Source of the DNA: Vulcanimicrobium alpinum
Lineage (GTDB): Bacteria; Vulcanimicrobiota; Vulcanimicrobiia; Vulcanimicrobiales; Vulcanimicrobiaceae
DNA: 64,000 nt
NCBI RefSeq assembly: GCF_027923555.1
Contig: NZ_AP025523.1
Span: 2,236,484-2,300,483 of the forward strand
Direction of reading: 5' to 3'
The position numbers and the translations under genes were made by a program. The notes below the pieces were generated by a model. The model had not been told where the DNA came from and made no database searches. It worked only from the letters and a program-made list of their open reading frames with translations. Within the stretch, counting starts at the first letter, position 1, and each line of letters begins with the position of its first letter. Shown here one piece after another: positions 1 to 64,000 of the stretch.

Positions 1-702
1 ATCGGAGGTCGGTAACCCTTTTTGCGGTTGCGCGTGCGGGTAGCTGCCGCCGCCGGGGCCATTCCCTACGTATGAAATAAAGCTCGCATCGATATTGGCC
101 TGACCGGTCACGGTCATATTGCCATTAACAATCACGCCGCACAGCGGAACCGTCGTGATTCCGCCTCGACCGCCGCCGTGGAGCGTCAGGTCGCCGCTAA
201 TGCTTCCCTTCATCACGTAGATGCAGCCGCCGCCGGTGTCGAGGCGCTTCGCAACCGCGCGGGCTTGTACCGTCTGCGCAAATCCCGACGGCATGATCGC
301 GCCGAGGAAGAACGCCGGCATCACGCGCGCGACCGTGACTTCCACCGACTGTCCATTGCCGGCGTTCGGGCCGGTCGCCGGCGGCCAGTTCACCGTGACG
401 GTGGTGTTCGCCGTCCCGCTCGTGTAACCGTTCGTCGTCGCGTCGTTCGTGCCGGCTGTCTGCACGTTGGCCTTATCGGTCGCATTGCTCGTGCTCGTCG
501 TGTACGCGACTTCTGCCGCGGCAGCGATCGCGGCGCTGTCCGCAGCGGACTGCTCGAGCCGCTGTTGGTAGCGCCAGTATCCGACGTCCACGGCGAGCGC
601 GGCGAAACCGCACAGCACGACCAGCAGCAGCGCGAAGATCGGCAGGATCTGGCCGCGCTCCCCCGGTCGCGTCGTGCGCTTGCGAATCGAAACAGTTGCC
701 AT
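1..702 (-). CDS. TadE/TadG-like Flp pilus-assembly protein, C-terminus outside window
   Basis: The reading frame is open from an ATG at 702 to the window edge (234 codons, no stop), so the gene is truncated at its C-terminus. Residues 1-20 are basic and Gly-rich and end in RGQILPIFALLL. A hydrophobic segment follows at about 19-42, then VDVGYWRYQQRLEQSAADSA. This is the signature of the Tad/TadG-like N-terminal domain of pilus minor subunits, whose first helix anchors the protein in the inner membrane. The remaining part is periplasmic, Gly/Thr-rich and beta-like. An AAAGAGG Shine-Dalgarno lies 6 nt upstream. It sits 27 bp downstream of the secretin gene and is probably co-transcribed with it. 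Confidence 0.8.
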   Translation of the reverse strand, partial: MATVSIRKRTTRPGERGQILPIFALLLVVLCGFAALAVDVGYWRYQQRLEQSAADSAAIAAAAEVAYTTSTSNATDKANVQTAGTNDATTNGYTSGTANTTVTVNWPPATGPNAGNGQSVEVTVARVMPAFFLGAIMPSGFAQTVQARAVAKRLDTGGGCIYVMKGSISGDLTLHGGGRGGITTVPLCGVIVNGNMTVTGQANIDASFISYVGNGPGGGSYPHAQPQKGLPTSD

Positions 703-729
703 AACGTCCTCTTTCGCTAGATATCCAAC

Positions 730-2148
730 TCAGCGAGTCAGGATCTCGGGCGTCATCACGAACACGACGTCGGTCTGCGATGACTGATAGCGGGTCGAAC
801 GGAAGAGCTTGCCGAGGATCGGCAGGTCTCCGAGCAGGGGGATTTTATCGATATTCCGCTGTTCCACCCGCCGCAGGAGCCCGCCCAGGACGACCGACTC
901 GCCGGACTTGGTGATCACGTCGGTCGAAAGTTTACTAGTCTTCAGCGCAGGGATCGTGAAGCCGCTGATCGTGACCCCGTCCTGGAAGTCGAGATCGGAG
1001 ACTTCCGGAGCGATCACCGTTTCGACGCCGCCGTTGCCGAGGATCGTCGGCGTCACCTTGAGCTGAACGCCGAAATCCTTGTACTGGATAGCGATCTGCG
1101 AGGGGCCCGACGCGTAGGGGATCGGGATCTGACCGCCGACCAAGAAGTTCGCTTCCTTCCCGGGCATCGTCACGAGATCCGGCGAGGAGAGGATGCGCCC
1201 GTGGCCGCTCGTGATGATGAGGTTCAGCGTTGGCGCCAACGTGATCGTCCGGAAGAACGACCCGAGTTTCAGCGCCTGCCCCGGCCCGACCGGGTTCTCG
1301 ACGACCGGGAATTGTGCCGATCCCAGTGTGTATGTAGAGCCGCTCGCGCTATTCTGGAACGTCGCGCTCTGGAGGTTGACTCCGAGTTGTCTCAGCGCGG
1401 TCTCGTCGACTTCGAGAATGTAGACCTTGACGTTGACCTGACTCGTCGTCGAGCTCTCGAGACGATCGATCACCTTACCGTCGATGGCGAGGTACGGGCC
1501 ACCCAGCGCGCGGACGCGAGCGAGGACGCGTTCGGCAGTCGTACGGTCCGGGATCGTACCGCTGACGATCAGGTTGCCTTTGAGGTCGCGGTCGACGTGC
1601 ACGCCCGCGGTCGCTTTGTCGGCGGCGAGTTCGTTCTCGAGCGGCCCCAGCGGCTGTGCGACCGTCACCGCGTTGACGACGGTGTACTTGTTCGCCGTCA
1701 CCACCGGGTCAAAGCGCGCGACGATGTCGCTGAGCTGAACGAGCCGTTCACCGGTAGGGACGCTTCCCGCCAGCACGATCGAATGATCGAACGAGTCAAC
1801 ATGAACCGTCGGATCGTTGATCGACGACTGGATCATCCGCCTCAGATCTTCGAGGCTCTGCTCGAGCACCGTGATGTCGTAGCTGTGCCGGCCGCTGGTG
1901 GTCCACACGAAGAGCGTCGTGCGCCCCGGCGCCTTGCCGTTGAGGACGAGTTCCGAGTTCCCGATCGGGTAGACGCCGGCGATCTTGCCGTCGCCGACGG
2001 CGACCCGGGTGAGCGACGGCGCTCTGAGCACCATCGACTGGCCGGTGCGCACCGACAGCTGCGTGACCACGTCGGCCCGCGCGCTGAAGGGGACCGTGAC
2101 GGCCGCCGCCGCGGCGAGTACTGCGAGAGACGTGCGAACGTTGCGCAA
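730..2148 (-). CDS. cpaC: Tad pilus secretin (CpaC/RcpA family)
   Basis: Forms the outer-membrane channel through which Flp pili pass. A signal peptide ends in FSARA|D near residue 25. A pilus-assembly N-terminal domain follows (about 30-105), then BON-like repeats, then the secretin domain (about 280-470) with the family motif GGLLRRVEQ near the C-terminus. The length of about 472 aa is normal. The chosen start is a TTG at 2148 preceded by CGAGG; it gives a compact signal peptide. An in-frame TTG at 2172 would add eight residues (MLSERGLC) with a weaker ribosome site. It is transcribed away from the rest of the tad genes. Confidence 0.9.
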   Translation of the reverse strand: MRNVRTSLAVLAAAAAVTVPFSARADVVTQLSVRTGQSMVLRAPSLTRVAVGDGKIAGVYPIGNSELVLNGKAPGRTTLFVWTTSGRHSYDITVLEQSLEDLRRMIQSSINDPTVHVDSFDHSIVLAGSVPTGERLVQLSDIVARFDPVVTANKYTVVNAVTVAQPLGPLENELAADKATAGVHVDRDLKGNLIVSGTIPDRTTAERVLARVRALGGPYLAIDGKVIDRLESSTTSQVNVKVYILEVDETALRQLGVNLQSATFQNSASGSTYTLGSAQFPVVENPVGPGQALKLGSFFRTITLAPTLNLIITSGHGRILSSPDLVTMPGKEANFLVGGQIPIPYASGPSQIAIQYKDFGVQLKVTPTILGNGGVETVIAPEVSDLDFQDGVTISGFTIPALKTSKLSTDVITKSGESVVLGGLLRRVEQRNIDKIPLLGDLPILGKLFRSTRYQSSQTDVVFVMTPEILTR

Positions 2149-2300
2149 GCAAAGACCTCGTTCCGATAACAAAGCAGAACCGCGCGTGCGGCTTTGAACA
2201 GATTATGCACGACCCGGCGTTTCCATGGCGTTGTCAGACCGTCAAGTTTGGCCCCGCGGGCTTTTCAGAGGGTGGGCCGGGCGTTTACGATGCGGCCACG

Positions 2301-2729
2301 ATGCGTGTCAACAGCAAGTGGTCAACGATCGCTCTGGCCGTGACGGGGTTCACGGCTCTCGCTGCTCCGGCGGCGCGAGCCGCGGATGCTACGGCGACCG
2401 GCCCCGGGGTTACCCTGAACGTCTCCCGCGTCATCGGCGCGGAAGCTCTTTCAGTGTCCGGGAGTGCTCCGGCCGCGCGTCCCGTGGAAGCGGCTCTGTA
2501 CGCGACGTACTCACGTGACCTTCCCACGGTGCTTCTCAGCCGCCGCGTCATCGATACCGACGCGTCCGGCAAGTTCACCACGACCATCCCGACCGCTCCG
2601 GCATACTTCGCCGGCGCGATCCTGACGGTCGTCGTACGGCCCCTCCCGGGAGGAGCCCGCACGTCGGCCTCACTGCCCGTGGCGCCTCCCAACGTGCCGG
2701 CCCCGCCGGACACCGACCCCAATCGCTAA
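2301..2729 (+). CDS. Secreted protein of unknown function beside Flp pilins
   Basis: 142 aa. The ATG at 2301 opens a clear signal peptide (basic MRVNSKW, hydrophobic stretch, ending APAARAA). An upstream in-frame ATG at 2205 would place 32 non-signal residues before it and is rejected. The mature protein is small, Thr/Ala/Pro-rich and looks beta-stranded, with a Pro-rich tail (VPAPPDTDPNR). No cysteines or known motif are visible. It directly precedes the flp genes with 28 bp between, so it may act in pilus assembly, but this is only a guess from position. The family is not recognised. Confidence 0.65.
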   Translation: MRVNSKWSTIALAVTGFTALAAPAARAADATATGPGVTLNVSRVIGAEALSVSGSAPAARPVEAALYATYSRDLPTVLLSRRVIDTDASGKFTTTIPTAPAYFAGAILTVVVRPLPGGARTSASLPVAPPNVPAPPDTDPNR

Positions 2730-2746
2730 CCACCTCCCCCTCTTCC

Positions 2747-2752
2747 AAGGAG
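2747..2752 (+). promoter_or_regulatory. Strong Shine-Dalgarno of first flp gene
   Basis: AAGGAG lies 5 nt before the ATG at 2758. It is one of the clearest ribosome sites in a window where most genes have weak sites and overlapping starts, which fits the high expression expected of a major pilin. Confidence 0.75.
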
Positions 2753-2757
2753 AACCC

Positions 2758-2919
2758 ATGCTTCGCACCATCAATTCCGTTCTCGTCGACGATGCCGGTC
2801 AGGGCCTCGCCGAATACGGCCTGATCCTCGGGCTCATCGCCGTCGTCTGCATCGCTGCCGTCGTGTTCCTGAGCGGAAAAATCCAAGGCATCCTCAGCAA
2901 CGTCGGAAGCAGCATCTAA
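2758..2919 (+). CDS. flp: Flp-type pilin 1
   Basis: 53 aa major pilin of the Tad system. The prepilin motif is DDAGQGLAEYGLILGL: processing is expected after the Gly, with Glu-Tyr at the usual positions of the mature N-terminus, followed by about 20 hydrophobic residues. It has a strong ribosome site. Its stop TAA overlaps the ATG of a second pilin by one base (TAATG). It should be cleaved by the prepilin peptidase encoded just downstream. Confidence 0.9.
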   Translation: MLRTINSVLVDDAGQGLAEYGLILGLIAVVCIAAVVFLSGKIQGILSNVGSSI

Positions 2920-3116
2920 TGTCCGGGGCCGTATTGGCCCCGATCCTCACCGTTCACGCTGCGCTGCGCGCCGCTCTCACGGATGACGATTCGGGCCAAG
3001 GACTCGCAGAGTACGGCCTCATTCTCGGTCTGGTTGCCCTTTTGTGCATCACGGCGGTGCTGTTCCTGAGCGGACAAATCTCCGGCGTGATGAGCTACTT
3101 GGGAACCAGTCTCTGA
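2919..3116 (+). CDS. flp: Flp-type pilin 2
   Basis: 65 aa paralogue of the preceding pilin. Both share GQGLAEYGLILGL and then FLSG(K/Q)I near the end, but this copy has a longer leader (about 27 residues before the processing Gly, with its own hydrophobic stretch VLAPILTVHAAL). It has no separate Shine-Dalgarno and starts on the TAATG overlap, so its translation is probably coupled to pilin 1. Whether it is a second major subunit or a minor one cannot be told. An internal start is possible but none is well placed. Confidence 0.8.
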   Translation: MSGAVLAPILTVHAALRAALTDDDSGQGLAEYGLILGLVALLCITAVLFLSGQISGVMSYLGTSL

Positions 3117-3174
3117 TGCCGGAACGCTGCGGCGACCCTTCTGCGGTTCGCCGCAGCGCGGCCGGTTTTACTCG

Positions 3175-3672
3175 ATGACGATTACGACACTTCTTCTCCT
3201 CGCCGCGACGCTCGTCGCCGCGGCGATCGACGTCCGAACTCGCCGGATTCCGAACTTGCTCACGGGCGGGCTCGCGTTCGCGGCGATCGGCATCCATGTT
3301 CCCGCGGGCCTCGGCCCCGCCGGAGCTGCCGTCGCGGCGATGCTCGCGGCGTTTGCGCTCGGAACGGTCGCCTTCAGTCTCGGGTGGTTCGGCGGAGGCG
3401 ACGTCAAGCTGATCGCGGCCGCCAGCGGTCTGGTCTCATTTCCCGACTGCATCGCCCTCGTCGCCTACATCCTCGCAGCCGGAGCGCTGCTCTCCCTCGT
3501 TTCTGCGGCCGTCAACGGACGGCTGGTCTCGCTCGTTCGCAGCACCATCGCGGTCGCGACGCACGGCGCGCCGACCGAAACCAATAAGCTCCCGTACGGC
3601 ATCGCCATCGCCGCCGGAAGCCTCTTCTACTCACTCTCGCAACTCGTGCCCAGTCTGAGGTTGCCCCTATGA
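3175..3672 (+). CDS. cpaA: Prepilin peptidase CpaA/TadV
   Basis: 165 aa polytopic A24-family aspartate protease that cleaves the Flp leader at the inner membrane. Both catalytic aspartates are visible: AAIDVRTRRIPN near residue 19 and GGGDVK near residue 75. About five hydrophobic segments are present. The length is that of the minimal TadV type, which lacks the cysteine-rich cytoplasmic domain of PilD. The stop overlaps the cpaB start (ATGA at 3669). A second A24 protein is encoded at the end of the same operon. Confidence 0.9.
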   Translation: MTITTLLLLAATLVAAAIDVRTRRIPNLLTGGLAFAAIGIHVPAGLGPAGAAVAAMLAAFALGTVAFSLGWFGGGDVKLIAAASGLVSFPDCIALVAYILAAGALLSLVSAAVNGRLVSLVRSTIAVATHGAPTETNKLPYGIAIAAGSLFYSLSQLVPSLRLPL

Positions 3673-4541
3673 ATCGCCGCATTCCGCTGATCGTCGGTAT
3701 TTTGCTCGCTCTGGGGACGGGAGTGCTGCTCCTGAACTACCTGAGCTCCCAGCGCGCGCAGACGCCGCAGGTCGCGTCGAAGACGGTCGTGCTCGCAGCC
3801 GCCGAGATCCCGCCGCGTGCCCTCATCACGCCGGCGATGCTCACGACGGCGGAACGGCCAGTCACGCAGATCGATTCGGACGCCATCACCGACCAGCATC
3901 TAGCGGTCGGGAAGTACTCGCTGATCACGATCCCCGCCGGCAGCGCTCTCACGACGTCGAAAGTCGGTACCGCGGAAGCGTTCGCACTGCCGTCGCGTCT
4001 GCCGCTGGGCATGCGCGCGGTGAGCATCGCGGTCGATCGCGTCAAGGGCGTTGCCGGGCTCATCCAGCCGGGCGACCGCGTCGACGTCATCGCCGTCCCG
4101 CCGCGCGTCGGTCAAGAAACCCCGCAGGCGTCGGCGATCCTGCGCGGCGTGCTCGTGCTCGCGATGGGCAACGACCTCGAGTCGGCCCGCGCCACGCCGA
4201 GCCCCGACCAGCAGAACCTGACCACAGTGACGCTCGCGCTCACGCCGAAACAGGTGGACCTGCTGATGGCAGCCGACCTCAACACGGTGCTGCGCCTCGC
4301 GTTGCGTCCGCCGAAGGAGCCGATCCGCGCTTATCCGGCGGAGCCGCTCCAGCTCGGCGTCCCCGCCACTGTCGGACAGCCGGCCGCACCCGTTGCAGCA
4401 CCTGCCCCCGCCGTGGCCGCTGCGCCCGTCGCACAGCCCAGACTCGCCGCCGCGCCGGTTGCGCCGGCGCCCGCGCCTCGCAAGCCGTCGAGCGTTCTGG
4501 TGATCGACGGCGACCGGGCCGTCGATAACAGTCAAAAATGA
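3669..4541 (+). CDS. cpaB: Flp pilus assembly protein CpaB/RcpC
   Basis: 290 aa. An N-terminal membrane anchor (about residues 5-22) is followed by a SAF domain (VVLAAAEIPPRALITPAMLT) and the RcpC core with VDRVKGVAGLIQPGDRVDVI, a strongly conserved CpaB stretch. The tail (about 235-275) is low-complexity Pro/Ala. In characterised Tad systems CpaB is periplasmic and associates with the secretin. It overlaps the preceding peptidase gene and the following ATPase gene by 4 bp each, so it lies inside a translationally coupled operon. Confidence 0.9.
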   Translation: MNRRIPLIVGILLALGTGVLLLNYLSSQRAQTPQVASKTVVLAAAEIPPRALITPAMLTTAERPVTQIDSDAITDQHLAVGKYSLITIPAGSALTTSKVGTAEAFALPSRLPLGMRAVSIAVDRVKGVAGLIQPGDRVDVIAVPPRVGQETPQASAILRGVLVLAMGNDLESARATPSPDQQNLTTVTLALTPKQVDLLMAADLNTVLRLALRPPKEPIRAYPAEPLQLGVPATVGQPAAPVAAPAPAVAAAPVAQPRLAAAPVAPAPAPRKPSSVLVIDGDRAVDNSQK

Positions 4542-6667
4542 CCCCTCGCATCTACATGGTCGTCGGCGCCAAGGGCGGCGTCGGCGCGACCACGATCGCC
4601 CTCGAACTGATCGACGAACTGCCCTCCGACGGCCCGCGCGTCATCGTTGACGCCGACCTCGGGGGGCGGCGCGCTATCGCCGTCTCCTTCGACGCGGTCT
4701 CTGCGCTCGATCTCGCCCGCGTTCCCGGCACGCCGGGAACGGCAAAGACGAACAACGGGATGACCGTGGTCGAACTTGCGCGCACGTACGAAGACGGGTT
4801 CATCCTGACCTCGAACGGCGTCGAGAACACCGTTGGAAAGCTTCTCGCGAGCAGCGGTCTCATCGTCGTCGATTCGCCGCAGCCGTTTGCTGCCACGGTG
4901 CGCCCCTTCATCGCGCGCGCCGCGCAGATCGTCGTGGTCACCGAGCCGACCTTGCTCGGCGTCGCATCGGCACGCTCGATGTTCGCCGCGCTCGAACGCT
5001 TCGGCATCCCCAACGAGCGCATCGCGTTCGTGCTCAACAACCCGCGCGGGATCGCCGAACTGCGCCGCAACGAGATCCAGGGCGCACTCAAGACCACGAT
5101 CGCCGCGGAGCTTCCGTCAAAGCGCGAGCGCACCTACGAACGCGCGTTCAAACAGTTCGCGGCACAGCTTGCCGCCGCACAGTCGGGTCCGGAACTTACC
5201 GGGCTGCGGCAGTCGACCGCCAAGCCGCTGGGCGATCGCCGCGAAGCGCGGCGGGATTACGCCGCTGCTCCGCCGGTTGCGGCATTCCCGGGAAGCCAAG
5301 GGAAACCGCAGGCGGTCGGCGACAACGGCGCCGTGCCGGCTGCTCCGAGCGAGGCGCTCGAGCGCGTCAAAGCCGAGCTCCACGGCACGCTGATGAAGCG
5401 GATCGACTTCCTGGCCGCGGCACGCGCGCACACCGACGCGCAGAAGATGGCCGAACTGCGCCAGCAGGTCAACGGCATCGCCGATGAGTTCCTGGCGAAG
5501 AAAACCGAGGAGATCACCTCCGCCGAGGAAGCCTCACGCATCCGCGCCGAGGTCATCGCCGAAGCGCTCGGCCTCGGGCCGCTCGAGAGTCTGCTCAGCG
5601 ACGGGTCGATCACGGAAATCATGGTCAACGGGCACGCGAACGTCTACATCGAGCGTCGCGGGCGCGTCGAGCGCACCGCGAAGCGCTTCGTGGACGATCG
5701 CCAGGTTCGGCTTGTCATCGAGCGCATCATCGCCCCACTGGGGCGGCGCCTCGACGAGTCGAGCCCGATGGTCGACGCGCGTCTCCCCGACGGCTCCCGC
5801 GTCAACGCGATCATCGAGCCGCTCGCGATCGACGGACCGACGCTCACGATTCGCCGCTTCGGCACGAAGCGTTTCGGCATCGACGACCTCATCGCGGTCA
5901 ACGCCATCACCCCTCCGGTCGTCGACTTCCTGCGCGCCTGCGTCGAAGCCCGCCTGAACGTCCTCGTCAGCGGCGGTACCGGCTCAGGGAAGACGACGCT
6001 CCTCAACGCGCTCTCGAGCTTCATCCCGAAATCGGAACGCATCGTGACGATCGAGGACGCGGCCGAACTCAAGCTCGATCAGCCGCACGTCGTGCGGCTC
6101 GAGTCACGGCCGGCAAACCTCGAAGGCAAAGGCGCGATCCCGATTCGCGAACTCGTCCGCAACTCGCTGCGTATGCGTCCCGACCGCATCGTGGTCGGCG
6201 AGTGCCGCGGCGGCGAAGCGCTTGACATGCTGCAGGCGATGAATACCGGTCACGACGGCTCGCTCACCACGATCCACGCCAACACCGCGCGCGACGCCGT
6301 CGCCCGCGTCGAGACGATGGTGCTGATGGCCGGCTTCGATCTGCCGGTGCGCGCTATTCGCGAACAGGTTTCGAGCGCCGTCGATCTGATCGTGCAGGTC
6401 GCGCGCCTGCGCGACGGTTCGCGCCGCGTCACCAACGTCAGCGAAGTCGTCGGCATGGAAGGCGACGTCGTCACCATGCAGGATCTCGTCGTCTACAACC
6501 AGCGCGGCGTCGATCCCCAAGGCAACGTGATCGGCGAGTTCGAGCCGACCGGCGTCCAGCCGACATGCCTCACGCGCTTCGAAGAAATGGGGATCGAATT
6601 CGACCCGGTCATCTTCAGCGGCAATACCCCGACCGCACGTCGGGCAGGAGCAACATGGCTGCGGTAG
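4538..6667 (+). CDS. TadZ-TadA fusion: ParA-like localiser joined to the pilus ATPase
   Basis: 709 aa carrying two proteins that are normally separate. Residues 1-225 are a MinD/ParA-like CpaE/TadZ domain with the deviant P-loop KGGVGATT and the DADLGG motif. A Pro/Ala linker covers about 225-275. Residues 275-700 are a full CpaF/TadA secretion ATPase: [16 protein letters not shown], Walker [12 protein letters not shown] near 479, the Asp box TIEDAAEL and the His box [10 protein letters not shown]. There is no stop or internal ribosome site at the junction. TadA powers pilus assembly; TadZ places the machine at its cellular site, so the fusion would tie the two one to one. Confidence 0.93.
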
Positions 6668-7515
6668 CACCCTTTGCGATCGTCCTCTTCGGCGTCGCTG
6701 CGATCGGTCTGCTCTTCACGTCGTTCTGGGCTCCGATCCTCAAGCGCCTGGAAGGGATCGGAACGCAGTTCACGATCGATCTCGATATCTGCGACATGCG
6801 CATCCAACCGACGCAATACGTGCTGGTCTGGCTCGGTATCGGCGTCGGCGCCTGGGTGCTGACATTGCTGCTGCTGCGGCCCGCGCCGCTCATCGCGTTT
6901 CTGCTGTTGCTCGCGTTCGTGCCGCTCTCGTATCTGATGGCGCGGACCTGGTTGCGCCGCAAGCGCGCGGCGCGCGTCGCACTATTCCGCGAACAACTCG
7001 AGACCGCGCTGCGCACACTCGCCGGCGGCCTTCGCGTCGGTCTCGGGATCCGGCAAGCGCTGATCATGGTCGGCGAGCAGAGCCGAGACCCGGTGAAGCT
7101 CGAGTTCACCCGCGTCGTCGGCCTCACCAACATCGGGATGAGCATTCTCGACGCCTTCGATCAAATGGCATTGCGCATGACGAATCCGGAAACCGGGATG
7201 CTCGCGCGCGTGATTCGCGTGCAGTCGCAGACTGGCGGCGACCTCGCCACCGTCCTCGACAACCTGGCCACGACGATCCGCGACCGCCGCCGGCTCTTCC
7301 GCCGCATCAGCGCGGTGACGGCGCAAGGACGCGCAACGGGGTGGCTGCTGGGGATGCTGCCGATCGGCGTTGGACTGTTCGTCGTCATCTCGCAGCCGAT
7401 GCTGCGCGGGGCGATGCTGCAGACGACGCTCGGTCAAGTACTCCTCGCGATCGCGCTCGCGCTCGACGCGCTTGCCGTCTACTTCCTGCTGAAGATCACG
7501 AAGGTCGATCCATGA
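6655..7515 (+). CDS. tadB: Tad pilus inner-membrane platform protein TadB
   Basis: 286 aa. The T2SSF domain (about 130-260) contains FREQLETALRTLAGGLRVGLGIRQAL and the family-typical LATTIRDRRRL. There are two hydrophobic stretches near the N-terminus and two at the C-terminus. The start at 6655 is chosen because GGCAGGAG lies 4 nt upstream, inside the end of the ATPase gene, giving a 13-bp overlap. TadB and TadC together form the inner-membrane base that TadA acts on. Confidence 0.9.
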   Translation: MAAVAPFAIVLFGVAAIGLLFTSFWAPILKRLEGIGTQFTIDLDICDMRIQPTQYVLVWLGIGVGAWVLTLLLLRPAPLIAFLLLLAFVPLSYLMARTWLRRKRAARVALFREQLETALRTLAGGLRVGLGIRQALIMVGEQSRDPVKLEFTRVVGLTNIGMSILDAFDQMALRMTNPETGMLARVIRVQSQTGGDLATVLDNLATTIRDRRRLFRRISAVTAQGRATGWLLGMLPIGVGLFVVISQPMLRGAMLQTTLGQVLLAIALALDALAVYFLLKITKVDP

Positions 7516-8378
7516 GCCCGCTGCTCGCCAATCCGTATACGCTAGCGCTCGGGGGCGCGGCGTCCACCTTCCTCATCGTGCTGTCGACGATTCCGACGCC
7601 CAGCTCGATGGCGAACCGTCTCAACAAGCTGGAAAAGGTCAAAGAGAAAGACCTTTTCCAGCGCAACATGATCATCCAGCAGATCGTCACCAAAGAGCGG
7701 CAGACGCAGACGAAGCAGCGGCTCGTCGAAGCCGGCTGGTACAACCTCTCGCCGACGCAGATGACGATCCGCGGCATGGGCGCGCTGGGTTTGGGAACGG
7801 TCGTCGGCATCGCGCTGTGGCTGCTCGCCGGCAACTCGGTCCTCGGCATCATGCTGGGTCTGTTCACGGCGCTGGTCGCGTGGCGTCTCCCGTCGTTCTT
7901 GCTCTCGCGCGCGATAAAGAAGCGCAAAGAAGAGATTAGCCGCGAACTCCCCGACTTTCTCGACCTGCTCTCGACGACCGTCGAAGCCGGACTCGCGCTC
8001 AACGCTGCGCTGATCCAAGCAACCGAGGCCGCACAAGGATCGCTGAAGGCCGAGCTGCAGTCGACGCTCTCCGAAATCAAGCTCGGCCGATCGCGTGCCG
8101 ACGCGCTCACGGCGATGGCCGACCGTGTCAACGAACAAAGCGTCACCACGATGGTGACGGCGGTCGTACAGGCCGAGAAGCTCGGTTCGAATCTCACCGT
8201 CGTCCTACAGGAACTCGCGAAAGATACGCGCGACCGCCGCTGGATGCTCGCCGAAGAGACGGCCGCGAAGCTGCCGATCAAGATGATCATCCCGATGGCG
8301 CTGTTCATGATCCCGTCGCTGTACCTGATGATCTTCGGCCCGGTCATCGCGCAAACGGTCACCAACTGGGGCAAATGA
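7512..8378 (+). CDS. tadC: Tad pilus inner-membrane platform protein TadC
   Basis: 288 aa, paralogous to TadB. Its T2SSF domain includes ELPDFLDLLSTTVEAGLALNAAL, then MVTAVVQAEKLGSNL and LAKDTRDRRWMLAEE. Membrane segments lie near residues 15-30, 95-125 and at the C-terminus. The ATG overlaps the tadB stop (ATGA). It is the expected partner of TadB, in the standard order A-B-C. Confidence 0.9.
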   Translation: MSPLLANPYTLALGGAASTFLIVLSTIPTPSSMANRLNKLEKVKEKDLFQRNMIIQQIVTKERQTQTKQRLVEAGWYNLSPTQMTIRGMGALGLGTVVGIALWLLAGNSVLGIMLGLFTALVAWRLPSFLLSRAIKKRKEEISRELPDFLDLLSTTVEAGLALNAALIQATEAAQGSLKAELQSTLSEIKLGRSRADALTAMADRVNEQSVTTMVTAVVQAEKLGSNLTVVLQELAKDTRDRRWMLAEETAAKLPIKMIIPMALFMIPSLYLMIFGPVIAQTVTNWGK

Positions 8379-8989
8379 TCGCCTCGGTCGCCGCCCTCTT
8401 CACCGCAATCGCCTTCGGCGTCGCGGGGTGGCTGGGTTCTGGGCTCGGCGTGGCCTTGTGCCGCGACATCGTCGCGCACGACGACGGTCCGCGCCCGGTC
8501 GCGTTTCCGGCCTGGCCGTTCCCGGTTGCGGGTGCGGCGGTCGGGCTCGCCGCGCAATTGCACGGCGCCAGCGCCACGCACCTCGCGATGCTGTTCGTGG
8601 TCGTCGCGGCGCTGGCCGCGTGCGCCGCGTCGGATCTGCGCTGCGGGATGATCCCGGATGTCTGCAGTCTCGGCGCGCTCGCGCTCGTCCTCGGTTTCGC
8701 CGCGTTCGAACGCAACTGGGGATCGCTGCTCGGCGCCGGAGTCGTGTTCGTCCCGTTCGCCGGCGCGGCGCTCGTCTCGCGCGGACGCGGGATGGGCTGG
8801 GGCGACGTGAAGATCGCCTGCCTCGGCGGCGCGCTGCTCGGCGGCCCGGATGCGACGCTGGCGTTCATCCTCGCGTCGCTGGCGGCCTACATCATCGCGC
8901 GCAGGTCGGGGGAGCGCCGCCCGATCGCCTTCGGCCCCTACCTGACGGGATCGATCTTTCTCGCGCTCACTTTAGAACGTTCGGTATGA
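8375..8989 (+). CDS. Second A24-family prepilin peptidase-like protein
   Basis: 204 aa polytopic membrane protein. It keeps both A24 catalytic motifs, SDLRCGMIPD (about 87-96) and GMGWGDVK (about 147-154). It is therefore a plausible active aspartate protease, longer than the upstream CpaA and of the GWGD type. It overlaps tadC by 4 bp and the DUF192 gene by 4 bp. Possible roles are processing of TadE/F-type pseudopilins, as a second peptidase does in some Tad systems, or partial redundancy. Its N-terminus lacks the cysteine tetrads of methylating PilD enzymes. Confidence 0.82.
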   Translation: MIASVAALFTAIAFGVAGWLGSGLGVALCRDIVAHDDGPRPVAFPAWPFPVAGAAVGLAAQLHGASATHLAMLFVVVAALAACAASDLRCGMIPDVCSLGALALVLGFAAFERNWGSLLGAGVVFVPFAGAALVSRGRGMGWGDVKIACLGGALLGGPDATLAFILASLAAYIIARRSGERRPIAFGPYLTGSIFLALTLERSV

Positions 8990-9339
8990 GGCACATGGGT
9001 CTGCTCAAAAACGCCAGCACCGGCACGATCATCGCGACGCGCGTCGATCGTGCGGCCAGCTTCCTGCAGCGCGCCGTCGGCCTGCTGGCGCGTCCGAACG
9101 TCCGGCCCGACGAGGGCCTCTGGATCGAGCGCTGCAACGCAATCCACACGATGGCGATGCGCTCGCCGATCGACGTCATCTTCGTCGACGACACAGGCCG
9201 CGTCAAACGCGTCGTCCACCACGTCAAGCCGCACAAGCTCGCCGTGACGTGCTTCTCAGCGAAGGCCGTGATCGAGCTCGGCGCGGGGACCCTCGAAGCC
9301 GAAGACGTGCTCGTCGGGGACCTGCTCGAACTGGTGTAA
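8986..9339 (+). CDS. DUF192 family protein
   Basis: 117 aa. It has the family features: RAVGLLARPNVRPDEGLWIERCNAIHTMAMRSPIDVIFVD, with the conserved L-x-P-x-EG-x-W / C-x-IHT-x-M core, and a C-terminal hydrophobic strand. The biochemical role of DUF192 proteins is unknown. The chosen ATG overlaps the previous stop (ATGA); a second ATG three codons later (8995) is possible. There is no signal peptide, unlike many DUF192 members. Position at the end of the tad operon suggests co-expression. The last 84 bp overlap the oppositely oriented glycosyltransferase gene. Confidence 0.8.
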   Translation: MRHMGLLKNASTGTIIATRVDRAASFLQRAVGLLARPNVRPDEGLWIERCNAIHTMAMRSPIDVIFVDDTGRVKRVVHHVKPHKLAVTCFSAKAVIELGAGTLEAEDVLVGDLLELV

Positions 9340-10464
9340 TCGGCCGCCGCGCAGGCGGATCGCAAGCCACGCAATCGTTCCGCCGACAATGGGTATGGCT
9401 AGCGGATCGATGAACAGGACGGGCGAGAAGAGCGCGGTATCTGCGACGAAATAGACAGCGGAAATAAGTCGCGTTCTAAGGGGCTCGCGTAAATGCGTCG
9501 CGCACCAAGCGATCGCCGGCAGCGCCAAGACGGCGTCATATGCCCATGCGTGAGCGCTGAGCGCGAGACCGGCAAGGCATGCGAAGCTCCCGGCTTCAAG
9601 GTCGCGAGCAGATCGTGATGCGACGGCGGAGGCCACACCGAGCAAAACACAGATCGCCCCAATTAGCCACGGCGCCGCGCCGACACGATTCAAGAGTCCG
9701 GGCAACGCCAATGCCATTGCGGCATTCAGGCGAAAGTCTTGTGCGAAATATTGGTGGACGAGTTGAGCTAGCGTCGTCGGCCACATTGAGTCTCCGCCGG
9801 TCGCCATCACGCTCACCACGTACAGAAGTGCACCGATCGCGGCCGCACTCATCACCTCGCGTAATCGCCCACGGACTGCCAAAACCAGCACGAGCGGCAA
9901 CGCATACGTCGGCTTGTAGAGCAGCAGGCCCAAAGGAAGCGCCGTGCGCAACGGAGCGTTTTCCACCATGCCGGAAATTGTAAGAAGAGAACACAGCAGC
10001 CCGAAGGTTGCATTCTGCCCCGCAACCAGCGCCGCATAAAGGGTAGGCCACCAAGCGAAAACGAGGGCTGTCGCGATCGACTGCGAGATGCGATAGCAGC
10101 GCGCCAGGACAATTGACGAGACTCCGGCGCACAGAACCATAAACGTTGCTTCAATCGCGAACCCGACACTGAGCGGCAGCCTCGAAAGCGGAGCGATCGC
10201 ATAGGCTGCGGCCGGGACGTACAAGAACGCCTGCCACAGCTCGGGCGGATGCAGCAACGCAGGGGTTCCCGCCCGGGATCCGGCGATCGCAAATGCACGC
10301 CAATCCCCGAAGTCATGGTGAATCGTCCACCACACGGGCGCTGCGGCATAGATCGTCAGCAGCGCGGTCCAGAACCAGAACCGGCCGCGTAGGATCCGCA
10401 GCGGCTCGGCGTACACGGGGTCAGCGCGCCGCGACGCGCACCGAACGGACGAGGACTTCTTCAC
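9256..10464 (-). CDS. GT87-like polytopic membrane glycosyltransferase
   Basis: 402 aa with about nine to ten hydrophobic segments. The first extracytoplasmic loop contains DFGDWRAFAIAGSRA, matching the Asp-containing loop of DUF2029/GT87 polyprenol-linked mannosyltransferases. GLLLYKPTYALPLV is another family-like stretch. It probably transfers a sugar from a polyprenyl-phosphate donor outside the inner membrane; the substrate is unknown. A GTG at 10464 gives the longest form; a GTG at 10416, just past the stop of the upstream gene, would remove 16 residues and is equally likely. The C-terminal 27 codons lie antisense to the DUF192 gene. A member of a different GT-C family cannot be excluded. 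Confidence 0.7.
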   Translation of the reverse strand: MKKSSSVRCASRRADPVYAEPLRILRGRFWFWTALLTIYAAAPVWWTIHHDFGDWRAFAIAGSRAGTPALLHPPELWQAFLYVPAAAYAIAPLSRLPLSVGFAIEATFMVLCAGVSSIVLARCYRISQSIATALVFAWWPTLYAALVAGQNATFGLLCSLLTISGMVENAPLRTALPLGLLLYKPTYALPLVLVLAVRGRLREVMSAAAIGALLYVVSVMATGGDSMWPTTLAQLVHQYFAQDFRLNAAMALALPGLLNRVGAAPWLIGAICVLLGVASAVASRSARDLEAGSFACLAGLALSAHAWAYDAVLALPAIAWCATHLREPLRTRLISAVYFVADTALFSPVLFIDPLAIPIVGGTIAWLAIRLRGGRLHQFEQVPDEHVFGFEGPRAELDHGLR

Positions 10465-11872
10465 CCGAACCGGAGCCGTACGAGCAGGTCAGGTAATACG
10501 TCCGTGCGGCGCTGATTGCGGGCGTGCGCAGCGAGATCGTGCGCGACGTCGACGGCACGTCGGCTTCGTCGATCGCGAGCCCCGCGTCGTCCTGCAGCCG
10601 CAGATGCATCCCCGAGACGTAGCGCTTGATGAGGATGCGCAGAGGCTCGCCCGCGACCGGCGTCCCGGCGATCGCGAACGGTTCGTCGCCGGTGGTGGTG
10701 GTCGTCTTGTCGTCGGCCGGCACCACGGCTTCGGGGATCTCGTCCGGCGAGATCGTAGGCGGCGCGTCGGTGTTCGCAGCCGCGGTGTTCTGCGCGTCGG
10801 CGCGCGAGGCGTCGGCGGGCACGGCATTTGCCGCTGCAGCCGCGGCGACCGCCGCCGGATCGACGACCGGCTGGACTTCGACCATCGCGGTCGCACGCGT
10901 TTGGCCGCGGCGCACGTTCAGGCGCACGTCGAGCGGCTTGTCGTGAAACTGGCCGGGGATCGCGATCCGCTCGGTGCCGCGGTGCTGGAACGGCGCGCGG
11001 CCGACGACGTTGTTCTCGTGATCGGTGACGAGCAGTTCGCCCTCGTCCGCCACCGCGAGATACGAGGCCAGGATGCTGTCGCCGCCGCCCGTCGCGTCGC
11101 GATGGACCGTGAGCGCGGCGACCCGCGCAGCGTTGGCGAACTTGAGCGGCTCCGGCGCCGCAACCGCGAACGACGCGCTCTTCGAGACGGTCCCCAGAAC
11201 GCCGGCGACCGAGACGGCGACGGTGACGTTCTTATGCGCGCTCGAGGGCGGCAGCGCGAGCGCGATCTCACCGCGCTTCGACGGCAAGTCACCGGATGCG
11301 ATCACCGCGCCGTTCTCGATCGAGGCGACGTACCGCGCGTTCCCCATCCCGCGCGTCGCGTACGGCAGATGCACGAGGTCGCCGGCGAACGCGTGCGAGG
11401 GCGCGGCGATCGTCGGCGCGTCGGGGAGCGTTGAGGCGAAGACGCCGCCGCCCGCGGCGGTGAGGCCCAGCGCGACGAGCGCGACGCCGACGCGCAGCGC
11501 GCTCAGACGCCGCTTCGGTTCGTACGGCGGCGGCGGCGCGGCGACGTGGAGCATCATCCCGTCGGACGCGATCTCCAGGAAAAACTGCGTGTAAGGCCGG
11601 TTCGGCGCGGGAAGCGGCACCGCGATTCGCGACGAGCTCATCGAGCCGGCGCTGACGTCCAGCGTCCCGAGCTCGACCGCCGTCCCGTCGCGTTCGACCC
11701 CGATCAAGCGTCCGCTGACGACCGTCCGCACGGAGGCCAGGCGGATCTCGTACCACATCGTGCCGGCACGGCGGTCGACGCCGCCCATCCGCACGTCGGC
11801 CGCAACGCCGTCGTTCGCAAACCGGACCAGCTTCGATCCGCCGGGCGGCCGATACGGCGCGATCGCGTTCAT
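10421..11872 (-). CDS. Single-pass membrane protein of unknown function
   Basis: 483 aa. Residues 1-115 look like a cytoplasmic beta-rich domain. One transmembrane helix lies at about 125-148. A long extracytoplasmic part follows, with Ig-like strand patterns, an Ala/Asp/Pro-rich linker (about 335-400) and a final beta-rich module (about 400-483). No catalytic motif is evident. It overlaps the BTAD regulator by 4 bp (ATGA), so the two are translated together. It may be an output or sensor partner of that regulator; this is inference from coupling only. Confidence 0.7.
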   Translation of the reverse strand: MNAIAPYRPPGGSKLVRFANDGVAADVRMGGVDRRAGTMWYEIRLASVRTVVSGRLIGVERDGTAVELGTLDVSAGSMSSSRIAVPLPAPNRPYTQFFLEIASDGMMLHVAAPPPPYEPKRRLSALRVGVALVALGLTAAGGGVFASTLPDAPTIAAPSHAFAGDLVHLPYATRGMGNARYVASIENGAVIASGDLPSKRGEIALALPPSSAHKNVTVAVSVAGVLGTVSKSASFAVAAPEPLKFANAARVAALTVHRDATGGGDSILASYLAVADEGELLVTDHENNVVGRAPFQHRGTERIAIPGQFHDKPLDVRLNVRRGQTRATAMVEVQPVVDPAAVAAAAAANAVPADASRADAQNTAAANTDAPPTISPDEIPEAVVPADDKTTTTTGDEPFAIAGTPVAGEPLRILIKRYVSGMHLRLQDDAGLAIDEADVPSTSRTISLRTPAISAARTYYLTCSYGSGSGEEVLVRSVRVAAR

Positions 11873-13329
11873 GCCGTCTGCAGGGCAGCCGTGATCTTCC
11901 GCAACGGCAAACCGCGGCGCTCATACGTGCGCGCGGCATCGAGATCTCGCATTTGCGTGAACAGTTCGACGAGGCGGTCGAGCACCATTCCGAAACGCGC
12001 CATGTATTCGCGGACGTGCGGCGCGAGGACCGGTTCGACGGCTTCGGAGGCCAGCAGATGGTCGGTGTAGAGGCGTTCGGCGGCCGCGTAGTGGCGGCGC
12101 GCGCTCTCGAGCTCGCCGCGCCGCTCTTCCATCGCGCCGTACTCGACGTGTTCGGAGAACCGGCGCGCGTCGACGGTCGCATTCTCGAGGTTGATCGAGA
12201 TCGTCGCGTCGATCTGGAGGAACCGTTCGGCCTCGCAGCCCGCCGCGTCGGCGATCGAGCGGCGCAGGCGGCTGAGCGACGTGCGCAGGCCCTGCATCGC
12301 GACTGCCTGCGGCACGTCGGGCCAGAACGCGGCGATCAGTTCCTGGCGCGTGACGCGCGCATCGGGGGAGAGCGCGACGCACACCAGCACGTTCTGGTCG
12401 CGCCGGCGGGCGAACACGACGTGACGGTCGCCGACGCGGCACGCGAAACGGCCCAGCAGGTTGAGCGCGAGCGGCTGCGAGGTTTCCGGCTCGGCGCGTC
12501 GGCTCTTCACCAGCGACCGGGTCGCGAGCCGGCGCAGGATGCGGTACGGACGAAGCGAGCCGCGCACGTCTGCGACCGGACATCCGGCGGCGGCGAGCTC
12601 GGCCAGCACCGGCTGGGTGCATTGCGCGCGATCCCGGAGCGCGGCGAGGAACGCATCGCGCATCCCGGTGTCGCGCGAGCAGTGCTCGGCGACGAATTCG
12701 ATGAGCAGCGGCCCGTAGCGCGACGACCAGCGCTCGAACGCGTCGCGCATCCGTCGCGTGTCTTCGGTCGCGCTGCGCAAGATCCATGTGAGCGGGAGCG
12801 TCCAGCCTTCGGTGACGTGCAGCAGCTCGGCCAAGTCTTTGGCGTCGTAGGTCAGGCCGAGGCGGTCAGCGAGCTGCTGCGTCTCCGCGAGATCGAAGGC
12901 GAGATCGGTGCGATCGATGACGCTGCCGAACCCGCGCGCGACGATGTTCTGCGCGCGCAGGAGTCGGCACGAACGGCTCGAGACGATCAGGCGCGGCGCA
13001 TGCGGCGCGCAGGAGACGACCGCCTTGAGCAGTTCGTCGATGGCGGCGGGAAGCGCGAGGTCGAGATCGTCGATGATCAGTTGCGAGTTCGTCGGAACGC
13101 TCGCGACGATCCGCTCCAGTTCCGCGATCGTCATCCCGGGGCGCGCGGCGACGTACTCGGTCCGGGGGTAGGCCGCGGCATACTGCAGCAGCGCGGTCGT
13201 CTTGCCGGAACCGGCAGGCGCGCACACAAACCGTACCGGACGATCGGCGCGAGATTCCAACGCAAGAAAAACCCGCTCGCGTTCGATCGCCGCCGGATCA
13301 AGAACCACACTTCCGTGTTTCGACGGCAT
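11869..13329 (-). CDS. ATPase-BTAD (SARP-like) transcriptional regulator
   Basis: 486 aa. Residues 15-280 form a STAND/MalT-like NTPase: Walker A CAPAGSGKTTALLQYA, Walker B LIIDDLDLAL and a sensor-like LIVSSRS. The C-terminal half has a winged-helix OmpR-type domain (LNLLGRFACRVG, RVTRQELIAAFWPD) followed by an alpha-helical bacterial transcriptional activation domain. This order, ATPase then DNA-binding then BTAD, is the reverse of classical SARPs and resembles MalT-related activators. The start at 13329 has GGAG 8 nt upstream; an extension to 13386 is rejected as Arg-rich and without a ribosome site. Targets are unknown; the neighbouring secondary-metabolism-like operon is one candidate. 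Confidence 0.8.
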   Translation of the reverse strand: MPSKHGSVVLDPAAIERERVFLALESRADRPVRFVCAPAGSGKTTALLQYAAAYPRTEYVAARPGMTIAELERIVASVPTNSQLIIDDLDLALPAAIDELLKAVVSCAPHAPRLIVSSRSCRLLRAQNIVARGFGSVIDRTDLAFDLAETQQLADRLGLTYDAKDLAELLHVTEGWTLPLTWILRSATEDTRRMRDAFERWSSRYGPLLIEFVAEHCSRDTGMRDAFLAALRDRAQCTQPVLAELAAAGCPVADVRGSLRPYRILRRLATRSLVKSRRAEPETSQPLALNLLGRFACRVGDRHVVFARRRDQNVLVCVALSPDARVTRQELIAAFWPDVPQAVAMQGLRTSLSRLRRSIADAAGCEAERFLQIDATISINLENATVDARRFSEHVEYGAMEERRGELESARRHYAAAERLYTDHLLASEAVEPVLAPHVREYMARFGMVLDRLVELFTQMRDLDAARTYERRGLPLRKITAALQTA

Positions 13330-13671
13330 GCTGGACTCCAACGGTCGTCGGCGCGGCCTCCAAACAGGACGCCGCCTGCCGTACAAACACTATCGGCCGA
13401 AGCCGACGAAAATTCTTGCCGTCGTTACCAACAAAAGACACGGAGCAACCGGCCACACGGCCAAGGTACAGCAATCGAGCAAGCGATCTTTCGGCTGTTG
13501 TCAGAGCGACAACAAGCCGATAACCACGGGCTTTGGGGCTCGTCGACCACGCGACGGCACGCGCCGTCGCAACGGTAATGGTACGTCTCGAAATCACCAT
13601 ATCACAATGCGGTGAAGAGCGACGCTGCTCACATCGCGGCGGCGATGCCGCTCACACTTCCTCCTGCGCAC
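13330..13671. other. 342-bp intergenic region with two inverted repeats
   Basis: It lies between the end of the attH-like gene and the start of the BTAD regulator gene, both on the minus strand, so it should hold the terminator of one and the promoter of the other. It is visibly less G+C-rich than its flanks. Two hairpins are seen: GTTGTC-AGAGC-GACAAC flanked by CGGCT/AGCCG with one bulged base (13492-13519), and the perfect 8-bp GCGACGGC-ACGC-GCCGTCGC (13551-13570). Neither is followed by a T-tract. The first could be an operator and the second a factor-assisted terminator. No coding frame in it looks real. Confidence 0.6.
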
Positions 13672-14769
13672 TCACAGGGAGATCGCGCCCGCATAACCGG
13701 TCAACTCGACATAACCGACGCCGAGAGGCCGGCCGCTGGCACGATCAGTGACGTCGACGGCACCTTCCCAATACGACACGCCGCCGACCGTGTTCGCCAG
13801 CTCCTGGTCGGCCAGCACCGGCGTCAGCATCACGTCGAGGCCGGCGGAGGGCACCTGCAGTCGCCAGCCGCTGGGATAGACCGCGCCCGTATGGGGGCTC
13901 TTCCAGGTGCCGGTGGCGTCGACGGAGACGGCGTCGCGCGCAAGGTAGCGCACCGCGCCGCGCGGGTCGATCAGCGATCCGCTCGACTCCGGGGTCAGCG
14001 TCCCGGCCTTCGTCCGCAGACGGTAGTCCATCAGTTCGCGGCGGTCGTCGAGCTGGAGCGAAAACCAGTCCCAGCCGGCCTGATCCGCCTGCAGTTGATC
14101 GGAACCGAACTCGTGGTCCATCCACGAAATGCCGTCGACGCGGAGCGTCGCGCCGCCGTACCGCAGCGTCCCCTCGGTGCGCAGCCGCGTCATCGAGTAG
14201 TAATGCGACGCGCACGTCGCGCACGCCGCCTTCAGCGAGACGCCGTCGCGGCCGTGGATCGCCGGCGGCTTCTGCGCCGTCTGCGTGAGGTCGAGCCCGA
14301 CCTCGTTCGATAGCGCGTGCATTCGGAACGGACCGTTGCCGCGCAGCCACCAGCCGTTGACGGCGACGTCGAGCCGGCGCGTCGACGCGTGCCCCATTCC
14401 CAGCGCCTCGCGCGCAAACCGCTCGTCGTAGACGAAACGGCGTCCCACCTCGTCGGTGAGCGCGAGGTGCGCCGGATAGACTTGGTTGCCGCGCCAGCGC
14501 GATTGTAACGGCGACGGAGGCGGATCGCCGGGCCGCAGACCGTAGCGGAAAAACGTCAGTTCGTAGCCGAAACGGCGTCCGTCCGCGGCGCGCAGGTGGC
14601 CGGTGTAATACCACCATTCGCTCGCGAAGCCGGGATGCGCGGCATGATCGCGCGGAAACGCGAACCGCCACGGCGAGCGCGCGTTGGAGAATCCGTGCGC
14701 CGCCGGCGGCGCGGCGGCGGTCGTGCACGCGATCAGCAGCGCGCCGCAGATTGCGGCGAGACGTCTCAT
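13672..14769 (-). CDS. AttH/CrtC-like lipocalin-fold protein
   Basis: 365 aa. The start at 14769 opens a signal peptide (MRRLAAICGALLIACTTAAA), and a Cys near residue 15 could be a lipobox, so a lipoprotein is possible. The family motif FPRDHAAHPGFASEWWYYTGHL is followed by FRYGL, ISWMDHEFGSDQL (Asp-His-Glu) and WDWFSLQLDDRRELMDYRLR, all typical of the AttH/CrtC double-lipocalin family. CrtC hydrates carotenoids; AttH members accompany MacB-like ABC transporters and are thought to bind a hydrophobic ligand. The FtsX gene immediately upstream (4-bp overlap) favours the AttH role. Confidence 0.85.
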   Translation of the reverse strand: MRRLAAICGALLIACTTAAAPPAAHGFSNARSPWRFAFPRDHAAHPGFASEWWYYTGHLRAADGRRFGYELTFFRYGLRPGDPPPSPLQSRWRGNQVYPAHLALTDEVGRRFVYDERFAREALGMGHASTRRLDVAVNGWWLRGNGPFRMHALSNEVGLDLTQTAQKPPAIHGRDGVSLKAACATCASHYYSMTRLRTEGTLRYGGATLRVDGISWMDHEFGSDQLQADQAGWDWFSLQLDDRRELMDYRLRTKAGTLTPESSGSLIDPRGAVRYLARDAVSVDATGTWKSPHTGAVYPSGWRLQVPSAGLDVMLTPVLADQELANTVGGVSYWEGAVDVTDRASGRPLGVGYVELTGYAGAISL

Positions 14770-17330
14770 TCCGTGCGCACCGCCTCGGCCGTGCGGATCC
14801 GCGCGGCGACGCCGGCCGGATACACGCCCGCGACGACGGCCGCAGCGACGACGAGCAGGATCGTCGCCGCCAGGAACGCCCCCGGCACGTGCAGCTCGAT
14901 CAGCCACCCGAACGCCTGACGGTTGATGACGAAGATCAGCAGCAGCGCCAGCAGCATCCCCACGCCGACGCCCAGCCCTCCGCCGAGCAATCCGATCCCC
15001 GCCGCTTCGACGAGGACGATGCGGCGCACGCCACCCGTCGAGACGCCCAAGTACCGCAGCAATCCGAACTCGCGGCGCCGTTCGAGCACCAGCGCGAAGA
15101 GCGTCGAGACGACGCCGAGCACGGCGATCGTGATCGCGATGACGTCGAGCGCGTACGTGATCGCGAACGTGCGATCGAAGATCTGCACGACCAAATCGCG
15201 CAGCTCGCGGTTCGTTTCGACGTCGATGCGCAGCGGCGCGACGGAACGCAGAACCGCCGTCCGCAGCCGCGTCAGGTCGGTGCCGGGTTGCGCGTAGATC
15301 GCGATGGAGTTCACCGACGCGTCGTGAAAGAGCCGGCGATACGTGCGCAGGTCGACGACCACGAGGCCCGCGTCGGACGAGTAGTCATTGTACACCGCCG
15401 CGACGGTGAAGCGTGTCGTCCCCGACGGCGTCGGCAGTTCGATCGCGTCGCCTTCGCGCACGCCGAACTTCGAGGCGAACGGCTCGGAGACGAGCACCTG
15501 CGTCGAACCGGGGAGCGAACGCGCGAGCGCGTGCGCGTCGGCGCCGAGCAGACGCAAGGGGTTGCGGCCGTCAAGCGTCGCCAGATCGGTCGCGCCGAGC
15601 GTCGTGAGCCGGCCGCGGAACGGCAGTTCGACACCGCGGAACGTCGCCGCGCTCGCAACGCCGGTAACGTGGCGGATCGTCTCGGCGACGTGCGGCGAGA
15701 ACACCGCGTCGGTCGACGCATCACCCAGCCCCAGCGGCCGCACGAACAGATCGGCTTTGAGCGTCTCGTCGGCCCACGCAACGATCGTCGTGCGGAACGA
15801 TGCGACCAGCACCGCGACCGAGACCATCATCCCGATCGCGATCATCAGCGACGCGATCGCAACCGCGGTGCGCAGCGGCGCGCCGCCGAGATTCGAGGCC
15901 GCGATCGCGATCGTCGGTCGCCGCGCCGCAAGCGATGACCCCAGCCGCGCGACCCCTTCGACGGCGAGCGGCGCGAACAGCGATCCGCCGAAGATGATCA
16001 GCAATCCGGCGGCGTATCCGAAGAGCGGGACGCCGTCGATCGCCGGGACGCGCGTGCACGCGAAGGCGAGCGCGAACGCCGCGATCCCCAACGCCGCGGC
16101 GCGGCGGGCGAGACGCGGACGGCGCCGCTCGAACCCTTGCGCGCGCATCGTGATCGCCGCCGGGGTCGACGCGGCGTCGTAGGCGGGGAACGCCGCCGCG
16201 ACGATCGACGCGATCACGCCCAGGACGAACGCTTTGACGAACAAGAGCGGATCGTATACGACGCGGTCGGCATGCGATGCGACGTAGAGCGTGTCGACGG
16301 TGCGCGAGACCGCCGCGACCGAGAATGTCGCAAGCAGCGCACCGAGCGCGAGACCCAGCAGCGAGCCGAGCACGCCGATCATCGCGCCCTCGGCGATGAA
16401 CGTGCGGAACACCGCGCCGCGCGTCGCGCCGAGTGCGCGCACCGTGCCGACTTCGGGGCGGCGCTGGACGACGGAGATCGCGACCGTGTTGTAGATGAGG
16501 TACATCCCGACCAGCAGCGCGACGTACGCGAGCGCTTCGAGGTTGAGACGGAAGCTGCGCAGCATCCGCGCGATCTCGTCGGTACGCGTCTTGGGTGCGA
16601 CGGCGCGCGTTCCGGGCGGGATCAACGCGGCGACGGCACGCTGCGTCTGCGCGAGGCGCGACGGGTCGACGACGAGATCGATGCGGTCGAGCAGTCCGAT
16701 CTTGCGGAAGAGTTCCTGTGCCGTCGCGATGTCGACGAAGACGACACTCGAATCGATCCCCGCGCTGCCGCGCGGGATGATTCCGGCGATGCGCAGCGTC
16801 ACGTCGCGATCGCCTGCGAGCGCGTGCACCGTCTCCCCGCGGCGCCAGCCGTAACGCGTCGCGACGCGTTCGCTCACGAACGCGCCGTGACCGTTGACGA
16901 GCATCCCCGGATCGGCGTTCTCCTGCGAGACGCTTCCCGGCGACGCCGCGGCCGCCACCGTGTCGCCCGGGAGCGGCCGCAGCAGATCGACGCCGAGCAC
17001 GCGTAGGATCTCGCCGGAGAACGGATCGCCCGCGCGCGCTCCGACGGTCACGGAATCCTCGATCGTCGGGCTGGCGTAATTGATGCCGGGGGCGTTTTGG
17101 ACGCGGACGATCGCGCGCTCGTCGAAACCGCGGCCGACGCCGAGCACCTGCAGGTTGACGCGGTTCGAGACGACGTTGACGCTCGACGCGAACGAGGCGA
17201 CAGCGGTGGCGTTGGCGAGGTCGATCGCCAGCCCGATCGAGACGCCGAGCGCGACGGCGACCAGCGTCACCAGCGCGCGCAGGACGTTGCCGCGGAGCGG
17301 ACCGAGCACGAGGGCACGAAGCAGCGGCAT
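14766..17330 (-). CDS. Double FtsX-domain ABC transporter permease
   Basis: 854 aa with two MacB-like periplasmic domains and two FtsX modules: about residues 240-390 (AYVALLVGMYLIYNTVAISVVQRR) and about 700-850 (FALVLERRREFGLLRYLG). This is an AttF/AttG-type fusion, acting in the inner membrane with the ATPase encoded at 19230-19943. A GTG at 17333 overlaps the preceding stop, but the adjacent ATG at 17330 (TGATG) is preferred. Such transporters extract or export lipoproteins, peptides or hydrophobic compounds. Its ATPase is separated from it by the MNIO genes, which is unusual and suggests that one operon serves both. Confidence 0.85.
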   Translation of the reverse strand: MPLLRALVLGPLRGNVLRALVTLVAVALGVSIGLAIDLANATAVASFASSVNVVSNRVNLQVLGVGRGFDERAIVRVQNAPGINYASPTIEDSVTVGARAGDPFSGEILRVLGVDLLRPLPGDTVAAAASPGSVSQENADPGMLVNGHGAFVSERVATRYGWRRGETVHALAGDRDVTLRIAGIIPRGSAGIDSSVVFVDIATAQELFRKIGLLDRIDLVVDPSRLAQTQRAVAALIPPGTRAVAPKTRTDEIARMLRSFRLNLEALAYVALLVGMYLIYNTVAISVVQRRPEVGTVRALGATRGAVFRTFIAEGAMIGVLGSLLGLALGALLATFSVAAVSRTVDTLYVASHADRVVYDPLLFVKAFVLGVIASIVAAAFPAYDAASTPAAITMRAQGFERRRPRLARRAAALGIAAFALAFACTRVPAIDGVPLFGYAAGLLIIFGGSLFAPLAVEGVARLGSSLAARRPTIAIAASNLGGAPLRTAVAIASLMIAIGMMVSVAVLVASFRTTIVAWADETLKADLFVRPLGLGDASTDAVFSPHVAETIRHVTGVASAATFRGVELPFRGRLTTLGATDLATLDGRNPLRLLGADAHALARSLPGSTQVLVSEPFASKFGVREGDAIELPTPSGTTRFTVAAVYNDYSSDAGLVVVDLRTYRRLFHDASVNSIAIYAQPGTDLTRLRTAVLRSVAPLRIDVETNRELRDLVVQIFDRTFAITYALDVIAITIAVLGVVSTLFALVLERRREFGLLRYLGVSTGGVRRIVLVEAAGIGLLGGGLGVGVGMLLALLLIFVINRQAFGWLIELHVPGAFLAATILLVVAAAVVAGVYPAGVAARIRTAEAVRTE

Positions 17331-17737
17331 CACCGGAATTGGACGACGTGCAGGCGCCCCGTGCGCCGCAACCGCATCAAAAGCGTCAGCCCACGGCCGG
17401 TGCGCACCAGCGCGAAGCCTGCGCGCGGCCCGCGCATCGCCAACAGTGCGGCCTCCCGTCGCGACTCGCGCATGCGCAGCGAACGCGCGAACGCGACCGC
17501 TTCGGCGCGGTACTCCCCGGCGCCGGCCGGCGCGCGTCCGGCGGAAAAAGCGCGGTAGCGCGCTTCGAATTCCGCCCGGCCGAGCGACGCCAGCGTCGCC
17601 GGAAGCAGTGCCCGCAGGGCGTCGAGCCGCTTGCGCACCGCCTGCGCGACGAACGCGTCCAGCGCCGCCGGTGCGATCGCGGATGCGACCCGTTCGCCGC
17701 GGACGGCCGCGGCTAGAGCGCGCTCGTACGCGATCAT
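17330..17737 (-). CDS. MNIO partner protein (DUF2063/BufC-like)
   Basis: 135 aa. The N-terminal half has the pattern of the DUF2063-type partner domain: RKRLDALRALLPATLASLG, then AEFEARYRAFSAGRAP and EYRAEAVAFARSL, which parallels the helix that contains the conserved FP-x2-x2-LG and YP motifs. The remainder is short and basic. In known MNIO systems this protein recognises the precursor peptide and presents it to the enzyme. It overlaps the MNIO gene by 4 bp (ATGA), as partner genes usually do. It is shorter than typical partners (about 250 aa), so part of the C-terminal domain appears to be missing. Confidence 0.7.
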   Translation of the reverse strand: MIAYERALAAAVRGERVASAIAPAALDAFVAQAVRKRLDALRALLPATLASLGRAEFEARYRAFSAGRAPAGAGEYRAEAVAFARSLRMRESRREAALLAMRGPRAGFALVRTGRGLTLLMRLRRTGRLHVVQFR

Positions 17738-18531
17738 GCCGCCGCCGCGCGCGCGGCGTCGAGTTCGTCGAGGAGGTTCGACAATGGCGGAAGCGCCGCT
17801 TCGCGTTCGAGCAGGGTCAGCGGCGGGACGCAGCGCCGGCAGAACGCGCGGCACAGCGCCCACGTGCGTTCCGGGACCGGCCCGTCGTGCGCGTCGACGT
17901 ATCCGTCGCGGGTGCGCCGTCCGCCGGCGAGGTGGACTTCGCAGACGCGCTCGGCCGGGATCGCGGCGACGACCGCGCCGGCGTCGGTGCCGACGTTCCA
18001 CGCATCGGCATGCAGATTTTCCAAATCGAGGATCAATTCGCAGTCCGCCGCGGCCGCGATGCGCGCGAGGTACGCCGCCGCATCGAGCGTGTCGGAGGGC
18101 ACCAGGAAGGCCGTCGCCGGATTCTCGAGCGCGAAGCGCCCCGGAACCGCATCCCGCACCGCCGCGACGTTGCGCGCCACGATCGCGACGGTCTCTTCGG
18201 TACGCGAAAGCGGCGCGAACGCGCCGAGTTCCACGCCGCAGGCGTGGGTCATCGCGAGATGATCGCTCCACCACAGCGGACGCACGTAGTCGACGAGCGC
18301 CGCGATCCGTGCGAGATACCGTCCGTCGACGCCGTCGCTGCTGCCGATCGACGTGGCCAGCGCGTGCACCGTGACGTCGAAATGCGCGCGCAGCACGTCG
18401 AGTTCGTCGCGCTGTTCGGCCGTGAGATCGAGGAAGTGTTCCGCGACGATCTCGAGGACGTCGACCTGCGCGCTGTGCGCGAAGAGCGCGGCCCGGTGTT
18501 CCGCGCGGTAGAGCACGCCGAAGCGGCTCAC
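17734..18531 (-). CDS. DUF692 multinuclear non-heme iron oxidase (MNIO), BufB/MbnB-like
   Basis: 265 aa TIM-barrel protein with the expected metal-binding positions: VHALATSIG (His56), WWSDHLAM (Asp90, His91), ALENPAT (Glu136, Asn137), LDLENLHADAWN (Asp169, Asn172, His174), CEVHLAGG (Glu198, His200) and DAHDGPVPE (His215, Asp216, Glu221). Members studied so far modify cysteines in ribosomal peptides, for example to oxazolone-thioamide or thiooxazole. The GTG start at 18531 overlaps the stop of a Cys/Gly-rich protein (GTGA), which makes that protein the obvious candidate substrate. The enzyme is followed by its partner gene. The modification chemistry cannot be inferred from the sequence. Confidence 0.88.
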   Translation of the reverse strand: MSRFGVLYRAEHRAALFAHSAQVDVLEIVAEHFLDLTAEQRDELDVLRAHFDVTVHALATSIGSSDGVDGRYLARIAALVDYVRPLWWSDHLAMTHACGVELGAFAPLSRTEETVAIVARNVAAVRDAVPGRFALENPATAFLVPSDTLDAAAYLARIAAAADCELILDLENLHADAWNVGTDAGAVVAAIPAERVCEVHLAGGRRTRDGYVDAHDGPVPERTWALCRAFCRRCVPPLTLLEREAALPPLSNLLDELDAARAAAA

Positions 18532-19188
18532 CCGCCGCCGCTGCAGCCGCCGCCGCCGCACCCGCCGTGGCCTCCGCAGCCTCCGTGTCCGCCGCCGCGG
18601 CCGTCGCCGCCGTGCCCGCCATCACCGCCGCCGGACTCTGCGTACGGAACCCCGCATCCGCCGCATCCCCCGGTGCTTCCGCCGCCGTCAATCCCGGCGG
18701 GGCGAGCGGTCGCGTCGGCGAAGCGCGTCCCAGCCATCGCCGCCGGACCGTGCAGCGCAAACGCGAGCGTCGGGTCGGCGGCGGCGATCTGCGCGGCGGG
18801 AAAGGCGATCGCTGCGGTGCGGAGCCAGGCGTCGCCGCGGCTCGTGCGGCGTCCGGTCAGCCATCGCACCGGCGAGCGATCGCGCAGGTAGCCGGCGGCG
18901 ATCATCCGGCTTTCCAGTTCGCGCGCGGCCTGCGTGCCCGCACTCCTCCCGCCTCACGCGCACGCTTCCAACTGACATACGGCCCGGGGGTGAGCGTTGC
19001 GACGATCGCGCGCCCGAACGGCTCGCCGGCGGCGGCCGGATCACCGAGCCGCAGCATCCCCCCTCGTAGACGAGTGCCCCTGTTGCGACGGCTTGCAAGA
19101 TCGCTGCGTCCAGCGCCGCGCCGAGACCCGCGCGCACGAAAGCGGCCTCGATCGGATCGATCGGGGCCGCGAGCGGTTCCACGTTCAT
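18528..19188 (-). pseudogene. TIGR04222-like membrane/Cys-Gly-rich precursor gene, split by two frameshifts
   Basis: Three reading frames join into one about 220-aa protein. Frame 1 starts at ATG 19188 (MNVEPLAAPIDPIEAAF) and is lost at the six-base G run at 19058-19063. Frame 2 carries GMLRLGDPAAAGEPFGRAIV to about 18940. Frame 3 carries AARELESRMIAAGYLRD and a tail very rich in Gly and Cys (five Cys in GGCGG, HGGCGG and GGGGCSGGG contexts). One extra G at each junction restores the frame. The layout resembles TIGR04222 proteins: helical domain, then a low-complexity Cys/Gly tail. It is the likely MNIO substrate. It may be a real pseudogene or a sequencing artefact. Confidence 0.7.
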
Positions 19189-19229
19189 GCATCCGACTCT
19201 ACCGTACCGCCGCGGAAAAGTCGCAGCGG

Positions 19230-19943
19230 TCAGCGCCCCGCGGGCACCATCGCCCCGTCGCGCATGTGCACCACGCGATCGCACATCGCCGCCGCGTCGT
19301 CGCTGTGCGTGGCCATCACGATCGCCTGCCCGCTGTCGGCCAACCCGCGCAAGAGGCGCAGCACCAGCGCGCCGGTGTGCGAGTCGAGGTTTCCGGTCGG
19401 CTCGTCGGCGAGAAGGACGGCCGGGCGGTGCACGATCGCGCGCGCGATCGCGACCCGCTGCATCTGCCCGCCCGAGAGCTGCGCCGGAAACGCGCGCGCC
19501 TTCTCCGCCAGCCCGACGCTTGCGAGCGCGGCCGCGACGCGGCCGTCGATCTCGCCGCGCGGTACGCGCTGCAGCACCAGCGGCAGCGCGACGTTGTCGG
19601 CGACGCGCAGCGCGGGCAGCAGGTTGAAAAATTGGAAGACCGTGCCGACGCGGTCGCGCCGCAGGCGCGTGAGCGCGTCGTCGTCGAGGGCGCCGGTCGC
19701 GGTGCCGTCGATCGCGACGGTCCCGCCCGTCGGCAGATCGACGCAGCCGATCACGTTGAGCAGCGTCGACTTTCCGCAGCCGCTCGGCCCCACCAGCGCG
19801 ACCATCTCGCCGCGGCGCACGTCGAGCGAAACGCCCGTGAGGGCGTGCACTTCCTCGTCGCCGGAACCGTACGTCTTCGTCACGTCGCGCACCGCGACGG
19901 GGAGGACGGCGCTCGCTGCGGCCCGCGCTCCTTCAGCCGTCAT
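19230..19943 (-). CDS. ABC transporter ATPase, MacB/LolD/AttE-like
   Basis: 237 aa nucleotide-binding subunit. Walker A is VGPSGCGKSTLLN (about 47-59), the Q-loop is VGTVFQFFNLLP, the signature is LSGGQMQRVAIARA, Walker B is VLLADEPTGNLDS and the H-loop is MATHSDD. FQFFNLLP and the DEPTGNLD pair are typical of the MacB/LolD class, which pairs with FtsX permeases. The ATG lies inside the end of the ketosynthase gene (11-bp overlap), so export and synthesis genes are translationally linked. The expected permease is the double FtsX protein encoded 1.9 kb downstream. Confidence 0.88.
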   Translation of the reverse strand: MTAEGARAAASAVLPVAVRDVTKTYGSGDEEVHALTGVSLDVRRGEMVALVGPSGCGKSTLLNVIGCVDLPTGGTVAIDGTATGALDDDALTRLRRDRVGTVFQFFNLLPALRVADNVALPLVLQRVPRGEIDGRVAAALASVGLAEKARAFPAQLSGGQMQRVAIARAIVHRPAVLLADEPTGNLDSHTGALVLRLLRGLADSGQAIVMATHSDDAAAMCDRVVHMRDGAMVPAGR

Positions 19944-21177
19944 CGTCGAGACGCCGGAAGACCAGGGCGGCGTTGATCCCGCCGAATCCGGCCGAGTTGG
20001 AGAGAACGGTGCGGAGGCGGCGTTCGAGGCGGGTTCGGGTGAGGGCGAGGTTGCAGGCGGGATCGGCATCGTCGGTATTGACGCTCCGCGGCACGGTTTG
20101 GTGCACGAGCGCAAGGAGCGAGAGCGCGGCTTCCCATGCGCCGGTCGCGCCCAGCGCGTGCCCGTGCTGCCCCTTCGTCGCCGTGACGGGGACGCTCGCG
20201 GCGCGCTCCCCGAAGAGCGTTTCCAGCGCGACCGTCTCGCAGCGGTCGCCCAGCGGCGTCCCGCTGCCATGGGCGTTGACGAGGTCGACGTCGGCGGGCG
20301 CTGCGTGCGCCTCGTCGAGCGCGCGGCGCATCGCGTCCGCGTTCATCGCGCCGTCCGGCCGCGGCGCGGACATGTGGTAGGCATCGTTGGTGAGGCCGTA
20401 CCCGGCGATCTCGCCGTACACGCGCGCACCGCGCGCGCGGGCATCGGCGAGCCGCTCCAGCAGCAGCACGCCCGCGCCCTCCGCCATCACGAAGCCGTCG
20501 CGTCCGCGATCGAACGGCCGGCTCGCGGCCTGCGGTGCGTCGTTGCGCTCCGACATCGCGCGGATCACGGTGAACGCGCCGAAGACCAGCGGCGAGAGCG
20601 GGGCTTCGACGCCGCCGGCGAGCGCGGCGCGCACGTCGCCGCGTGTGATCGCGCGGAACGCGTCGCCGATCGCGACCGCGCCCGACGCGCAGGAGTTGCC
20701 GTTCGCCACCGTCGGCCCGCGCAGACCGAACTCGATCGCGACGTTGCACGTCGCAGCACCGCCGAAGACCGAGATCGCGAGCAGCGGCTTCACCGCGTCG
20801 AGCCCGCGTTCGCGGAAGACGTCGTGCTGCTCGTCGGCGAACGCCAAGCCGCCCAGCGCCGACCCGAGATAGACGCCGACGTCGCCGGACGCCGCGCTCG
20901 CGTTGTAGCCGGCGTCCTCGAGCGCCAGCCTGGCCGCGGCGATCGAGAACTGCGAGAAGCGATCGGTCCAGTTGAGCCGCTTCGCCGTCAGAAATGCGCG
21001 CGGCTCGAACGCGTCGATCTGCGCGGCGATCCGCGTGCGGTAGCCGGCGGTGTCGAATCGCGTGATCGGCGCGACCGCAACGCGTTCGCTGAGCACGCCT
21101 TCCCAGAACGCGTCGATCCCGATCCCGAGCGGCGTCACGACGCCGATCCCCGTCACCGCGACGCGATGCGCGGTCAT
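19933..21177 (-). CDS. Beta-ketoacyl-ACP synthase II-like ketosynthase
   Basis: 414 aa FabF-fold condensing enzyme. The catalytic residues are present: Cys163 in ANGNSCASGAVAIGDA, His303 in VNAHGSGTPLGD, Lys335 and His340 in KGQHGHALGATG. The nucleophile context NSCASG differs from the usual TACA(S/T)G, pointing to a specialised enzyme rather than primary FabF. No acyl carrier protein or chain-length factor gene is nearby. It overlaps the cyclase gene by 4 bp and the ABC ATPase gene by 11 bp. It probably extends an acyl or aromatic precursor; substrate and product are unknown. Confidence 0.87.
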   Translation of the reverse strand: MTAHRVAVTGIGVVTPLGIGIDAFWEGVLSERVAVAPITRFDTAGYRTRIAAQIDAFEPRAFLTAKRLNWTDRFSQFSIAAARLALEDAGYNASAASGDVGVYLGSALGGLAFADEQHDVFRERGLDAVKPLLAISVFGGAATCNVAIEFGLRGPTVANGNSCASGAVAIGDAFRAITRGDVRAALAGGVEAPLSPLVFGAFTVIRAMSERNDAPQAASRPFDRGRDGFVMAEGAGVLLLERLADARARGARVYGEIAGYGLTNDAYHMSAPRPDGAMNADAMRRALDEAHAAPADVDLVNAHGSGTPLGDRCETVALETLFGERAASVPVTATKGQHGHALGATGAWEAALSLLALVHQTVPRSVNTDDADPACNLALTRTRLERRLRTVLSNSAGFGGINAALVFRRLDDDG

Positions 21178-21626
21178 CGCGCCGCCGCGGCTTCGGCGAG
21201 TTCCTTGACGCGCGCCAGCGTCTTCGCCGCGACGCCGTGGATGAAATAGCCGGAGACGACATGGCGGCCGATCCACTCCGGCGCGACGGGAAACGCGAAG
21301 GCGAGTCGGTGCTCGATCGTCACCCGCGTCCCGCCCGCGAGCGGTTCGAAGATCCACTCGACGTCCATCCCGCGCGTCCAGCCGCGCAGGTGGTGGAACG
21401 CGATGTGCGGCGTGCGCGGATCGTTCGTCTGCCTCGCGACCCATCGCACCGGGAAGATGTCGCGCCACGCGCTCATCGCGACGGTGCGCGTGTCGCCGCG
21501 TTCCTCGAGCACGCGGACGTAACGATAGTGCGGCAGCACCTCGGGCCAGCGCGGCGTGTCCGCGCCGAGCCGGTAGACGACGTCGACCGGCGCCGCGATC
21601 TCGATCGCGTTGCGCGTGATCGTCAC
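21174..21626 (-). CDS. SRPBCC-family polyketide cyclase/aromatase-like protein
   Basis: 150 aa START/SRPBCC-fold protein. It begins EIAAPVDVVYRLGADTPRWPEVLPHYRYVRVLEE, the classical first helix and strand of polyketide cyclases (VY-x4-D-x2-RW-P), followed by the beta-sheet EWIFEPLAGGTRVTIEH and the long C-terminal helix VKELAEAAAA. The start is a GTG at 21626 (GTGA overlap with the oxidoreductase gene). In type II polyketide clusters such proteins guide ring closure; here that role is inferred from the ketosynthase next door. Other SRPBCC members bind lipids. Confidence 0.82.
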   Translation of the reverse strand: MTITRNAIEIAAPVDVVYRLGADTPRWPEVLPHYRYVRVLEERGDTRTVAMSAWRDIFPVRWVARQTNDPRTPHIAFHHLRGWTRGMDVEWIFEPLAGGTRVTIEHRLAFAFPVAPEWIGRHVVSGYFIHGVAAKTLARVKELAEAAAAR

Positions 21627-22795
21627 GCCAGCAGACGTCCCAGGACGTCGAGACGGAACGCGCGCTCGGGCGGAATCGCGCCGGCGAGCGCTTCGAGCAG
21701 CGTCGTCCCGGCGCCGGGGAACCGCGCGAGACGCGACGCGGCGCGGCGCGCGAGCGGCGAGACGTCGATGAGCAGCGCGACGGATCGGCACAGCCGCCGG
21801 CGCCACGCGAGATCGGCGGTGCGCCAGCGCGCGTAGCCGGCGTACGCCTGCGATGCGCGCATCGGCGTCTCGAACGCCGCCAGGATCGCAGCCGCGGCGC
21901 GCTCGGCGCCGATGAGCGCAAGGAAAACGCCCTGTCCGGTGAACGGGTCGAGAAATCCGGCGGCATCGCCGACGAGCACCGCTCCCGGCGCGACCGGCGC
22001 GCGCACCGCGTGCGCGAGCGGCCCGACCGAGACGCGCGCGCCGACGCGTGACGCTTCGGCGAACGAGCGCGCGCCGCGTCCGAGCGCGGCGGCCGCACCG
22101 CCCATCCCGGCGTCGACGTCGGCCGACCAGCGCGCGAGCCGTTCTTTCGGCACGACGACCATCACGTTCGCGCGTTCGGCGTCGAGCGGGTTGATCGCGA
22201 AGTACGCGCCGCCTCCGACGTACATCTCGACGCAGCCGTCGAGCGTTCCGAAGCCGCGATAGTGCCCGCCGACCGCGTAGCGCCCGCGCTTCGATCTGGC
22301 CGTGAGCCCGAGTTTGCGCGCGACGACCGAACCGCTGCCGTCGGCGCCGACGACGACGCGCGCGTGCCGGTCGGCGAGCGTTCCGTCGTCGGTGCGCACG
22401 CGGACGCCCACGCAGCGCGCGCCGTCCCGAATGAGGTCGTCGACGCGTGCGCGCTCGAGCGTCGCACCGGCGGCGAGCGCGGCGTCGAGCAGAAGCGCGT
22501 CGAGTCCTTCGCGCGCGCACGCGAGTGCCGGACGCGGAAAGGGCAACACGACCGGGGGCGCGCCTTCGGGGACGAGCCGCACGCCGCGCAGCGCGTGCGC
22601 GCGTCCGCGCACCGCGTCGAGGACGCCGAGCCGGTCGAGCGCGTCGACCGCGCCGCCGTTGAGATACTCCCCGCAGACTTTGCGGCGCGGAAACTGCGCG
22701 CGCTCGACGATCGTCACGTCGATCCCCGCGCGCGCGAGCAGCAGCGCGGTCGCGCTCCCCGCCGGTCCGGCGCCGACGACGACGACGTCGCTCAC
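21623..22795 (-). CDS. FAD-dependent oxidoreductase, geranylgeranyl-reductase family
   Basis: 390 aa flavoprotein. The dinucleotide fold is at the N-terminus (VVVVGAGPAGSATALLLARAG), RKVCGEYL is the family-typical stretch after the first sheet, VVVGADGSGSVVARKLG is the second motif and GAVLVGDAAGFLDPFTGQGV is the GD motif that contacts FAD. It resembles hydroxylase/reductase enzymes often found beside polyketide and isoprenoid genes. The GTG start overlaps the methyltransferase stop (GTGA). It probably oxidises or reduces the ketosynthase product. Confidence 0.87.
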   Translation of the reverse strand: MSDVVVVGAGPAGSATALLLARAGIDVTIVERAQFPRRKVCGEYLNGGAVDALDRLGVLDAVRGRAHALRGVRLVPEGAPPVVLPFPRPALACAREGLDALLLDAALAAGATLERARVDDLIRDGARCVGVRVRTDDGTLADRHARVVVGADGSGSVVARKLGLTARSKRGRYAVGGHYRGFGTLDGCVEMYVGGGAYFAINPLDAERANVMVVVPKERLARWSADVDAGMGGAAAALGRGARSFAEASRVGARVSVGPLAHAVRAPVAPGAVLVGDAAGFLDPFTGQGVFLALIGAERAAAAILAAFETPMRASQAYAGYARWRTADLAWRRRLCRSVALLIDVSPLARRAASRLARFPGAGTTLLEALAGAIPPERAFRLDVLGRLLA

Positions 22796-23463
22796 GCCGC
22801 GTCCCAGAGCGTCATCCGGAAAAACGGTTCGCCGCGCACCGAGGCGGCGCGCCAGCCGGCGGCGCGCGCCAGCGCGAGCGCTTCGCCCGGCGTGTACGCG
22901 CGGCGTACCGAAAGCGGCGCGTCGTGACGCGTGAGCCGGTTGCGCGAGGTGCGCGACCACAGCCACGTCATTCCGAACGCGAGCGGCGAGCGGCGCAGGT
23001 CGCAAACGACCGGGCTCAGGCGCGAAACCCGGCGCAGTTCGCGCAGCAGCCGGTGCGCGCCGTCGGGTTCGAAGTGATGCAGCGCGAGCGTGCACGTCAC
23101 GACGTCGAACGCGCCGTCCGCAAAGGGGAGCGCGTCACCGTCCGCCCGCACGAATGCCAGCGAAGGATGGCGGCACGTGCGCGCTTGCGCGATCGCGAGC
23201 ATCTGGTCGCTGCGATCCAGGCACGTCACGTGAAGTTCGACGCCGCGGCGCTCGGCGTCGCGCACCAGCGCCAGCGGAACGTCTGCCGCGCCGCTTCCGA
23301 CGTCGAGGACGCTGCGCGCGCCCAGGCCGCGTACGGTGCGCACGACCGGCGCGCTGCCGCCGAAGACGGCGTTCGCGAACGCGATGTCGCGCAGGTTGCC
23401 TTCGAGCTCGGCGACGTCGTCGACCGGATCGTCCATCAGCTCGCGAGCGATCGTCCGCCGCAC
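22792..23463 (-). CDS. Class I SAM-dependent methyltransferase
   Basis: 223 aa. Motif I is SVLDVGSGAADVPLAL (about 51-66), with LHVTCLDRSDQML for the acidic ribose-binding residue and FDVVTCTLALHHFE for motif IV. The N-terminal MDDPVDDVAELEGNLRDI region resembles methyltransferases that accompany type III polyketide synthases. It is the first gene of the apparent operon running to 13672. The start is a GTG at 23463; an ATG at 23436 would remove nine residues. It is likely to methylate an oxygen or carbon of the cluster product. Confidence 0.85.
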   Translation of the reverse strand: MRRTIARELMDDPVDDVAELEGNLRDIAFANAVFGGSAPVVRTVRGLGARSVLDVGSGAADVPLALVRDAERRGVELHVTCLDRSDQMLAIAQARTCRHPSLAFVRADGDALPFADGAFDVVTCTLALHHFEPDGAHRLLRELRRVSRLSPVVCDLRRSPLAFGMTWLWSRTSRNRLTRHDAPLSVRRAYTPGEALALARAAGWRAASVRGEPFFRMTLWDAA

Positions 23464-23484
23464 GCGAGCCTCAGCCCGTCCGGG

Positions 23485-23727
23485 TTATTTCTTGTACCAC
23501 TCCGCGTTGATCGCGATGAAGTTCTTCCACTTCTCGGGGACGTCGGAGTCGGCGTAGATTGCCTCGACGGGGCAGGCGGAGACGCAAGCGCCGCAATCGA
23601 TGCACACTTCGGGATCGATGAAGAGCTGAGTGTCGTCGTCGTTACCGTGGATGCAATCGACCGGACAGACGTCGACGCACGACTTGTCCTTGGTGCCGAT
23701 GCAGGGTTCGGTAATGATGTAGGCCAT
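23485..23727 (-). CDS. Seven/eight-iron ferredoxin
   Basis: 80 aa electron carrier. The pattern is CIGTKDKSCVDVCPVDCI, then CIDCGACVSACPVEAIY: the first cluster site has the long spacing between its first two cysteines typical of 3Fe-4S/4Fe-4S ferredoxins (FdxA type), the second is a normal CxxCxxCxxxCP site. The tail VPEKWKNFIAINAEWYKK is also typical of FdxA. It ends 21 bp before the methyltransferase start and could be co-transcribed with the operon. It could then supply electrons to its oxidases; a purely housekeeping role is equally possible. Confidence 0.9.
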   Translation of the reverse strand: MAYIITEPCIGTKDKSCVDVCPVDCIHGNDDDTQLFIDPEVCIDCGACVSACPVEAIYADSDVPEKWKNFIAINAEWYKK

Positions 23728-23874
23728 CGCGGGGAGGGGGTTGCGCGGGAGAGGGGACGGCTCCTACCGACAAAAGGCGGAAGCTCCGCGACGCAAACGA
23801 CGAAGAGCGCCCGTCCGAGAGGACGAGCGCCGATGTCGCCGCAGAGGGCGTTTCGCGAACCGTTGTCGCGCGGA

Positions 23875-24138
23875 TCAGTGGGTGGCGCGACGGCCGGTGA
23901 CGGCGCGGATGATGAACAGCAGGATCACTGCGCCGACGAACGCGACCAGGATGCTCCAGATGTTCAGGCCGGTGGCACCGGTGTGGCCGAACGCGTTGAA
24001 GACCCAGCCGCCGATGAAGGCGCCGATGATACCGATGATGATGTCGCCGAGGATCCCGCCGGGGCCCTCACCGGGCACGACGTACTTCGCGAGGAACCCT
24101 GCGATCAGACCCACGATCAGCCAGGCTAGAATGCTCAT
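23875..24138 (-). CDS. GlsB/YeaQ/YmgE-family small membrane protein
   Basis: 87 aa with three hydrophobic segments and the family glycine-rich motifs LIVGLIAGFLAKYVVPGEGPGGILGDIIIGIIGAFIGGW. Members are often stress-induced; the name transglycosylase-associated is historical and no activity is proven. A possible ribosome site AAGGGA lies about 12 nt upstream. It is a single gene, divergent from the SIMPL gene. Confidence 0.85.
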   Translation of the reverse strand: MSILAWLIVGLIAGFLAKYVVPGEGPGGILGDIIIGIIGAFIGGWVFNAFGHTGATGLNIWSILVAFVGAVILLFIIRAVTGRRATH

Positions 24139-24265
24139 TTGGTGGTGTGTCCCTTTCCGGTGTCTTGGAGTGCGGCGCACCGCCGCGATGGCCCTTAAGA
24201 CCTTCCCTGGAAGGTGGCCCACGAAACGGTCACGGAACAGCCGCCCGTTTCGTTGTGTAGGTACG

Positions 24266-24985
24266 ATGAAGAGCCGATTTTTGATCGCCGCGGCCGTCGC
24301 GACGCTGGCAGCCATAGGCCCCGCGGGCGCGCAGACGGCGCCGCCCGGGCCGCGCGCCGCGACGATCGTCGTGGGAGGCCAAGGCAGCGTCGATCGGGCG
24401 CCGGATCGTGCGGTCGTGACGCTCGCGGTCGTCACCGACGACCCCGTTGCGGCGAAAGCGACGTCGGCGAACAACGCCGCCTACGGCGCGGTCGTCGCGA
24501 AGATCGCCGCGCTCGGCATCCCGCAGTCGGCGATCAAGACGACGTCGTTCAACCTGAACTACAATCCGCGTCCGCCGCAGCCGAACCCGCAGTTCGGCCA
24601 GCGTTACGGGTACGTCGTGAGCCGCGACATGACCGTGACGACCGATCGCGTGGAGCAGGCCGGCGCGATCGTCGACGCGGGAGTCGCCGGCGGCGCGACC
24701 GGCGTGAACGCGGTCGGCTTCACGCTGCGCGATCAGCGCGGCGCGTATCGCGCTGCGCAGGCGCTCGCCGTCGCAGACGCCGACGCGCAGGCGCGCGCGC
24801 TCGCCGAGGCAGCGCACGTGCGCATCGTGCGGATCGCGCGCATCGACGCCGCGCCGGGCGGCGTCACGCCCCGCCCTGTCCCGTTCGCCGCGCGCATGGC
24901 CGTTGGGCCGGTTCCCACCGAGATTCCGGCCAGCGACCTCACCGTCACCGCCACGGTCGACGTCACGTACCAGATCGCTCCCTGA
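24266..24985 (+). CDS. SIMPL (DUF541) domain periplasmic protein
   Basis: 239 aa. The ATG at 24266 opens a signal peptide ending GPAGAQ. The SIMPL domain covers the rest: ATIVVGGQGSVDRAPDRAVVTLAVVTD, IPQSAIKTTSFNLNY, and the C-terminal DLTVTATVDVTYQI strand. Family members are periplasmic or surface proteins of uncertain function that may protect against oxidative stress. An intact frame continues upstream to 23741 but lacks a signal and a good start. A 43-bp gap separates it from the Clp-like gene. Confidence 0.87.
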   Translation: MKSRFLIAAAVATLAAIGPAGAQTAPPGPRAATIVVGGQGSVDRAPDRAVVTLAVVTDDPVAAKATSANNAAYGAVVAKIAALGIPQSAIKTTSFNLNYNPRPPQPNPQFGQRYGYVVSRDMTVTTDRVEQAGAIVDAGVAGGATGVNAVGFTLRDQRGAYRAAQALAVADADAQARALAEAAHVRIVRIARIDAAPGGVTPRPVPFAARMAVGPVPTEIPASDLTVTATVDVTYQIAP

Positions 24986-25028
24986 ACGCCGAAACCGCGC
25001 CGCATCGCCCGGGGTAGGTGGAGAGACG

Positions 25029-26984
25029 ATGACCGCAACCTGCGAGGTCTGCCGCGCGAAGCCGGCCGAAGTTCACGACTACGCGCTGCGCGGCGGGCGC
25101 TGGGTTGAGGCCGAGGTCTGCGAGGACTGCGCGCGGCGGCGGCGCCGCGCGCCGCTGACCTTCCTGGGCGTGGCCGCCGCGGCGGTGGCACTGGTCGGGG
25201 GCGCCGCGGTCGCGGTCGACAGTTACGCCCGGCGGCAGAATCCGCGCAGCGAGCCTCCTCCCTCGCCGTCGCTCGGCGGACTCGGACGGGTCTTCAGCAC
25301 GGGGCCGAGCACGCTCGCCCAGTACTCGCGCGATCTCACCGACGCGGCGAAGAAAAACGAGCTCGACCCGGTGATCGGGCGCGACGACGAAGTCGAACGG
25401 GTCGTCTCGATCCTGGCGCGCCGCAGCAAGAACAATCCGGTGCTCATCGGCGAACCCGGCGTCGGCAAGACGGCGATCGTCGAAGGGCTGGCCCAGCGGA
25501 TCGCGCGCGGCGACGTCCCGCAGGCGCTGCGCGAGAAGCGCGTGCTCGCGCTCTCTCTCGGACCGCTCGTCGCCGGCACCAAATACCGCGGCGAGTTCGA
25601 GAGCCGCGTGAAGCGCATCCTCGACGAGGTGAAGCGCGCGGGCCGCGACATCATCCTGTTCATCGACGAGCTGCACACGCTCGTCGGCGCCGGCGCAGCC
25701 GAAGGTTCGCTCGACCTGAGCTCGATGATCAAACCCGAACTCGCGCGCGGCGAACTGCAGTGCATCGGCGCGACGACGTTCGACGAATACCGTAAGTACG
25801 TCGAGTCCGACGCCGCGCTGGAGCGCCGTTTCCAGCCGGTGCAGGTCGACGAGCCGACGATCGAGCAGACGGTCTCAATCCTGCGCGGCCTGCGTCCCAA
25901 ATACGCCGCGCACCACGGCGTGACGATCGAAGACGCCGCGCTCGAAGCCGCGGCCTCGCTATCCGCGCGCTACATCGCCGATCGCTATCTCCCCGACAAA
26001 GCGATCGACGTCGTCGACGAAGCGGCGGCGACCGCCGCGATGCGCAGCGAACGCACGGTCGACGTCGAGCGCGTCGCCGCCGTCGTCTCGCGCTGGACGG
26101 GGATCCCGCAAGGGACGATCACCGACGCACAGCGCGCCGGCCTCCTCGCGCTGGAGGAACAGCTCGAGGCGCGCGTGATCGGTCAGGACGCCGCGGTCCG
26201 CGCCGTCGCCGAAGCGATCCGCCGCGCGCGCGCCGGATTGAAGGATCCGCGCAAGCCGGTCGGCGGGTTTCTGTTCATCGGCCCCAGCGGCGTCGGGAAG
26301 ACCGAACTCGCCCGCGCGCTCGCGCACGCGCTGTTCGGCACCGACGATGCGCTGATCCGGCTCGATCTTTCCGAATACACCGAGTCGCACACGATCTCTC
26401 GTCTGATCGGCGCGCCGCCCGGCTATCAAGGGCACGAGGAACCGGGCCAGCTCACCGAACCGATCCGGCGCCGTCCCTACTCCGTCGTACTCTTCGACGA
26501 GATCGAGAAGGCGCACCCGGACGTCGCCGCGATCCTGCTGCAGATCCTCGACGACGGGCGGGTCACCGACGCCAAAGGCCGCACCATCGACTTCCGTCAC
26601 GCGATCGTCGTGCTGACGTCGAACCTCGAACGCGAGGAGCTCGAATCGACGCTGCGGCCCGAATTGATCGACCGCATCGACGAAGTGATCGTGTTCGCCG
26701 AGCTCGGGCCCGCGCAGATCGAACGGATCGTCGAGCTGCAGGTGGCGCTGCTCGCCGACCGCGTCGGCGCCCATGCGATGCGGCTCGATCTCTCCGAGCG
26801 CGCGCGGCGGTTCCTCGCCGACGAAAGCGCGGCGCAGGGCAGCGGCGCGCGGTACGTTGCGCGCGCGATCTCACGCCACGTGACCACCCCGCTCTCCGAG
26901 GCGATCCTGCGCGGGCGCATTGCGAGCGGCCACACCGCGCGCGTCGACTACGACGGAAGCGCGATCACGGTCGAAGCGGCGTGA
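25029..26984 (+). CDS. Membrane-anchored Clp/Hsp100-family ATPase with N-terminal zinc ribbon
   Basis: 651 aa. Residues 1-40 carry CEVC and CEDC (Cys 5, 8, 31, 34), a likely zinc ribbon in place of the Clp N-domain. A transmembrane helix lies at about 43-63, and a Pro/Ser linker follows. Both AAA+ modules are intact: Walker A at 141-148 and 418-425, Walker B IILFIDE and VVLFDE. The middle coiled-coil is absent ([20 protein letters not shown] runs straight into RWTGIP). The segment between TSN (530-532) and [10 protein letters not shown] is about nine residues, so the ClpP-binding loop of ClpA/ClpC is missing. It is likely an unfoldase working at the membrane without ClpP. Confidence 0.88.
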
Positions 26985-27604
26985 TGCGGATGCTTGCCGG
27001 TGCGCGGACGTTCGCCGCCGCCGGCGCGCGGACGTTCGCCGCCGCCGGCCCGCTGACGCTCGCGCTCGCGGCAGGCGCGGCGGGGCAGACCGTTCCGCTC
27101 ACGACGCCGCCGCAGCCCGGCGCGAACGCGACCGCGAATCTGATCTTCGATGCAATGCTCGCGACGGCGCGCGCGAACGCGACGAACCCGCAAGCCGGTG
27201 CCGCCGCCGCGCTTTCGTACCAGCACGCGGTGCAGCGTTACAACGTCGGCGACCTCGCCAACGCGCGCGCGCAGGCGGGGCAAGCGCTGATCGCGGCGAA
27301 TCGCGCGGCTCCGCTCGTCATCCCGGAGCTGCGTTCGACGATCCCGCAGACGAGCGCACTGCAGACCGCGCCGTTTCCGCCCGCCGGCGGGAGCGTCGCG
27401 CAGGTCGACGCCGATGCGTTCGTCGCGCAGGCGCGCGGTGCAGTTGCGAACTGCGCCGCGCTCCGCTCGCCGAACACGGCTGCGGCGGCCGCGAAACTTT
27501 CGTCTGCGCAGGGCGCTGCGCGCGGCGGCCGTTACATCGAAGTGCGCAGCGACGCGCGTGCCGCGGTCGATCTGTGCGCGGCGGCTACTTCAGCGCGTCC
27601 TTGA
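26984..27604 (+). CDS. Secreted alanine-rich protein of unknown function
   Basis: About 206 aa. The ATG overlaps the Clp stop (TGATG), so expression is coupled. The signal peptide is long and carries two copies of ARTFAAAG before the hydrophobic stretch PLTLALAAGAAG. The mature part is helical and Ala/Asn/Arg-rich; two cysteines lie in the C-terminal half. YQHAVQRYNVGDLANARAQAGQALIAAN resembles one TPR-like helical pair. No function is recognised; a role with the neighbouring ATPase is possible. Its last 20 bp overlap the convergent tlpA-like gene. Confidence 0.65.
   Translation: MRMLAGARTFAAAGARTFAAAGPLTLALAAGAAGQTVPLTTPPQPGANATANLIFDAMLATARANATNPQAGAAAALSYQHAVQRYNVGDLANARAQAGQALIAANRAAPLVIPELRSTIPQTSALQTAPFPPAGGSVAQVDADAFVAQARGAVANCAALRSPNTAAAAAKLSSAQGAARGGRYIEVRSDARAAVDLCAAATSARP
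27002..27049 (+). repeat. Perfect tandem duplication of a 24-bp unit
   Basis: Two identical adjacent 24-bp copies (27002-27025 and 27026-27049) encode ARTFAAAG twice within the signal-peptide region. The frame is kept. It could be a recent slippage duplication in the genome or an assembly artefact; the exact identity argues that it is recent. Confidence 0.9.
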
Positions 27605-28118
27605 TCGCGGTCTCGATCTCGACCGGGTTCATTTCCCCGAGACGATAGGTCCGCACGACGCCGCGGCGATTGATGAACACGTGCACCGGCATCGCGATGG
27701 CGCCATACGTCTTGCCGACCTCGCCGCTCTCGTCGACGGCGACCACGCCATACGGGTTGTCGTACTTCTTCTGAAACGCGACGGCTTGCCCGGGCGCGTC
27801 GAGTTCGTCGATCCCCAGCACCTGCAGGCCGCGCGGCGCGTACTTCGCCCGCAGTCTCTTGATCGACGGCGCTTCGGCGTTGCACGGCCCGCACCACGAC
27901 GCATAGAAGTTCAGATAGACCGGCTTCCCTTTCACGCTCGCGAGCGTCACCGGCTTGCCGTCGGGTGACTTCAGCGCGAACGCCGGCGCCGGCTGACCCT
28001 TCTGCGGGACGGCGAGTGCGGTCAGCGGGATGAACGCCAGCGCGGCGGCCGCCGCGATCGGAAGGAATCGCACGCCCGATACAACGCCCGCAAACGGCGG
28101 AAAGTTACCTCTGCGCAT
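27585..28118 (-). CDS. TlpA-like thioredoxin-fold periplasmic protein
   Basis: 177 aa. A signal or anchor segment is at about 18-38 (FLPIAAAAALAFIPLTALA). A peroxiredoxin/TlpA fold follows, with the redox motif NFYASWCGPCNAEAPSIKRL, the cis-Pro region AIAMPVHVFINRRG and a C-terminal helix. It probably reduces or resolves disulfides in the periplasm, for example during cytochrome maturation. The ATG at 28118 overlaps the ribF stop (TAATG), so it is the last gene of the ribF operon. An internal GTG at 28073 would give a shorter signal peptide. Confidence 0.87.
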   Translation of the reverse strand: MRRGNFPPFAGVVSGVRFLPIAAAAALAFIPLTALAVPQKGQPAPAFALKSPDGKPVTLASVKGKPVYLNFYASWCGPCNAEAPSIKRLRAKYAPRGLQVLGIDELDAPGQAVAFQKKYDNPYGVVAVDESGEVGKTYGAIAMPVHVFINRRGVVRTYRLGEMNPVEIETAIKDALK

Positions 28119-29038
28119 TAGACCACGCTCGGGAATTTCACCGCTGCGGCGTCCTCGTGCATCTGCGCGATCAGCTCGTCGACCGAATCGAAGCGGCGCT
28201 GCGCGCGCACGAAGCGGAAGGCGCGCAGCGCGAGTTCTTCGCCGTATAGCGCGCCGTTGAAATCAAGCAGCCAGGCTTCGACGGTGCGCTCGCGGCCGTC
28301 GAAGGTCGGATTCGTCCCGATCGAGACCAGCCCCGGGTAGTTGCGGCCGTCGTGGCGGCCGATGATGCGATACACGCCGTCGGGCGGGAGCAGTTTGTTC
28401 GCCGGGACGGCGACGTTGGCGGTCGGGAAGCCCAGATCGTGTCCGCGGCCCGCACCGAACGTCACCGTTCCGCGCACCGCGTAGGGCGCGCCCAGCAGGC
28501 GGTCTGCGGTCTCGCCGTCGCCGGCCTGGAGTGCCGCGCGGATCCGCGTGCTCGAGACCCTCTCGCCGTCGGCGAGCGCATTGGGAACGCCGATCGCCGT
28601 GCGGCCTTGCGCCGCGAAGTACGATGTCGCGAACGGCACGTCGCCGGCGCGCTTGTGTCCGAAGCGGAAGTGTTCGCCGACGACCATCGCGCGCGCGCCG
28701 ATCCGCCCCGCGAGCGTCTCGTCGAGAAACTGCGCCGGCGTCAGCGAGGCGATCGCGGCATCGAACGGCAGGACGTATGCTTCGTCGACGCCGGCGCGCG
28801 CGAACGCGTTGACCCGTTCTTCGAGCGTCGCGATCATCGGCGGTTCTTGACCGGGCCGCAAGAACGCCGACGGATGCTCGCGGAAGGTCAGCACGGCGCT
28901 GCGCTCGCCGGCCCGCCGCTCGCGCAGCGCGGCGCGCACGATCGCCTGATGGCCGAGATGGAAGCCGTCGAAGACGCCGATCGCGACGACGCGCGGACGA
29001 TCCGGCGCACGATCGGGCAACGCGTGGTGGACTTTCAC
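28118..29038 (-). CDS. ribF: Bifunctional riboflavin kinase/FAD synthetase RibF
   Basis: 306 aa. The N-terminal nucleotidyltransferase domain has IGVFDGFHLGHQAIVRAAL (HxGH-type) and VVGEHFRFGHKRAGD, with SSTRIR further on. The C-terminal flavokinase domain (about 180-300) has GTVTFGAGRGHDLGFPTANV and LVSIGTNPTFDG. It makes FMN and FAD. The GTG start at 29038 overlaps the truB stop (GTGA), a very common bacterial gene pair. Confidence 0.95.
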   Translation of the reverse strand: MKVHHALPDRAPDRPRVVAIGVFDGFHLGHQAIVRAALRERRAGERSAVLTFREHPSAFLRPGQEPPMIATLEERVNAFARAGVDEAYVLPFDAAIASLTPAQFLDETLAGRIGARAMVVGEHFRFGHKRAGDVPFATSYFAAQGRTAIGVPNALADGERVSSTRIRAALQAGDGETADRLLGAPYAVRGTVTFGAGRGHDLGFPTANVAVPANKLLPPDGVYRIIGRHDGRNYPGLVSIGTNPTFDGRERTVEAWLLDFNGALYGEELALRAFRFVRAQRRFDSVDELIAQMHEDAAAVKFPSVV

Positions 29039-29901
29039 ACGAAGACCTTGCGCGGCGCGAGCAGCGCGCCGACGGTCTCCCCGACGCCGACGAGCACGCG
29101 CGACGAGTCGCGCACGAAGACGTGCTTGTCGGGCGGCGGTTCGGCGAGCGGGACGAGCCGGCCGGCGCGAAAATCCGTCGCGAGCCGCGCGTCGAGGACG
29201 ACGGTCGGGATCGGGATGACGCGCTCGGGCGAGATCAGCGCGCCGCCGGGGTCGCGCTCGACCTCGTCGTACGTGAGCGCCTCGGAGAGCACGAACGGCC
29301 CCGACGCCTCGCGCAGCAGCGCGCCCATGTGACCGACGGTCCCGCACGCCGCAGCGAGATCCTCGCACAGCGTACGCACGTACGTCCCTTCACTGCAGGC
29401 GATGCGCAGCCGCACGACGTTCGCGTCGCGGCCCAGCACGGCGATCGCGTAGATGGTGATCGTGCGCGGCTTGCGTTCGACCGTCGTCCCGGCGCGCGCG
29501 AGATCGTAGAGCCGCCTGCCGCCGCTCTTGACGGCGCTGAACATCGGCGGGATCTGCTGCACCGCGCCGATGAACGACGGCAGCGCCGCGTCGAGCCGCG
29601 CGTCGACGTCCGGCGGAACGTCGCGTTCCACGAGTGTCTCGCCGGTCGCATCGCCGGTCGTCGTCGCACGTCCGAGCACCAGCGTGCACACGTACCGCTT
29701 GCGCCGGTCGGTGATGAGGGGGATCAGTCGCGTCGCCCTGCCGAGCGCGATCGGAAGGACGCCCGCCGCCTGCGGATCGAGCGTGCCCACATGTCCGATC
29801 GCGAGCTTCCCGGCCGGATCGCGGTAGACGCGACGCAGACGCGCGCCGAACTGCGTCGACGACGGTCCCGCCGGCTTGAACAGGTTGACGAAGCCGAGCA
29901 C
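29035..29901 (-). CDS. truB: tRNA pseudouridine-55 synthase TruB
   Basis: 288 aa. The N-terminus is GFVNLFKPAGPSSTQF, and the catalytic motif is GHVGTLDPQAAGVLPIALG with Asp as nucleophile. YVCTLVLGRATTTGDATGE and CSEGTYVRTLCEDLA complete the family signature. It makes the universal pseudouridine in the T-loop of tRNA. A GTG at 29901 is the start. It lies 16 bp after nrnA in the rbfA-nrnA-truB-ribF order. Confidence 0.95.
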   Translation of the reverse strand: MLGFVNLFKPAGPSSTQFGARLRRVYRDPAGKLAIGHVGTLDPQAAGVLPIALGRATRLIPLITDRRKRYVCTLVLGRATTTGDATGETLVERDVPPDVDARLDAALPSFIGAVQQIPPMFSAVKSGGRRLYDLARAGTTVERKPRTITIYAIAVLGRDANVVRLRIACSEGTYVRTLCEDLAAACGTVGHMGALLREASGPFVLSEALTYDEVERDPGGALISPERVIPIPTVVLDARLATDFRAGRLVPLAEPPPDKHVFVRDSSRVLVGVGETVGALLAPRKVFV

Positions 29902-29917
29902 GATCAGACGGGCGGTT

Positions 29918-30910
29918 CTACAACCCCTGCGCGCGCAGCGCCGCGTGCACGCCGTCGACCGCTTTGCGCAGGTCCCGCTCGGGATAGGTCAAGCCGGACG
30001 CCATGAAGTGGCCGCCGCCGCCGAGCATCGCCGCCGCGGCCTGTACGTTGATGCGGCCGCGCGATCGCAGGCTCACGCGCACCGCGCCCTCGTAGTCTTT
30101 GAACAGCGCCGCGCATTCGACGCCGTCGACCGCGCGCAGATGCTGGACGATCTCTTCGGTGTCTTCGCCGTCGGCGTTCGCTTCGCGCAGCATCGCCTCG
30201 TCGACGTACGTCCAGCAAAACCGGCCGTCGTCGTCGAGCACTGCGCGTTCGAGCGCCATCCCGAGCAGTTTCGTCGCCGCGAAGCGCTTATTCGCGAAGA
30301 TCTGATCGGTGATCAGCGGCTTGTCGGCACCGAGTTCGATCATCTCCGCCGACATCCGCAGCACCGCGGGCGTCGTGTTCGTGTGCATGAACGCGCCGGT
30401 ATCGGTCATGATCGTGGTGAGGATGCAGGTCGCGATCTCGGGCGTGATCGTCACGCCCAGCGCGTGCAGCAGCCGCAGGACGCAGGTCCCCGTCGAAGCC
30501 TCGGTCGGGAGCACGTAATTGAACGCGCCGAAGTGCGAGTTGCCGAGGTGATGATCGATGTCGAGCATGTGCTCGCGCGGGATCGCCGGGAGATACTCGC
30601 CGGCCCGCGTGAAATCGCTCATGTCGCAGAACACCCACAGCGTATCCGCGGGCAGATCCGCCGCGACGTCTCGCGTCACGTCCTCCGAGTCCGGCAGAAA
30701 ACGCAGGTTGCGCGGGACGGGATCCTGCTGAAAATACGCGACGCGCTTGCCGAGCTGCTTGAGCGCGAGCCCTAACGCGAGCCCCGCGCCGAGCGTATCG
30801 CCGTCCGGCTTCACGTGCGAAACGAACACGAACGACGAACGGCGCCGCAGCTCCGCGACGACTTCGTCGGTGGTATTCGACTCTGCGACGGTCGTCTCGG
30901 CGCTACTCAT
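29918..30910 (-). CDS. nrnA: DHH-DHHA1 phosphoesterase NrnA (nanoRNase/pAp phosphatase)
   Basis: 330 aa. The DHH domain has SHVKPDGDTLGAGLALG, the metal-binding CDMSD and DIDHHLGNSHFG; the DHHA1 domain ends with MLGGGGHFMASGLTY. It degrades very short RNAs and 3'-phosphoadenosine 5'-phosphate. It overlaps rbfA by 8 bp and precedes truB, the usual context of nrnA in Gram-positive and related phyla. Confidence 0.93.
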   Translation of the reverse strand: MSSAETTVAESNTTDEVVAELRRRSSFVFVSHVKPDGDTLGAGLALGLALKQLGKRVAYFQQDPVPRNLRFLPDSEDVTRDVAADLPADTLWVFCDMSDFTRAGEYLPAIPREHMLDIDHHLGNSHFGAFNYVLPTEASTGTCVLRLLHALGVTITPEIATCILTTIMTDTGAFMHTNTTPAVLRMSAEMIELGADKPLITDQIFANKRFAATKLLGMALERAVLDDDGRFCWTYVDEAMLREANADGEDTEEIVQHLRAVDGVECAALFKDYEGAVRVSLRSRGRINVQAAAAMLGGGGHFMASGLTYPERDLRKAVDGVHAALRAQGL

Positions 30911-31253
30911 CGATCACCTTGGCACGCTCCAGCGTCTTGTGCAGCGCGATCGCCCTCTCGGTCGTCCGATCCTCGACGAACGTGAGTTCCGGCGTGTACC
31001 GCAGGTCGATCGCGTTCCCAAGCTCGCCCCGCAAAAACCGCGACGCGCTCGCGAGCGCATCCATCGTCTGACGCGCCACATGCCGGTCGCCGATGATCGA
31101 GACGAAGACCTTGCAATGCTTCATATCCTGCGTGATCTCGCAGCGCACCACCGTCACAAACCCCAACCTTGGATCCTTGAGATCCTCGCCGATGATCTTC
31201 GCCAGCGCCCGCTGGATCTCATGATCGATCTTCGCCTGCCGCTGCTGCTTCAC
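30903..31253 (-). CDS. rbfA: 30S ribosome-binding factor RbfA
   Basis: 116 aa KH-fold protein. It begins KQQRQAKIDHEIQRALAKIIGEDLKDPRLGFVTVV and includes HCKVFVSIIGD and GNAIDLRYTPELTFVED, all standard RbfA segments. It helps late 30S maturation. The GTG at 31253 is chosen because it gives the normal N-terminus; the upstream frame (to 31340) is Arg/Gly-rich and not family-like. It is separated from infB by 316 bp that hold a large palindromic element, a wider gap than usual for this pair. Confidence 0.9.
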   Translation of the reverse strand: MKQQRQAKIDHEIQRALAKIIGEDLKDPRLGFVTVVRCEITQDMKHCKVFVSIIGDRHVARQTMDALASASRFLRGELGNAIDLRYTPELTFVEDRTTERAIALHKTLERAKVIDE

Positions 31254-31569
31254 GGTTGCACGACGCTCCGCTCTTGCTGCGCGCCCCCCACGCTCGCGCG
31301 CGGGGCCCCCCGACGCGCCCTCGCAACGACCTGACGGCACGCGGAAGATTTCGCTGCGCTCGGTCCATCACCGGAGTGGCGACCTGATACAGGATCGTGC
31401 CGGCGTGGGCGGCGCGTGTGAGGCCGCGCCGGGGCGTTCGAGCAATTCGCGAAGCCAGGATGGCGAGAGCGAATTGTCGACCGAGCAGCGATTTTCCATG
31501 GATGGAAAATCGCGGGCGTCCCCGGAGCAGCCTCACACGCGCCGCCCACGCCCGCCACCACGTCCAGCA
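31254..31569. other. 316-bp spacer between infB and rbfA
   Basis: It is non-coding as far as can be seen; the frames crossing it are not family-like and lack starts. Its centre is a nested palindromic element (31402-31552), and the remainder is G+C-rich with runs of C and G near 31285-31315. Read in the direction of infB transcription it would be a long structured spacer or an inserted repeat. A promoter for rbfA may lie here but none is convincing. Confidence 0.5.
31402..31552. repeat. Nested palindromic element, possible structured RNA or mobile repeat
   Basis: The outer arms are a perfect 22-bp inverted repeat (31402-31423 against 31531-31552). Two further hairpins are nested inside: 8-bp arms CAATTCGC/GCGAATTG at 31443-31450 and 31469-31476, and 12-bp arms GCGATTTTCCAT/ATGGAAAATCGC at 31488-31513 with a 2-base gap. 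The whole can fold as a two-branched cloverleaf of about 151 nt. It carries no open frame. It may be a MITE or REP-type repeat, or a cis-acting RNA in the infB-rbfA transcript. Confidence 0.75.
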
Positions 31570-34503
31570 TTAGGCCGGCTGGAGTTCCGGGGCGACGAGT
31601 TCGGAGGTCCAAGCCTCGATAACGTCGCCCGCTTTGAGGTCGGCGAAGCGCGCAACTTGGATGCCGCACTCGAAGTTCTCGTTGACTTCGCGCACGTCGT
31701 CCTTGAAGCGCCGCAGCGACTCGATCTCGCCGTCGAAGACGACCGCCGCGTCGCGAAGGACGCGCACCTTCGAGTTGCGCGTGATCTTCCCGCTCTGCAC
31801 GTAGCAGCCGGCGATCGTGCCGACCTTCGAGACCTTGAAGATCTCGCGAACCTCCGCGCGGCCGAGCACGACTTCGCGGAACTTCGGCGCCAGCATCCCG
31901 ACCATCGCTTTTTTCAGATCGTTTTCGACGTCGTAGATGACCTGGTAGAAGCGCAGATCGACCTGGTCCGATTCGGCGAGGCGTTTGACCGCTTCGTCGG
32001 GCCGGATGTTGAACCCGATCAGCACCGCGTTCGAGGCCGAGGCGAGGTTGACGTCGTTTTCGGTGATCCCGCCGACGCCGGCGAGGATGACGCGGATGTC
32101 GACCTCGGACGTCGAGAGCGATTCCACCCGCGAGCGGAGCGCTTCGACCGAACCTTGACCGTCGGCTTTGAGGATGAGGTTGAGCGTCTTTTGACCGCTG
32201 TCGGCCGGCATCTGCATGAACGTCTCGAGCGAGACGCGTGCGCCCCCGGCACTCGCCGCCATGCGGACGTCGCGGCGTTTCGTCGACCGTTTCGCGGCCG
32301 CTTCGCGAGCCGTCTTTTCATCGGAGACGACCATGAGCGTGTCGCCCGCCGACGGGACGTCGCCCAGGCCCATGATCTCGACGGGAACCGACGGTCCGGC
32401 CTTCTTCGTCTGCTTGCCCTTGTCGTCGATCAGCGCGCGGATCTTGCCGTACGTCGGCCCGACGACCACGACGTCGCCGACCCGCAGCGTTCCCGTCTGC
32501 ACGAGCACCGTCGCGACCGGACCGCGGCCGCGATCGAGCGCCGATTCGATGACGACGCCGCTGGCGCGCCGGTGCGGGTTGGCTTTGAGTTCCTTGAGAT
32601 CGGCTTCGAGCAGCACGGTCTCGAGCAGCTGCGCGATGTTGTTCCCGGTGCGCGCCGAGACGGGGACCATCTCGATCTTCCCGCCCCATTCGACGGGCTG
32701 CAGACCTTCTTCGGTGAGCTGCTGCTTGACGCGATCGGGCTGCGCGTCTTCCTTGTCCATCTTGTTGATCGCGACGACGATCGGCACGTTGGCGGCCTTG
32801 ATGTGCGAGATCGCTTCGCGCGTCTGCGGCATCACGCCGTCGTCGGCCGCGACGACGAGGATCGCGACGTCGGTGACCTTCGCACCGCGCGCGCGCATCG
32901 CCGTGAACGCTTCGTGACCCGGTGTGTCGATGAACGTGATCGGGCGCCCGTCCTGCGAGACGGTGTACGCGCCGATCTTCTGCGTGATCCCGCCCGCTTC
33001 GCCGCCCGCGACGTTCGCCGCGCGAATGCGGTCGAGGAGCGAGGTTTTGCCGTGGTCGACGTGACCGAGGACGGTGACGACCGGCGGCCGCGGCTGCAGC
33101 ATCTCCGGCTTGTCCTCTTCCTGCTCGACGACGACTTCTTCGCCGGCTTCCTTGACGATCGCGTTGAAGCCGAACTTGCGCGCGACCGCGATCGCCTGAT
33201 CCGACGAGATGTTCTGGTTGATCGTCGCCATCGTGCCCATGCGGATGAGCTCGCGAATGACGTCCGCGGCCGGGACGATCATCGAAGTCGCGAGCTCCTG
33301 CACCGTGAGCACGTCGGGGATCTCGATCGATTCGAGCTTCTTCGACGGATCGTCATGGCGTTCGTAATCCGCGCCGCCTTTGCGGCGGCGCTGCTTCTCG
33401 AGCAGCATCTCCGCATCGCGGGCCTTCTTCGCTTCGAGCTGTTCGCGCGTCGAGCGGCCGCGGCCGCCGGGACGTCCGCCGGGTGCTCCGGAGGACGGCG
33501 ACGGGCCGCCGCCGCTCGGCGGCGACATCGGGCCGCCGGGACGCGGCGTGAACGGACGGGCACCGCCGGGCGCGGTCGCGCCCGGGATCGGGCGGAACGG
33601 ACCGTTGCCGGCCGGCCGGCGCGGCGCGCCGGGCCCCGCGCCCTGCGCTCCCGGCGTGCCGGGACGGGGCTGCTGATACTGACCGGGGCCGCCCTGACCG
33701 GGCCGTGGCGCGACGCCGGGGCGGCCGGGGATCTGCCCGTTCCCCTGGCCCGGCGGGTTGAGCGGCCGGGCGGGCGGACGCGGGGGACGGATTGACGACT
33801 GGCCCGAGGGGACCGGTTGCAGGGTCGGGATCGGTTCGTTCGGAGCGCTCGGGCGGCGCGGCGGCAGCGGGCCGGGCTGGCCGGGACGCGGGACGACGCC
33901 GGGGCGCGGCGGCGCGGCGGACGTTCCCTGCGGTGTGGCGGCGGCCGGCGCGGCGGCCGCAGGCATCTCGGCCGCGGGCGCGGCCGGCTGCTGCGTGGGC
34001 GGCGCGGCGCGGCGCACCGGCGCGTTGGGCACCGGGCGCAGTTGCGGAACCGGAGCGGACGGCGCAGCGGGCTTGCCGGACGGTGCGGAGGGAGCCGACG
34101 GCGTCACGGCCGGCGAGCTAGGCGCCGGCGATTCCGCGGGCGGCGCCGAGGCCGCGACGCCGTTCGCCGGCGCGGGCGGGGCCGCCGGGGCGACGGGCGC
34201 GGCAGGCGACGGCGCAGCCGGAGCGGCGGCGACCGGGGCGGCCTGCGCAACCGGGGGCGCCGCAGGCGGGGCGGCCTGCGCAACGGCAACCGGAGCCGGC
34301 GCGGACGCGGCGGCGGGCTTGGCCTTGGGCGCGGCTTTGGCGCCCTTCAGCTGTGCGCGCAGGAGGTCGGCGACCTTCGGCTCGACGACGCTGAGTTGGT
34401 TCTTCGCCTCGAGACCCAGGCGCCCGAACAGCGCGAGGAGGTCTTTCGAGGTCATGCCGAGCTCTTTGGCGAGCTCGAAAATCCTGGGTTTACCGGTTGC
34501 CAT
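31570..34503 (-). CDS. infB: Translation initiation factor IF-2
   Basis: 977 aa. The N-terminus has an IF2N domain ([30 protein letters not shown]). A very long disordered region rich in Pro, Ala and Gly covers about residues 60-370. A second IF2N-like domain follows, then the GTPase domain with [19 protein letters not shown] near 478, DTPGHEAF and NKMDK, and domains III-IV. It brings initiator tRNA to the ribosome. The ATG at 34503 has AGAAGGA 5 nt upstream. The ylxR gene lies 74 bp upstream. Confidence 0.96.
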
Positions 34504-34577
34504 GCAATCCTTCTAGAAACGGCGCCAACGCGGGCGCCACCGCCCTTATTTCATTCCGAAGTCTCCGTGACCCGGGG

Positions 34578-34793
34578 TCACCATTGTAGCAGAGCTTCGA
34601 CATTGAACCCCGGATAACGTTTGTTCTTTGCAACCCGTTCCGCACAGGCGCGCGAACACAGATAGGTCCCGCGCCCGTCGGCGCGTCGCCCCGCGTCGGC
34701 CGTCCAGCGGCCGTCCGCGCCGCGCGTGAAGCGGCGCAGCGCCGGCTGCGGGAAGACCGTCCGGCAGCCGACGCACGTTCGGGCGGGAATCAT
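34578..34793 (-). CDS. ylxR: YlxR family RNA-binding protein (DUF448)
   Basis: 71 aa. MIPARTCVGCRTVFPQPALRRF and GRGTYLCSRACAERVAKNKR are the family motifs (GRGxYLC). The ATG at 34793 overlaps the nusA stop (ATGA). YlxR proteins bind RNA and have been linked to transcription control and to RNase P, but the role is not settled. Its place between nusA and infB is conserved in many phyla. Confidence 0.93.
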   Translation of the reverse strand: MIPARTCVGCRTVFPQPALRRFTRGADGRWTADAGRRADGRGTYLCSRACAERVAKNKRYPGFNVEALLQW

Positions 34794-36010
34794 TCGTTCG
34801 TGAACATCTCCCGCTTGAACTCCTCGAGCCGGCGCAGCAGCTCGTCCTGATCGATCGCCGCCTCTTCGGCCTCTTCGCCCTCGGCGAGCACCTCGACGCT
34901 CTCCGGCTCGCCCTCCTCGACCGTCGTCCCGGCCGCGCGCGCCTCGCGTTCGGCAAGGTAGCGCTCGCGGGTTTCGGCGGCTTCCGAGTCGCTGGTGATG
35001 TTGAGGTGCCAGCCCGTGAGGCGCGTTGCGAGCCGCACGTTCTGACCCTCGCGCCCGATCGCCAGCGAGAGCTGGTGGTCGGGAACGGTGACCAGCCCGA
35101 TCCCCTCTTCCTCGAACAGCTCGACGCCGAGCACCTTCGCCGGCGCGAGCGCGTTGGCGATGAAGGTCGGCAGATCGGGAGCCCAGCGGATCACGTCGAT
35201 CTTCTCGCCGCGCAGTTCGTCCGAGACGTTCGCGACCCGCGACGACTTCGGCCCCAGGCACGCGCCGACCGCGTCGATCTCCGGCCGCTTCGAGGTGACC
35301 GCGACCTTCGTGCGGGCGCCGGGCTCGCGCGCGATCGCCATGATCTCGACGATGTCGTCCTGGATCTCCGGGACCTGGAACTCGATCAGCCGCTGCACGA
35401 GACCTTCGGCGGCACGCGAGAGCACGACCAGCGGGCCCTTGTTGGTCTTGCGCACGTCGAGCACGTAGGCGCGGATGCGGTCGTTGATGCGGTAGTTCTC
35501 GCGCGGCACCTGTTCGGAAAACGGAAGCAGCGCTTCGGTCTTGCGATCGTCGAGCAGGACGTACATGTTGCGCTGCTCGTAGCGCTGCACCGTGCCCAGC
35601 ACGATGTCGTGCAGTTTCGCCGAGTACGTGTTGTAGACGGTGTCGCGCTCTGCTTCGCGGATGCGCTGCACGATGACTTGCTTGGCGGTCTGCGCGGCGA
35701 TGCGCCCGAAATCGCGCGGCGTCACGACCTCGTCGTAGAAGTCGCCGGGCTCGTAGCGCGAACCCGCCTCGCTCTTGGCGATCTCGAGCTTGGGATCTTG
35801 CACTTCGTCGTCGGCGACGACGTTGCGGCGGTGATAGACCTGATAGTCGCCGGTCTGGCGGTCGATCGTGACGATCGCGTTCGCTTCGCCGCCGAAGTTG
35901 CGCTTGTACGCGGAAATGAGCGCGGCTTCGAGCGCCTCGAGCAGCGACTCGAAGCTGATGTTGCGTTCGTTTTCGATCTCGCGGAGCGCCGCGATCATCT
36001 CTGCGTTCAT
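34790..36010 (-). CDS. nusA: Transcription termination/antitermination factor NusA
   Basis: 406 aa. The N-terminal RNA-polymerase-binding domain begins MNAEMIAALREIENERNISFESLLEAL. It is followed by an S1 domain (about 135-205) and two KH domains (about 220-350) with EVDAVGACLGPKSSRV-like and FEEEGIGLVTVPDHQLSLAIGREGQNVRLA sequences. The acidic C-terminal tail (about 355-406) replaces the AR repeats of E. coli NusA, as in most bacteria. It controls pausing, termination and rRNA antitermination. It overlaps rimP and ylxR by 4 bp. Confidence 0.95.
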   Translation of the reverse strand: MNAEMIAALREIENERNISFESLLEALEAALISAYKRNFGGEANAIVTIDRQTGDYQVYHRRNVVADDEVQDPKLEIAKSEAGSRYEPGDFYDEVVTPRDFGRIAAQTAKQVIVQRIREAERDTVYNTYSAKLHDIVLGTVQRYEQRNMYVLLDDRKTEALLPFSEQVPRENYRINDRIRAYVLDVRKTNKGPLVVLSRAAEGLVQRLIEFQVPEIQDDIVEIMAIAREPGARTKVAVTSKRPEIDAVGACLGPKSSRVANVSDELRGEKIDVIRWAPDLPTFIANALAPAKVLGVELFEEEGIGLVTVPDHQLSLAIGREGQNVRLATRLTGWHLNITSDSEAAETRERYLAEREARAAGTTVEEGEPESVEVLAEGEEAEEAAIDQDELLRRLEEFKREMFTNE

Positions 36011-36522
36011 TTCCGTTTCTCTCGTTGTTTCGCGCGCTGGAGGTCGGCGCGTACGTCGTATTCCAAGTTTGCCGATTTGACGACCGCGAGCGGGATCGGC
36101 AGTTCGCTGCCGTCGCGGGTGAGGATCACGTTGGTGCCGCGGACGCCCTCGAGGGTTCCGCGGTGCGTCTTCGCGCCGCCGATCGCGAGCGTGGTGACGA
36201 CTTTGGCGGCGCGTCCGGCGAAGCGCTCGTAGTCGGAGGGTTTCGTCAGCGGGCGATCGAGACCGGCCGACTCGATCTCCAGCGTGTAGGGATCGGGGAA
36301 GGCGTCGAGCGCGGCGTTGATCCGGGCGGCGATCCGCTCGCAGGTCGCGACGTCGACGCCGCCCTCGCGATCGACGGTCACGTGCAGCGCGGTATCGCGG
36401 CGGTGCCGCTGCGCGCTAGTTGCGACGACTTCCACGTCCCGGAACTCCGGCTGATGCGGCAGCGCGTGCACGACCCGCTTGAAGGCTTCGGTGAACAGAC
36501 CCTGCGGCTCCGTTCCGTCCAT
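36007..36522 (-). CDS. rimP: Ribosome maturation factor RimP
   Basis: 171 aa. It has the RimP motifs HVTVDREGGVDVATCERIAARI and YTLEIESAGLDRPLTKPSDYERFAG, and an Sm-like C-terminal domain. It takes part in 30S subunit maturation. The start at 36522 is chosen because AAGGGAGGGG lies just upstream; a longer form from 36543 would place that purine run inside the coding sequence. It begins the rimP-nusA-ylxR-infB-rbfA operon. Confidence 0.92.
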   Translation of the reverse strand: MDGTEPQGLFTEAFKRVVHALPHQPEFRDVEVVATSAQRHRRDTALHVTVDREGGVDVATCERIAARINAALDAFPDPYTLEIESAGLDRPLTKPSDYERFAGRAAKVVTTLAIGGAKTHRGTLEGVRGTNVILTRDGSELPIPLAVVKSANLEYDVRADLQRAKQREKRK

Positions 36523-36524
36523 CG

Positions 36525-36534
36525 CCCCTCCCTT
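36525..36534 (-). promoter_or_regulatory. Shine-Dalgarno deciding the rimP start
   Basis: AAGGGAGGGG on the minus strand ends 2 nt before the ATG at 36522; the AGGGAGG core has usable spacing. Two upstream in-frame ATGs (36543 and 36537) have no purine run before them. This supports the shorter RimP. Confidence 0.6.
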
Positions 36535-36667
36535 CATCCGCATCCCGGCGTCAGTACGATCCTTTGCTCTTACAACAGAGAAGCGCGGGCAGTGCCCACG
36601 CTTCCAGCGTCAACTCCAACCGAGATCATACGACGGCGGTGCCGATTCGTGCAACCCGCGCCGGCCA

Positions 36668-38227
36668 CTACGGGTGGCGGGGCACCGGGGTTTGGAGCGA
36701 ACCCGGCGTCACGGCCCGGATCCGCGGGTCGTTGCACGAGATCGCGTGCCGTTCGATCACCTCGGGCTTGAGATCGGGGTTGCGGTCGGGGAACTGGGCC
36801 TTGTTCGGATCGAACCGGCCGGGCGGCGGCAGCAGCGGGTGGTCGACGATCGTGAACGCGATGCAGACCTCGCGCCCGAAGGCGTCACGCTTGCGCTCGT
36901 ACACGTAGGATACCGAATCGGGGTTGCGCGCGGTCCGCGGCGTGCGGAGTATCCCGAAGGTCTTGGCGAGGATCTCGAGCGGGACCGCGACGAGCTTCTC
37001 GTACTCGGCGGCGACCGTCGCGGGGTCGATCCCGCTGTTGCCGTAACTGCGGTAGGTGTCGACCGCGCCGTGCGGGAGCAGGCCGCGGAGTTTGTCGTTG
37101 AGCGAGTTTCCGGACCCGGCGGGCGGCGCGCTCGCCCCGGCGGCCGCGCCGGGCGGTGCGGCCGGGTTCGCCGTCGTCCCCGTTCCGAGCGGCGCCGCGG
37201 GGGCCGAGCCGGGGGCTCCCGGCCGCGCGCCGCTCCCAGGTCCCGGGGTCGCCCCGCGGCCGGCACCCGGTGCGCCCGGCGACGCGGAGGCGCCCGGCAG
37301 CGCGGAGGCACCGGGCTTCGGGCCGCTCGCGGGCTGCGGACCCGTCGTCCCAGCCGGCCGGGGCGTCCCGGCGAGGGCGGCCGACGCGAGCGGCCGCGGC
37401 GTCCCGGGCGCTGCGGTCGGCGCCGTCGAGGCTTGCGCGACCGCCGCGGGGAGGGTGGGCGCCGCCGTCGCTCGCGCCGTCGGAGCGGAGGTTGCCGGGG
37501 CACGGGTCGGTGCCTCGGTCGGCACCGCCGTCGCCGGGACCGCGGTCGGCGGCGCCGTGGGGGCCGTGGTCGGGCGGACGGTCGGCGCGGCCGTCGGGGC
37601 GAGCGTCGGCGGCAGGGTCGGCGCGACGGTCGGGGCGACCGTCGGCTGCTTCGTCGGGGCGACGGTCGGCGGGACCGTCGGCGCGACGGTCGGCTTGAAG
37701 GTGGGCGGCACCGTCGGCGGGGCGGTTTCCAGCGCGAGAAGCGGGGTCGGCGCGACCGTCGGCACCCTCGTGGGACGGACCGTCGGCGGGATCGTCGGGG
37801 GGAGCGTCGGCGGCTCGGTGGGCGCGGCCGTCGGCTGCGGCGACGCCGACGGCCGCTGGACCGCGAGTTCGTGTTTCTTCGGCGGCGGGGTCGGCGGCAA
37901 GGCGATGCGTTTCGGTGTGGGCCGGACGCGAACGACAGGCCGAACCGGGACGGGGCTGGGCGGAGGCGCGGGCGTCGGCGTCACCGCGAGGGCGGGCGGC
38001 GCGGTCGGGGCCGGCGGAACCGGCGTTGGCGTCGGAGCCGATACGAGGACGATCCGGTCGGCGGTGATGCTCCCCTCGCTCGTCGTCTCGCCGGTCGGCA
38101 CGGCAAGCCACAGCGCAACCAGGATGGTCAGCGCGTGGATGATGAGGGAGACGCCCAGCGAGACAACATCGCGCCGTCGCGACGGCCGCTCGATGTGGGC
38201 GTCGGGCGGCGGCGACTCCGGCGTCAC
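36668..38227 (-). CDS. TonB-like anchored protein with long PT-repeat spacer
   Basis: 519 aa. One membrane helix lies near the N-terminus (about 22-43: VVSLGVSLIIHALTILVALW), oriented as in TonB. Residues 60-385 are low-complexity Pro/Thr/Val/Ala, with many APTxPPT units (TVAPTVPPTVAPT and variants), able to cross the periplasm as an extended rod. The C-terminal domain (about 390-519) has RKRDAFGREVCIAFTIVDHP and one cysteine pair candidate (EVCIAF, ISCNDP). It resembles TonB in layout but not in C-terminal motifs. The start is a GTG. It is a single gene, divergent from pyk. Confidence 0.75.
   Translation of the reverse strand: MTPESPPPDAHIERPSRRRDVVSLGVSLIIHALTILVALWLAVPTGETTSEGSITADRIVLVSAPTPTPVPPAPTAPPALAVTPTPAPPPSPVPVRPVVRVRPTPKRIALPPTPPPKKHELAVQRPSASPQPTAAPTEPPTLPPTIPPTVRPTRVPTVAPTPLLALETAPPTVPPTFKPTVAPTVPPTVAPTKQPTVAPTVAPTLPPTLAPTAAPTVRPTTAPTAPPTAVPATAVPTEAPTRAPATSAPTARATAAPTLPAAVAQASTAPTAAPGTPRPLASAALAGTPRPAGTTGPQPASGPKPGASALPGASASPGAPGAGRGATPGPGSGARPGAPGSAPAAPLGTGTTANPAAPPGAAAGASAPPAGSGNSLNDKLRGLLPHGAVDTYRSYGNSGIDPATVAAEYEKLVAVPLEILAKTFGILRTPRTARNPDSVSYVYERKRDAFGREVCIAFTIVDHPLLPPPGRFDPNKAQFPDRNPDLKPEVIERHAISCNDPRIRAVTPGSLQTPVPRHP
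36850..37990 (-). repeat. Imperfect tandem PT-rich coding repeats
   Basis: The middle of the TonB-like gene is built from short degenerate repeats coding for PT-rich units of about 4-8 residues (for example VAPTVPPT, VPPTFKPT, LAPTAAPT). Codon choice is close from unit to unit, which suggests growth by slippage. This explains long misleading open frames on the opposite strand. Confidence 0.7.
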
Positions 38228-38362
38228 GACGGGCGCTCTCTTTCTTCTGCCGCGTCGAACACCATGCAGGCGCGCGGAAAGAGCGTGCGCCCTTTGGCCG
38301 ATGTGACGGTGATTTCTCCCAGCCGCAGGACCAACGGACTACTCGCGGAACGCCGCGCGCCG

Positions 38363-39820
38363 ATGCAGCCGCCGCCGAAACGCACGAAGATCGTCGCCAC
38401 GGTCGGTCCCGCCTCGCGCGACCCGGAGATGCTGCGCGCGCTCTTCCTCGCCGGCGTCAACGTCGTGCGCTTGAACTTCTCGCACGGAACGCACGACGAG
38501 CACGCGGCGACGATCGCCGACGTGCGCCGCGTCGCGCGCGAACTCGGCCTGCACGTCGCAGTGCTGCAGGATCTCCCCGGCCCGAAAGTCCGCACCGGCA
38601 CCTTCGCCGGCGGCACGGGCTCGGTGATGCTCGCGCCGGGCGCGACCTTCACCCTGTGCACCGACCTCGTCGACGGCGACGCGCATCAAGTCTCGGTCTC
38701 GTATCCGGGCCTCGCGCGCGACGTCGAACCCGGCAAGCGCATCTATCTCGCCGACGGCGCGATCGCGCTGCACATCGACGCGGTCGACGGCGGCCGGATC
38801 ACGACGACGGTCGAGACCGGCGGCGAACTGCGCGAGAAGCAGGGGATCAACTATCCCGACGGGACGCTCGAGCTCGACGCGGTGACCGACCGCGATCTGG
38901 AGCATCTCGACTTCGGGATCGCGCAGAGCGTCGACTGGGTCGCGGTCTCGTTCGTGCGCACCGCGCAGGACGTGCGCTGCGTGCAGGAACGCATCGCCGA
39001 AGCGCAGCGCACGATCCCGGTGATCGCGAAGATCGAGAAGCACGAGGCGCTCGAACACATCGACGCGATCCTCGCGACCGCCGACGGGATCATGGTCGCA
39101 CGCGGCGATCTGGGGATCGAGATCCCGCTCGAAGACGTCCCGCTGACGCAGAAAGATCTGATCGCGCGCGCGAACCGCGTCTCGAAGCCGGTGATCACCG
39201 CGACGCAGATGCTCGAGTCGATGATCTCGTCGCCGCGGCCGACGCGCGCCGAGGCGACCGACGTCGCGAACGCGATCCTCGACGGGACCGACGCGGTGAT
39301 GCTCTCAGGCGAGACGGCGCGCGGCGCGTACCCGCTCGAAGCGGTCCGCACGATGGCGCGCATCGCGCTGCACGTCGAGGAACACTACCCCCACCTCGAG
39401 ATGCGCGCGCGCCGCATCTCGTCGGAGTCGTCGGTGGTCGAGACCGACGCCGAGATCGGGATGTCGATCGCCGAGTCGGCGGTGCGCGCGGCCGACACGC
39501 TGGGCCTGCGGCTGATCGTCAGCGGCAGCACGACGGGAAACACCGCGCGCTACGTCTCGTCGTTCCGTCCGCGTGCGAAGATCGTCGCGCTCACGCCGCT
39601 CGAAGACGTCGCTCGCCGGATGGCGGTGGTGTGGGGCGTGGAGTCGTCGGTGGTGCAGTCGTACCGCTACATCGAAACGCTGATCGAAATCGCGGAAGCG
39701 CGGATCGTCGCCGAAGGCCACGCCGCGCCCGGCGAGACGATCGCGATCACCAGCGGGATGCCCGTCGGCGCCGGCGGTACCAACGTCCTCAAAATCCACC
39801 GCCTCCCCGTCTCACCCTAA
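38363..39820 (+). CDS. pyk: Pyruvate kinase
   Basis: 485 aa. It begins PPKRTKIVATVGPASRDPEML and has VVRLNFSHGTHDEHA, the active-site region IPVIAKIEKHEALEHID, DGIMVARGDLGIEIPLEDVP, KPVITATQML (the catalytic-loop region) and LSGETARGAYPLEAV. It converts phosphoenolpyruvate and ADP to pyruvate and ATP. The ATG at 38363 is chosen for the normal N-terminus; an ATG at 38264 would add 33 residues not seen in the family. A terminator-like dispersed repeat follows the stop. Confidence 0.94.
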   Translation: MQPPPKRTKIVATVGPASRDPEMLRALFLAGVNVVRLNFSHGTHDEHAATIADVRRVARELGLHVAVLQDLPGPKVRTGTFAGGTGSVMLAPGATFTLCTDLVDGDAHQVSVSYPGLARDVEPGKRIYLADGAIALHIDAVDGGRITTTVETGGELREKQGINYPDGTLELDAVTDRDLEHLDFGIAQSVDWVAVSFVRTAQDVRCVQERIAEAQRTIPVIAKIEKHEALEHIDAILATADGIMVARGDLGIEIPLEDVPLTQKDLIARANRVSKPVITATQMLESMISSPRPTRAEATDVANAILDGTDAVMLSGETARGAYPLEAVRTMARIALHVEEHYPHLEMRARRISSESSVVETDAEIGMSIAESAVRAADTLGLRLIVSGSTTGNTARYVSSFRPRAKIVALTPLEDVARRMAVVWGVESSVVQSYRYIETLIEIAEARIVAEGHAAPGETIAITSGMPVGAGGTNVLKIHRLPVSP

Positions 39821-39825
39821 GCCTC

Positions 39826-39899
39826 GTCGCGCTGAGCTTGTCGAAGCGTCGTCCTTGACGTGCACGAAGGCGGCGGCGCTTCGACAGGCTCAGCGTGAC
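39826..39899. repeat. Dispersed inverted repeat, copy 1
   Basis: The 22-nt arms (39826-39847 and 39878-39899) pair with two mismatches around a 30-nt loop. The core CTGAG(C)..GTCGAAGC / GCTTCGACAGGCTCAGC is shared with a second copy at 61271-61330. It lies between the convergent pyk and threonine aldolase genes and overlaps the aldolase 3' end by 10 bp. It may serve as a bidirectional terminator. Similar palindromes are widespread in many bacterial genomes. Confidence 0.85.
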
Positions 39900-40945
39900 A
39901 GGGGGCGGACTTCGCGGTCGATGGCTGCGGCGAAGTCGTCGACGTCGTCTTCGGTCGTGTCGAAGGAGCACATCCAGCGCACCACGGACGCCTCGTCGTC
40001 CCACACGTAGAAGCGGCGCGAGACCTGCAGCGGCGCGATCGCCGCGCGCGGGACCTGCACGAAGACGCCGTTCGCGTCGACCGAATACGCGAGCCGGACC
40101 CCGCGGATGCGCGCGAGATGCGCCGCAAGCCGGCGCGCCATCCGGTTCGCATGCGCCGCATTCTCGAGCCACAACCCGTCGGCCAGCAGCGCCTCGAACT
40201 GCGCGGCGACGAAGCGCATCTTCGAGGCAAGCTGCATCCCCTGCTTGCGCACGAACGGCAGCAGCGCCGCCGCCGGATGCGGGCGCGTGAAGACGACCGC
40301 CTCGCCGAAGAGCAGGCCGTTCTTCGTCCCGCCGAACGTGAACACGTCGACCCCGGTCTCCACCAGCATCGCGCGCAGATCGCCGCCCAGCGCGGCGGCG
40401 GCGTTCGCGATCCGCGCGCCGTCGACGTGAAAGAGCAAACCGTGCTTGCGCGCGACGTCGCCGAGCGCACCCAGCTCCGAGATCGCGTATACCGTCCCCA
40501 CCTCGGTCGATTGCGAGATCGAGATCGCCGCGGGCTGGACGTGGTGCGGATCGCCGATACCGTGCATCTGACGCTCGACGTCGTCGGGGGTAAGCTTTCC
40601 GTGATGGACCGGAACGTCGATCAGCTTCGCGCCGGCGAAACGCTCGAAGGCGCCGCCTTCGTCGACGTTGAGGTGCGCGAACTGCGGACAGATCACCGCC
40701 TGGTGCGGGCGCAGCGCCGCGGCGAGCGCGATCACGTTCGCGCCGGTGCCGTTGAAGGCGAAGAACACCTGCGCATCGTCGCCGACGAGCCGCCGGATCG
40801 CCGCCGTCGCGCGTTCGGTGTACGGATCGTCGCCGTAACCTGCGACGTGCCCGGCGTTGGCGTCGGCGATCGCCGCGAGTACGGCCGGGTGCACCCCCGC
40901 GTTGTTGTCGCTGGCGAAGGCGCGGCGGGCGTCGGCGGTCTGCAT
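39890..40945 (-). CDS. ltaE: Low-specificity L-threonine aldolase
   Basis: 351 aa PLP enzyme of the beta-eliminating lyase family. It begins FASDNNAGVHPAVLAAIADAN, with HLNVDEGGAFERFAGAKL, LFHVDGARIANAAAALG and the lysine region DVFTFGGTKNGLLFGEAVVF. It cleaves threonine or allo-threonine to glycine and acetaldehyde. The length is normal. The 3' end runs into the dispersed repeat, which codes the last few residues (PLSR). Confidence 0.88.
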   Translation of the reverse strand: MQTADARRAFASDNNAGVHPAVLAAIADANAGHVAGYGDDPYTERATAAIRRLVGDDAQVFFAFNGTGANVIALAAALRPHQAVICPQFAHLNVDEGGAFERFAGAKLIDVPVHHGKLTPDDVERQMHGIGDPHHVQPAAISISQSTEVGTVYAISELGALGDVARKHGLLFHVDGARIANAAAALGGDLRAMLVETGVDVFTFGGTKNGLLFGEAVVFTRPHPAAALLPFVRKQGMQLASKMRFVAAQFEALLADGLWLENAAHANRMARRLAAHLARIRGVRLAYSVDANGVFVQVPRAAIAPLQVSRRFYVWDDEASVVRWMCSFDTTEDDVDDFAAAIDREVRPLSR

Positions 40946-40980
40946 CGCGCGGAGCCTTCCGGCTCGCGCGCCGCGGCTCC

Positions 40981-41613
40981 TTACGGCGCGGCGGTCGCGC
41001 TTCCGACAGTCCCCTCGTCGGCGGCGAAGTCGGCGTAGTCCGCTTCGAGTTCGGCTTTCATGCGCGGCAGATCGATCGTGGCGAACTGCTGCGTGACGAC
41101 GGAGCGCGTCGCCGGGTTCGGCACGTACGTCTGCGTCAGCGCGATCGTGCCGCCGTCATTGCGCGACCAGACCGCGCGCAGGATCCGGCCGCGCAGCGGA
41201 TCGACGGTGACGTCGAGCGTCTTCACCATTAGCCGCGTCTTGGGCGTCAGCCGCAGGACCGGCTGCGCCGCGGTCGATTGCGGCGCGAAGGCGATCTCGT
41301 AGCGCGAAGGCCACTGCGCGGGATCACCGAGATCGTACTTCATGTCGGAGAACGCCTTGGCGATCAGCGGGACGCCGCGGAAGACGAAGCGGTAGAGTCC
41401 GGGCCGTTTGTACCACGAGTCGCCGTGCAGCGTCATGCGGATGAACGGGAAGACACGCAGGCGCACGTGCAGCGCGACGGAGGCCTTGTACGCAGTCGGC
41501 TGATCGGGCGACGCCGCGAGCGCGGCCAGCACGCCGCCGACCGTCGGCTCCTCCTGGGCGAGCGCGCCGAGCGGAGCGAGGGCGAGGAGCGCAGCGCCCA
41601 GCAGCGTCCGCAT
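40981..41613 (-). CDS. LolA-like periplasmic protein
   Basis: 210 aa. A signal peptide (MRTLLGAALLALAPLGALAQ) is followed by a beta-rich domain. YKASVALHVRLRVFPFIRMTLHGDSWYKRPGLYRFVFRG has the concave-sheet strand pattern of LolA/LppX-type lipoprotein carriers. No catalytic motif or cysteine is seen. A role in moving lipids or lipoproteins is possible but not shown. The start is 36 bp from the aldolase and the end faces the glycosyltransferase gene at 10 bp. Confidence 0.65.
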   Translation of the reverse strand: MRTLLGAALLALAPLGALAQEEPTVGGVLAALAASPDQPTAYKASVALHVRLRVFPFIRMTLHGDSWYKRPGLYRFVFRGVPLIAKAFSDMKYDLGDPAQWPSRYEIAFAPQSTAAQPVLRLTPKTRLMVKTLDVTVDPLRGRILRAVWSRNDGGTIALTQTYVPNPATRSVVTQQFATIDLPRMKAELEADYADFAADEGTVGSATAAP

Positions 41614-41622
41614 TGTCAGATC

Positions 41623-42741
41623 CTACCCCTCCGGGGTCCCTCCAGCGAGCGGCGGACGCGTTTCCTCATTGCTTCCTAAGGCAAGCTGCTCGCGGAGCCG
41701 CGCGTAGCGCTCCGCGATCGCCGCAGGATCGAAGGCGGCGATCGCCGCGTGACGTTGCGCCTGTGCGCCTTCCCAGGCGGACGCGATCGATTTCCACGCG
41801 TCTACGACGCCGGCGGCGATCCCCTCGGCGCCTTCCGGGACGAGCCATCCGACCGGATAGGGACCCAGCGTGTCGGCGAGACCCTCGAAGTTGGTCGCGA
41901 CGATCGGGACGCCGTCGACGAGCGCCTGCAGGAGAGCGTACGGCAGAGCATCGCGGCCGCGCGGGACGATGGCGACGTCGATCCCGGTGAAGAACTCGTG
42001 CGGGGGGAGATCGTCGAAGAACGTCACTTCGTGAAGCACGCCGCGCCCGCGCGCGTACGCGCGCACCAGATTGCGCGACGGACCGGTCCACTCGAACCAC
42101 ACCCGCGCCTCGGGATAGCGCATCTTCACCTGGGTGAGCGCGTCGATCGCCTGTTCCCACGTCTTGTCGCCGCCCAGCCGTCCGAGATAGCCGACGATCG
42201 GTCCGTTGCGTCCCGGCGGCCGCTGAAGGACTTCGCCGTGCGTCGGCGTCACGCCGGGCGGAATCACGTGCACGCGCTCGGCCGCAACACCGAAACGCTC
42301 GACGACCTCGTCCGCGAGCGTCGCGTACGCGCACGTGACGGCGCCCGCGCGCTGGATCAGTTCCGGCAGCCGTTTCTCGATGAACTGCTTGGGGATCTCG
42401 CCGTCGACGATCGGATCGAGCAGCGTCACCAACGTACGGGCAACATAGGGCGGCGGGAGCGCGCCGAGCGCAACGGCGGCGGCGGTCCAGCCGACGGCGT
42501 GCACGGCGTCCGGCGCGTGATAGTCGACCGCGCGGCGCAGCGCGCCGATCGAGCGCAGCACGCTGAAAAGCCCGGCCGGCTTCCACGACTCGATCGTGAC
42601 ACCCGATCCGCGCATTGCCTTCCCCTCCGCGTCGGGCGCCAGCACGCGCACGTCGCCGCGGCTCGCGGCGTCGGCGACCAGCGCCGCGAGGGTGCGCCGG
42701 TGCGCCTCGCCGCCCGCCGATGCGAGGAACAGCACGTTCAT
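41623..42741 (-). CDS. Glycosyltransferase family 4 protein
   Basis: 372 aa GT-B fold. MNVLFLASAGGEAHRRTLAAL starts the first Rossmann domain; the second has VHVIPPGVTPTHGE, IVGYLGRLGGDKTWEQAIDAL and the EX7E-like ALPYALLQALVDGVPIVATNFEGL. It transfers a sugar from a nucleotide donor, likely for an envelope polysaccharide or glycolipid; acceptor unknown. It overlaps recN by 4 bp (ATGA), though the two have no evident functional link. Confidence 0.85.
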   Translation of the reverse strand: MNVLFLASAGGEAHRRTLAALVADAASRGDVRVLAPDAEGKAMRGSGVTIESWKPAGLFSVLRSIGALRRAVDYHAPDAVHAVGWTAAAVALGALPPPYVARTLVTLLDPIVDGEIPKQFIEKRLPELIQRAGAVTCAYATLADEVVERFGVAAERVHVIPPGVTPTHGEVLQRPPGRNGPIVGYLGRLGGDKTWEQAIDALTQVKMRYPEARVWFEWTGPSRNLVRAYARGRGVLHEVTFFDDLPPHEFFTGIDVAIVPRGRDALPYALLQALVDGVPIVATNFEGLADTLGPYPVGWLVPEGAEGIAAGVVDAWKSIASAWEGAQAQRHAAIAAFDPAAIAERYARLREQLALGSNEETRPPLAGGTPEG

Positions 42742-44453
42742 CGCGCGCGCGCCGCCTGCGCGGTGCGCCGCGACGCATCGATCAGCGCGCCGGCATGCTC
42801 GAGCGCGACGCCGCGTTCGTCGCCGGCGAGCATGCGCGCGATCTCGGCCGTGCGCCCGCGCGCGTCGAGCGGGAGCGCCTCGATTGTCGTCGCCTCGCCG
42901 CGCGCGTGTTTGCGCAGCGCGACGTGCGCGTCCCCGAACGAGGCGATCTGCGCGAGGTGGGTGACGCACACGACCTGCGCGTTCTCCGCAAGCCGGGCCA
43001 GCCGCGCGCCGACCGCGCTCGCGGTCGCACCGCCGATCCCGGCATCGATCTCGTCGAAGACGAGCGCGGTCCGTTCGCGGCGGTCGGCCAGGACGACGAC
43101 GAGCGCGAGCAGGACCCGCGAGAGTTCGCCGCCGGACGCGACGCGCGCGAGCGGCCGCAGCAGTTCGCCCGGATTCGCCGCGAACCGCAGCTCGGCGCGT
43201 TCGCCGCCGTGCGGCCCGATCTCCGCGAGCGGTTCGAGCGCGACCTCGAGCGTCGCGGCCGGCATCGCGAGCGCGGCGAGTTCGTCACGCACCGCGCGCG
43301 CCAGCGCGCCTGCGGCGTCGGCGCGCAGCGCGGTCAGCTCGGCGGCGCGCGCCGCGAGCGCCGCCTCGCGTTCGCGGACCGCGCGCTCGGCCTGCGCGAT
43401 CCGCGTATCGCGTTCGTCGACGTCCGCGATCGCCGCTGCGAACGTCTCGCGCTGCGCGCCCACCTCCGCCAGCGTTCCGCCGTACTTCTTCTTCAGCCGG
43501 TCGAGCGCGTCGAGACGCGCGCTCAGCGCGTCGAGCTCCGCCGGGTCGAGTTCGATCGCTTCGCGCTCGCGGGCGATCCGCGCCGCAAGTTCGTTTGCGT
43601 CCGACTGCAGCGCGCCGGCGGCGGCGGCGAGTTCGGCGAAGCGTTCGCCGTAGCGCGCGAGCGCCGCGAGCCCGGACTCGGCTGCGCCGAGCGCGTCGAC
43701 CGCACCGCCCTCGTCTTCGAGGGCCGCCGACGCCGCCGCGAGCGACGCCAGGATCCGTTCGGCGTCGGCGAGCACGTCGCGGCGCTCGCGCAGGCGTTCG
43801 TCCTCGTTGTCGTCCGCGATCGCCGCGGCGTCGATCTCGGCGAGCGCGAAGCGCGCGAACTCGATCCGCGCGAGCGCGCGGCCGTCGTCGTCGCGCAACG
43901 CGGCGAGCCGCGCGCGCGCTTCGCGCACGTCGTCGCAGCGTTCGCGTACGTCGTCACGAAGCGCGAGCGCCGGCGCGCCCGCGTAGCGGTCGAGGAGGTC
44001 GATCGCATAGGCGGGGGCGAGGAGCCGTTGCGCCTCGTGCTGCGAGACGATGTCGACGAGCGTTCCGATCGCGTCGCGCACCTGGCTCGCGCCGGCGGCG
44101 ACGCCGTTGATCCGCGCCTGGGACCGGCCGCCGGCCAGCACCTCGCGGTGCACGATCACGTCGTCGTCGTCGGCGAGCGCGAAGCCGGCCGCGGCGAGCC
44201 GCGCGCGCAGCGCGGCGTCGGGCGCGATCTCGAGCGAGACGCGCGCGCGTTCCGCGCCGGCCCGCACCACGTCGCTCTCGGCGCGGCCGCCCAGCGCGAG
44301 CGCGAGGCCGCCGAGCAGCATGGTCTTCCCCGAGCCGGTCTCACCGGTGACGACGGTGAGGCCGGCGCCGAACTCGAGTTCGGCGCGCGCGATCAACCCG
44401 ACGTTCTCGAGCGTGAGGCGCAGCAGCGTCACGGCCGGTGCTGCGCCCGTCAC
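42738..44453 (-). CDS. recN: DNA repair protein RecN
   Basis: 571 aa SMC-like ATPase. Walker A is VVTGETGSGKTMLLGGLALALGG near the N-terminus. Long coiled coils rich in Ala, Arg and Glu follow (about 150-340). The C-terminal half has LARVASGGELSRVLLALVVVL (signature), TALVFDEIDAGIGG (Walker B) and VCVTHLAQIASFGD. It acts in double-strand-break repair. The GTG at 44453 (GTGA overlap with nadK) is preferred to an ATG at 44477. Confidence 0.93.
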   Translation of the reverse strand: MTGAAPAVTLLRLTLENVGLIARAELEFGAGLTVVTGETGSGKTMLLGGLALALGGRAESDVVRAGAERARVSLEIAPDAALRARLAAAGFALADDDDVIVHREVLAGGRSQARINGVAAGASQVRDAIGTLVDIVSQHEAQRLLAPAYAIDLLDRYAGAPALALRDDVRERCDDVREARARLAALRDDDGRALARIEFARFALAEIDAAAIADDNEDERLRERRDVLADAERILASLAAASAALEDEGGAVDALGAAESGLAALARYGERFAELAAAAGALQSDANELAARIAREREAIELDPAELDALSARLDALDRLKKKYGGTLAEVGAQRETFAAAIADVDERDTRIAQAERAVREREAALAARAAELTALRADAAGALARAVRDELAALAMPAATLEVALEPLAEIGPHGGERAELRFAANPGELLRPLARVASGGELSRVLLALVVVLADRRERTALVFDEIDAGIGGATASAVGARLARLAENAQVVCVTHLAQIASFGDAHVALRKHARGEATTIEALPLDARGRTAEIARMLAGDERGVALEHAGALIDASRRTAQAARAR

Positions 44454-45304
44454 AGCGACTTGATCGGAACGCCCCATTGCAGTTTCTCTTCGAGCCGGGC
44501 GAAGAACGCTCCCGAGCGGACGCGCGCGAAACGTACGGGCGTGTCGGCGCGACGGATCGTGACGCGGTCTCCGGCCTGCAGGGGGCTCGCGACCATCCCG
44601 TCCGTTTCGAGGTTGGCGCGGGTGAGTTCGCCGTCGCAGGTGATCTCGATCGTCGCATCCGTCGGCACGAGCAGCGGGCGCGCGAAGAGCGTGTGCGGCA
44701 TCAGCGCCGCGACGCCGATCGCTTCGACGCGCGGATGGATGATCGGGCCGCCGGCGCTCAGGAAGTACGCCGTCGATCCGGTCGGCGTCGCGACGATCAC
44801 CCCGTCGGAGGGGATGTGCGCGACCATCTCGCCGTCGAGCGAGAGCCCGTACGGCGCGAGACGGGCCTGCTCGACGCGCCGGACGACCACTTCGTTCAGC
44901 GCGAAGTGACGCTCGCCGTGCCCGGCGACCTGCGCGTAGAGCGCGACGCGCTCTTCGACGCGCAGCGCGATCCCCGCGAACACGCGCGCCAGCGCCGCGA
45001 ACCCTTCGTCGTTCGCTTCGACCTCGGTGAGAAAGCCGAGCCGGCCCGTGTTGACGCCGAGGATCGGGATTCCGAGCGGGTGCGCGATGCGGGCCGCGCG
45101 CAGGAGCGTCCCGTCACCGCCGACGGTGACGAACAATTGCGCTTCGCGGAGATCGCAGCGCGCGACGTCGACGTCGAGTTCCACGCCGGCGCCGTCGACC
45201 AGCGCGATCCGCACGTCGTGATCCGCGGCGATGCGCGCAACGTGGCGCGCCGTCTCCGCGGCGCGCGCGCGGATCGTGTTGACGTACAGCGCGATCGCCT
45301 TCAC
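44450..45304 (-). CDS. nadK: NAD kinase
   Basis: 284 aa. It has the motifs FVTVGGDGTLLRAAR (GGDG), GVNTGRLGFLTEV, ALNEVVVRR and VIVATPTGSTAYFLSAGGPI. It makes NADP from NAD and ATP. The GTG start at 45304 overlaps the tlyA stop (GTGA). The order tlyA-nadK-recN is conserved across many Gram-positive and related phyla. Confidence 0.95.
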   Translation of the reverse strand: MKAIALYVNTIRARAAETARHVARIAADHDVRIALVDGAGVELDVDVARCDLREAQLFVTVGGDGTLLRAARIAHPLGIPILGVNTGRLGFLTEVEANDEGFAALARVFAGIALRVEERVALYAQVAGHGERHFALNEVVVRRVEQARLAPYGLSLDGEMVAHIPSDGVIVATPTGSTAYFLSAGGPIIHPRVEAIGVAALMPHTLFARPLLVPTDATIEITCDGELTRANLETDGMVASPLQAGDRVTIRRADTPVRFARVRSGAFFARLEEKLQWGVPIKSL

Positions 45305-46116
45305 GAGGATCGTCCCGGGTCGTGCACCTGCGCGACCAGCGCGTCGAGGACGTCGTCGCTCACCTCCGCACCGCTCCGCCGCAGTTCGTAGAAAAACTCC
45401 GCGTTGCCGGCCGGGCCGCGCAGCGGCGAAACCGTCGCGCGCACGGCGCGCACGCCGGCCGCGCGCACCGCGTCGCGCACTTCGCGCAGCACCGCCGCGT
45501 GCACCGCTGCGTCGCGGACCACGCCGCCGCCGCCGAGCCGCTCGCGGCCGGCTTCGAACTGCGGTTTGACCAGCGCGACGATCGCACCGCAGTCGCGCAG
45601 ATAGGCGACCGCGCGCGCGACGATCGTGCGCAGGGAGATGAAGGACGCGTCGACGACGATCAGGTCGAATCCGGCGGGGAACGCGTCGCCGGCGAGGGTG
45701 CGGAAGTTCGTCCGCTCGATCACCGTGACGCGCGGGTCGCCGCGCAGCTTCCACGCCAATTGCCCGTACCCGACGTCGAGCGCGGTTACGTGCCGCGCGC
45801 CGCGCTGCAGCAGCGCGTCGGTGAAACCGCCGGTCGAGGCGCCGACGTCGAGCGCGTCGAGCCCGGCGGGATCGATCCCGAAGTCGCGCAGCGCGCCGTC
45901 GAGTTTCTCGCCGCCGCGGCTCACGAAGCGCGCGGGTTCCTCGACCGCGACCGCGGCGCCGGCGCGCACGTGCGCGCCCGGCTTCGTCGCCGGGACGCCG
46001 TCGATGCGAACCTTCCCGGCAAGGATCAAGGCGCGCGCCTGCGAGCGCGTGATCCCGGCCTGCTCTGCGACCGCTGCATCCAAGCGGTTCGCCTCAGATC
46101 TCGATTTCGTCGTCAT
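45301..46116 (-). CDS. tlyA: TlyA-family rRNA 2'-O-methyltransferase
   Basis: 271 aa. An S4 RNA-binding domain (about 9-68, RLDAAVAEQAGITRSQARALILAGKVRIDG) is followed by an FtsJ/RrmJ fold: LDALDVGASTGGFTDALLQRG, then DLIVVDASFISLRT and IVALVKPQFEAGRE. In mycobacteria TlyA methylates 16S and 23S rRNA and this gives capreomycin sensitivity. The ATG at 46116 lies inside the end of xseB (23-bp overlap). Confidence 0.92.
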   Translation of the reverse strand: MTTKSRSEANRLDAAVAEQAGITRSQARALILAGKVRIDGVPATKPGAHVRAGAAVAVEEPARFVSRGGEKLDGALRDFGIDPAGLDALDVGASTGGFTDALLQRGARHVTALDVGYGQLAWKLRGDPRVTVIERTNFRTLAGDAFPAGFDLIVVDASFISLRTIVARAVAYLRDCGAIVALVKPQFEAGRERLGGGGVVRDAAVHAAVLREVRDAVRAAGVRAVRATVSPLRGPAGNAEFFYELRRSGAEVSDDVLDALVAQVHDPGRSS

Positions 46117-46336
46117 CGAGCGCGTCCTCGACGGGACGCGCGGGGGCGGCGTTGGCGGCGTCGATCCCCGCATGCGCGGTCTTCAGCAGACCTTCGCAGC
46201 GGCCGACCAGCTCGCGTCCCTCCTTGTACAGCGCGACGGCGCGCTCGAGATCGGGTTCTTCCGATTCGAGGATCTTCACGATCTGTTCGAGCCGCTGGAG
46301 CGAGCCTTCAAAAGAGGCCGATCTGTCGTCCGCCAT
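46094..46336 (-). CDS. xseB: Exodeoxyribonuclease VII small subunit
   Basis: 80 aa with the family core FEGSLQRLEQIVKILESEEPDLERAVALYKEGRELVGRCEGLL and an acidic tail (EDALDDDEIEI). It binds several to one on XseA to form the nuclease that degrades single-stranded DNA. The start overlaps the xseA end by 29 bp. Confidence 0.92.
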   Translation of the reverse strand: MADDRSASFEGSLQRLEQIVKILESEEPDLERAVALYKEGRELVGRCEGLLKTAHAGIDAANAAPARPVEDALDDDEIEI

Positions 46337-47750
46337 CCGTCCCTTCGCGTTCGACGCGCGCGTGCAGGTGCCCGCGCGCGAGTTCTGCCGTGATCGTCGT
46401 GCCGGGCGGTGCGTCCGCCGCGTCCCGCAGCGGGCGCCCGTCCATCCCTCGCACGATGGCGTATCCGCGTTGCAGGATCGTTTCGGGGTTGTTGCCGTCG
46501 AGCGACACCGCGAGCGTGCGCAGCGTCGCGGCGCACCGCTCGAGCAGCCGGCGCAGCGCCGCGTCGAGTCCCGCCGCGGTCGCCTCGGAGCGGCCCGCGG
46601 CACGCGCGATGCGCAACGCGGGATCGACGCGACCCAGACGCTGCGCTGCGGCGGCGAGCCGCTCGCGGCGGCGCCGCAGCAGCGTCACGATCTCGCGCGC
46701 GAGACCGGCCCGCACCGCATCGAAGCGGCCGCGGCGCTGGGCCAGCCGCGCTGCCGGCCCGGCGGCGTTGAGCCGGCGCTCGTAGCGGTGCAGCGACTCG
46801 CGTTCGGCGCTCACGCGCTCGCGCGCTGCCGAGAAAAGCCGGCGGGCGCGCGCGTCGACGAGCTGCCGCCGCGACGATACGAGACGGTCGAGGTCGCGCG
46901 CGAGCGTCCGCCGCCGCTCGTCGACCATCCGCAGCAGATCGTCGCGGCGCGGGAGGAGCGTCTGCGCCGCGGCCGACGGCGTCGCGGCGCGCCGGTCGGC
47001 GACGAAGTCGGTCAGCGGCGCGTCGCCTTCGTGACCGATCGCCGAGACGGTCGGGATCGGCGACGCCGCGAGCGCGCGCACGACGCGCTCGTCGCTGAAC
47101 GCGAAGAGGTCTTCGAACGAACCGCCGCCGCGCGCCAGCACGATCACGTCGACGTCGAGCCGCTCCGCGCGCGCGATCGCGGCGGCGATCTCGGGCGCCG
47201 CTTTTTCGCCCTGCACCGTGGTGGGCACGACGACGATCTCGACGTGCGGCGCGCGCTCGCGCGCCTGCGTCTCGAAATCGCGCGCTCCCTCGGCGCTGCG
47301 CGACGTCACCAGCGCGACGCGGAACGGAAAGCGCGGGAGCGCGCGCTTGCGTTCATCGGCGAAGAGTCCTTCGGCGGCCAGACGCGCCCTGAGCGTCTCG
47401 TAGCGCTGGTGAAGTGCGCCGGTTTCGCCTTCGGTGCGCACCTCGAGCACGCGCAGCTGATACGTCGACTTGCGCGGGAACGTCGTCACCGAACCGTAGG
47501 CGACGATCTGATCGCCGTTCGCCATCGCCGGGAACGCCGCCGCGGCCTCGCTGAACGCGACGCAGTTCAACAGCGCGTCGCGGTCCTTGAGATCGAAGTA
47601 GACGTTGCCGTTCGAGTTGGGCCGGTAGTTCGAGATCTCGCCGCTCACGCCGATGAGCACCAAGTGGCGATTGCCGGAAAGCAGTTTGTTGACGTAGTTC
47701 GCGAGCCGCGAGACCGCGACGACGCGCACGTCGGGCCGGCCTGCGATCAC
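46308..47750 (-). CDS. xseA: Exodeoxyribonuclease VII large subunit
   Basis: 480 aa. The N-terminal OB fold has GVSGEISNYRPNSNGNVYFDLKD; the catalytic domain has VALVTSRSAEGARDF, VIVLARGGGSFEDLFAFSDE, VSAIGHEGDAPLTDFVADRRAATPSAAA. A long coiled coil rich in Arg and Ala follows, and GYAIVRGMDGRPLR closes the C-terminus. The start is a GTG at 47750 overlapping the PBP1A stop (GTGA). Confidence 0.95.
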   Translation of the reverse strand: MIAGRPDVRVVAVSRLANYVNKLLSGNRHLVLIGVSGEISNYRPNSNGNVYFDLKDRDALLNCVAFSEAAAAFPAMANGDQIVAYGSVTTFPRKSTYQLRVLEVRTEGETGALHQRYETLRARLAAEGLFADERKRALPRFPFRVALVTSRSAEGARDFETQARERAPHVEIVVVPTTVQGEKAAPEIAAAIARAERLDVDVIVLARGGGSFEDLFAFSDERVVRALAASPIPTVSAIGHEGDAPLTDFVADRRAATPSAAAQTLLPRRDDLLRMVDERRRTLARDLDRLVSSRRQLVDARARRLFSAARERVSAERESLHRYERRLNAAGPAARLAQRRGRFDAVRAGLAREIVTLLRRRRERLAAAAQRLGRVDPALRIARAAGRSEATAAGLDAALRRLLERCAATLRTLAVSLDGNNPETILQRGYAIVRGMDGRPLRDAADAPPGTTITAELARGHLHARVEREGTDGGRQIGLF

Positions 47751-49930
47751 GGCGCGGTCGTCGGGTCGGTGAGCGGCGCCTGCACTTGGCCGTCGCCGAT
47801 GGTGTCGGGTGCCGGCGTCAGCGGCTTCACCGGGGGCGGAATCGCTGGCTGCTGCACGGCCGCGACGGGCGCGGCCGGCGCGGCGGCCGGGACCGGCACC
47901 TGCGCGCGCCGATGCCGCGACGGCACTGCGTAGTCGTAGCCGCAGCCATGTCCGGGCTCGGTGCCGGTGAGGAAATACTCGGGCTTGCCGGTCTCGCACA
48001 AGCGCACCTTGCGGACTTCGCCCGACGGATACGCGAACTCGTGCTTCGGCGTCTTCGCCAGCGCCGCTTTCATGAAGCGCGCCCAGATGCGCGCGGGGAT
48101 GTTGCCGCCGTACGATTCGTTCATGCGCGCGTAGTTGTCGTTGCCGATCCAGACCGCGGCGACCAGATCGGGCGTGTAGCCCACGAACCACGCATCACGG
48201 AAGCTCGACGTCGTCCCGGTCTTGCCGGCCGCCGGCCGTCCGATCTGCGCGTTCGGATAGCCGGTCCCTTCGTTGATGACCGACTGCAGCATCGAGGTCA
48301 CGATGTACGCGGTTCCCGCGCTCACCACTTCGGTCTGCTGCGGGTAGGTGTTGTCGAGCACCGGCGTCCCGAGCGTGTCGCGCACGAGCCGGATCGCCGA
48401 GGGCGGGATGTGGATCCCCTGGTTGGCGAGCGTCGCGTACCCGACGGCCTGATCGAGCGGCGAGACGCCCGAGGAGCCTAGCGCGAGCGAGAGCGTCGGA
48501 TCGAGCGCCGCGGTGACGCCCATGCGTTTCGCATATTCGATCACGCGGTCGACCCCGAGATCCTGCGCCAGTTTCACGGCGACGACGTTGCGCGACTGCG
48601 CGAGCGCGTAACGCAGCGTGATCGGACCGAGGAAGCGGAAGTCGTCGTCCATCGGCGCCCAGCGCGTCCCGTCGCCCATCGGATACGAGACCGGCGCGTC
48701 GTCGACGACCGCCGTCGGCGGACGGCCGGCGTCGATCGCGGCCGTGTACACGTAGGTCTTGAACGACGAACCGGGCTGACGGCGCGCCTGCCACGCGCGG
48801 TTGAACTGGTTCTTCAGCGAGAACGGACCGGCACCGCCGACCATCGCGAGGATCTCGCCGGTCGACGGGCGGATCGCGACGAGCGCGCCCTGATGCGCGC
48901 CGATCCCCTCGCTCACCGCCGACGCGATCCCCCAATCGACCGCGCTCTGCGCGATCGTCTGGATGCGCGGATCGAGCGTGGTGTAGACTTGCAGGCCGCC
49001 TTCGAACGTCGCCCGGCTGCCGAACTGCGACTCGACCTGGTGCGTCGCGAACGTCGTGAACCACGGGAAGCGGTACGAGGTCAGCCCCTGCGGGCGTTCT
49101 CCGACGAGGGCGAGCGGCGCGGCTTCGGCCGCGTCGGCTTTCGCGCGCGAGATGAAGCCCGCGTCGGCCATGCGCTCGAGGACGTGATGCTGACGTTCCT
49201 TCGCGTGCGCGAGATTGACGTAGGGTGAGTAGTCCGACGGCGCCGCCGGCAAACCCGCGAGCATCGCGGCCTGGCCGAGCGTGAGGCGCCGGACGTCGGT
49301 GCCGAAGTAGGTGTGCGCCGCGGCTTCGACGCCGTACGCGCCCGAGCCGAAATAGATCAGGTTGAGGTAGCGCTCGAGGATCTCGTCCTTCGTGTAGTAG
49401 CGCTCGATCTCCATCGCCAGCAGCGCTTCCTGGATCTTGCGCGAGTACGAGACCTCGCTCGAGAGGAACAGTCCGCGGGCGAGCTGCTGCGTGATCGTCG
49501 ACGCGCCTTGGAACTGCTTGTGGCTCCAGTCAGCGACGACCGCGCGCGCGATGCCGTAGAAATCGACGCCGTGGTGCTGGTAGAAGTGCGCGTCCTCGGT
49601 GGCGATGAACGCCTCCCGCACGGGGATCGGAATCTTCGCGATCCCCACCCAGGTGCGGTTCTCGCGATAGAGGTTGGCGAGCAGTTCGCCGTCGCGCGCG
49701 TACACCTGCGTCGAGCGCGAGGGCTGATAGTCGGCCATCCGGTTGATGTCCGGGAGGTTGCGCGAGTACGACGCGACGATCCCGGCGACGATCCCCGCGA
49801 ACAGCAGGATCGCGAACAAGGCCGCGATCGCGAGCCACTTGACGATCTGCAGCGCGATCGCGCCCGGGCCGCGCCGCTTTCGCGTGCGGCGCCGCACGCG
49901 CGTCCCCGAACCGGCCAGCGCGCGGCTCAT
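47747..49930 (-). CDS. mrcA: Class A penicillin-binding protein (PBP1A)
   Basis: 727 aa bifunctional peptidoglycan enzyme. The transmembrane anchor is at about 28-50. The GT51 domain has FIATEDAHFYQHHGVDFYGI (catalytic Glu), FQGASTITQQLARGLFLS and EILERYLNLIYFGSGAYGVEAAA. The transpeptidase domain has RQPGSSFKTYVY (SxxK), SRN in ALAQSRNVVAVKL and KTGTTSSFRDAWFVG. The C-terminal tail is Pro/Ala-rich. It overlaps nusB and xseA by 4 bp, so it is inside a coupled operon. Confidence 0.95.
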   Translation of the reverse strand: MSRALAGSGTRVRRRTRKRRGPGAIALQIVKWLAIAALFAILLFAGIVAGIVASYSRNLPDINRMADYQPSRSTQVYARDGELLANLYRENRTWVGIAKIPIPVREAFIATEDAHFYQHHGVDFYGIARAVVADWSHKQFQGASTITQQLARGLFLSSEVSYSRKIQEALLAMEIERYYTKDEILERYLNLIYFGSGAYGVEAAAHTYFGTDVRRLTLGQAAMLAGLPAAPSDYSPYVNLAHAKERQHHVLERMADAGFISRAKADAAEAAPLALVGERPQGLTSYRFPWFTTFATHQVESQFGSRATFEGGLQVYTTLDPRIQTIAQSAVDWGIASAVSEGIGAHQGALVAIRPSTGEILAMVGGAGPFSLKNQFNRAWQARRQPGSSFKTYVYTAAIDAGRPPTAVVDDAPVSYPMGDGTRWAPMDDDFRFLGPITLRYALAQSRNVVAVKLAQDLGVDRVIEYAKRMGVTAALDPTLSLALGSSGVSPLDQAVGYATLANQGIHIPPSAIRLVRDTLGTPVLDNTYPQQTEVVSAGTAYIVTSMLQSVINEGTGYPNAQIGRPAAGKTGTTSSFRDAWFVGYTPDLVAAVWIGNDNYARMNESYGGNIPARIWARFMKAALAKTPKHEFAYPSGEVRKVRLCETGKPEYFLTGTEPGHGCGYDYAVPSRHRRAQVPVPAAAPAAPVAAVQQPAIPPPVKPLTPAPDTIGDGQVQAPLTDPTTAP

Positions 49931-50337
49931 CGCGCGGCGCGCTCCATCAGACGGCCCAGGACGCCGTTGACGTAACGGCCGGAGTCTTCGGTCGAGAACT
50001 TCTTCGCCAGTTCGACCGCTTCGTTGATGACGACGGCCGGATCGGTCTCTTTGCGATGCCGCAGTTCGAACGCGCCCATGCGCAGCACGATCCGGTCGAT
50101 CGTCGGCAGACGGTCGAGCGTCCAGCCTTCGAGGAGCGGCGCGATCAGCGCGTCGGATTCGGCTTCCGACTCGAGCGTCCCGAAGACGAGATCGCGCACG
50201 AACGCGCGCGCCTCGGAGGCGTCGGTGCGCGCGAGCGTTTCGGTCAGCATCTCATCCGCGGGACGCTTGCCCACCTCGGACCCGTAGAGTGCTTGCAGTG
50301 CAAGCTCGCGCGCATGCCGGCGCGACAACGAGGCCAC
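49927..50337 (-). CDS. nusB: Transcription antitermination factor NusB
   Basis: 136 aa all-helical protein. SRRHARELALQALYGSEVG starts it, with LPTIDRIVLRMGAFELRHR and VVINEAVELAKKFSTEDSGRYVNGVLGRL at the C-terminus. It binds boxA RNA with S10 to support rRNA transcription. It lies 2 bp after accC. Confidence 0.95.
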   Translation of the reverse strand: MASLSRRHARELALQALYGSEVGKRPADEMLTETLARTDASEARAFVRDLVFGTLESEAESDALIAPLLEGWTLDRLPTIDRIVLRMGAFELRHRKETDPAVVINEAVELAKKFSTEDSGRYVNGVLGRLMERAAR

Positions 50338-50339
50338 GA

Positions 50340-51695
50340 TCAGACCGTCGCGACCCGCCGGGCCAGCAGCGCGGGGAGCCAGGCGACGCCGATCCCGCCG
50401 GCGCGGAACTCCGGATCGGCGAGGATCTCGCGGCAGAAGTCGACCGTCGTGTTCACGCCTTCGATACGGGTTTCGTCGAGCGCGCGTTCCATGCGCAGGA
50501 TCGCCGATTCACGCGTGCGCCCGACGGCGACGATCTTCGCCAGCATCGAGTCATAGAACGGCGGGACCATCGCGCCGCCGTACACGTGCGTGTCGACGCG
50601 GATCCCCGGTCCGCCCGGGAACACGACGGTGGTGAGCGTTCCGGCGGCGGGCGCGAAGTTGTGGTTGGGATCTTCGGCGTTGACGCGCACCTCGATCGCG
50701 TGGCCGTGCGGATGCAGATCGTCTTGCGAGAAGCCGAGCGACTCGCCCGATGCGATGCGGATCTGCTCCTTCACCAAGTCGACGCCGTAGATCAGTTCGG
50801 TCACCGGATGCTCGACCTGGATGCGCGTGTTCATCTCCATGAAGTACACGTCATCGCCGCTCACCAGAAACTCGAGCGTTCCGGCGTTGGTGTACCCGAC
50901 GGCGCGGGTCGCCGTCACCGCCGTTTCGTGCAGGCGCGCACGCAAGACGTGATCGAGTTCCGGCGCCGGCGCTTCCTCGATCAGCTTCTGATGCGACGGC
51001 TTCTGCACCGAACAGTCGCGCTCGCCGAGGTGCACGACGCCGCCGTGCTCGTCGGCGAGGACCTGCACCTCGATGTGGCGCGGGTTGAGGATCAGTTTCT
51101 CGACGTACATGCGGCCGTCTTTGAAGGATGCTTCGGCTTCGGCCTGAGCGGTTGCGAACGCCGTCGGCAGTTCCTCGGGCTCGCTGACCGCGCGCATCCC
51201 TTTGCCGCCGCCGCCCGCGGTCGCCTTGAGCAGGACCGGGAACCCGATCCGCTCCGCAACCTCGCGCGCCTCCTCGACCGACGCGACGATGTCGCTCCCC
51301 GGCGTCGTCGGGACGCCGGCTTCGCGCATGATGCGCTTCGCCGTCGCCTTGTCGCCCATCGCGTTGATGACCGAGGGTCGCGGTCCGATGAACGTGAGGC
51401 CGTGGTCGGCGGCGATCTCGGCGAAGCGCGCATTCTCGGCGAGGAAGCCGTAGCCGGGATGGATCGCGTCGCAGCCGCTGATCATCGCGGCCGAGATGAT
51501 GTTCGGGATGTTGAGATACGAGCGCGCAACCGGACCCGGCCCGACGCAGAACGCTTCGTCGGCGTGGCGCACGTGCAGCGACTGACGGTCAGCTTCGGAG
51601 AAGATCGCGACGGTGGCGACCCCGAGCTCGTGACACGCGCGATTGATGCGAAGCGCGATCTCGCCGCGGTTCGCGATCAGGACTTTGCGGAACAT
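50340..51695 (-). CDS. accC: Acetyl-CoA carboxylase, biotin carboxylase subunit
   Basis: 451 aa ATP-grasp enzyme. It begins FRKVLIANRGEIALRINRACHELG; ATP-grasp motifs are FPVLLKATAGGGGKGMR and the active-site EHPVTELIYGVDLVKEQIRIASGE and FMEMNTRIQVEHPVTE. HPGYGFLAENARFAEI is also present. It carboxylates the biotin on BCCP, the first step to malonyl-CoA. The gene before it codes for a BCCP-like protein that cannot be biotinylated at the usual site. Confidence 0.95.
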   Translation of the reverse strand: MFRKVLIANRGEIALRINRACHELGVATVAIFSEADRQSLHVRHADEAFCVGPGPVARSYLNIPNIISAAMISGCDAIHPGYGFLAENARFAEIAADHGLTFIGPRPSVINAMGDKATAKRIMREAGVPTTPGSDIVASVEEAREVAERIGFPVLLKATAGGGGKGMRAVSEPEELPTAFATAQAEAEASFKDGRMYVEKLILNPRHIEVQVLADEHGGVVHLGERDCSVQKPSHQKLIEEAPAPELDHVLRARLHETAVTATRAVGYTNAGTLEFLVSGDDVYFMEMNTRIQVEHPVTELIYGVDLVKEQIRIASGESLGFSQDDLHPHGHAIEVRVNAEDPNHNFAPAAGTLTTVVFPGGPGIRVDTHVYGGAMVPPFYDSMLAKIVAVGRTRESAILRMERALDETRIEGVNTTVDFCREILADPEFRAGGIGVAWLPALLARRVATV

Positions 51696-51698
51696 GGG

Positions 51699-52124
51699 CT
51701 ACCGCTCGATCGCGAACAGCGTCTGGCCGTACTCGACCGGCTGCCCTTCGGTGACGAAAATCGTCGCGATCCGTCCGGGTCCGCGCGAGCGCACCGGGTT
51801 GCGGATCCCCAGCGTCTCGACGTAGGCGAGGTCGCGGTCGCCCTCGAGCATCTGACCTTCCGACACGGCCGGACGGAGCATCCGGACGATCCCCACCACG
51901 TCGCTCGCGATCGCGTCGACGGTACGGTCGGCGACGCTCGGCTTCGTCGGCGCATCGGCGTCGTGCCTTGACGCCTGCGCCGAGGCGGACGGCGACGGGG
52001 ACCGGGGCGAGCGGCGCAGTTCGATCTCGGTTTCGCCCTCGCGGACCCGCAGGCGCGCAAAGCCGCTTTCGGCGAGCGCTCCGGCCAGGGCTCGGGTGCG
52101 CGTCGCGATCACGTCGTCGGTCAT
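51699..52124 (-). CDS. BCCP-like lipoyl/biotinyl-domain protein lacking the biotin lysine
   Basis: 141 aa. The layout is that of AccB: a helical N-terminus, a Ser/Pro/Ala linker (about 37-65), and a C-terminal barrel (about 70-141) with VVGIVRMLRPAVSEGQMLEGDRDLAYVET and EGQPVEYGQTLFAIE. At the hairpin where BCCP has EAMKM, this protein has ETLGIRN, so the biotin-accepting Lys is Gly. It cannot be a normal carrier. It sits 3 bp before accC and is surely co-expressed. It may be a regulatory or structural subunit, or a decayed copy with the active BCCP elsewhere. Confidence 0.85.
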   Translation of the reverse strand: MTDDVIATRTRALAGALAESGFARLRVREGETEIELRRSPRSPSPSASAQASRHDADAPTKPSVADRTVDAIASDVVGIVRMLRPAVSEGQMLEGDRDLAYVETLGIRNPVRSRGPGRIATIFVTEGQPVEYGQTLFAIER

Positions 52125-52175
52125 CCGGCGGTGGGTTCGACGCCCGCGGGGCCCCGCCCCCGGCCCGGTCCGCCG

Positions 52176-52826
52176 CTACGGACGGAAGGTCAGCCCGATG
52201 CTGAACACCGGGACGACGACCCGCGTGCGCAGCTCGCCGCGCAGGCGGGCGAGGTCGGCGCGAAAGACCGGATCGGCGGCGAGCGGCCCGGTCGCGGCGG
52301 CGCTCGGCGTCCCGTTGCGCAACAGCACGCCGGCATCGAACGCCAGCGCGAGGCCGCGGATCAGACCGGTTCCGGTCCCCACCCCGGCGTAGATCGACGG
52401 CCGGTCGAACGCCAGCCGCGAGGTGACGGTCCCCGTCGCCGCGGCCGGATAGACCCCGCTGCCGACGCGGATGGTGCCGTTCTCATCGCGCGCGGTGTTG
52501 TCGACGCGGTCGTTCCCGAACACCAGCCCGCCGCTGATGCGGTAGCGCCCCGCGTAGGGCCGGTAATCGGCGATCACGGCGATGTTGTTGTATTTCGCGG
52601 TCGAGGTGTACGGGTTGCCGTCGTACTCGAGCTGCTGCGAGACGCTCGCCGTGTTCGTCGCGAGCCGCAGGCTGAAGTCGTAGAGCAGCGGTTTTTCGAG
52701 CGTGATCCCGTCGCCGATCGTGCTGACGTGGACGCCGTACGAGAGCGACGAGAAGACGTCCGCGCGCGCGGCAGCCGGGAGCAGCGTCAGAAGACCAGCG
52801 AGCGCCGCGAGGGCGTACCGTCTCAT
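52176..52826 (-). CDS. Outer-membrane-barrel-like secreted protein
   Basis: 216 aa. A signal peptide (MRRYALAALAGLLTLLPAAARA) precedes a chain of alternating amphipathic strands with aromatic ends (SSLSYGVHVSTIGDGITLEKPL, YSFSLRLATN-like) and terminates in VFSIGLTFRP. A terminal Phe-x-Pro is near the C-terminal aromatic signal of many barrels. It resembles small OmpW/OmpA-barrel-like proteins but no family is certain. It overlaps folK by 4 bp (ATGA), an odd partner. Confidence 0.65.
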   Translation of the reverse strand: MRRYALAALAGLLTLLPAAARADVFSSLSYGVHVSTIGDGITLEKPLLYDFSLRLATNTASVSQQLEYDGNPYTSTAKYNNIAVIADYRPYAGRYRISGGLVFGNDRVDNTARDENGTIRVGSGVYPAAATGTVTSRLAFDRPSIYAGVGTGTGLIRGLALAFDAGVLLRNGTPSAAATGPLAADPVFRADLARLRGELRTRVVVPVFSIGLTFRP

Positions 52827-53287
52827 TGCGGCGCGAGTTCGACGACGGCGTCGCGCTCTCCGGGGGGAAGCCGCTCGCACTTCGCCGCGTACTCGGGCGC
52901 GATCTGGGCGAGCGGGATCAGCGCGAAGGCTCGCTCGTGCAGGCGCGGGTGCGGAATCTCCAGGTCCGGATCGGCAACCTTCACGTCGCCGTACGCCAGG
53001 ATGTCGAGGTCGAGCACGCGCGGCCCCCAGCGATAGGTGACGACGCGCCCCTCTTCCGTCTCGATGCGCTTGAGCTCGCGCAGCAGCGCGTGCGGCGCGA
53101 GCGCGGTGTCGAGCAGGGCGGCGGCGTTGACGAACGCGTCCTGATAGGTCACTCCCCACGGCGCGCTGCGATAGAGCGACGAACGCGCCGCGACGTCGCC
53201 GAGCTCGCCGAGCCGAGCGAACGCGCGGCGGACGTTCGCGGCGGCGTCGCCGACGTTAGAACCGATCCCGATCGCGGCGCGCGGCAC
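52823..53287 (-). CDS. folK: HPPK, 6-hydroxymethyl-7,8-dihydropterin pyrophosphokinase
   Basis: 154 aa. AAIGIGSNVGDAAANVRRAF, SSLYRSAPWGVTYQDAFVNAAALLDT and RVVTYRWGPRVLDLDILAYGDV are the HPPK motifs. It makes the pyrophosphate substrate of FolP. The start is a GTG at 53287, 3 bp after folB. It lies in the chain folC-folP-folB-folK. Confidence 0.94.
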   Translation of the reverse strand: MPRAAIGIGSNVGDAAANVRRAFARLGELGDVAARSSLYRSAPWGVTYQDAFVNAAALLDTALAPHALLRELKRIETEEGRVVTYRWGPRVLDLDILAYGDVKVADPDLEIPHPRLHERAFALIPLAQIAPEYAAKCERLPPGERDAVVELAPQ

Positions 53288-53290
53288 GAG

Positions 53291-53674
53291 TCAGCGGCGT
53301 CCCTTGTGCAGCGTCACCACCGGCGTCGCGCCGCCGAGCAGTGCGGGCTTGGCAATCGAAACGGATGCGCGCACGACGCGCGGATCGGCCAGCGCGGCGT
53401 CAAGGATGACGTCGCCGAGCCGCTCGAGGAGCGCGAACCGCTCGCGCGCGACGATTCGCACGACGGCAGCGTGGAGGGCCGCGTAGTCGACGGTGTCGGC
53501 GAGCGCATCGCTCGCGCGCGCGGCGGCGATCTCGACCTCGAGCCGCAGCGCGATCTCGAACGGCTGCGGAACGTCCTGTTCGCCCGGGTTCGCACCATGC
53601 CGCCCGAACACACGAATCCCGCGTAACTCGATGACGTCGCGTTCACGATCCCGCTGCGCTCGCTCCATCGCCAT
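53291..53674 (-). CDS. folB: Dihydroneopterin aldolase
   Basis: 127 aa. DVIELRGIRVFGRHGANPGEQDVPQPFEIALRLEVE contains the FolB F-x-x-HG-x-x-x-x-E pattern; VDYAALHAAV and ERFALLERLGDVILD are the next conserved parts. It forms 6-hydroxymethyl-dihydropterin. The N-terminal seven residues before the first conserved block are basic; Met3 could also be the start. Confidence 0.9.
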   Translation of the reverse strand: MAMERAQRDRERDVIELRGIRVFGRHGANPGEQDVPQPFEIALRLEVEIAAARASDALADTVDYAALHAAVVRIVARERFALLERLGDVILDAALADPRVVRASVSIAKPALLGGATPVVTLHKGRR

Positions 53675-53679
53675 GTGCG

Positions 53680-54549
53680 TTATGGGAGGCGTTCGGTCCA
53701 GCCGGCGGGGCGCCAGCCGCGGACGATCGCGTCGGCGACGCGGACGACGTCGGTCTGTTCGGCGACGTCGTGCACGCGCACGATGTCGATCCCCGCCGCG
53801 ACGGCGAGCGCGACGGTCGCCGCGGTCCCGAACTCGCGCGCGTCGACCGTGCGGCCGGTGAGTTTGCCGATCGTCGATTTGCGCGACGTCCCGATCAGCG
53901 TCGGAAAGCCGAGCGCGACGAGACGGTCGAGCGCGCGCAGCAGCGCGAGACTGTGCTCGGGGAGTTTCCCGAAGCCGATCCCGGGGTCGAGAATTACGCG
54001 GTCGGGCGGGATCCCGGCGCGGACGCAGCGTGCCGCCGCATCGTCGAGAAACGCGAGCACCTCGTCGAGGACGTCACGTTCGTACACGGCCACGGCTTTG
54101 TTGTGCATCACCACGATCGGCGCCCCGCACGACGCCGCCGCGTCGACGAGCTCCGGCGGCGCGCCCCAGATCGAGTTGAGCAGATCGCCGCCGGCCGCGT
54201 GCGCGTCGCGAAAGACTTCGGGCTTGAACGTGTCGACGCTCAGGATCGCATCCGGCGCTGCCGCGCGGATCGCGCGCACCGCCGGGAGCAGCCGCGCGCG
54301 TTCGGTCGCGTCGCTGATCGGCGTGTTGCCGGGACGGGTCGATTCCGCGCCGACGTCGATCAGGTCGGCGCCCGCGGCGAGGTGCGCGAGCGCGCGCTGC
54401 GCCGCGAGCGCGGGGTCGACGAGCCCGTCGCCGGAGAACGAGTCCGGGGTCGCGTTGACGATCCCCATCACGTAGGTGCGCTCGCCCCAGGCCAGCGCGC
54501 GGCCGCGGACGAACAGCGCGCCGCGCCCCCGCGTCAACCGGTCAGACAT
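53680..54549 (-). CDS. folP: Dihydropteroate synthase
   Basis: 289 aa TIM barrel. MGIVNATPDSFSGDGLVDP, LIDVGAESTRPGNTPIS, ILSVDTFKPEVFRDA, LDPGIGFGKLPEHSLALL and TLIGTSRKSTIGKLTG are the family motifs. It joins the pterin with para-aminobenzoate and is the target of sulfonamides. The ATG lies inside the end of folC (8-bp overlap). Confidence 0.95.
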   Translation of the reverse strand: MSDRLTRGRGALFVRGRALAWGERTYVMGIVNATPDSFSGDGLVDPALAAQRALAHLAAGADLIDVGAESTRPGNTPISDATERARLLPAVRAIRAAAPDAILSVDTFKPEVFRDAHAAGGDLLNSIWGAPPELVDAAASCGAPIVVMHNKAVAVYERDVLDEVLAFLDDAAARCVRAGIPPDRVILDPGIGFGKLPEHSLALLRALDRLVALGFPTLIGTSRKSTIGKLTGRTVDAREFGTAATVALAVAAGIDIVRVHDVAEQTDVVRVADAIVRGWRPAGWTERLP

Positions 54550-55858
54550 TGCTCGCCACGTTCGCGAGCCACCACTCTCGCAGCGTCGCGACGACGAACG
54601 TCGATCCGGTGACGACGATGACGCCGCCGGCGTCGGCGTTGCGCCGCGCGATCGCGAACGCCTCGACCGGATCGCTGATCGCGCGCCCCCACGCGCCGAG
54701 TTCGTGCGCGATCGACGCCAATCGCTGCGGACGCGACGCGGTGCGCCCCGCGACCGAGAACGACGTGAACACAAACGATCCGCCGAGCGGGAAGAACGGC
54801 GCGATCACCTCCGCCGCGTCTTTCGACTCGCCGATCGCCATCACGAAGGTGAAGCGGCGTCCGGGGAACGATTGCGCCAGCGCGTACGCGAGGCTCGCCG
54901 CCTTGTCGGGGTTGTGCGCGATGTCGAAGACGACGCCCGGATGCGACGGAAAATACTCCATCCGTCCGGGGATGATCGTGCGCGAGAGTCCGTCTTCGAT
55001 CTGGGCGCGCGACGGGCGCAGTTCCGGCGGGAGCTGTTCGAGCGCGCGGATCGCGGTCGCCGCGTTGCGCTGCTGGAAGTCGCCGAGTACCGGGAGCGAG
55101 ACGTCGTACCGGTCGACCGGCGTGGTGACGGCGAACGACTGTCCGTAGCGTTCGCCGGCGAGGGGTTCGATCGTCGCGGTGTCGGCGACGGAGATGAACG
55201 GCGCGCCGGCGTCGGCGCACGCGAGCTCGATGACGCGGCGCGCGCCGGGATCGCGGACGTCGCTCACGAGCGGAACGCCGGGCTTCGCGATTCCGGCCTT
55301 GTCACGCGCGATGTCTTCGAGCGTGTCGCCGAGGATCTCGGTGTGATCGCGGCCGATGTTGGTGATGATCGCGACCTCCGGACGCAGCACGTTGGTGCCG
55401 TCGAGCATCCCGCCGATCCCCGCTTCGATCACCGCGGCGTCGACCTCCGAGCGGGCGAACCACAAGAACGCCAGCGCGAGCAGCGTCTCGTAATACGTCG
55501 GGCGGCCGAACTCGTACGCGATCCGTTCCGCCGCCGGCTGCATCTCGCCGATGAGATCGCCGAACGCCTCCTGCGGGATCGGGACGCCGTCGACGCGCGC
55601 GCGCTCGGTCACGCTGCTCAAGTGCGGCTTGGCGTGCAGCCCGGTCCGCTTCCCGGCTGCCTGCAGCACGGCCGCGATCATCGTCGCGGTCGAGCCCTTC
55701 CCGCTCGTCCCGGCGACGTGCACGGTCGGATACGCGCGTTCGGGATTACCGAGCGCGGCGAGAAACGCCGCGATGCGGTCGAGCCGGTTGGGCATCCGCC
55801 GCGAGGCGTTCTCGTTGATCAAGCCGAGCAGGTACGACTGCGCTGCCTGGAACGTCAT
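54542..55858 (-). CDS. folC: Folylpolyglutamate/dihydrofolate synthase FolC
   Basis: 438 aa Mur-ligase-like enzyme. RLDRIAAFLAALGNPERAYPTVHVAGTSGKGSTATMIAAVL holds the P-loop, followed by AKPHLSSVTERARVDG, VIEAGIGGMLDGTNVL, IGRDHTEILGDTLEDIARDKAGI and VFDIAHNPDKAASL. It adds glutamate to folates. It overlaps the mog-like gene by 4 bp (ATGA). Confidence 0.94.
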   Translation of the reverse strand: MTFQAAQSYLLGLINENASRRMPNRLDRIAAFLAALGNPERAYPTVHVAGTSGKGSTATMIAAVLQAAGKRTGLHAKPHLSSVTERARVDGVPIPQEAFGDLIGEMQPAAERIAYEFGRPTYYETLLALAFLWFARSEVDAAVIEAGIGGMLDGTNVLRPEVAIITNIGRDHTEILGDTLEDIARDKAGIAKPGVPLVSDVRDPGARRVIELACADAGAPFISVADTATIEPLAGERYGQSFAVTTPVDRYDVSLPVLGDFQQRNAATAIRALEQLPPELRPSRAQIEDGLSRTIIPGRMEYFPSHPGVVFDIAHNPDKAASLAYALAQSFPGRRFTFVMAIGESKDAAEVIAPFFPLGGSFVFTSFSVAGRTASRPQRLASIAHELGAWGRAISDPVEAFAIARRNADAGGVIVVTGSTFVVATLREWWLANVASNV

Positions 55859-56367
55859 ACCTCGTGACACCCGGTCGGATGACGATCTGTTGCGTCGCCG
55901 GCGAGCAGCTCGAGCGCGTGCGGAAGCGCGCCGGCGATCGCGTCGAGCGTCTCGCGCACCGCTTTCGGACTCCCCGGTAAGTTGACGATCAGCGAACGGT
56001 TTCGCACGCCCGCCACGGCGCGCGAGAGCATCGCGCCGCGCGTGTGCTTCATCGAAGCGGCGCGCATCGCTTCGGCGATCCCCGGCACTTCGTAGTCGAG
56101 AACGGCTTGCGTCGCCTGGGGCGTCTTGTCGCGCGGACCCAAGCCCGTCCCGCCCGAGGTGAGGACGAGTCGCGTTGGCCCCTCGCACAGTTCGATCAGC
56201 GCGGCCTGCAGCGCCGCGGGATCGTCGGGGAGGACGCGTTCGTCGTCGATCGCGAGCGGATTGCCCAGGAGCGCGTCGCGCACGACCGGGATGCACGCGT
56301 CGGGGCGTTCGCCGCTGTGGGCGCGATCGGAGAGCACGATCACCGCGACCGGGTAGAGCGTCGTCAC
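55855..56367 (-). CDS. mog: MogA/MoaB-family molybdopterin adenylyltransferase
   Basis: 170 aa. [41 protein letters not shown] (GGTG) and [25 protein letters not shown] are the family motifs. It activates molybdopterin by adenylation before molybdenum insertion. The GTG start overlaps moaC (GTGA). Confidence 0.91.
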
Positions 56368-56852
56368 GGCGTGGCGGACGCGGCCCACGCCCCCGACTTG
56401 CCGCCGGTCTTCTCGAGCAGGCGTATCGAACGAATGACGATCCCTTTGTCGACGGCCTTGCACATATCGTAGACGGTGAGCGCCGCGACGCTCGCCGCGA
56501 TCAGCGCTTCCATTTCGACGCCGGTTTGACCGACGGTGTTCGCGTGAGCGGTGATCCGCAGCGTCGTCTGGTCGTCCCAAGCGAACGCGACGTCGACGGC
56601 GCCGAGCGGGATCGGGTGCGCGAGTGGGATCAGCTCGCCCGTCCGTTTCGCTGCCATGATTCCGGCGAGCTGGGCGGCGGCGAACGCGTCGCCCTTCGCC
56701 AGCGTCGCGTCGCGCAGTGCGGCGGCGGCTGCGGCGGGGAGCACCACCAGGGCCTCGGCGCGCGCGCTGCGCGCCGCCGCGGGCTTCGCGCCGACGTCGA
56801 CCATCGTCAGCGAACCGTCGGCGGCGACGTGCGAGAGCTTCGGCGCGCTCAC
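56364..56852 (-). CDS. moaC: Cyclic pyranopterin monophosphate synthase MoaC
   Basis: 162 aa. [51 protein letters not shown] and [27 protein letters not shown] are the MoaC motifs, with the catalytic Lys and the DMxK region. With MoaA it converts GTP to cPMP. The GTG overlaps the cysK stop (GTGA). moaA is not in the window. Confidence 0.94.
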
Positions 56853-57871
56853 AGGAACGAAAGGTCCGTCGCCGACGGGGTGAGTTCTTTCTCGGCGAGC
56901 CACGCCGCGTCGTAGAGCCGGGAGCGGTAGCGGTCGCCGCCGTCGCACAGGATCGTCGCGACGCGCGCGCCCTCGGGGAGCATACGCGCGAAGCGCGCTG
57001 CGCCGACGACGTTGAGCGCAGCGGAGCCGCCGACGAACAGCCCTTCGTGATGCGTGAGCCAGTGTGCCATCTCGACCATCGCGCGGTCGTCGACGCGCAG
57101 CGCGTCGTCGACCGGTGCGCCGGAGAAGTTCGCGACGATCCGTTTGATCCCGATTCCCTCTGCGTTCGAGTCGCCTTCGACGTCGAGCGTCCCGTGCTTC
57201 ACGTAGGAGTAGAGCGCGGAACCGTACGGATCGGCGAGGACCGTGCGGATCGACGCATCGCGCGCCTTGAGCGCACGCGAGACGCCGCCGATCGTTCCGC
57301 CCGTCCCGGCCGAGGTGACGAACGCGTCGAGCGCGCCGCCGGCCTGGTCGTAGATCTCCGGACCGGTCGTCGCTTCGTGCGCGTCGCGGTTGGCGAGGTT
57401 CTCGAACTGATTCGCCCACACCGCGCCCGGCATCGACTCCGCGAGCGCGCGCGCCTGGTGGTAGTAGTTGGCGGGATCGGCGAACGGCACGGCGGCGACG
57501 ATCCGCAGGTCGGCACCGAGGGTGCGCAGCAGCGCGTATTTCTCGGGCGCCTGATCGTCGGGGACGACGATGACGGTGCGGTAGCCGCGCCCGTTCGCGA
57601 CGACGGTCAGCCCGATCCCGGTGTTGCCGGCGGTCCCTTCGACGATCGTTCCGCCGGGCGCGAGCAGACCGCGCCGCTCGAAGTCGTCGATGATTCCGCG
57701 CGCCGCGCGATCCTTGACCGAGCCGCCGGGATTGAGAAACTCGGCTTTCCCGAGGATCGTGCGCCCGATCGCCGCCGAGAGCTTCGGCAGCGCGATCAGC
57801 GGCGTGTTCCCGATCGTACCGGCGACGCCGTCGCGCACTGCGGTTGCGAAGGTTGGTGAGGGATTCGGCAC
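56849..57871 (-). CDS. cysK: Cysteine synthase (PLP-dependent, CysK/CBS family)
   Basis: 340 aa fold-type II PLP enzyme. [40 protein letters not shown] (PLP-Lys), [20 protein letters not shown] and [17 protein letters not shown] are the conserved parts; [18 protein letters not shown] is typical. It makes cysteine from O-acetylserine or a related donor. The start is a GTG at 57871 with a weak ribosome site; another GTG at 57835 is possible. Transcription diverges from the frameshifted HD-GYP gene 27 bp away. Confidence 0.9.
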
Positions 57872-57897
57872 GGTGCGGTGAACGTCGTCCGGCGAGG

Positions 57898-58955
57898 ATG
57901 ACGGTTCCTGTTCACTCCGCCGACGGCGCACTCGGATTGTACGGCGCCGTCGGCGACGCACTTGCCGGACGCGGGCTCGGATTCGGGCGCCGGCGTGCGG
58001 CCCTCGCGGGCGGCTTCGCCCGCCATCGCGGTGAGGACGAGGACACGGTCTCCGCGAGCTGGTGCGCCGGACTCCTCGCCGAGATCGGCGCGCTCGCCGT
58101 GATCGTCTCCGCCGACGCCGGCGAACACCGGCGGTCGCTCGCCGTCGCCGACGCCCCGCTCTACGGCGCGCGCATCGCCGCCGAGATCCCCGGTCTGCCG
58201 CCCGCGACGGCCGATCTGATTCGCTGGCATCGCGAGCACGCCGACGGCACCGGATTCCCGGACCGGCTGCGCTGGACGGGATTCCGCGCGACGCGGCGGC
58301 GCTCGGGATCGTCCATGCGTTCCTGGAAGCGGCCGACGATCCGCAAGACCCGCGTTCGCCCGAGGGACGGCGCTTCCCCGTCGAACTCGTCCGCGCGTTC
58401 CGCGACTTCGTCGCGCGTACCGGCGCCGACGCGACGGCGTTCGACGAACCGGCGCTCCCCGTCCCCGACGACGACGCGCTCGTCGCCGAACTCGCGGCGC
58501 GGCTCGACGCACGCGATCCGTCGACCGCACGACGCAGCGAACGGATCGCGCAGATCGCCGCGCAGATAGCGAAGCGCATGGCGCTCGACGCGGCCGCGGC
58601 GCGCCGGCTCGGCCTGCTTTTCGCGCTCACCGGCGCGGTCGCCGAACCCGAGCACGACGCGTTCGATCCGCTCTCGCGGTTCGCCCGCGAGCGCCGCGCG
58701 GCCGCGGCGCGGCGCGCGGCGTCGATCGCGGCCGCCGTACCGCGGTTCGCCGGCGACGCGCCGGTTCTCGCCGCGTCGGCGCGCTGGTACGAAGAGCGGG
58801 CCGGCGAGCCGCTCGCCGCGGTGCTCGGCGTCGCGGTCGCGCTCGACGCGCTGCCGCCCCACGACGCTCCACGTTTGATCGCGGCCGCCGCCGGAACGCA
58901 GTTCGATCCGGCGGTCGTGCAGGCGTACTTGGCGGCGCTCGGGATGCCGACGTGA
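57898..58955 (+). pseudogene. Degenerate HD-GYP-like protein gene, split by one frameshift
   Basis: Two frames join into one protein of about 352 aa. Frame 1 runs from ATG 57898 to WHREHADGTGFPDRLRW at about 58275. Frame 2 continues with DGIPRDAAALGIVHAFLEA to the stop at 58955. Together they rebuild the HD-GYP hallmark (HHE-x-x-DG-x-GYP-x-L-x-x-x-IP). One additional G in TGGACGGG at 58273-58280 would restore it. The HD pair expected upstream is absent (AGLLAEIGALAVIV), so even the repaired protein would lack the metal site and phosphodiesterase activity. It may be a signal-binding relic. Sequencing error is not excluded. Confidence 0.7.
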
Positions 58956-59818
58956 TCGATCTGCCGGTGACGACGCGCCGCGTCTCCGGGACGCGGCTCC
59001 TCGATCTGTGCCAAGCGCGCGGGATCGCGAGCCCCGTCGATCCGTTCATGGGCCTGCCGATGCACCTCAACGCGCTCAAGCGGCACGGGATCGCGGTGCA
59101 CGGCGGCGACCTGCTCGAGTGGTTCGTGCGCGCCGGCGAAGGCCTGGTCGTCAACGATTTCACGATCCTGCGCGAGAGCGAGGTCGCCGAGGTCGTCGAG
59201 ATGCTGCCCGGGCGCATCTATCCGAACGATCTCTTCCGCGCGTGGGAAGGCGTATTCTTCAGCGAGGACCAGTGCCGCTATCTCGGCGTGTGGCACGCGA
59301 ACGTGCACGCGCTGCGCAGCGACGGCCAAACCGGTCTCGCGATCGCCGGGCTCTGGCACGTGCTGTGCCACTGGCTGCTCAAGGCGCGCTATCCCGACGA
59401 TCTCGTCGACGTCCCGCCGAGCGAACTGGCGTGGCACTACATTCGCGAGACCGAGCGCTGGGTGATCGACAACGGAAAACGCAACACGGTGCGCCGCGGC
59501 GACTTCGCCGCGACGCTCGGCCGCGTCCGCGCCGACGCCGTCTACATCGCGCCGCCGGGCCGGATCTCGAGCGCGAAGATCGACCCGCGGGTGTGGATGT
59601 GGGAAGCATGGTGGCAGGGCGATCCCTACCTTAACGTCGAGCGTCTGTACCGCGACAAAGTCTTCGGCGGCCGCACGCACGACGATCCCGCCTACGACCG
59701 CGCCGTCGGCGAGGTGCTCGCCGCAGCCGAGGCGGCGCCCTACGTCGAAGCATCACGTCCGCGCGTCGAGACCGTAAGCCCGAACGCCGACGAACACTAC
59801 CTCATCGCCTCACGCTAA
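58952..59818 (+). CDS. D12-class DNA adenine methylase-like protein, catalytic motif altered
   Basis: 288 aa. The layout resembles Dam/D12 methylases: DPFMGLPMHLNALKRHGIAVHGGD for the SAM-binding motif (about 30-53) and RADAVYIAPPGRISS at 193-207 in the place of the DPPY catalytic motif, with Ala for Asp and Gly for Tyr. The middle FFSEDQCRYLGVWHANVHAL is also D12-like. DNA methylation by the usual route is doubtful. It starts with a GTG overlapping the previous stop. It could be an unrelated enzyme with a similar fold. Confidence 0.6.
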   Translation: MIDLPVTTRRVSGTRLLDLCQARGIASPVDPFMGLPMHLNALKRHGIAVHGGDLLEWFVRAGEGLVVNDFTILRESEVAEVVEMLPGRIYPNDLFRAWEGVFFSEDQCRYLGVWHANVHALRSDGQTGLAIAGLWHVLCHWLLKARYPDDLVDVPPSELAWHYIRETERWVIDNGKRNTVRRGDFAATLGRVRADAVYIAPPGRISSAKIDPRVWMWEAWWQGDPYLNVERLYRDKVFGGRTHDDPAYDRAVGEVLAAAEAAPYVEASRPRVETVSPNADEHYLIASR

Positions 59819-59824
59819 ACGCCG

Positions 59825-59998
59825 TCAGCGCGCGGGTTCGGCTGACTGGAAGCGGTACCACACCAGCGAGAGCAACGCAAGGATCACCGCGACGATCCCG
59901 TGCTTGACGTGCACGCCGGAGGGGATGAAGTGGCCGGTCCAATACAGCACGGCGACGATCAGGAAGACGACGGCGAGGACGAGCGCGGCTTGTTTCAC
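59825..59998 (-). CDS. Small two-helix membrane protein
   Basis: 57 aa. Two hydrophobic helices (about 4-23 and 34-52) joined by a short loop GHFIPSGVHVKHG. The GTG at 59998 overlaps the uppP stop (GTGA), so translation is coupled to uppP. A start at 60061 is also open but would be antisense-like filler. The family is not recognised; DUF5668-type small membrane proteins are similar in size. Confidence 0.65.
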   Translation of the reverse strand: MKQAALVLAVVFLIVAVLYWTGHFIPSGVHVKHGIVAVILALLSLVWYRFQSAEPAR

Positions 59999-60873
59999 GA
60001 CGGAATCACTTTCGTTACGAAGAGGAAACACGAGATCGCTCCCGCCGCGACACAATACCACGCGAACGGCGCCAAGTCGTTGTGCTTGAACCAGCGGGTG
60101 AGAAATGCCACCGAGGCGTAGGCGGTGACGCCGGCGACGACGCAGCCGACCGCCGACTCGACGAGCACGACGTGCGCCTCGGGAGCGAAGAGGGTCGGGA
60201 TCTCGAGCACGGCGGCGGCGAGAATGACCGGGGTCGCGAGCAGAAACGAGTAGCGCGCCGCGTCGTCGTGGTGCAGGTCTCGCAAGAGCCCCGCGACGAT
60301 CGCCGAGCCCGAGCGCGAAATCCCCGGCAGCAGCGCCAGCGACTGTGCGAGCCCGACCAGGACGCCGTCACGCGGCGTCAGTTCCGGCAGGCGCCGGTAC
60401 GGATGGTCCGGCCGCGCGTGCTGGCGGCGCCGGAGCCACTCCCCCAGCAGCATCACGAAGCCGTTGGCGAAGAGAAACAGTGAGACCGGAATCGGCGACG
60501 CGAAAAGCGATTTCACCGCGGACTGAAAGAGCACGCCCAGCACGCCGACCGGGATCGTTCCGGCGACGAGGAGCCACGCGGTGCGTTCGATCGGATCGCT
60601 GCCAATGCGCCCGCGCACGACGCTCGCAACGAGCGCACGGACGATCGCGATCCAGTCACGGCGGTAAAAGACGATCAGCGCCAGCGCGGTTCCGAGGTGA
60701 AGAACGACGACGAACGCCAGGAACGACTCGGAACCTTCGTCGATGTTCCATCGCAGCAATGCGGGTACGAGCACGGTGTGCCCGAGACTGCTGATCGGAA
60801 AGAGTTCGCTGACACCCTGCAGCACCGCGAGCAGCATCGCCTGCACGAACGTCACGTCCGCAACGGTTCGCAT
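59995..60873 (-). CDS. uppP: Undecaprenyl-diphosphatase UppP/BacA
   Basis: 292 aa polytopic membrane enzyme. LLAVLQGVSELFPISSLGH is the first catalytic motif (Glu in the E-x4-PISS segment; usual SSSGH reads SSLGH) and LALLPGISRSGSAIVAGLLRDL the second (PGxSRSG, Arg). It recycles the lipid carrier for peptidoglycan and gives bacitracin resistance. The ATG at 60873 is chosen because it opens the first helix; an extension to 60924 is basic and unlikely. Confidence 0.92.
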   Translation of the reverse strand: MRTVADVTFVQAMLLAVLQGVSELFPISSLGHTVLVPALLRWNIDEGSESFLAFVVVLHLGTALALIVFYRRDWIAIVRALVASVVRGRIGSDPIERTAWLLVAGTIPVGVLGVLFQSAVKSLFASPIPVSLFLFANGFVMLLGEWLRRRQHARPDHPYRRLPELTPRDGVLVGLAQSLALLPGISRSGSAIVAGLLRDLHHDDAARYSFLLATPVILAAAVLEIPTLFAPEAHVVLVESAVGCVVAGVTAYASVAFLTRWFKHNDLAPFAWYCVAAGAISCFLFVTKVIPS

Positions 60874-60911
60874 GCAGGGGAGGCTTTCCCGCTCGCGGTG
60901 AAGCCGCGCGC

Positions 60912-61271
60912 GTGAGTGATGCACGGTCGCACCGGCGGCTGAACGATGCGCCCCTGCTCGTCTCGTACACGATCGGCGACGAGTTCGCGGCCGCGCTCAC
61001 GCAGACGTACGACATCGGTCTCGGCGGCCTTGCGATGTTCTCCGCCGCCGAACTCGCGGCCGGCCAGGCGCTGCGGCTCGAACTCGAACTGCGCGGCGAT
61101 CCGCGCCCGCCGCTCCGCCTCACCGGCGATGTGCGCTGGTGCCGCTTCGACCCGCTGCTCGGCACGCACCGCATCGGCGTCGAATTCACCGACCGCACTC
61201 CGGAACAGGAGTCCCAGCTGCTGGGCTACATCGACATGATGTACAAACTCCGCGACCTCGGCGTGCTGTAG
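60912..61271 (+). CDS. PilZ-domain protein
   Basis: 119 aa. RSHRR near the N-terminus fits the RxxxR c-di-GMP motif; the second motif reads YDIGLGGLAM, where the usual D/N-x-S-x-x-G Ser is Gly, so binding may be weak or altered. The rest is the typical PilZ barrel with DVRWCRFDPLLGTHRIGVEFTD. It could link second-messenger level to pilus or surface behaviour. It is a single gene with a GTG start, divergent from uppP. Confidence 0.8.
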   Translation: MSDARSHRRLNDAPLLVSYTIGDEFAAALTQTYDIGLGGLAMFSAAELAAGQALRLELELRGDPRPPLRLTGDVRWCRFDPLLGTHRIGVEFTDRTPEQESQLLGYIDMMYKLRDLGVL

Positions 61272-61330
61272 TCACGCTGAGCTCGTCGAAGCGTGCGATT
61301 CGGGCTGCGCTTCGACAGGCTCAGCGCGAC
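61271..61330. repeat. Dispersed inverted repeat, copy 2
   Basis: 22-nt arms (61271-61292 and 61309-61330) pair with three mismatches around a 16-nt loop. The right arm differs by one base from that of the copy at 39826-39899, while the loops are unrelated. It lies between the convergent PilZ gene and tonB, where a terminator is expected, and starts at the last base of the PilZ stop codon. Confidence 0.85.
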
Positions 61331-61334
61331 ATCG

Positions 61335-62096
61335 TTACTGCGAGCTGAAGGTGACGACGAAGATGTAGTCGGCGGCGATCTTCTTGCAGTCGCGAATCTC
61401 GGTGTGGAACGTCGACTGGCGCGCGGCGGAGAGAGCAGCCTGGTTGAGCAGGGCGCTCGGTGAACTGCGCACGCTGGCATTGGTTACCTTGTCGTTCTCG
61501 TTGAGCGAGACGACGACTTGCACGTCGCCCTGCACGCCCTGCTGCTGCGCCATCGCCGGCATGTCGGGTTCGACCGCGTGGTCGGTTCCCGCCGGGACGT
61601 TCGGCCGCGCGCAGGCGAGCGGGGTCGGCGTAGGCCTCGGCGTCGCCGTCGCAGGCGCGGGCGTTGCGGGCGGCGCCGTCGACGGCGCGGCAGTCCCTTG
61701 ACCCTGCGGGATCCCCTGCGTGTTGCCGGTCGTGTATTTGTTGGTCGTTTCGGTCGGACCGGTGTTCGACTTGGTCTCGGTCTTTTGCGTGTTAATCTTG
61801 ATCTTCGGCTGCTGCGGGGCCGGCGTCTGCTTGGGCGGCGGCGTCGACTTCGGCGGCGGCGTCGGCGGAAGCGTCGGCTTGGGCGTCGGCGTCGGCGGCG
61901 GGGTCGGCGGCGGCGTCGGAACGCGCACGACCGTCACTTTCTGCGGCTGCTCTTCTTCCGTCTGCGTCCGCTGGAACTTGATGAACGGACCGACGAGCAG
62001 ATGCAGCACGATCGAGATCAGGAAGCCGTAGGCAAGGAAATTCTTCGCCCGCTCGGCGGTGACCACCGGAGGCTTGGGGGCATTGTTGCTCGCCAT
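61335..62096 (-). CDS. tonB: TonB-family energy transducer
   Basis: 253 aa. One N-terminal helix (AYGFLISIVLHLLVGPFIKF) with an Ser/His-type helix of the TonB class, then a Pro/Lys/Thr spacer (about 40-165) with TPPPTPPPTPTPKPTLPPTPPP, then a C-terminal domain (about 175-253) with VQGDVQVVVSLNENDKVTNASVRSS, the TonB-CTD pattern. It passes proton-motive force to outer-membrane receptors. It ends the exbB-exbD-exbD-tonB set and is 1 bp from the second exbD. Confidence 0.92.
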   Translation of the reverse strand: MASNNAPKPPVVTAERAKNFLAYGFLISIVLHLLVGPFIKFQRTQTEEEQPQKVTVVRVPTPPPTPPPTPTPKPTLPPTPPPKSTPPPKQTPAPQQPKIKINTQKTETKSNTGPTETTNKYTTGNTQGIPQGQGTAAPSTAPPATPAPATATPRPTPTPLACARPNVPAGTDHAVEPDMPAMAQQQGVQGDVQVVVSLNENDKVTNASVRSSPSALLNQAALSAARQSTFHTEIRDCKKIAADYIFVVTFSSQ

Positions 62097-62097
62097 C

Positions 62098-62526
62098 TCA
62101 GCCTCCCGTCTGTCCTTCGGGCAGCCCTTCGATGTGGTTGGCCAGGCCGAAGGTCGTCAGGTTTGCCGATTTGGCCGCGTCCATCACGCGCAAGATCGTC
62201 CCGAAGCTCGCTTTCGGATCGGCTTTGATGATCACGGTCTTCAAGCCGGAGCCCGTCGATTTGACGAGCTGCGCGAACTGCTGTTTCGCTTCCGTCTCGT
62301 TGACGACGCTGGAACCGATCTGCACGCGGTTCTTCTCGTCGACGAGCACGACGATCTGCGACGGATGAACTTTTGTCTTGTTCTTCGCGTCGGGCAGCTT
62401 CGGCTCTTTGATGACCGAGGCGAGGATGATGAAGATGATCAGGAGGACCAACAGCACGTCCGTGAACGGCGTGATGTTGATCGTCGACATCACTTCTTCT
62501 TCGCCTTGTCCGGTGGTGACGGCCAC
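62098..62526 (-). CDS. exbD: ExbD/TolR-family protein, second copy
   Basis: 142 aa. INITPFTDVLLVLLIIFIILASV is the family membrane segment, with the essential Asp in PFTDVLLVLL. The periplasmic domain follows, with VVLVDEKNRVQIGSSVVNE and VIIKADPKASFGTILRVMDAAKSANL. It differs from the first copy mainly in the periplasmic part. With ExbB it forms the proton channel for TonB. Confidence 0.92.
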   Translation of the reverse strand: MAVTTGQGEEEVMSTINITPFTDVLLVLLIIFIILASVIKEPKLPDAKNKTKVHPSQIVVLVDEKNRVQIGSSVVNETEAKQQFAQLVKSTGSGLKTVIIKADPKASFGTILRVMDAAKSANLTTFGLANHIEGLPEGQTGG

Positions 62527-62555
62527 GTGGGGGATTTCCTTCTCTCTCTGCGTCG

Positions 62556-62969
62556 TTACGAGGTGACGAAACCGACGTCTTCGAGCCCGGCGATCTTCGC
62601 CGCATCAAGGATGCGAATGATCGTCCCGTAGGGTGCTTTGACATCGGCCGTGAGCGAGACGTGCTTGTTGCCCTTGCGATGCTGCACGTCCGACATGTCG
62701 GCGTAGATGTGCTGCACGTCGGTACGCTTGCCGTCGATGTAAATGACGCCCGTCTCGTTGACGAGGACCTCGATGTCGTCGGTCTTCTTCTGCTGCTGCT
62801 GCGGGGTGTTGTCGTTCTTGTCGGGCAGCTGCTTCTCGAAGCCGGGCGGCGCGGAGAGCGCCGCGAGGATCATGAAGATGATGAGGAGCACCAGCAGCAC
62901 GTCGGTGAAGGGCGTGATGTTGATCTCGGCCATGACTTCGTCGTCTTGCGACGCAGAGACCATGCTCAT
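62556..62969 (-). CDS. exbD: ExbD/TolR-family protein, first copy
   Basis: 137 aa. EINITPFTDVLLVLLIIFMILAALSAP carries the same essential Asp. The periplasmic part has KKTDDIEVLVNETGVIYIDGKRTD and HVSLTADVKAPYGTIIRILDAAKIAGLEDVGFVT. The two ExbD genes are 29 bp apart. Two ExbD types per ExbB are known in several diderms and may form a mixed complex. Confidence 0.92.
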   Translation of the reverse strand: MSMVSASQDDEVMAEINITPFTDVLLVLLIIFMILAALSAPPGFEKQLPDKNDNTPQQQQKKTDDIEVLVNETGVIYIDGKRTDVQHIYADMSDVQHRKGNKHVSLTADVKAPYGTIIRILDAAKIAGLEDVGFVTS

Positions 62970-63002
62970 GAGTCGAGTCCTCGGACCGGGAGGTTCAACG
63001 GC

Positions 63003-63668
63003 CTACTTGGCCGGCTGATAGAGATCCGTGGGGATCGCCGCACCGGTGTTGTGGAAGTGGAGCATCTCGGCGAGCTGGTTGCTCGCGACGATCATCTCCT
63101 GGTTGTACGCCTTGATGCGCGTCTTGAAGTAGTTGAAGAAGATCACGGAGACGACGGCGACGAACAGGCCGGCCGCGGTCGTGATCAGCGCTTCCGAGAC
63201 GCCCGCCGCAACGACCGCCGGGGTCGAGTTGCCTTTGAGCGCGATGTCCTGGAAGGCGCGGATGATGCCGAGCACCGTCCCGAACAGACCGACGAACGGC
63301 GCGATGACGGCGATGGTGCCGATGACGCCGAGGTTGCGCTCGAGCGAGTTCAGGTTCTCCATCAGCGCGATCGAGAGCGCATCGGTGATGTCGGCGCGAT
63401 TTTTTTCACCGCGCTGGAGTCCAAACTCCAGGATCTTCGGGAGCATGCCCTTGTTCTGGCGGCAGATCGTGATGGCGCCGGGGAGATCGTCGGCGGCGAT
63501 ACGATCGCCGATCGCCTTGAGCAGGCCCTTCGAGTCGGAGTGCTGGCTCGAGAAGAACAGCAGCCGCTCGATCACGATGGCGACCGCGACGATCGAGAGC
63601 ACGAGCAGCGCGTACATCGCGAAGCCGCCCTGGTTGATCGTGGTGAGAAATCCGCTGAAAATATCCAC
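63003..63668 (-). CDS. exbB: ExbB/TolQ/MotA proton-channel protein
   Basis: 221 aa with three membrane segments (about 18-38, 118-140, 160-185). ALSIALMENLNSLERNLGVIGTIAVIAPFVGLFGTVLGIIRAFQDIA and AGVSEALITTAAGLFVAVVSVIFFNYF are the family motifs. It forms the proton channel with the ExbD proteins. The start is a GTG at 63668; a GGAGG lies 14 nt upstream, longer than ideal. Confidence 0.92.
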   Translation of the reverse strand: MDIFSGFLTTINQGGFAMYALLVLSIVAVAIVIERLLFFSSQHSDSKGLLKAIGDRIAADDLPGAITICRQNKGMLPKILEFGLQRGEKNRADITDALSIALMENLNSLERNLGVIGTIAVIAPFVGLFGTVLGIIRAFQDIALKGNSTPAVVAAGVSEALITTAAGLFVAVVSVIFFNYFKTRIKAYNQEMIVASNQLAEMLHFHNTGAAIPTDLYQPAK

Positions 63669-63870
63669 GAGGTCGAGTGAAGCCTCCGAGTCGAGGGTGA
63701 AGCTCCGGAGCCGTTCCGGGTGAGGAAACGCGCTCCGGGCAAGCGGCGCCCGGGCCGCGGCTGCCCGGCAGAGGCGCCGGGCAAAACGAAAGACGGCGGG
63801 ATGGCGCTCCCGGCGCGGCCCTACCTGTTGGCGGTCTCGGCGAGCATTCCTACTCCCGCGGCGAGAGCCG
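63669..63870. other. 202-bp spacer with two G+C hairpins before exbB
   Basis: Transcription runs from the edge gene to exbB across this spacer. Two stems are seen: GCCCGGC-AGAGGC-GCCGGGC (63763-63782) flanked by GTTTT on the minus-strand 5' side, and the smaller CGGGC-GCCCG pair at about 63737-63752. Neither has a downstream T-tract on the minus strand, so a classical intrinsic terminator is not evident. A promoter for exbB is expected here but not identified. Confidence 0.45.
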
Positions 63871-64000
63871 TCACTTGGCGGCGCCCAGCTTCTTCAGCGC
63901 GGTGTCGATGTCGGCGTTGAACTGCGTGTCGGACGCCGGGGCGTTCGCCTTCGCCTTCTGCAGGTACGCGATCGCGTTCTTCGTGTCGCTCTGATTCGCC
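63871..64000 (-). CDS. TPR-like protein, only C-terminus in window
   Basis: The stop TGA is at 63871-63873; the frame is open to the window edge, so 42 residues of the C-terminus are seen (NQSDTKNAIAYLQKAKANAP then SDTQFNADIDTALKKLGAAK). The helical A-x-AYLQKA pattern is TPR-like. It would be transcribed toward exbB. Identity cannot be settled from this fragment. Confidence 0.55.
   Translation of the reverse strand, partial: ANQSDTKNAIAYLQKAKANAPASDTQFNADIDTALKKLGAAK

Follow-up and report, generated by a model that had tools for sequence, protein, structure and literature searches.

The window, i.e. the whole stretch of 64,000 nucleotides of Vulcanimicrobium alpinum that was analysed, carries on its minus strand a cassette consisting of a precursor gene, an MNIO (DUF692) enzyme and a short PME-type-2 partner, which belongs to a recently described kind of system. 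On sequence comparison the precursor of this genus appears to be a TIGR04222 descendant that has lost its transmembrane segments, and it should therefore be a soluble cytosolic protein. The reading preferred here, at a probability of roughly 0.6, is that this protein would be the substrate of the enzyme and that the cysteines of its Gly/Cys-rich tail would be oxidised into metal-binding groups. The window's own precursor gene is probably a decayed (or mis-sequenced) copy.

The MNIO enzyme and its partner

Along the minus strand the order is ABC transporter ATPase (19230..19943), precursor region (18528..19188), MNIO (17734..18531), partner (17330..17737), FtsX-type ABC permease (14766..17330) and a CrtC/Lipocalin_9 (AttH-like) protein (13672..14769), the ATPase, permease and lipocalin-type genes being those of a host operon. 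From the precursor tail onward the genes are joined by stop/start overlaps: the TGA of the tail overlaps the GTG start of the MNIO gene (GTGA), the latter overlaps the partner gene in ATGA, and the partner stop overlaps the permease start in TGATG. The preliminary description had proposed an MNIO enzyme with a partner and a Gly/Cys-rich-tailed neighbour on whose stop codon the enzyme starts, and the overlap is confirmed, while gene order, profile matches and predicted structure bear out the roles of enzyme and partner. A search around the cassette for promoters, for terminators and for Rfam elements (the last over 13000-24500) found none.

The MNIO enzyme matches PF05114 (MbnB_TglH_ChrH) with E=3.1e-69 and 233.6 bits against a cut-off of 25. 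The iron ligands of TglH are His71, His107, Glu151, Asp184, Asn187, His216, Asp229, His231 and Glu258 (PMC10880893), and all nine aligned residues of the window enzyme are identical (H56, H91, E136, D169, N172, H200, D213, H215 and E242), so that the earlier statement that the metal-binding residues are kept holds in full. The closest NCBIfam model is that of the bufferin maturase, MNIO_BufB, yet the score of 203.4 bits lies under its cut-off of 310; since the enzyme falls below every NCBIfam equivalog cut-off, its chemistry cannot be read from sequence.

The 135-residue partner had been described as DUF2063-like. Its DUF2063 profile match (E=0.004, 17.8 bits) is below the cut-off of 27.2 bits, and the likeness stands at the level of predicted fold: the model (pLDDT 88.5) matches TglI (8hi7, Z 8.6), NGO1945/DUF2063 (3dee, 6.8) and MbnC (5.5), and the top six structural chains are all MNIO partners (Z 8.6-5.4), the next unrelated chain scoring 3.9. 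Sequence searches of PDB chains with the partner and precursor profiles returned nothing meaningful. Antoine et al. 2025 (PMC12452194) define PME-type 2 by the MNIO-partner fold in the absence of a Pfam DUF2063 match, and the combination found here fits this definition; on its modelled fold the third gene, which comes directly after that of the MNIO, is thus a true MNIO partner of this type. The nine iron ligands and the partner fold are common to TglHI, MbnBC and the window cassette, but the precursor, unlike those of the TglHI and MbnBC systems, is a folded protein of ~220 residues with several cysteines and not a short peptide. Unlike in bufferin systems (BufA/BufB/BufC), the precursors of the window and of another member of the genus, G007, have no hydrophobic N-terminal signal, and the partner is short and not of PME-type 1.

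A genome-contig scan that used the MNIO alignment turned up 58 loci, and 38 of them were inspected. A TIGR04222-like gene is present in 35 of these and a short partner in 36, and the trio is found in about 35 of the 38, from nine phyla (Eremiobacterota, Cyanobacteriota, Planctomycetota, Pseudomonadota, Armatimonadota, Acidobacteriota, Myxococcota, Verrucomicrobiota and Bacteroidota). The association of TIGR04222 with MNIO has been reported, at least 10% of such clusters having a PME-type 2, and TIGR04222 membrane proteins have been proposed as MNIO substrates (Antoine et al. 2025, PMC12452194); the idea that an MNIO may act on a membrane protein is accordingly in print already and not new here. 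Weak TIGR04222 matches in G008 and G010 gave no precursor match in the local check. Three verrucomicrobial loci (L150, L154 and L156) have an MNIO and a short partner without a TIGR04222-like gene, and in L150 and L156 a protein of ~400 residues precedes the MNIO, possibly a different substrate. G007 has, in addition to its cassette, a second MNIO of a different subfamily (L037, G007:C11, about 6078-9735). With the neighbouring genes for a 260-residue partner-like protein, a methyltransferase-like protein and a B12/radical SAM-type enzyme it makes up a candidate RiPP cluster of its own.

A TIGR04222 descendant and its broken gene

Kinship of the precursor with TIGR04222 proteins, suggested in the preliminary description, is upheld by a profile of the relatives and not by the family model itself. 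The TIGR04222 (near_uncomplex) NCBIfam model (cut-off 43 bits) is matched by 34 of the 35 aligned precursors, the sole exception being the G007 protein; no window ORF, no protein of the window's own genome (which gave one chance-level match elsewhere only) and not the G007 homologue exceeds the cut-off. A profile of the 34 relatives, built without the G007 protein, recovers that protein with E=1.5e-12 and finds the read-through window product with E=1.3e-4 (both at fixed Z, 10,000 sequences), and the lineage thus carries a TIGR04222 derivative without clear transmembrane segments. DUF2207_C (Pfam) is also matched by 31 of the 35 precursors (best E=7.8e-11; alignment including L036, L099 and L110-L163), so that TIGR04222 and the C-terminal part of DUF2207 appear to be related.

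The membrane anchor proposed earlier is not borne out in either protein of the genus. Judged by hydropathy and an apparent-free-energy sum, the best membrane-segment score is 5.2 for the window product and 8.1 for the G007 protein versus -4.2 to +0.3 for the 34 relatives; the window composite has at most a borderline segment (KD 1.69, score 5.2) and the G007 protein none. A hydrophobic N-terminal segment is absent from both N-termini (MNVEPLAAPIDP... in the window, MEHTLSASIDP... in G007). In the alignment the window/G007 form has neither the first segment nor the central hairpin; what it retains is the tail, the DPxExAxxR domain and the R-x-x-x-R-G loop. The intact form without membrane segments is found in one genome, G007, the copy in G003 being cut by a contig end. 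In G007 the precursor gene occupies L036:10318-10992, that of the MNIO 9440-10321 and that of the partner 9021-9443.

The tail of the window protein (GGGSTGGCGGCGVPYAESGGGDGGHGGDGRGGGHGGCGGHGGCGGGGCSGGG, 18531..18686) has five cysteines and three histidines in 52 Gly-rich residues, and as described earlier it is real and runs into the MNIO start. Among the 67 called genes of the window the tail ORF alone combines four or more Cys with a Gly content of 40% or higher over the last 55 residues, and since similar tails recur beside MNIO genes in relatives it is not a chance product of GC-rich sequence. Precursors beside an MNIO but without tail cysteines, which would have spoken against the earlier reading, did not turn up: within the window's phylum the Cys tail is present in 10 of 10 precursors with an adjacent MNIO versus 2 of 7 TIGR04222-like genes without one (Fisher p=0.003, uncorrected for kinship and with the window's own copy among the ten).

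The preliminary description had taken the precursor as a single continuous protein, overlooking two frame breaks. The region 18528-19188 is not one reading frame: its longest tail-bearing ORF, which covers the last part of the precursor domain plus the Gly/Cys/His tail, has 125 residues (18528..18905, ATG at 18905), and the N-terminal homology goes on upstream of it, first in another frame (MLRLGDPAAAGEPFGRAIVATLTPGPYVSWKRAREAG) and further up in yet another (MNVEPLAAPIDPIEAAFVRAGLGAALDAAILQAVATGALVYEG). This remainder of the gene (18906..19188, MNVEPLAAPIDPIEAAFVRAG...) corresponds by homology to roughly residues 1-90 of the G007 protein, an intact 224-residue homologue encoded in one unbroken frame at the same place; used as query, the G007 protein gives separate matches to the window pieces. 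Codon scores read frame by frame switch from one frame to the next near 19066 and 18938. Each break shifts the frame by -1; the first falls on a six-G run of the coding strand (19058..19063), which reads G_GGG_GGA and has the phase expected of a -1 slippery site, and the second, placed approximately at 18938..18957, has no slippery heptamer. Joined read-through sequences, in which an X marks either break, served for searches alone.

Since the N-terminal domain is disrupted by two single-base breaks but MNIO, partner and tail are intact, the copy is probably decaying or mis-sequenced. Recent decay is favoured, with sequencing or assembly error a close rival, somewhat less probable, by which the window would encode an intact soluble precursor of ~219 residues like that of G007. 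Both shifts are those expected from one missing base each, the first falls exactly on a six-G run, no other run of this kind in the window is close to a coding break, and third-position bias relative to G007 is kept in the outer segments of the gene. However, three further G6 runs (4661, 37797 and 42002) lie within intact genes, the second break lies outside any long run, and no further broken gene was seen among the called genes of the window, so that two errors within one 660-base gene would be unlucky. For the preferred reading of the cassette, the third-position bias of the outer segments and that of MNIO and partner count in favour, and the scant bias of the middle segment (0.51/0.40/0.54) counts against. 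A naturally split or recoded gene seems improbable: the ATG of the 125-residue ORF does overlap the stop of the preceding frame (ATGA, 18902-18905), which would allow coupling, and the first break has a slippery-type heptamer in the correct phase, but the G007 homologue is in one frame, the second break has no slippery site and no Rfam element was found in the range searched.

The cassette shares with the TIGR04222 systems (Antoine et al. 2025, PMC12452194) the order precursor - MNIO - short partner, the Gly/Cys tail, a homologous N-terminal domain, the lack of a Sec signal and a partner fold without the Pfam DUF2063 signature. It differs from them in that the window and G007 proteins have no clear transmembrane segments and fall below the TIGR04222 HMM, their tails are predicted to be cytosolic and not periplasmic and contain 3-4 histidines versus 0-1 in relatives, the gene is broken in the window, and the cassette lies within an ABC operon.

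Proposed chemistry and its alternatives

With its membrane segments lost the precursor would be soluble and cytosolic, its folded N-terminal domain serving as a large leader in front of the flexible Gly/Cys/His tail. The partner would dock the enzyme onto the precursor. With O2, the iron centre would oxidise the cysteines of the tail; thiooxazole- or oxazolone/thioamide-type groups are the likeliest products by analogy with bufferins and methanobactins, and a metal-binding, probably copper-binding, protein would result. The fold of the leader offers a lead only. In the G007 model (pLDDT 78, tail disordered) the domain best matches GOLPH3/Vps74 (Z 7.8-6.9, rmsd 4.5-5.6, 141-155 aligned residues; next unrelated 4.0), and GPP34 is its best Pfam family (E=0.003-0.0055, 18.1 bits, below the 29.1 cut-off); the read-through window product gives no GPP34 match, hhalign of the precursor domain against GPP34 (only three GPP34 sequences) gives a probability of 0.3%, i.e. 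no match, and most membrane-segment-bearing relatives match DUF2207_C instead. The likeness to GOLPH3 is no more than suggestive. A more speculative extension, doubtful as it stands, is that a membrane-bound MNIO substrate became soluble in this genus, with a GOLPH3-like leader and a tail turned into a metal-binding polymer that would be kept in or exported from the cytosol.

Gly/Cys/His tails can bind metal unmodified. The tail could therefore be a metallothionein-like metal-binding segment while the MNIO acts on another substrate, and two orphan TIGR04222-like genes with seven-Cys tails (L179 in G122:C10 and L180 in G140:C134) with no MNIO within the few kilobases read speak for this; their genomes carry MNIO genes elsewhere. 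This explanation is judged quite unlikely, in that the precursor adjoins or overlaps MNIO and partner in nearly all loci and the Cys-poor TIGR04222-like genes have no MNIO beside them. Of somewhat better standing, but still unlikely, is a functional role of the cassette within the ABC/CrtC operon, whose transporter would export or use the cassette's product. The cassette lies between ATPase and permease in the window (G000), G007 and G017, its translation being coupled to that of the permease, and the same slot in G032 has a Cys-less TIGR04222-like gene and an MntP-like gene. Yet ATPase and permease are adjacent without a cassette in most relatives, among them G006, whose permease is 80% identical; G003 has the cassette but no permease, and the cassette is elsewhere in G025, G051 and G047; the transporter as a part of the cassette is weakened by these genomes with either part alone. 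Oxidation of the tail cysteines of a soluble substrate is the reading retained. TIGR04222 membrane proteins are awkward to test as candidate MNIO substrates, and in their case a cytosolic enzyme would have to act on a tail for which a periplasmic location is predicted. A test would be simple with the natural, presumably soluble relative in G007, which comes with an MNIO and a short partner of its own; the window genome is a cautionary case, its precursor gene being broken as sequenced.

The host ABC-transporter operon

The ABC-transporter operon around the cassette is conserved, and in most cases it is found without a cassette. A close homologue of the permease is present in 27 of 60 searched genomes, and ATPase and permease are adjacent in most of the 20 loci read. 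In G003 the cassette adjoins homologues of genes that lie beside the window operon. In the MNIO tree the three in-operon enzymes and that of G003 group together (93/88), with a long branch (1.1) leading to the window's genus, and the simplest account would be one insertion followed by rearrangement and losses.

The host operon is part of a conserved operon-like row (13672-23727) that encodes a ferredoxin, a methyltransferase, a geranylgeranyl-reductase-like FAD enzyme, an SRPBCC protein, a ketoacyl synthase, the ABC ATPase, the FtsX permease and the CrtC/AttH-like lipocalin; some relatives have ferredoxin, ATPase, permease and lipocalin only. The occupant of the ATPase/permease slot in G032 (L099, 4786-6034) is a TIGR04222/DUF2207_C-like membrane protein, and its gene, with no MNIO at the locus, is followed by that of a homologue of MntP-type manganese efflux pumps.
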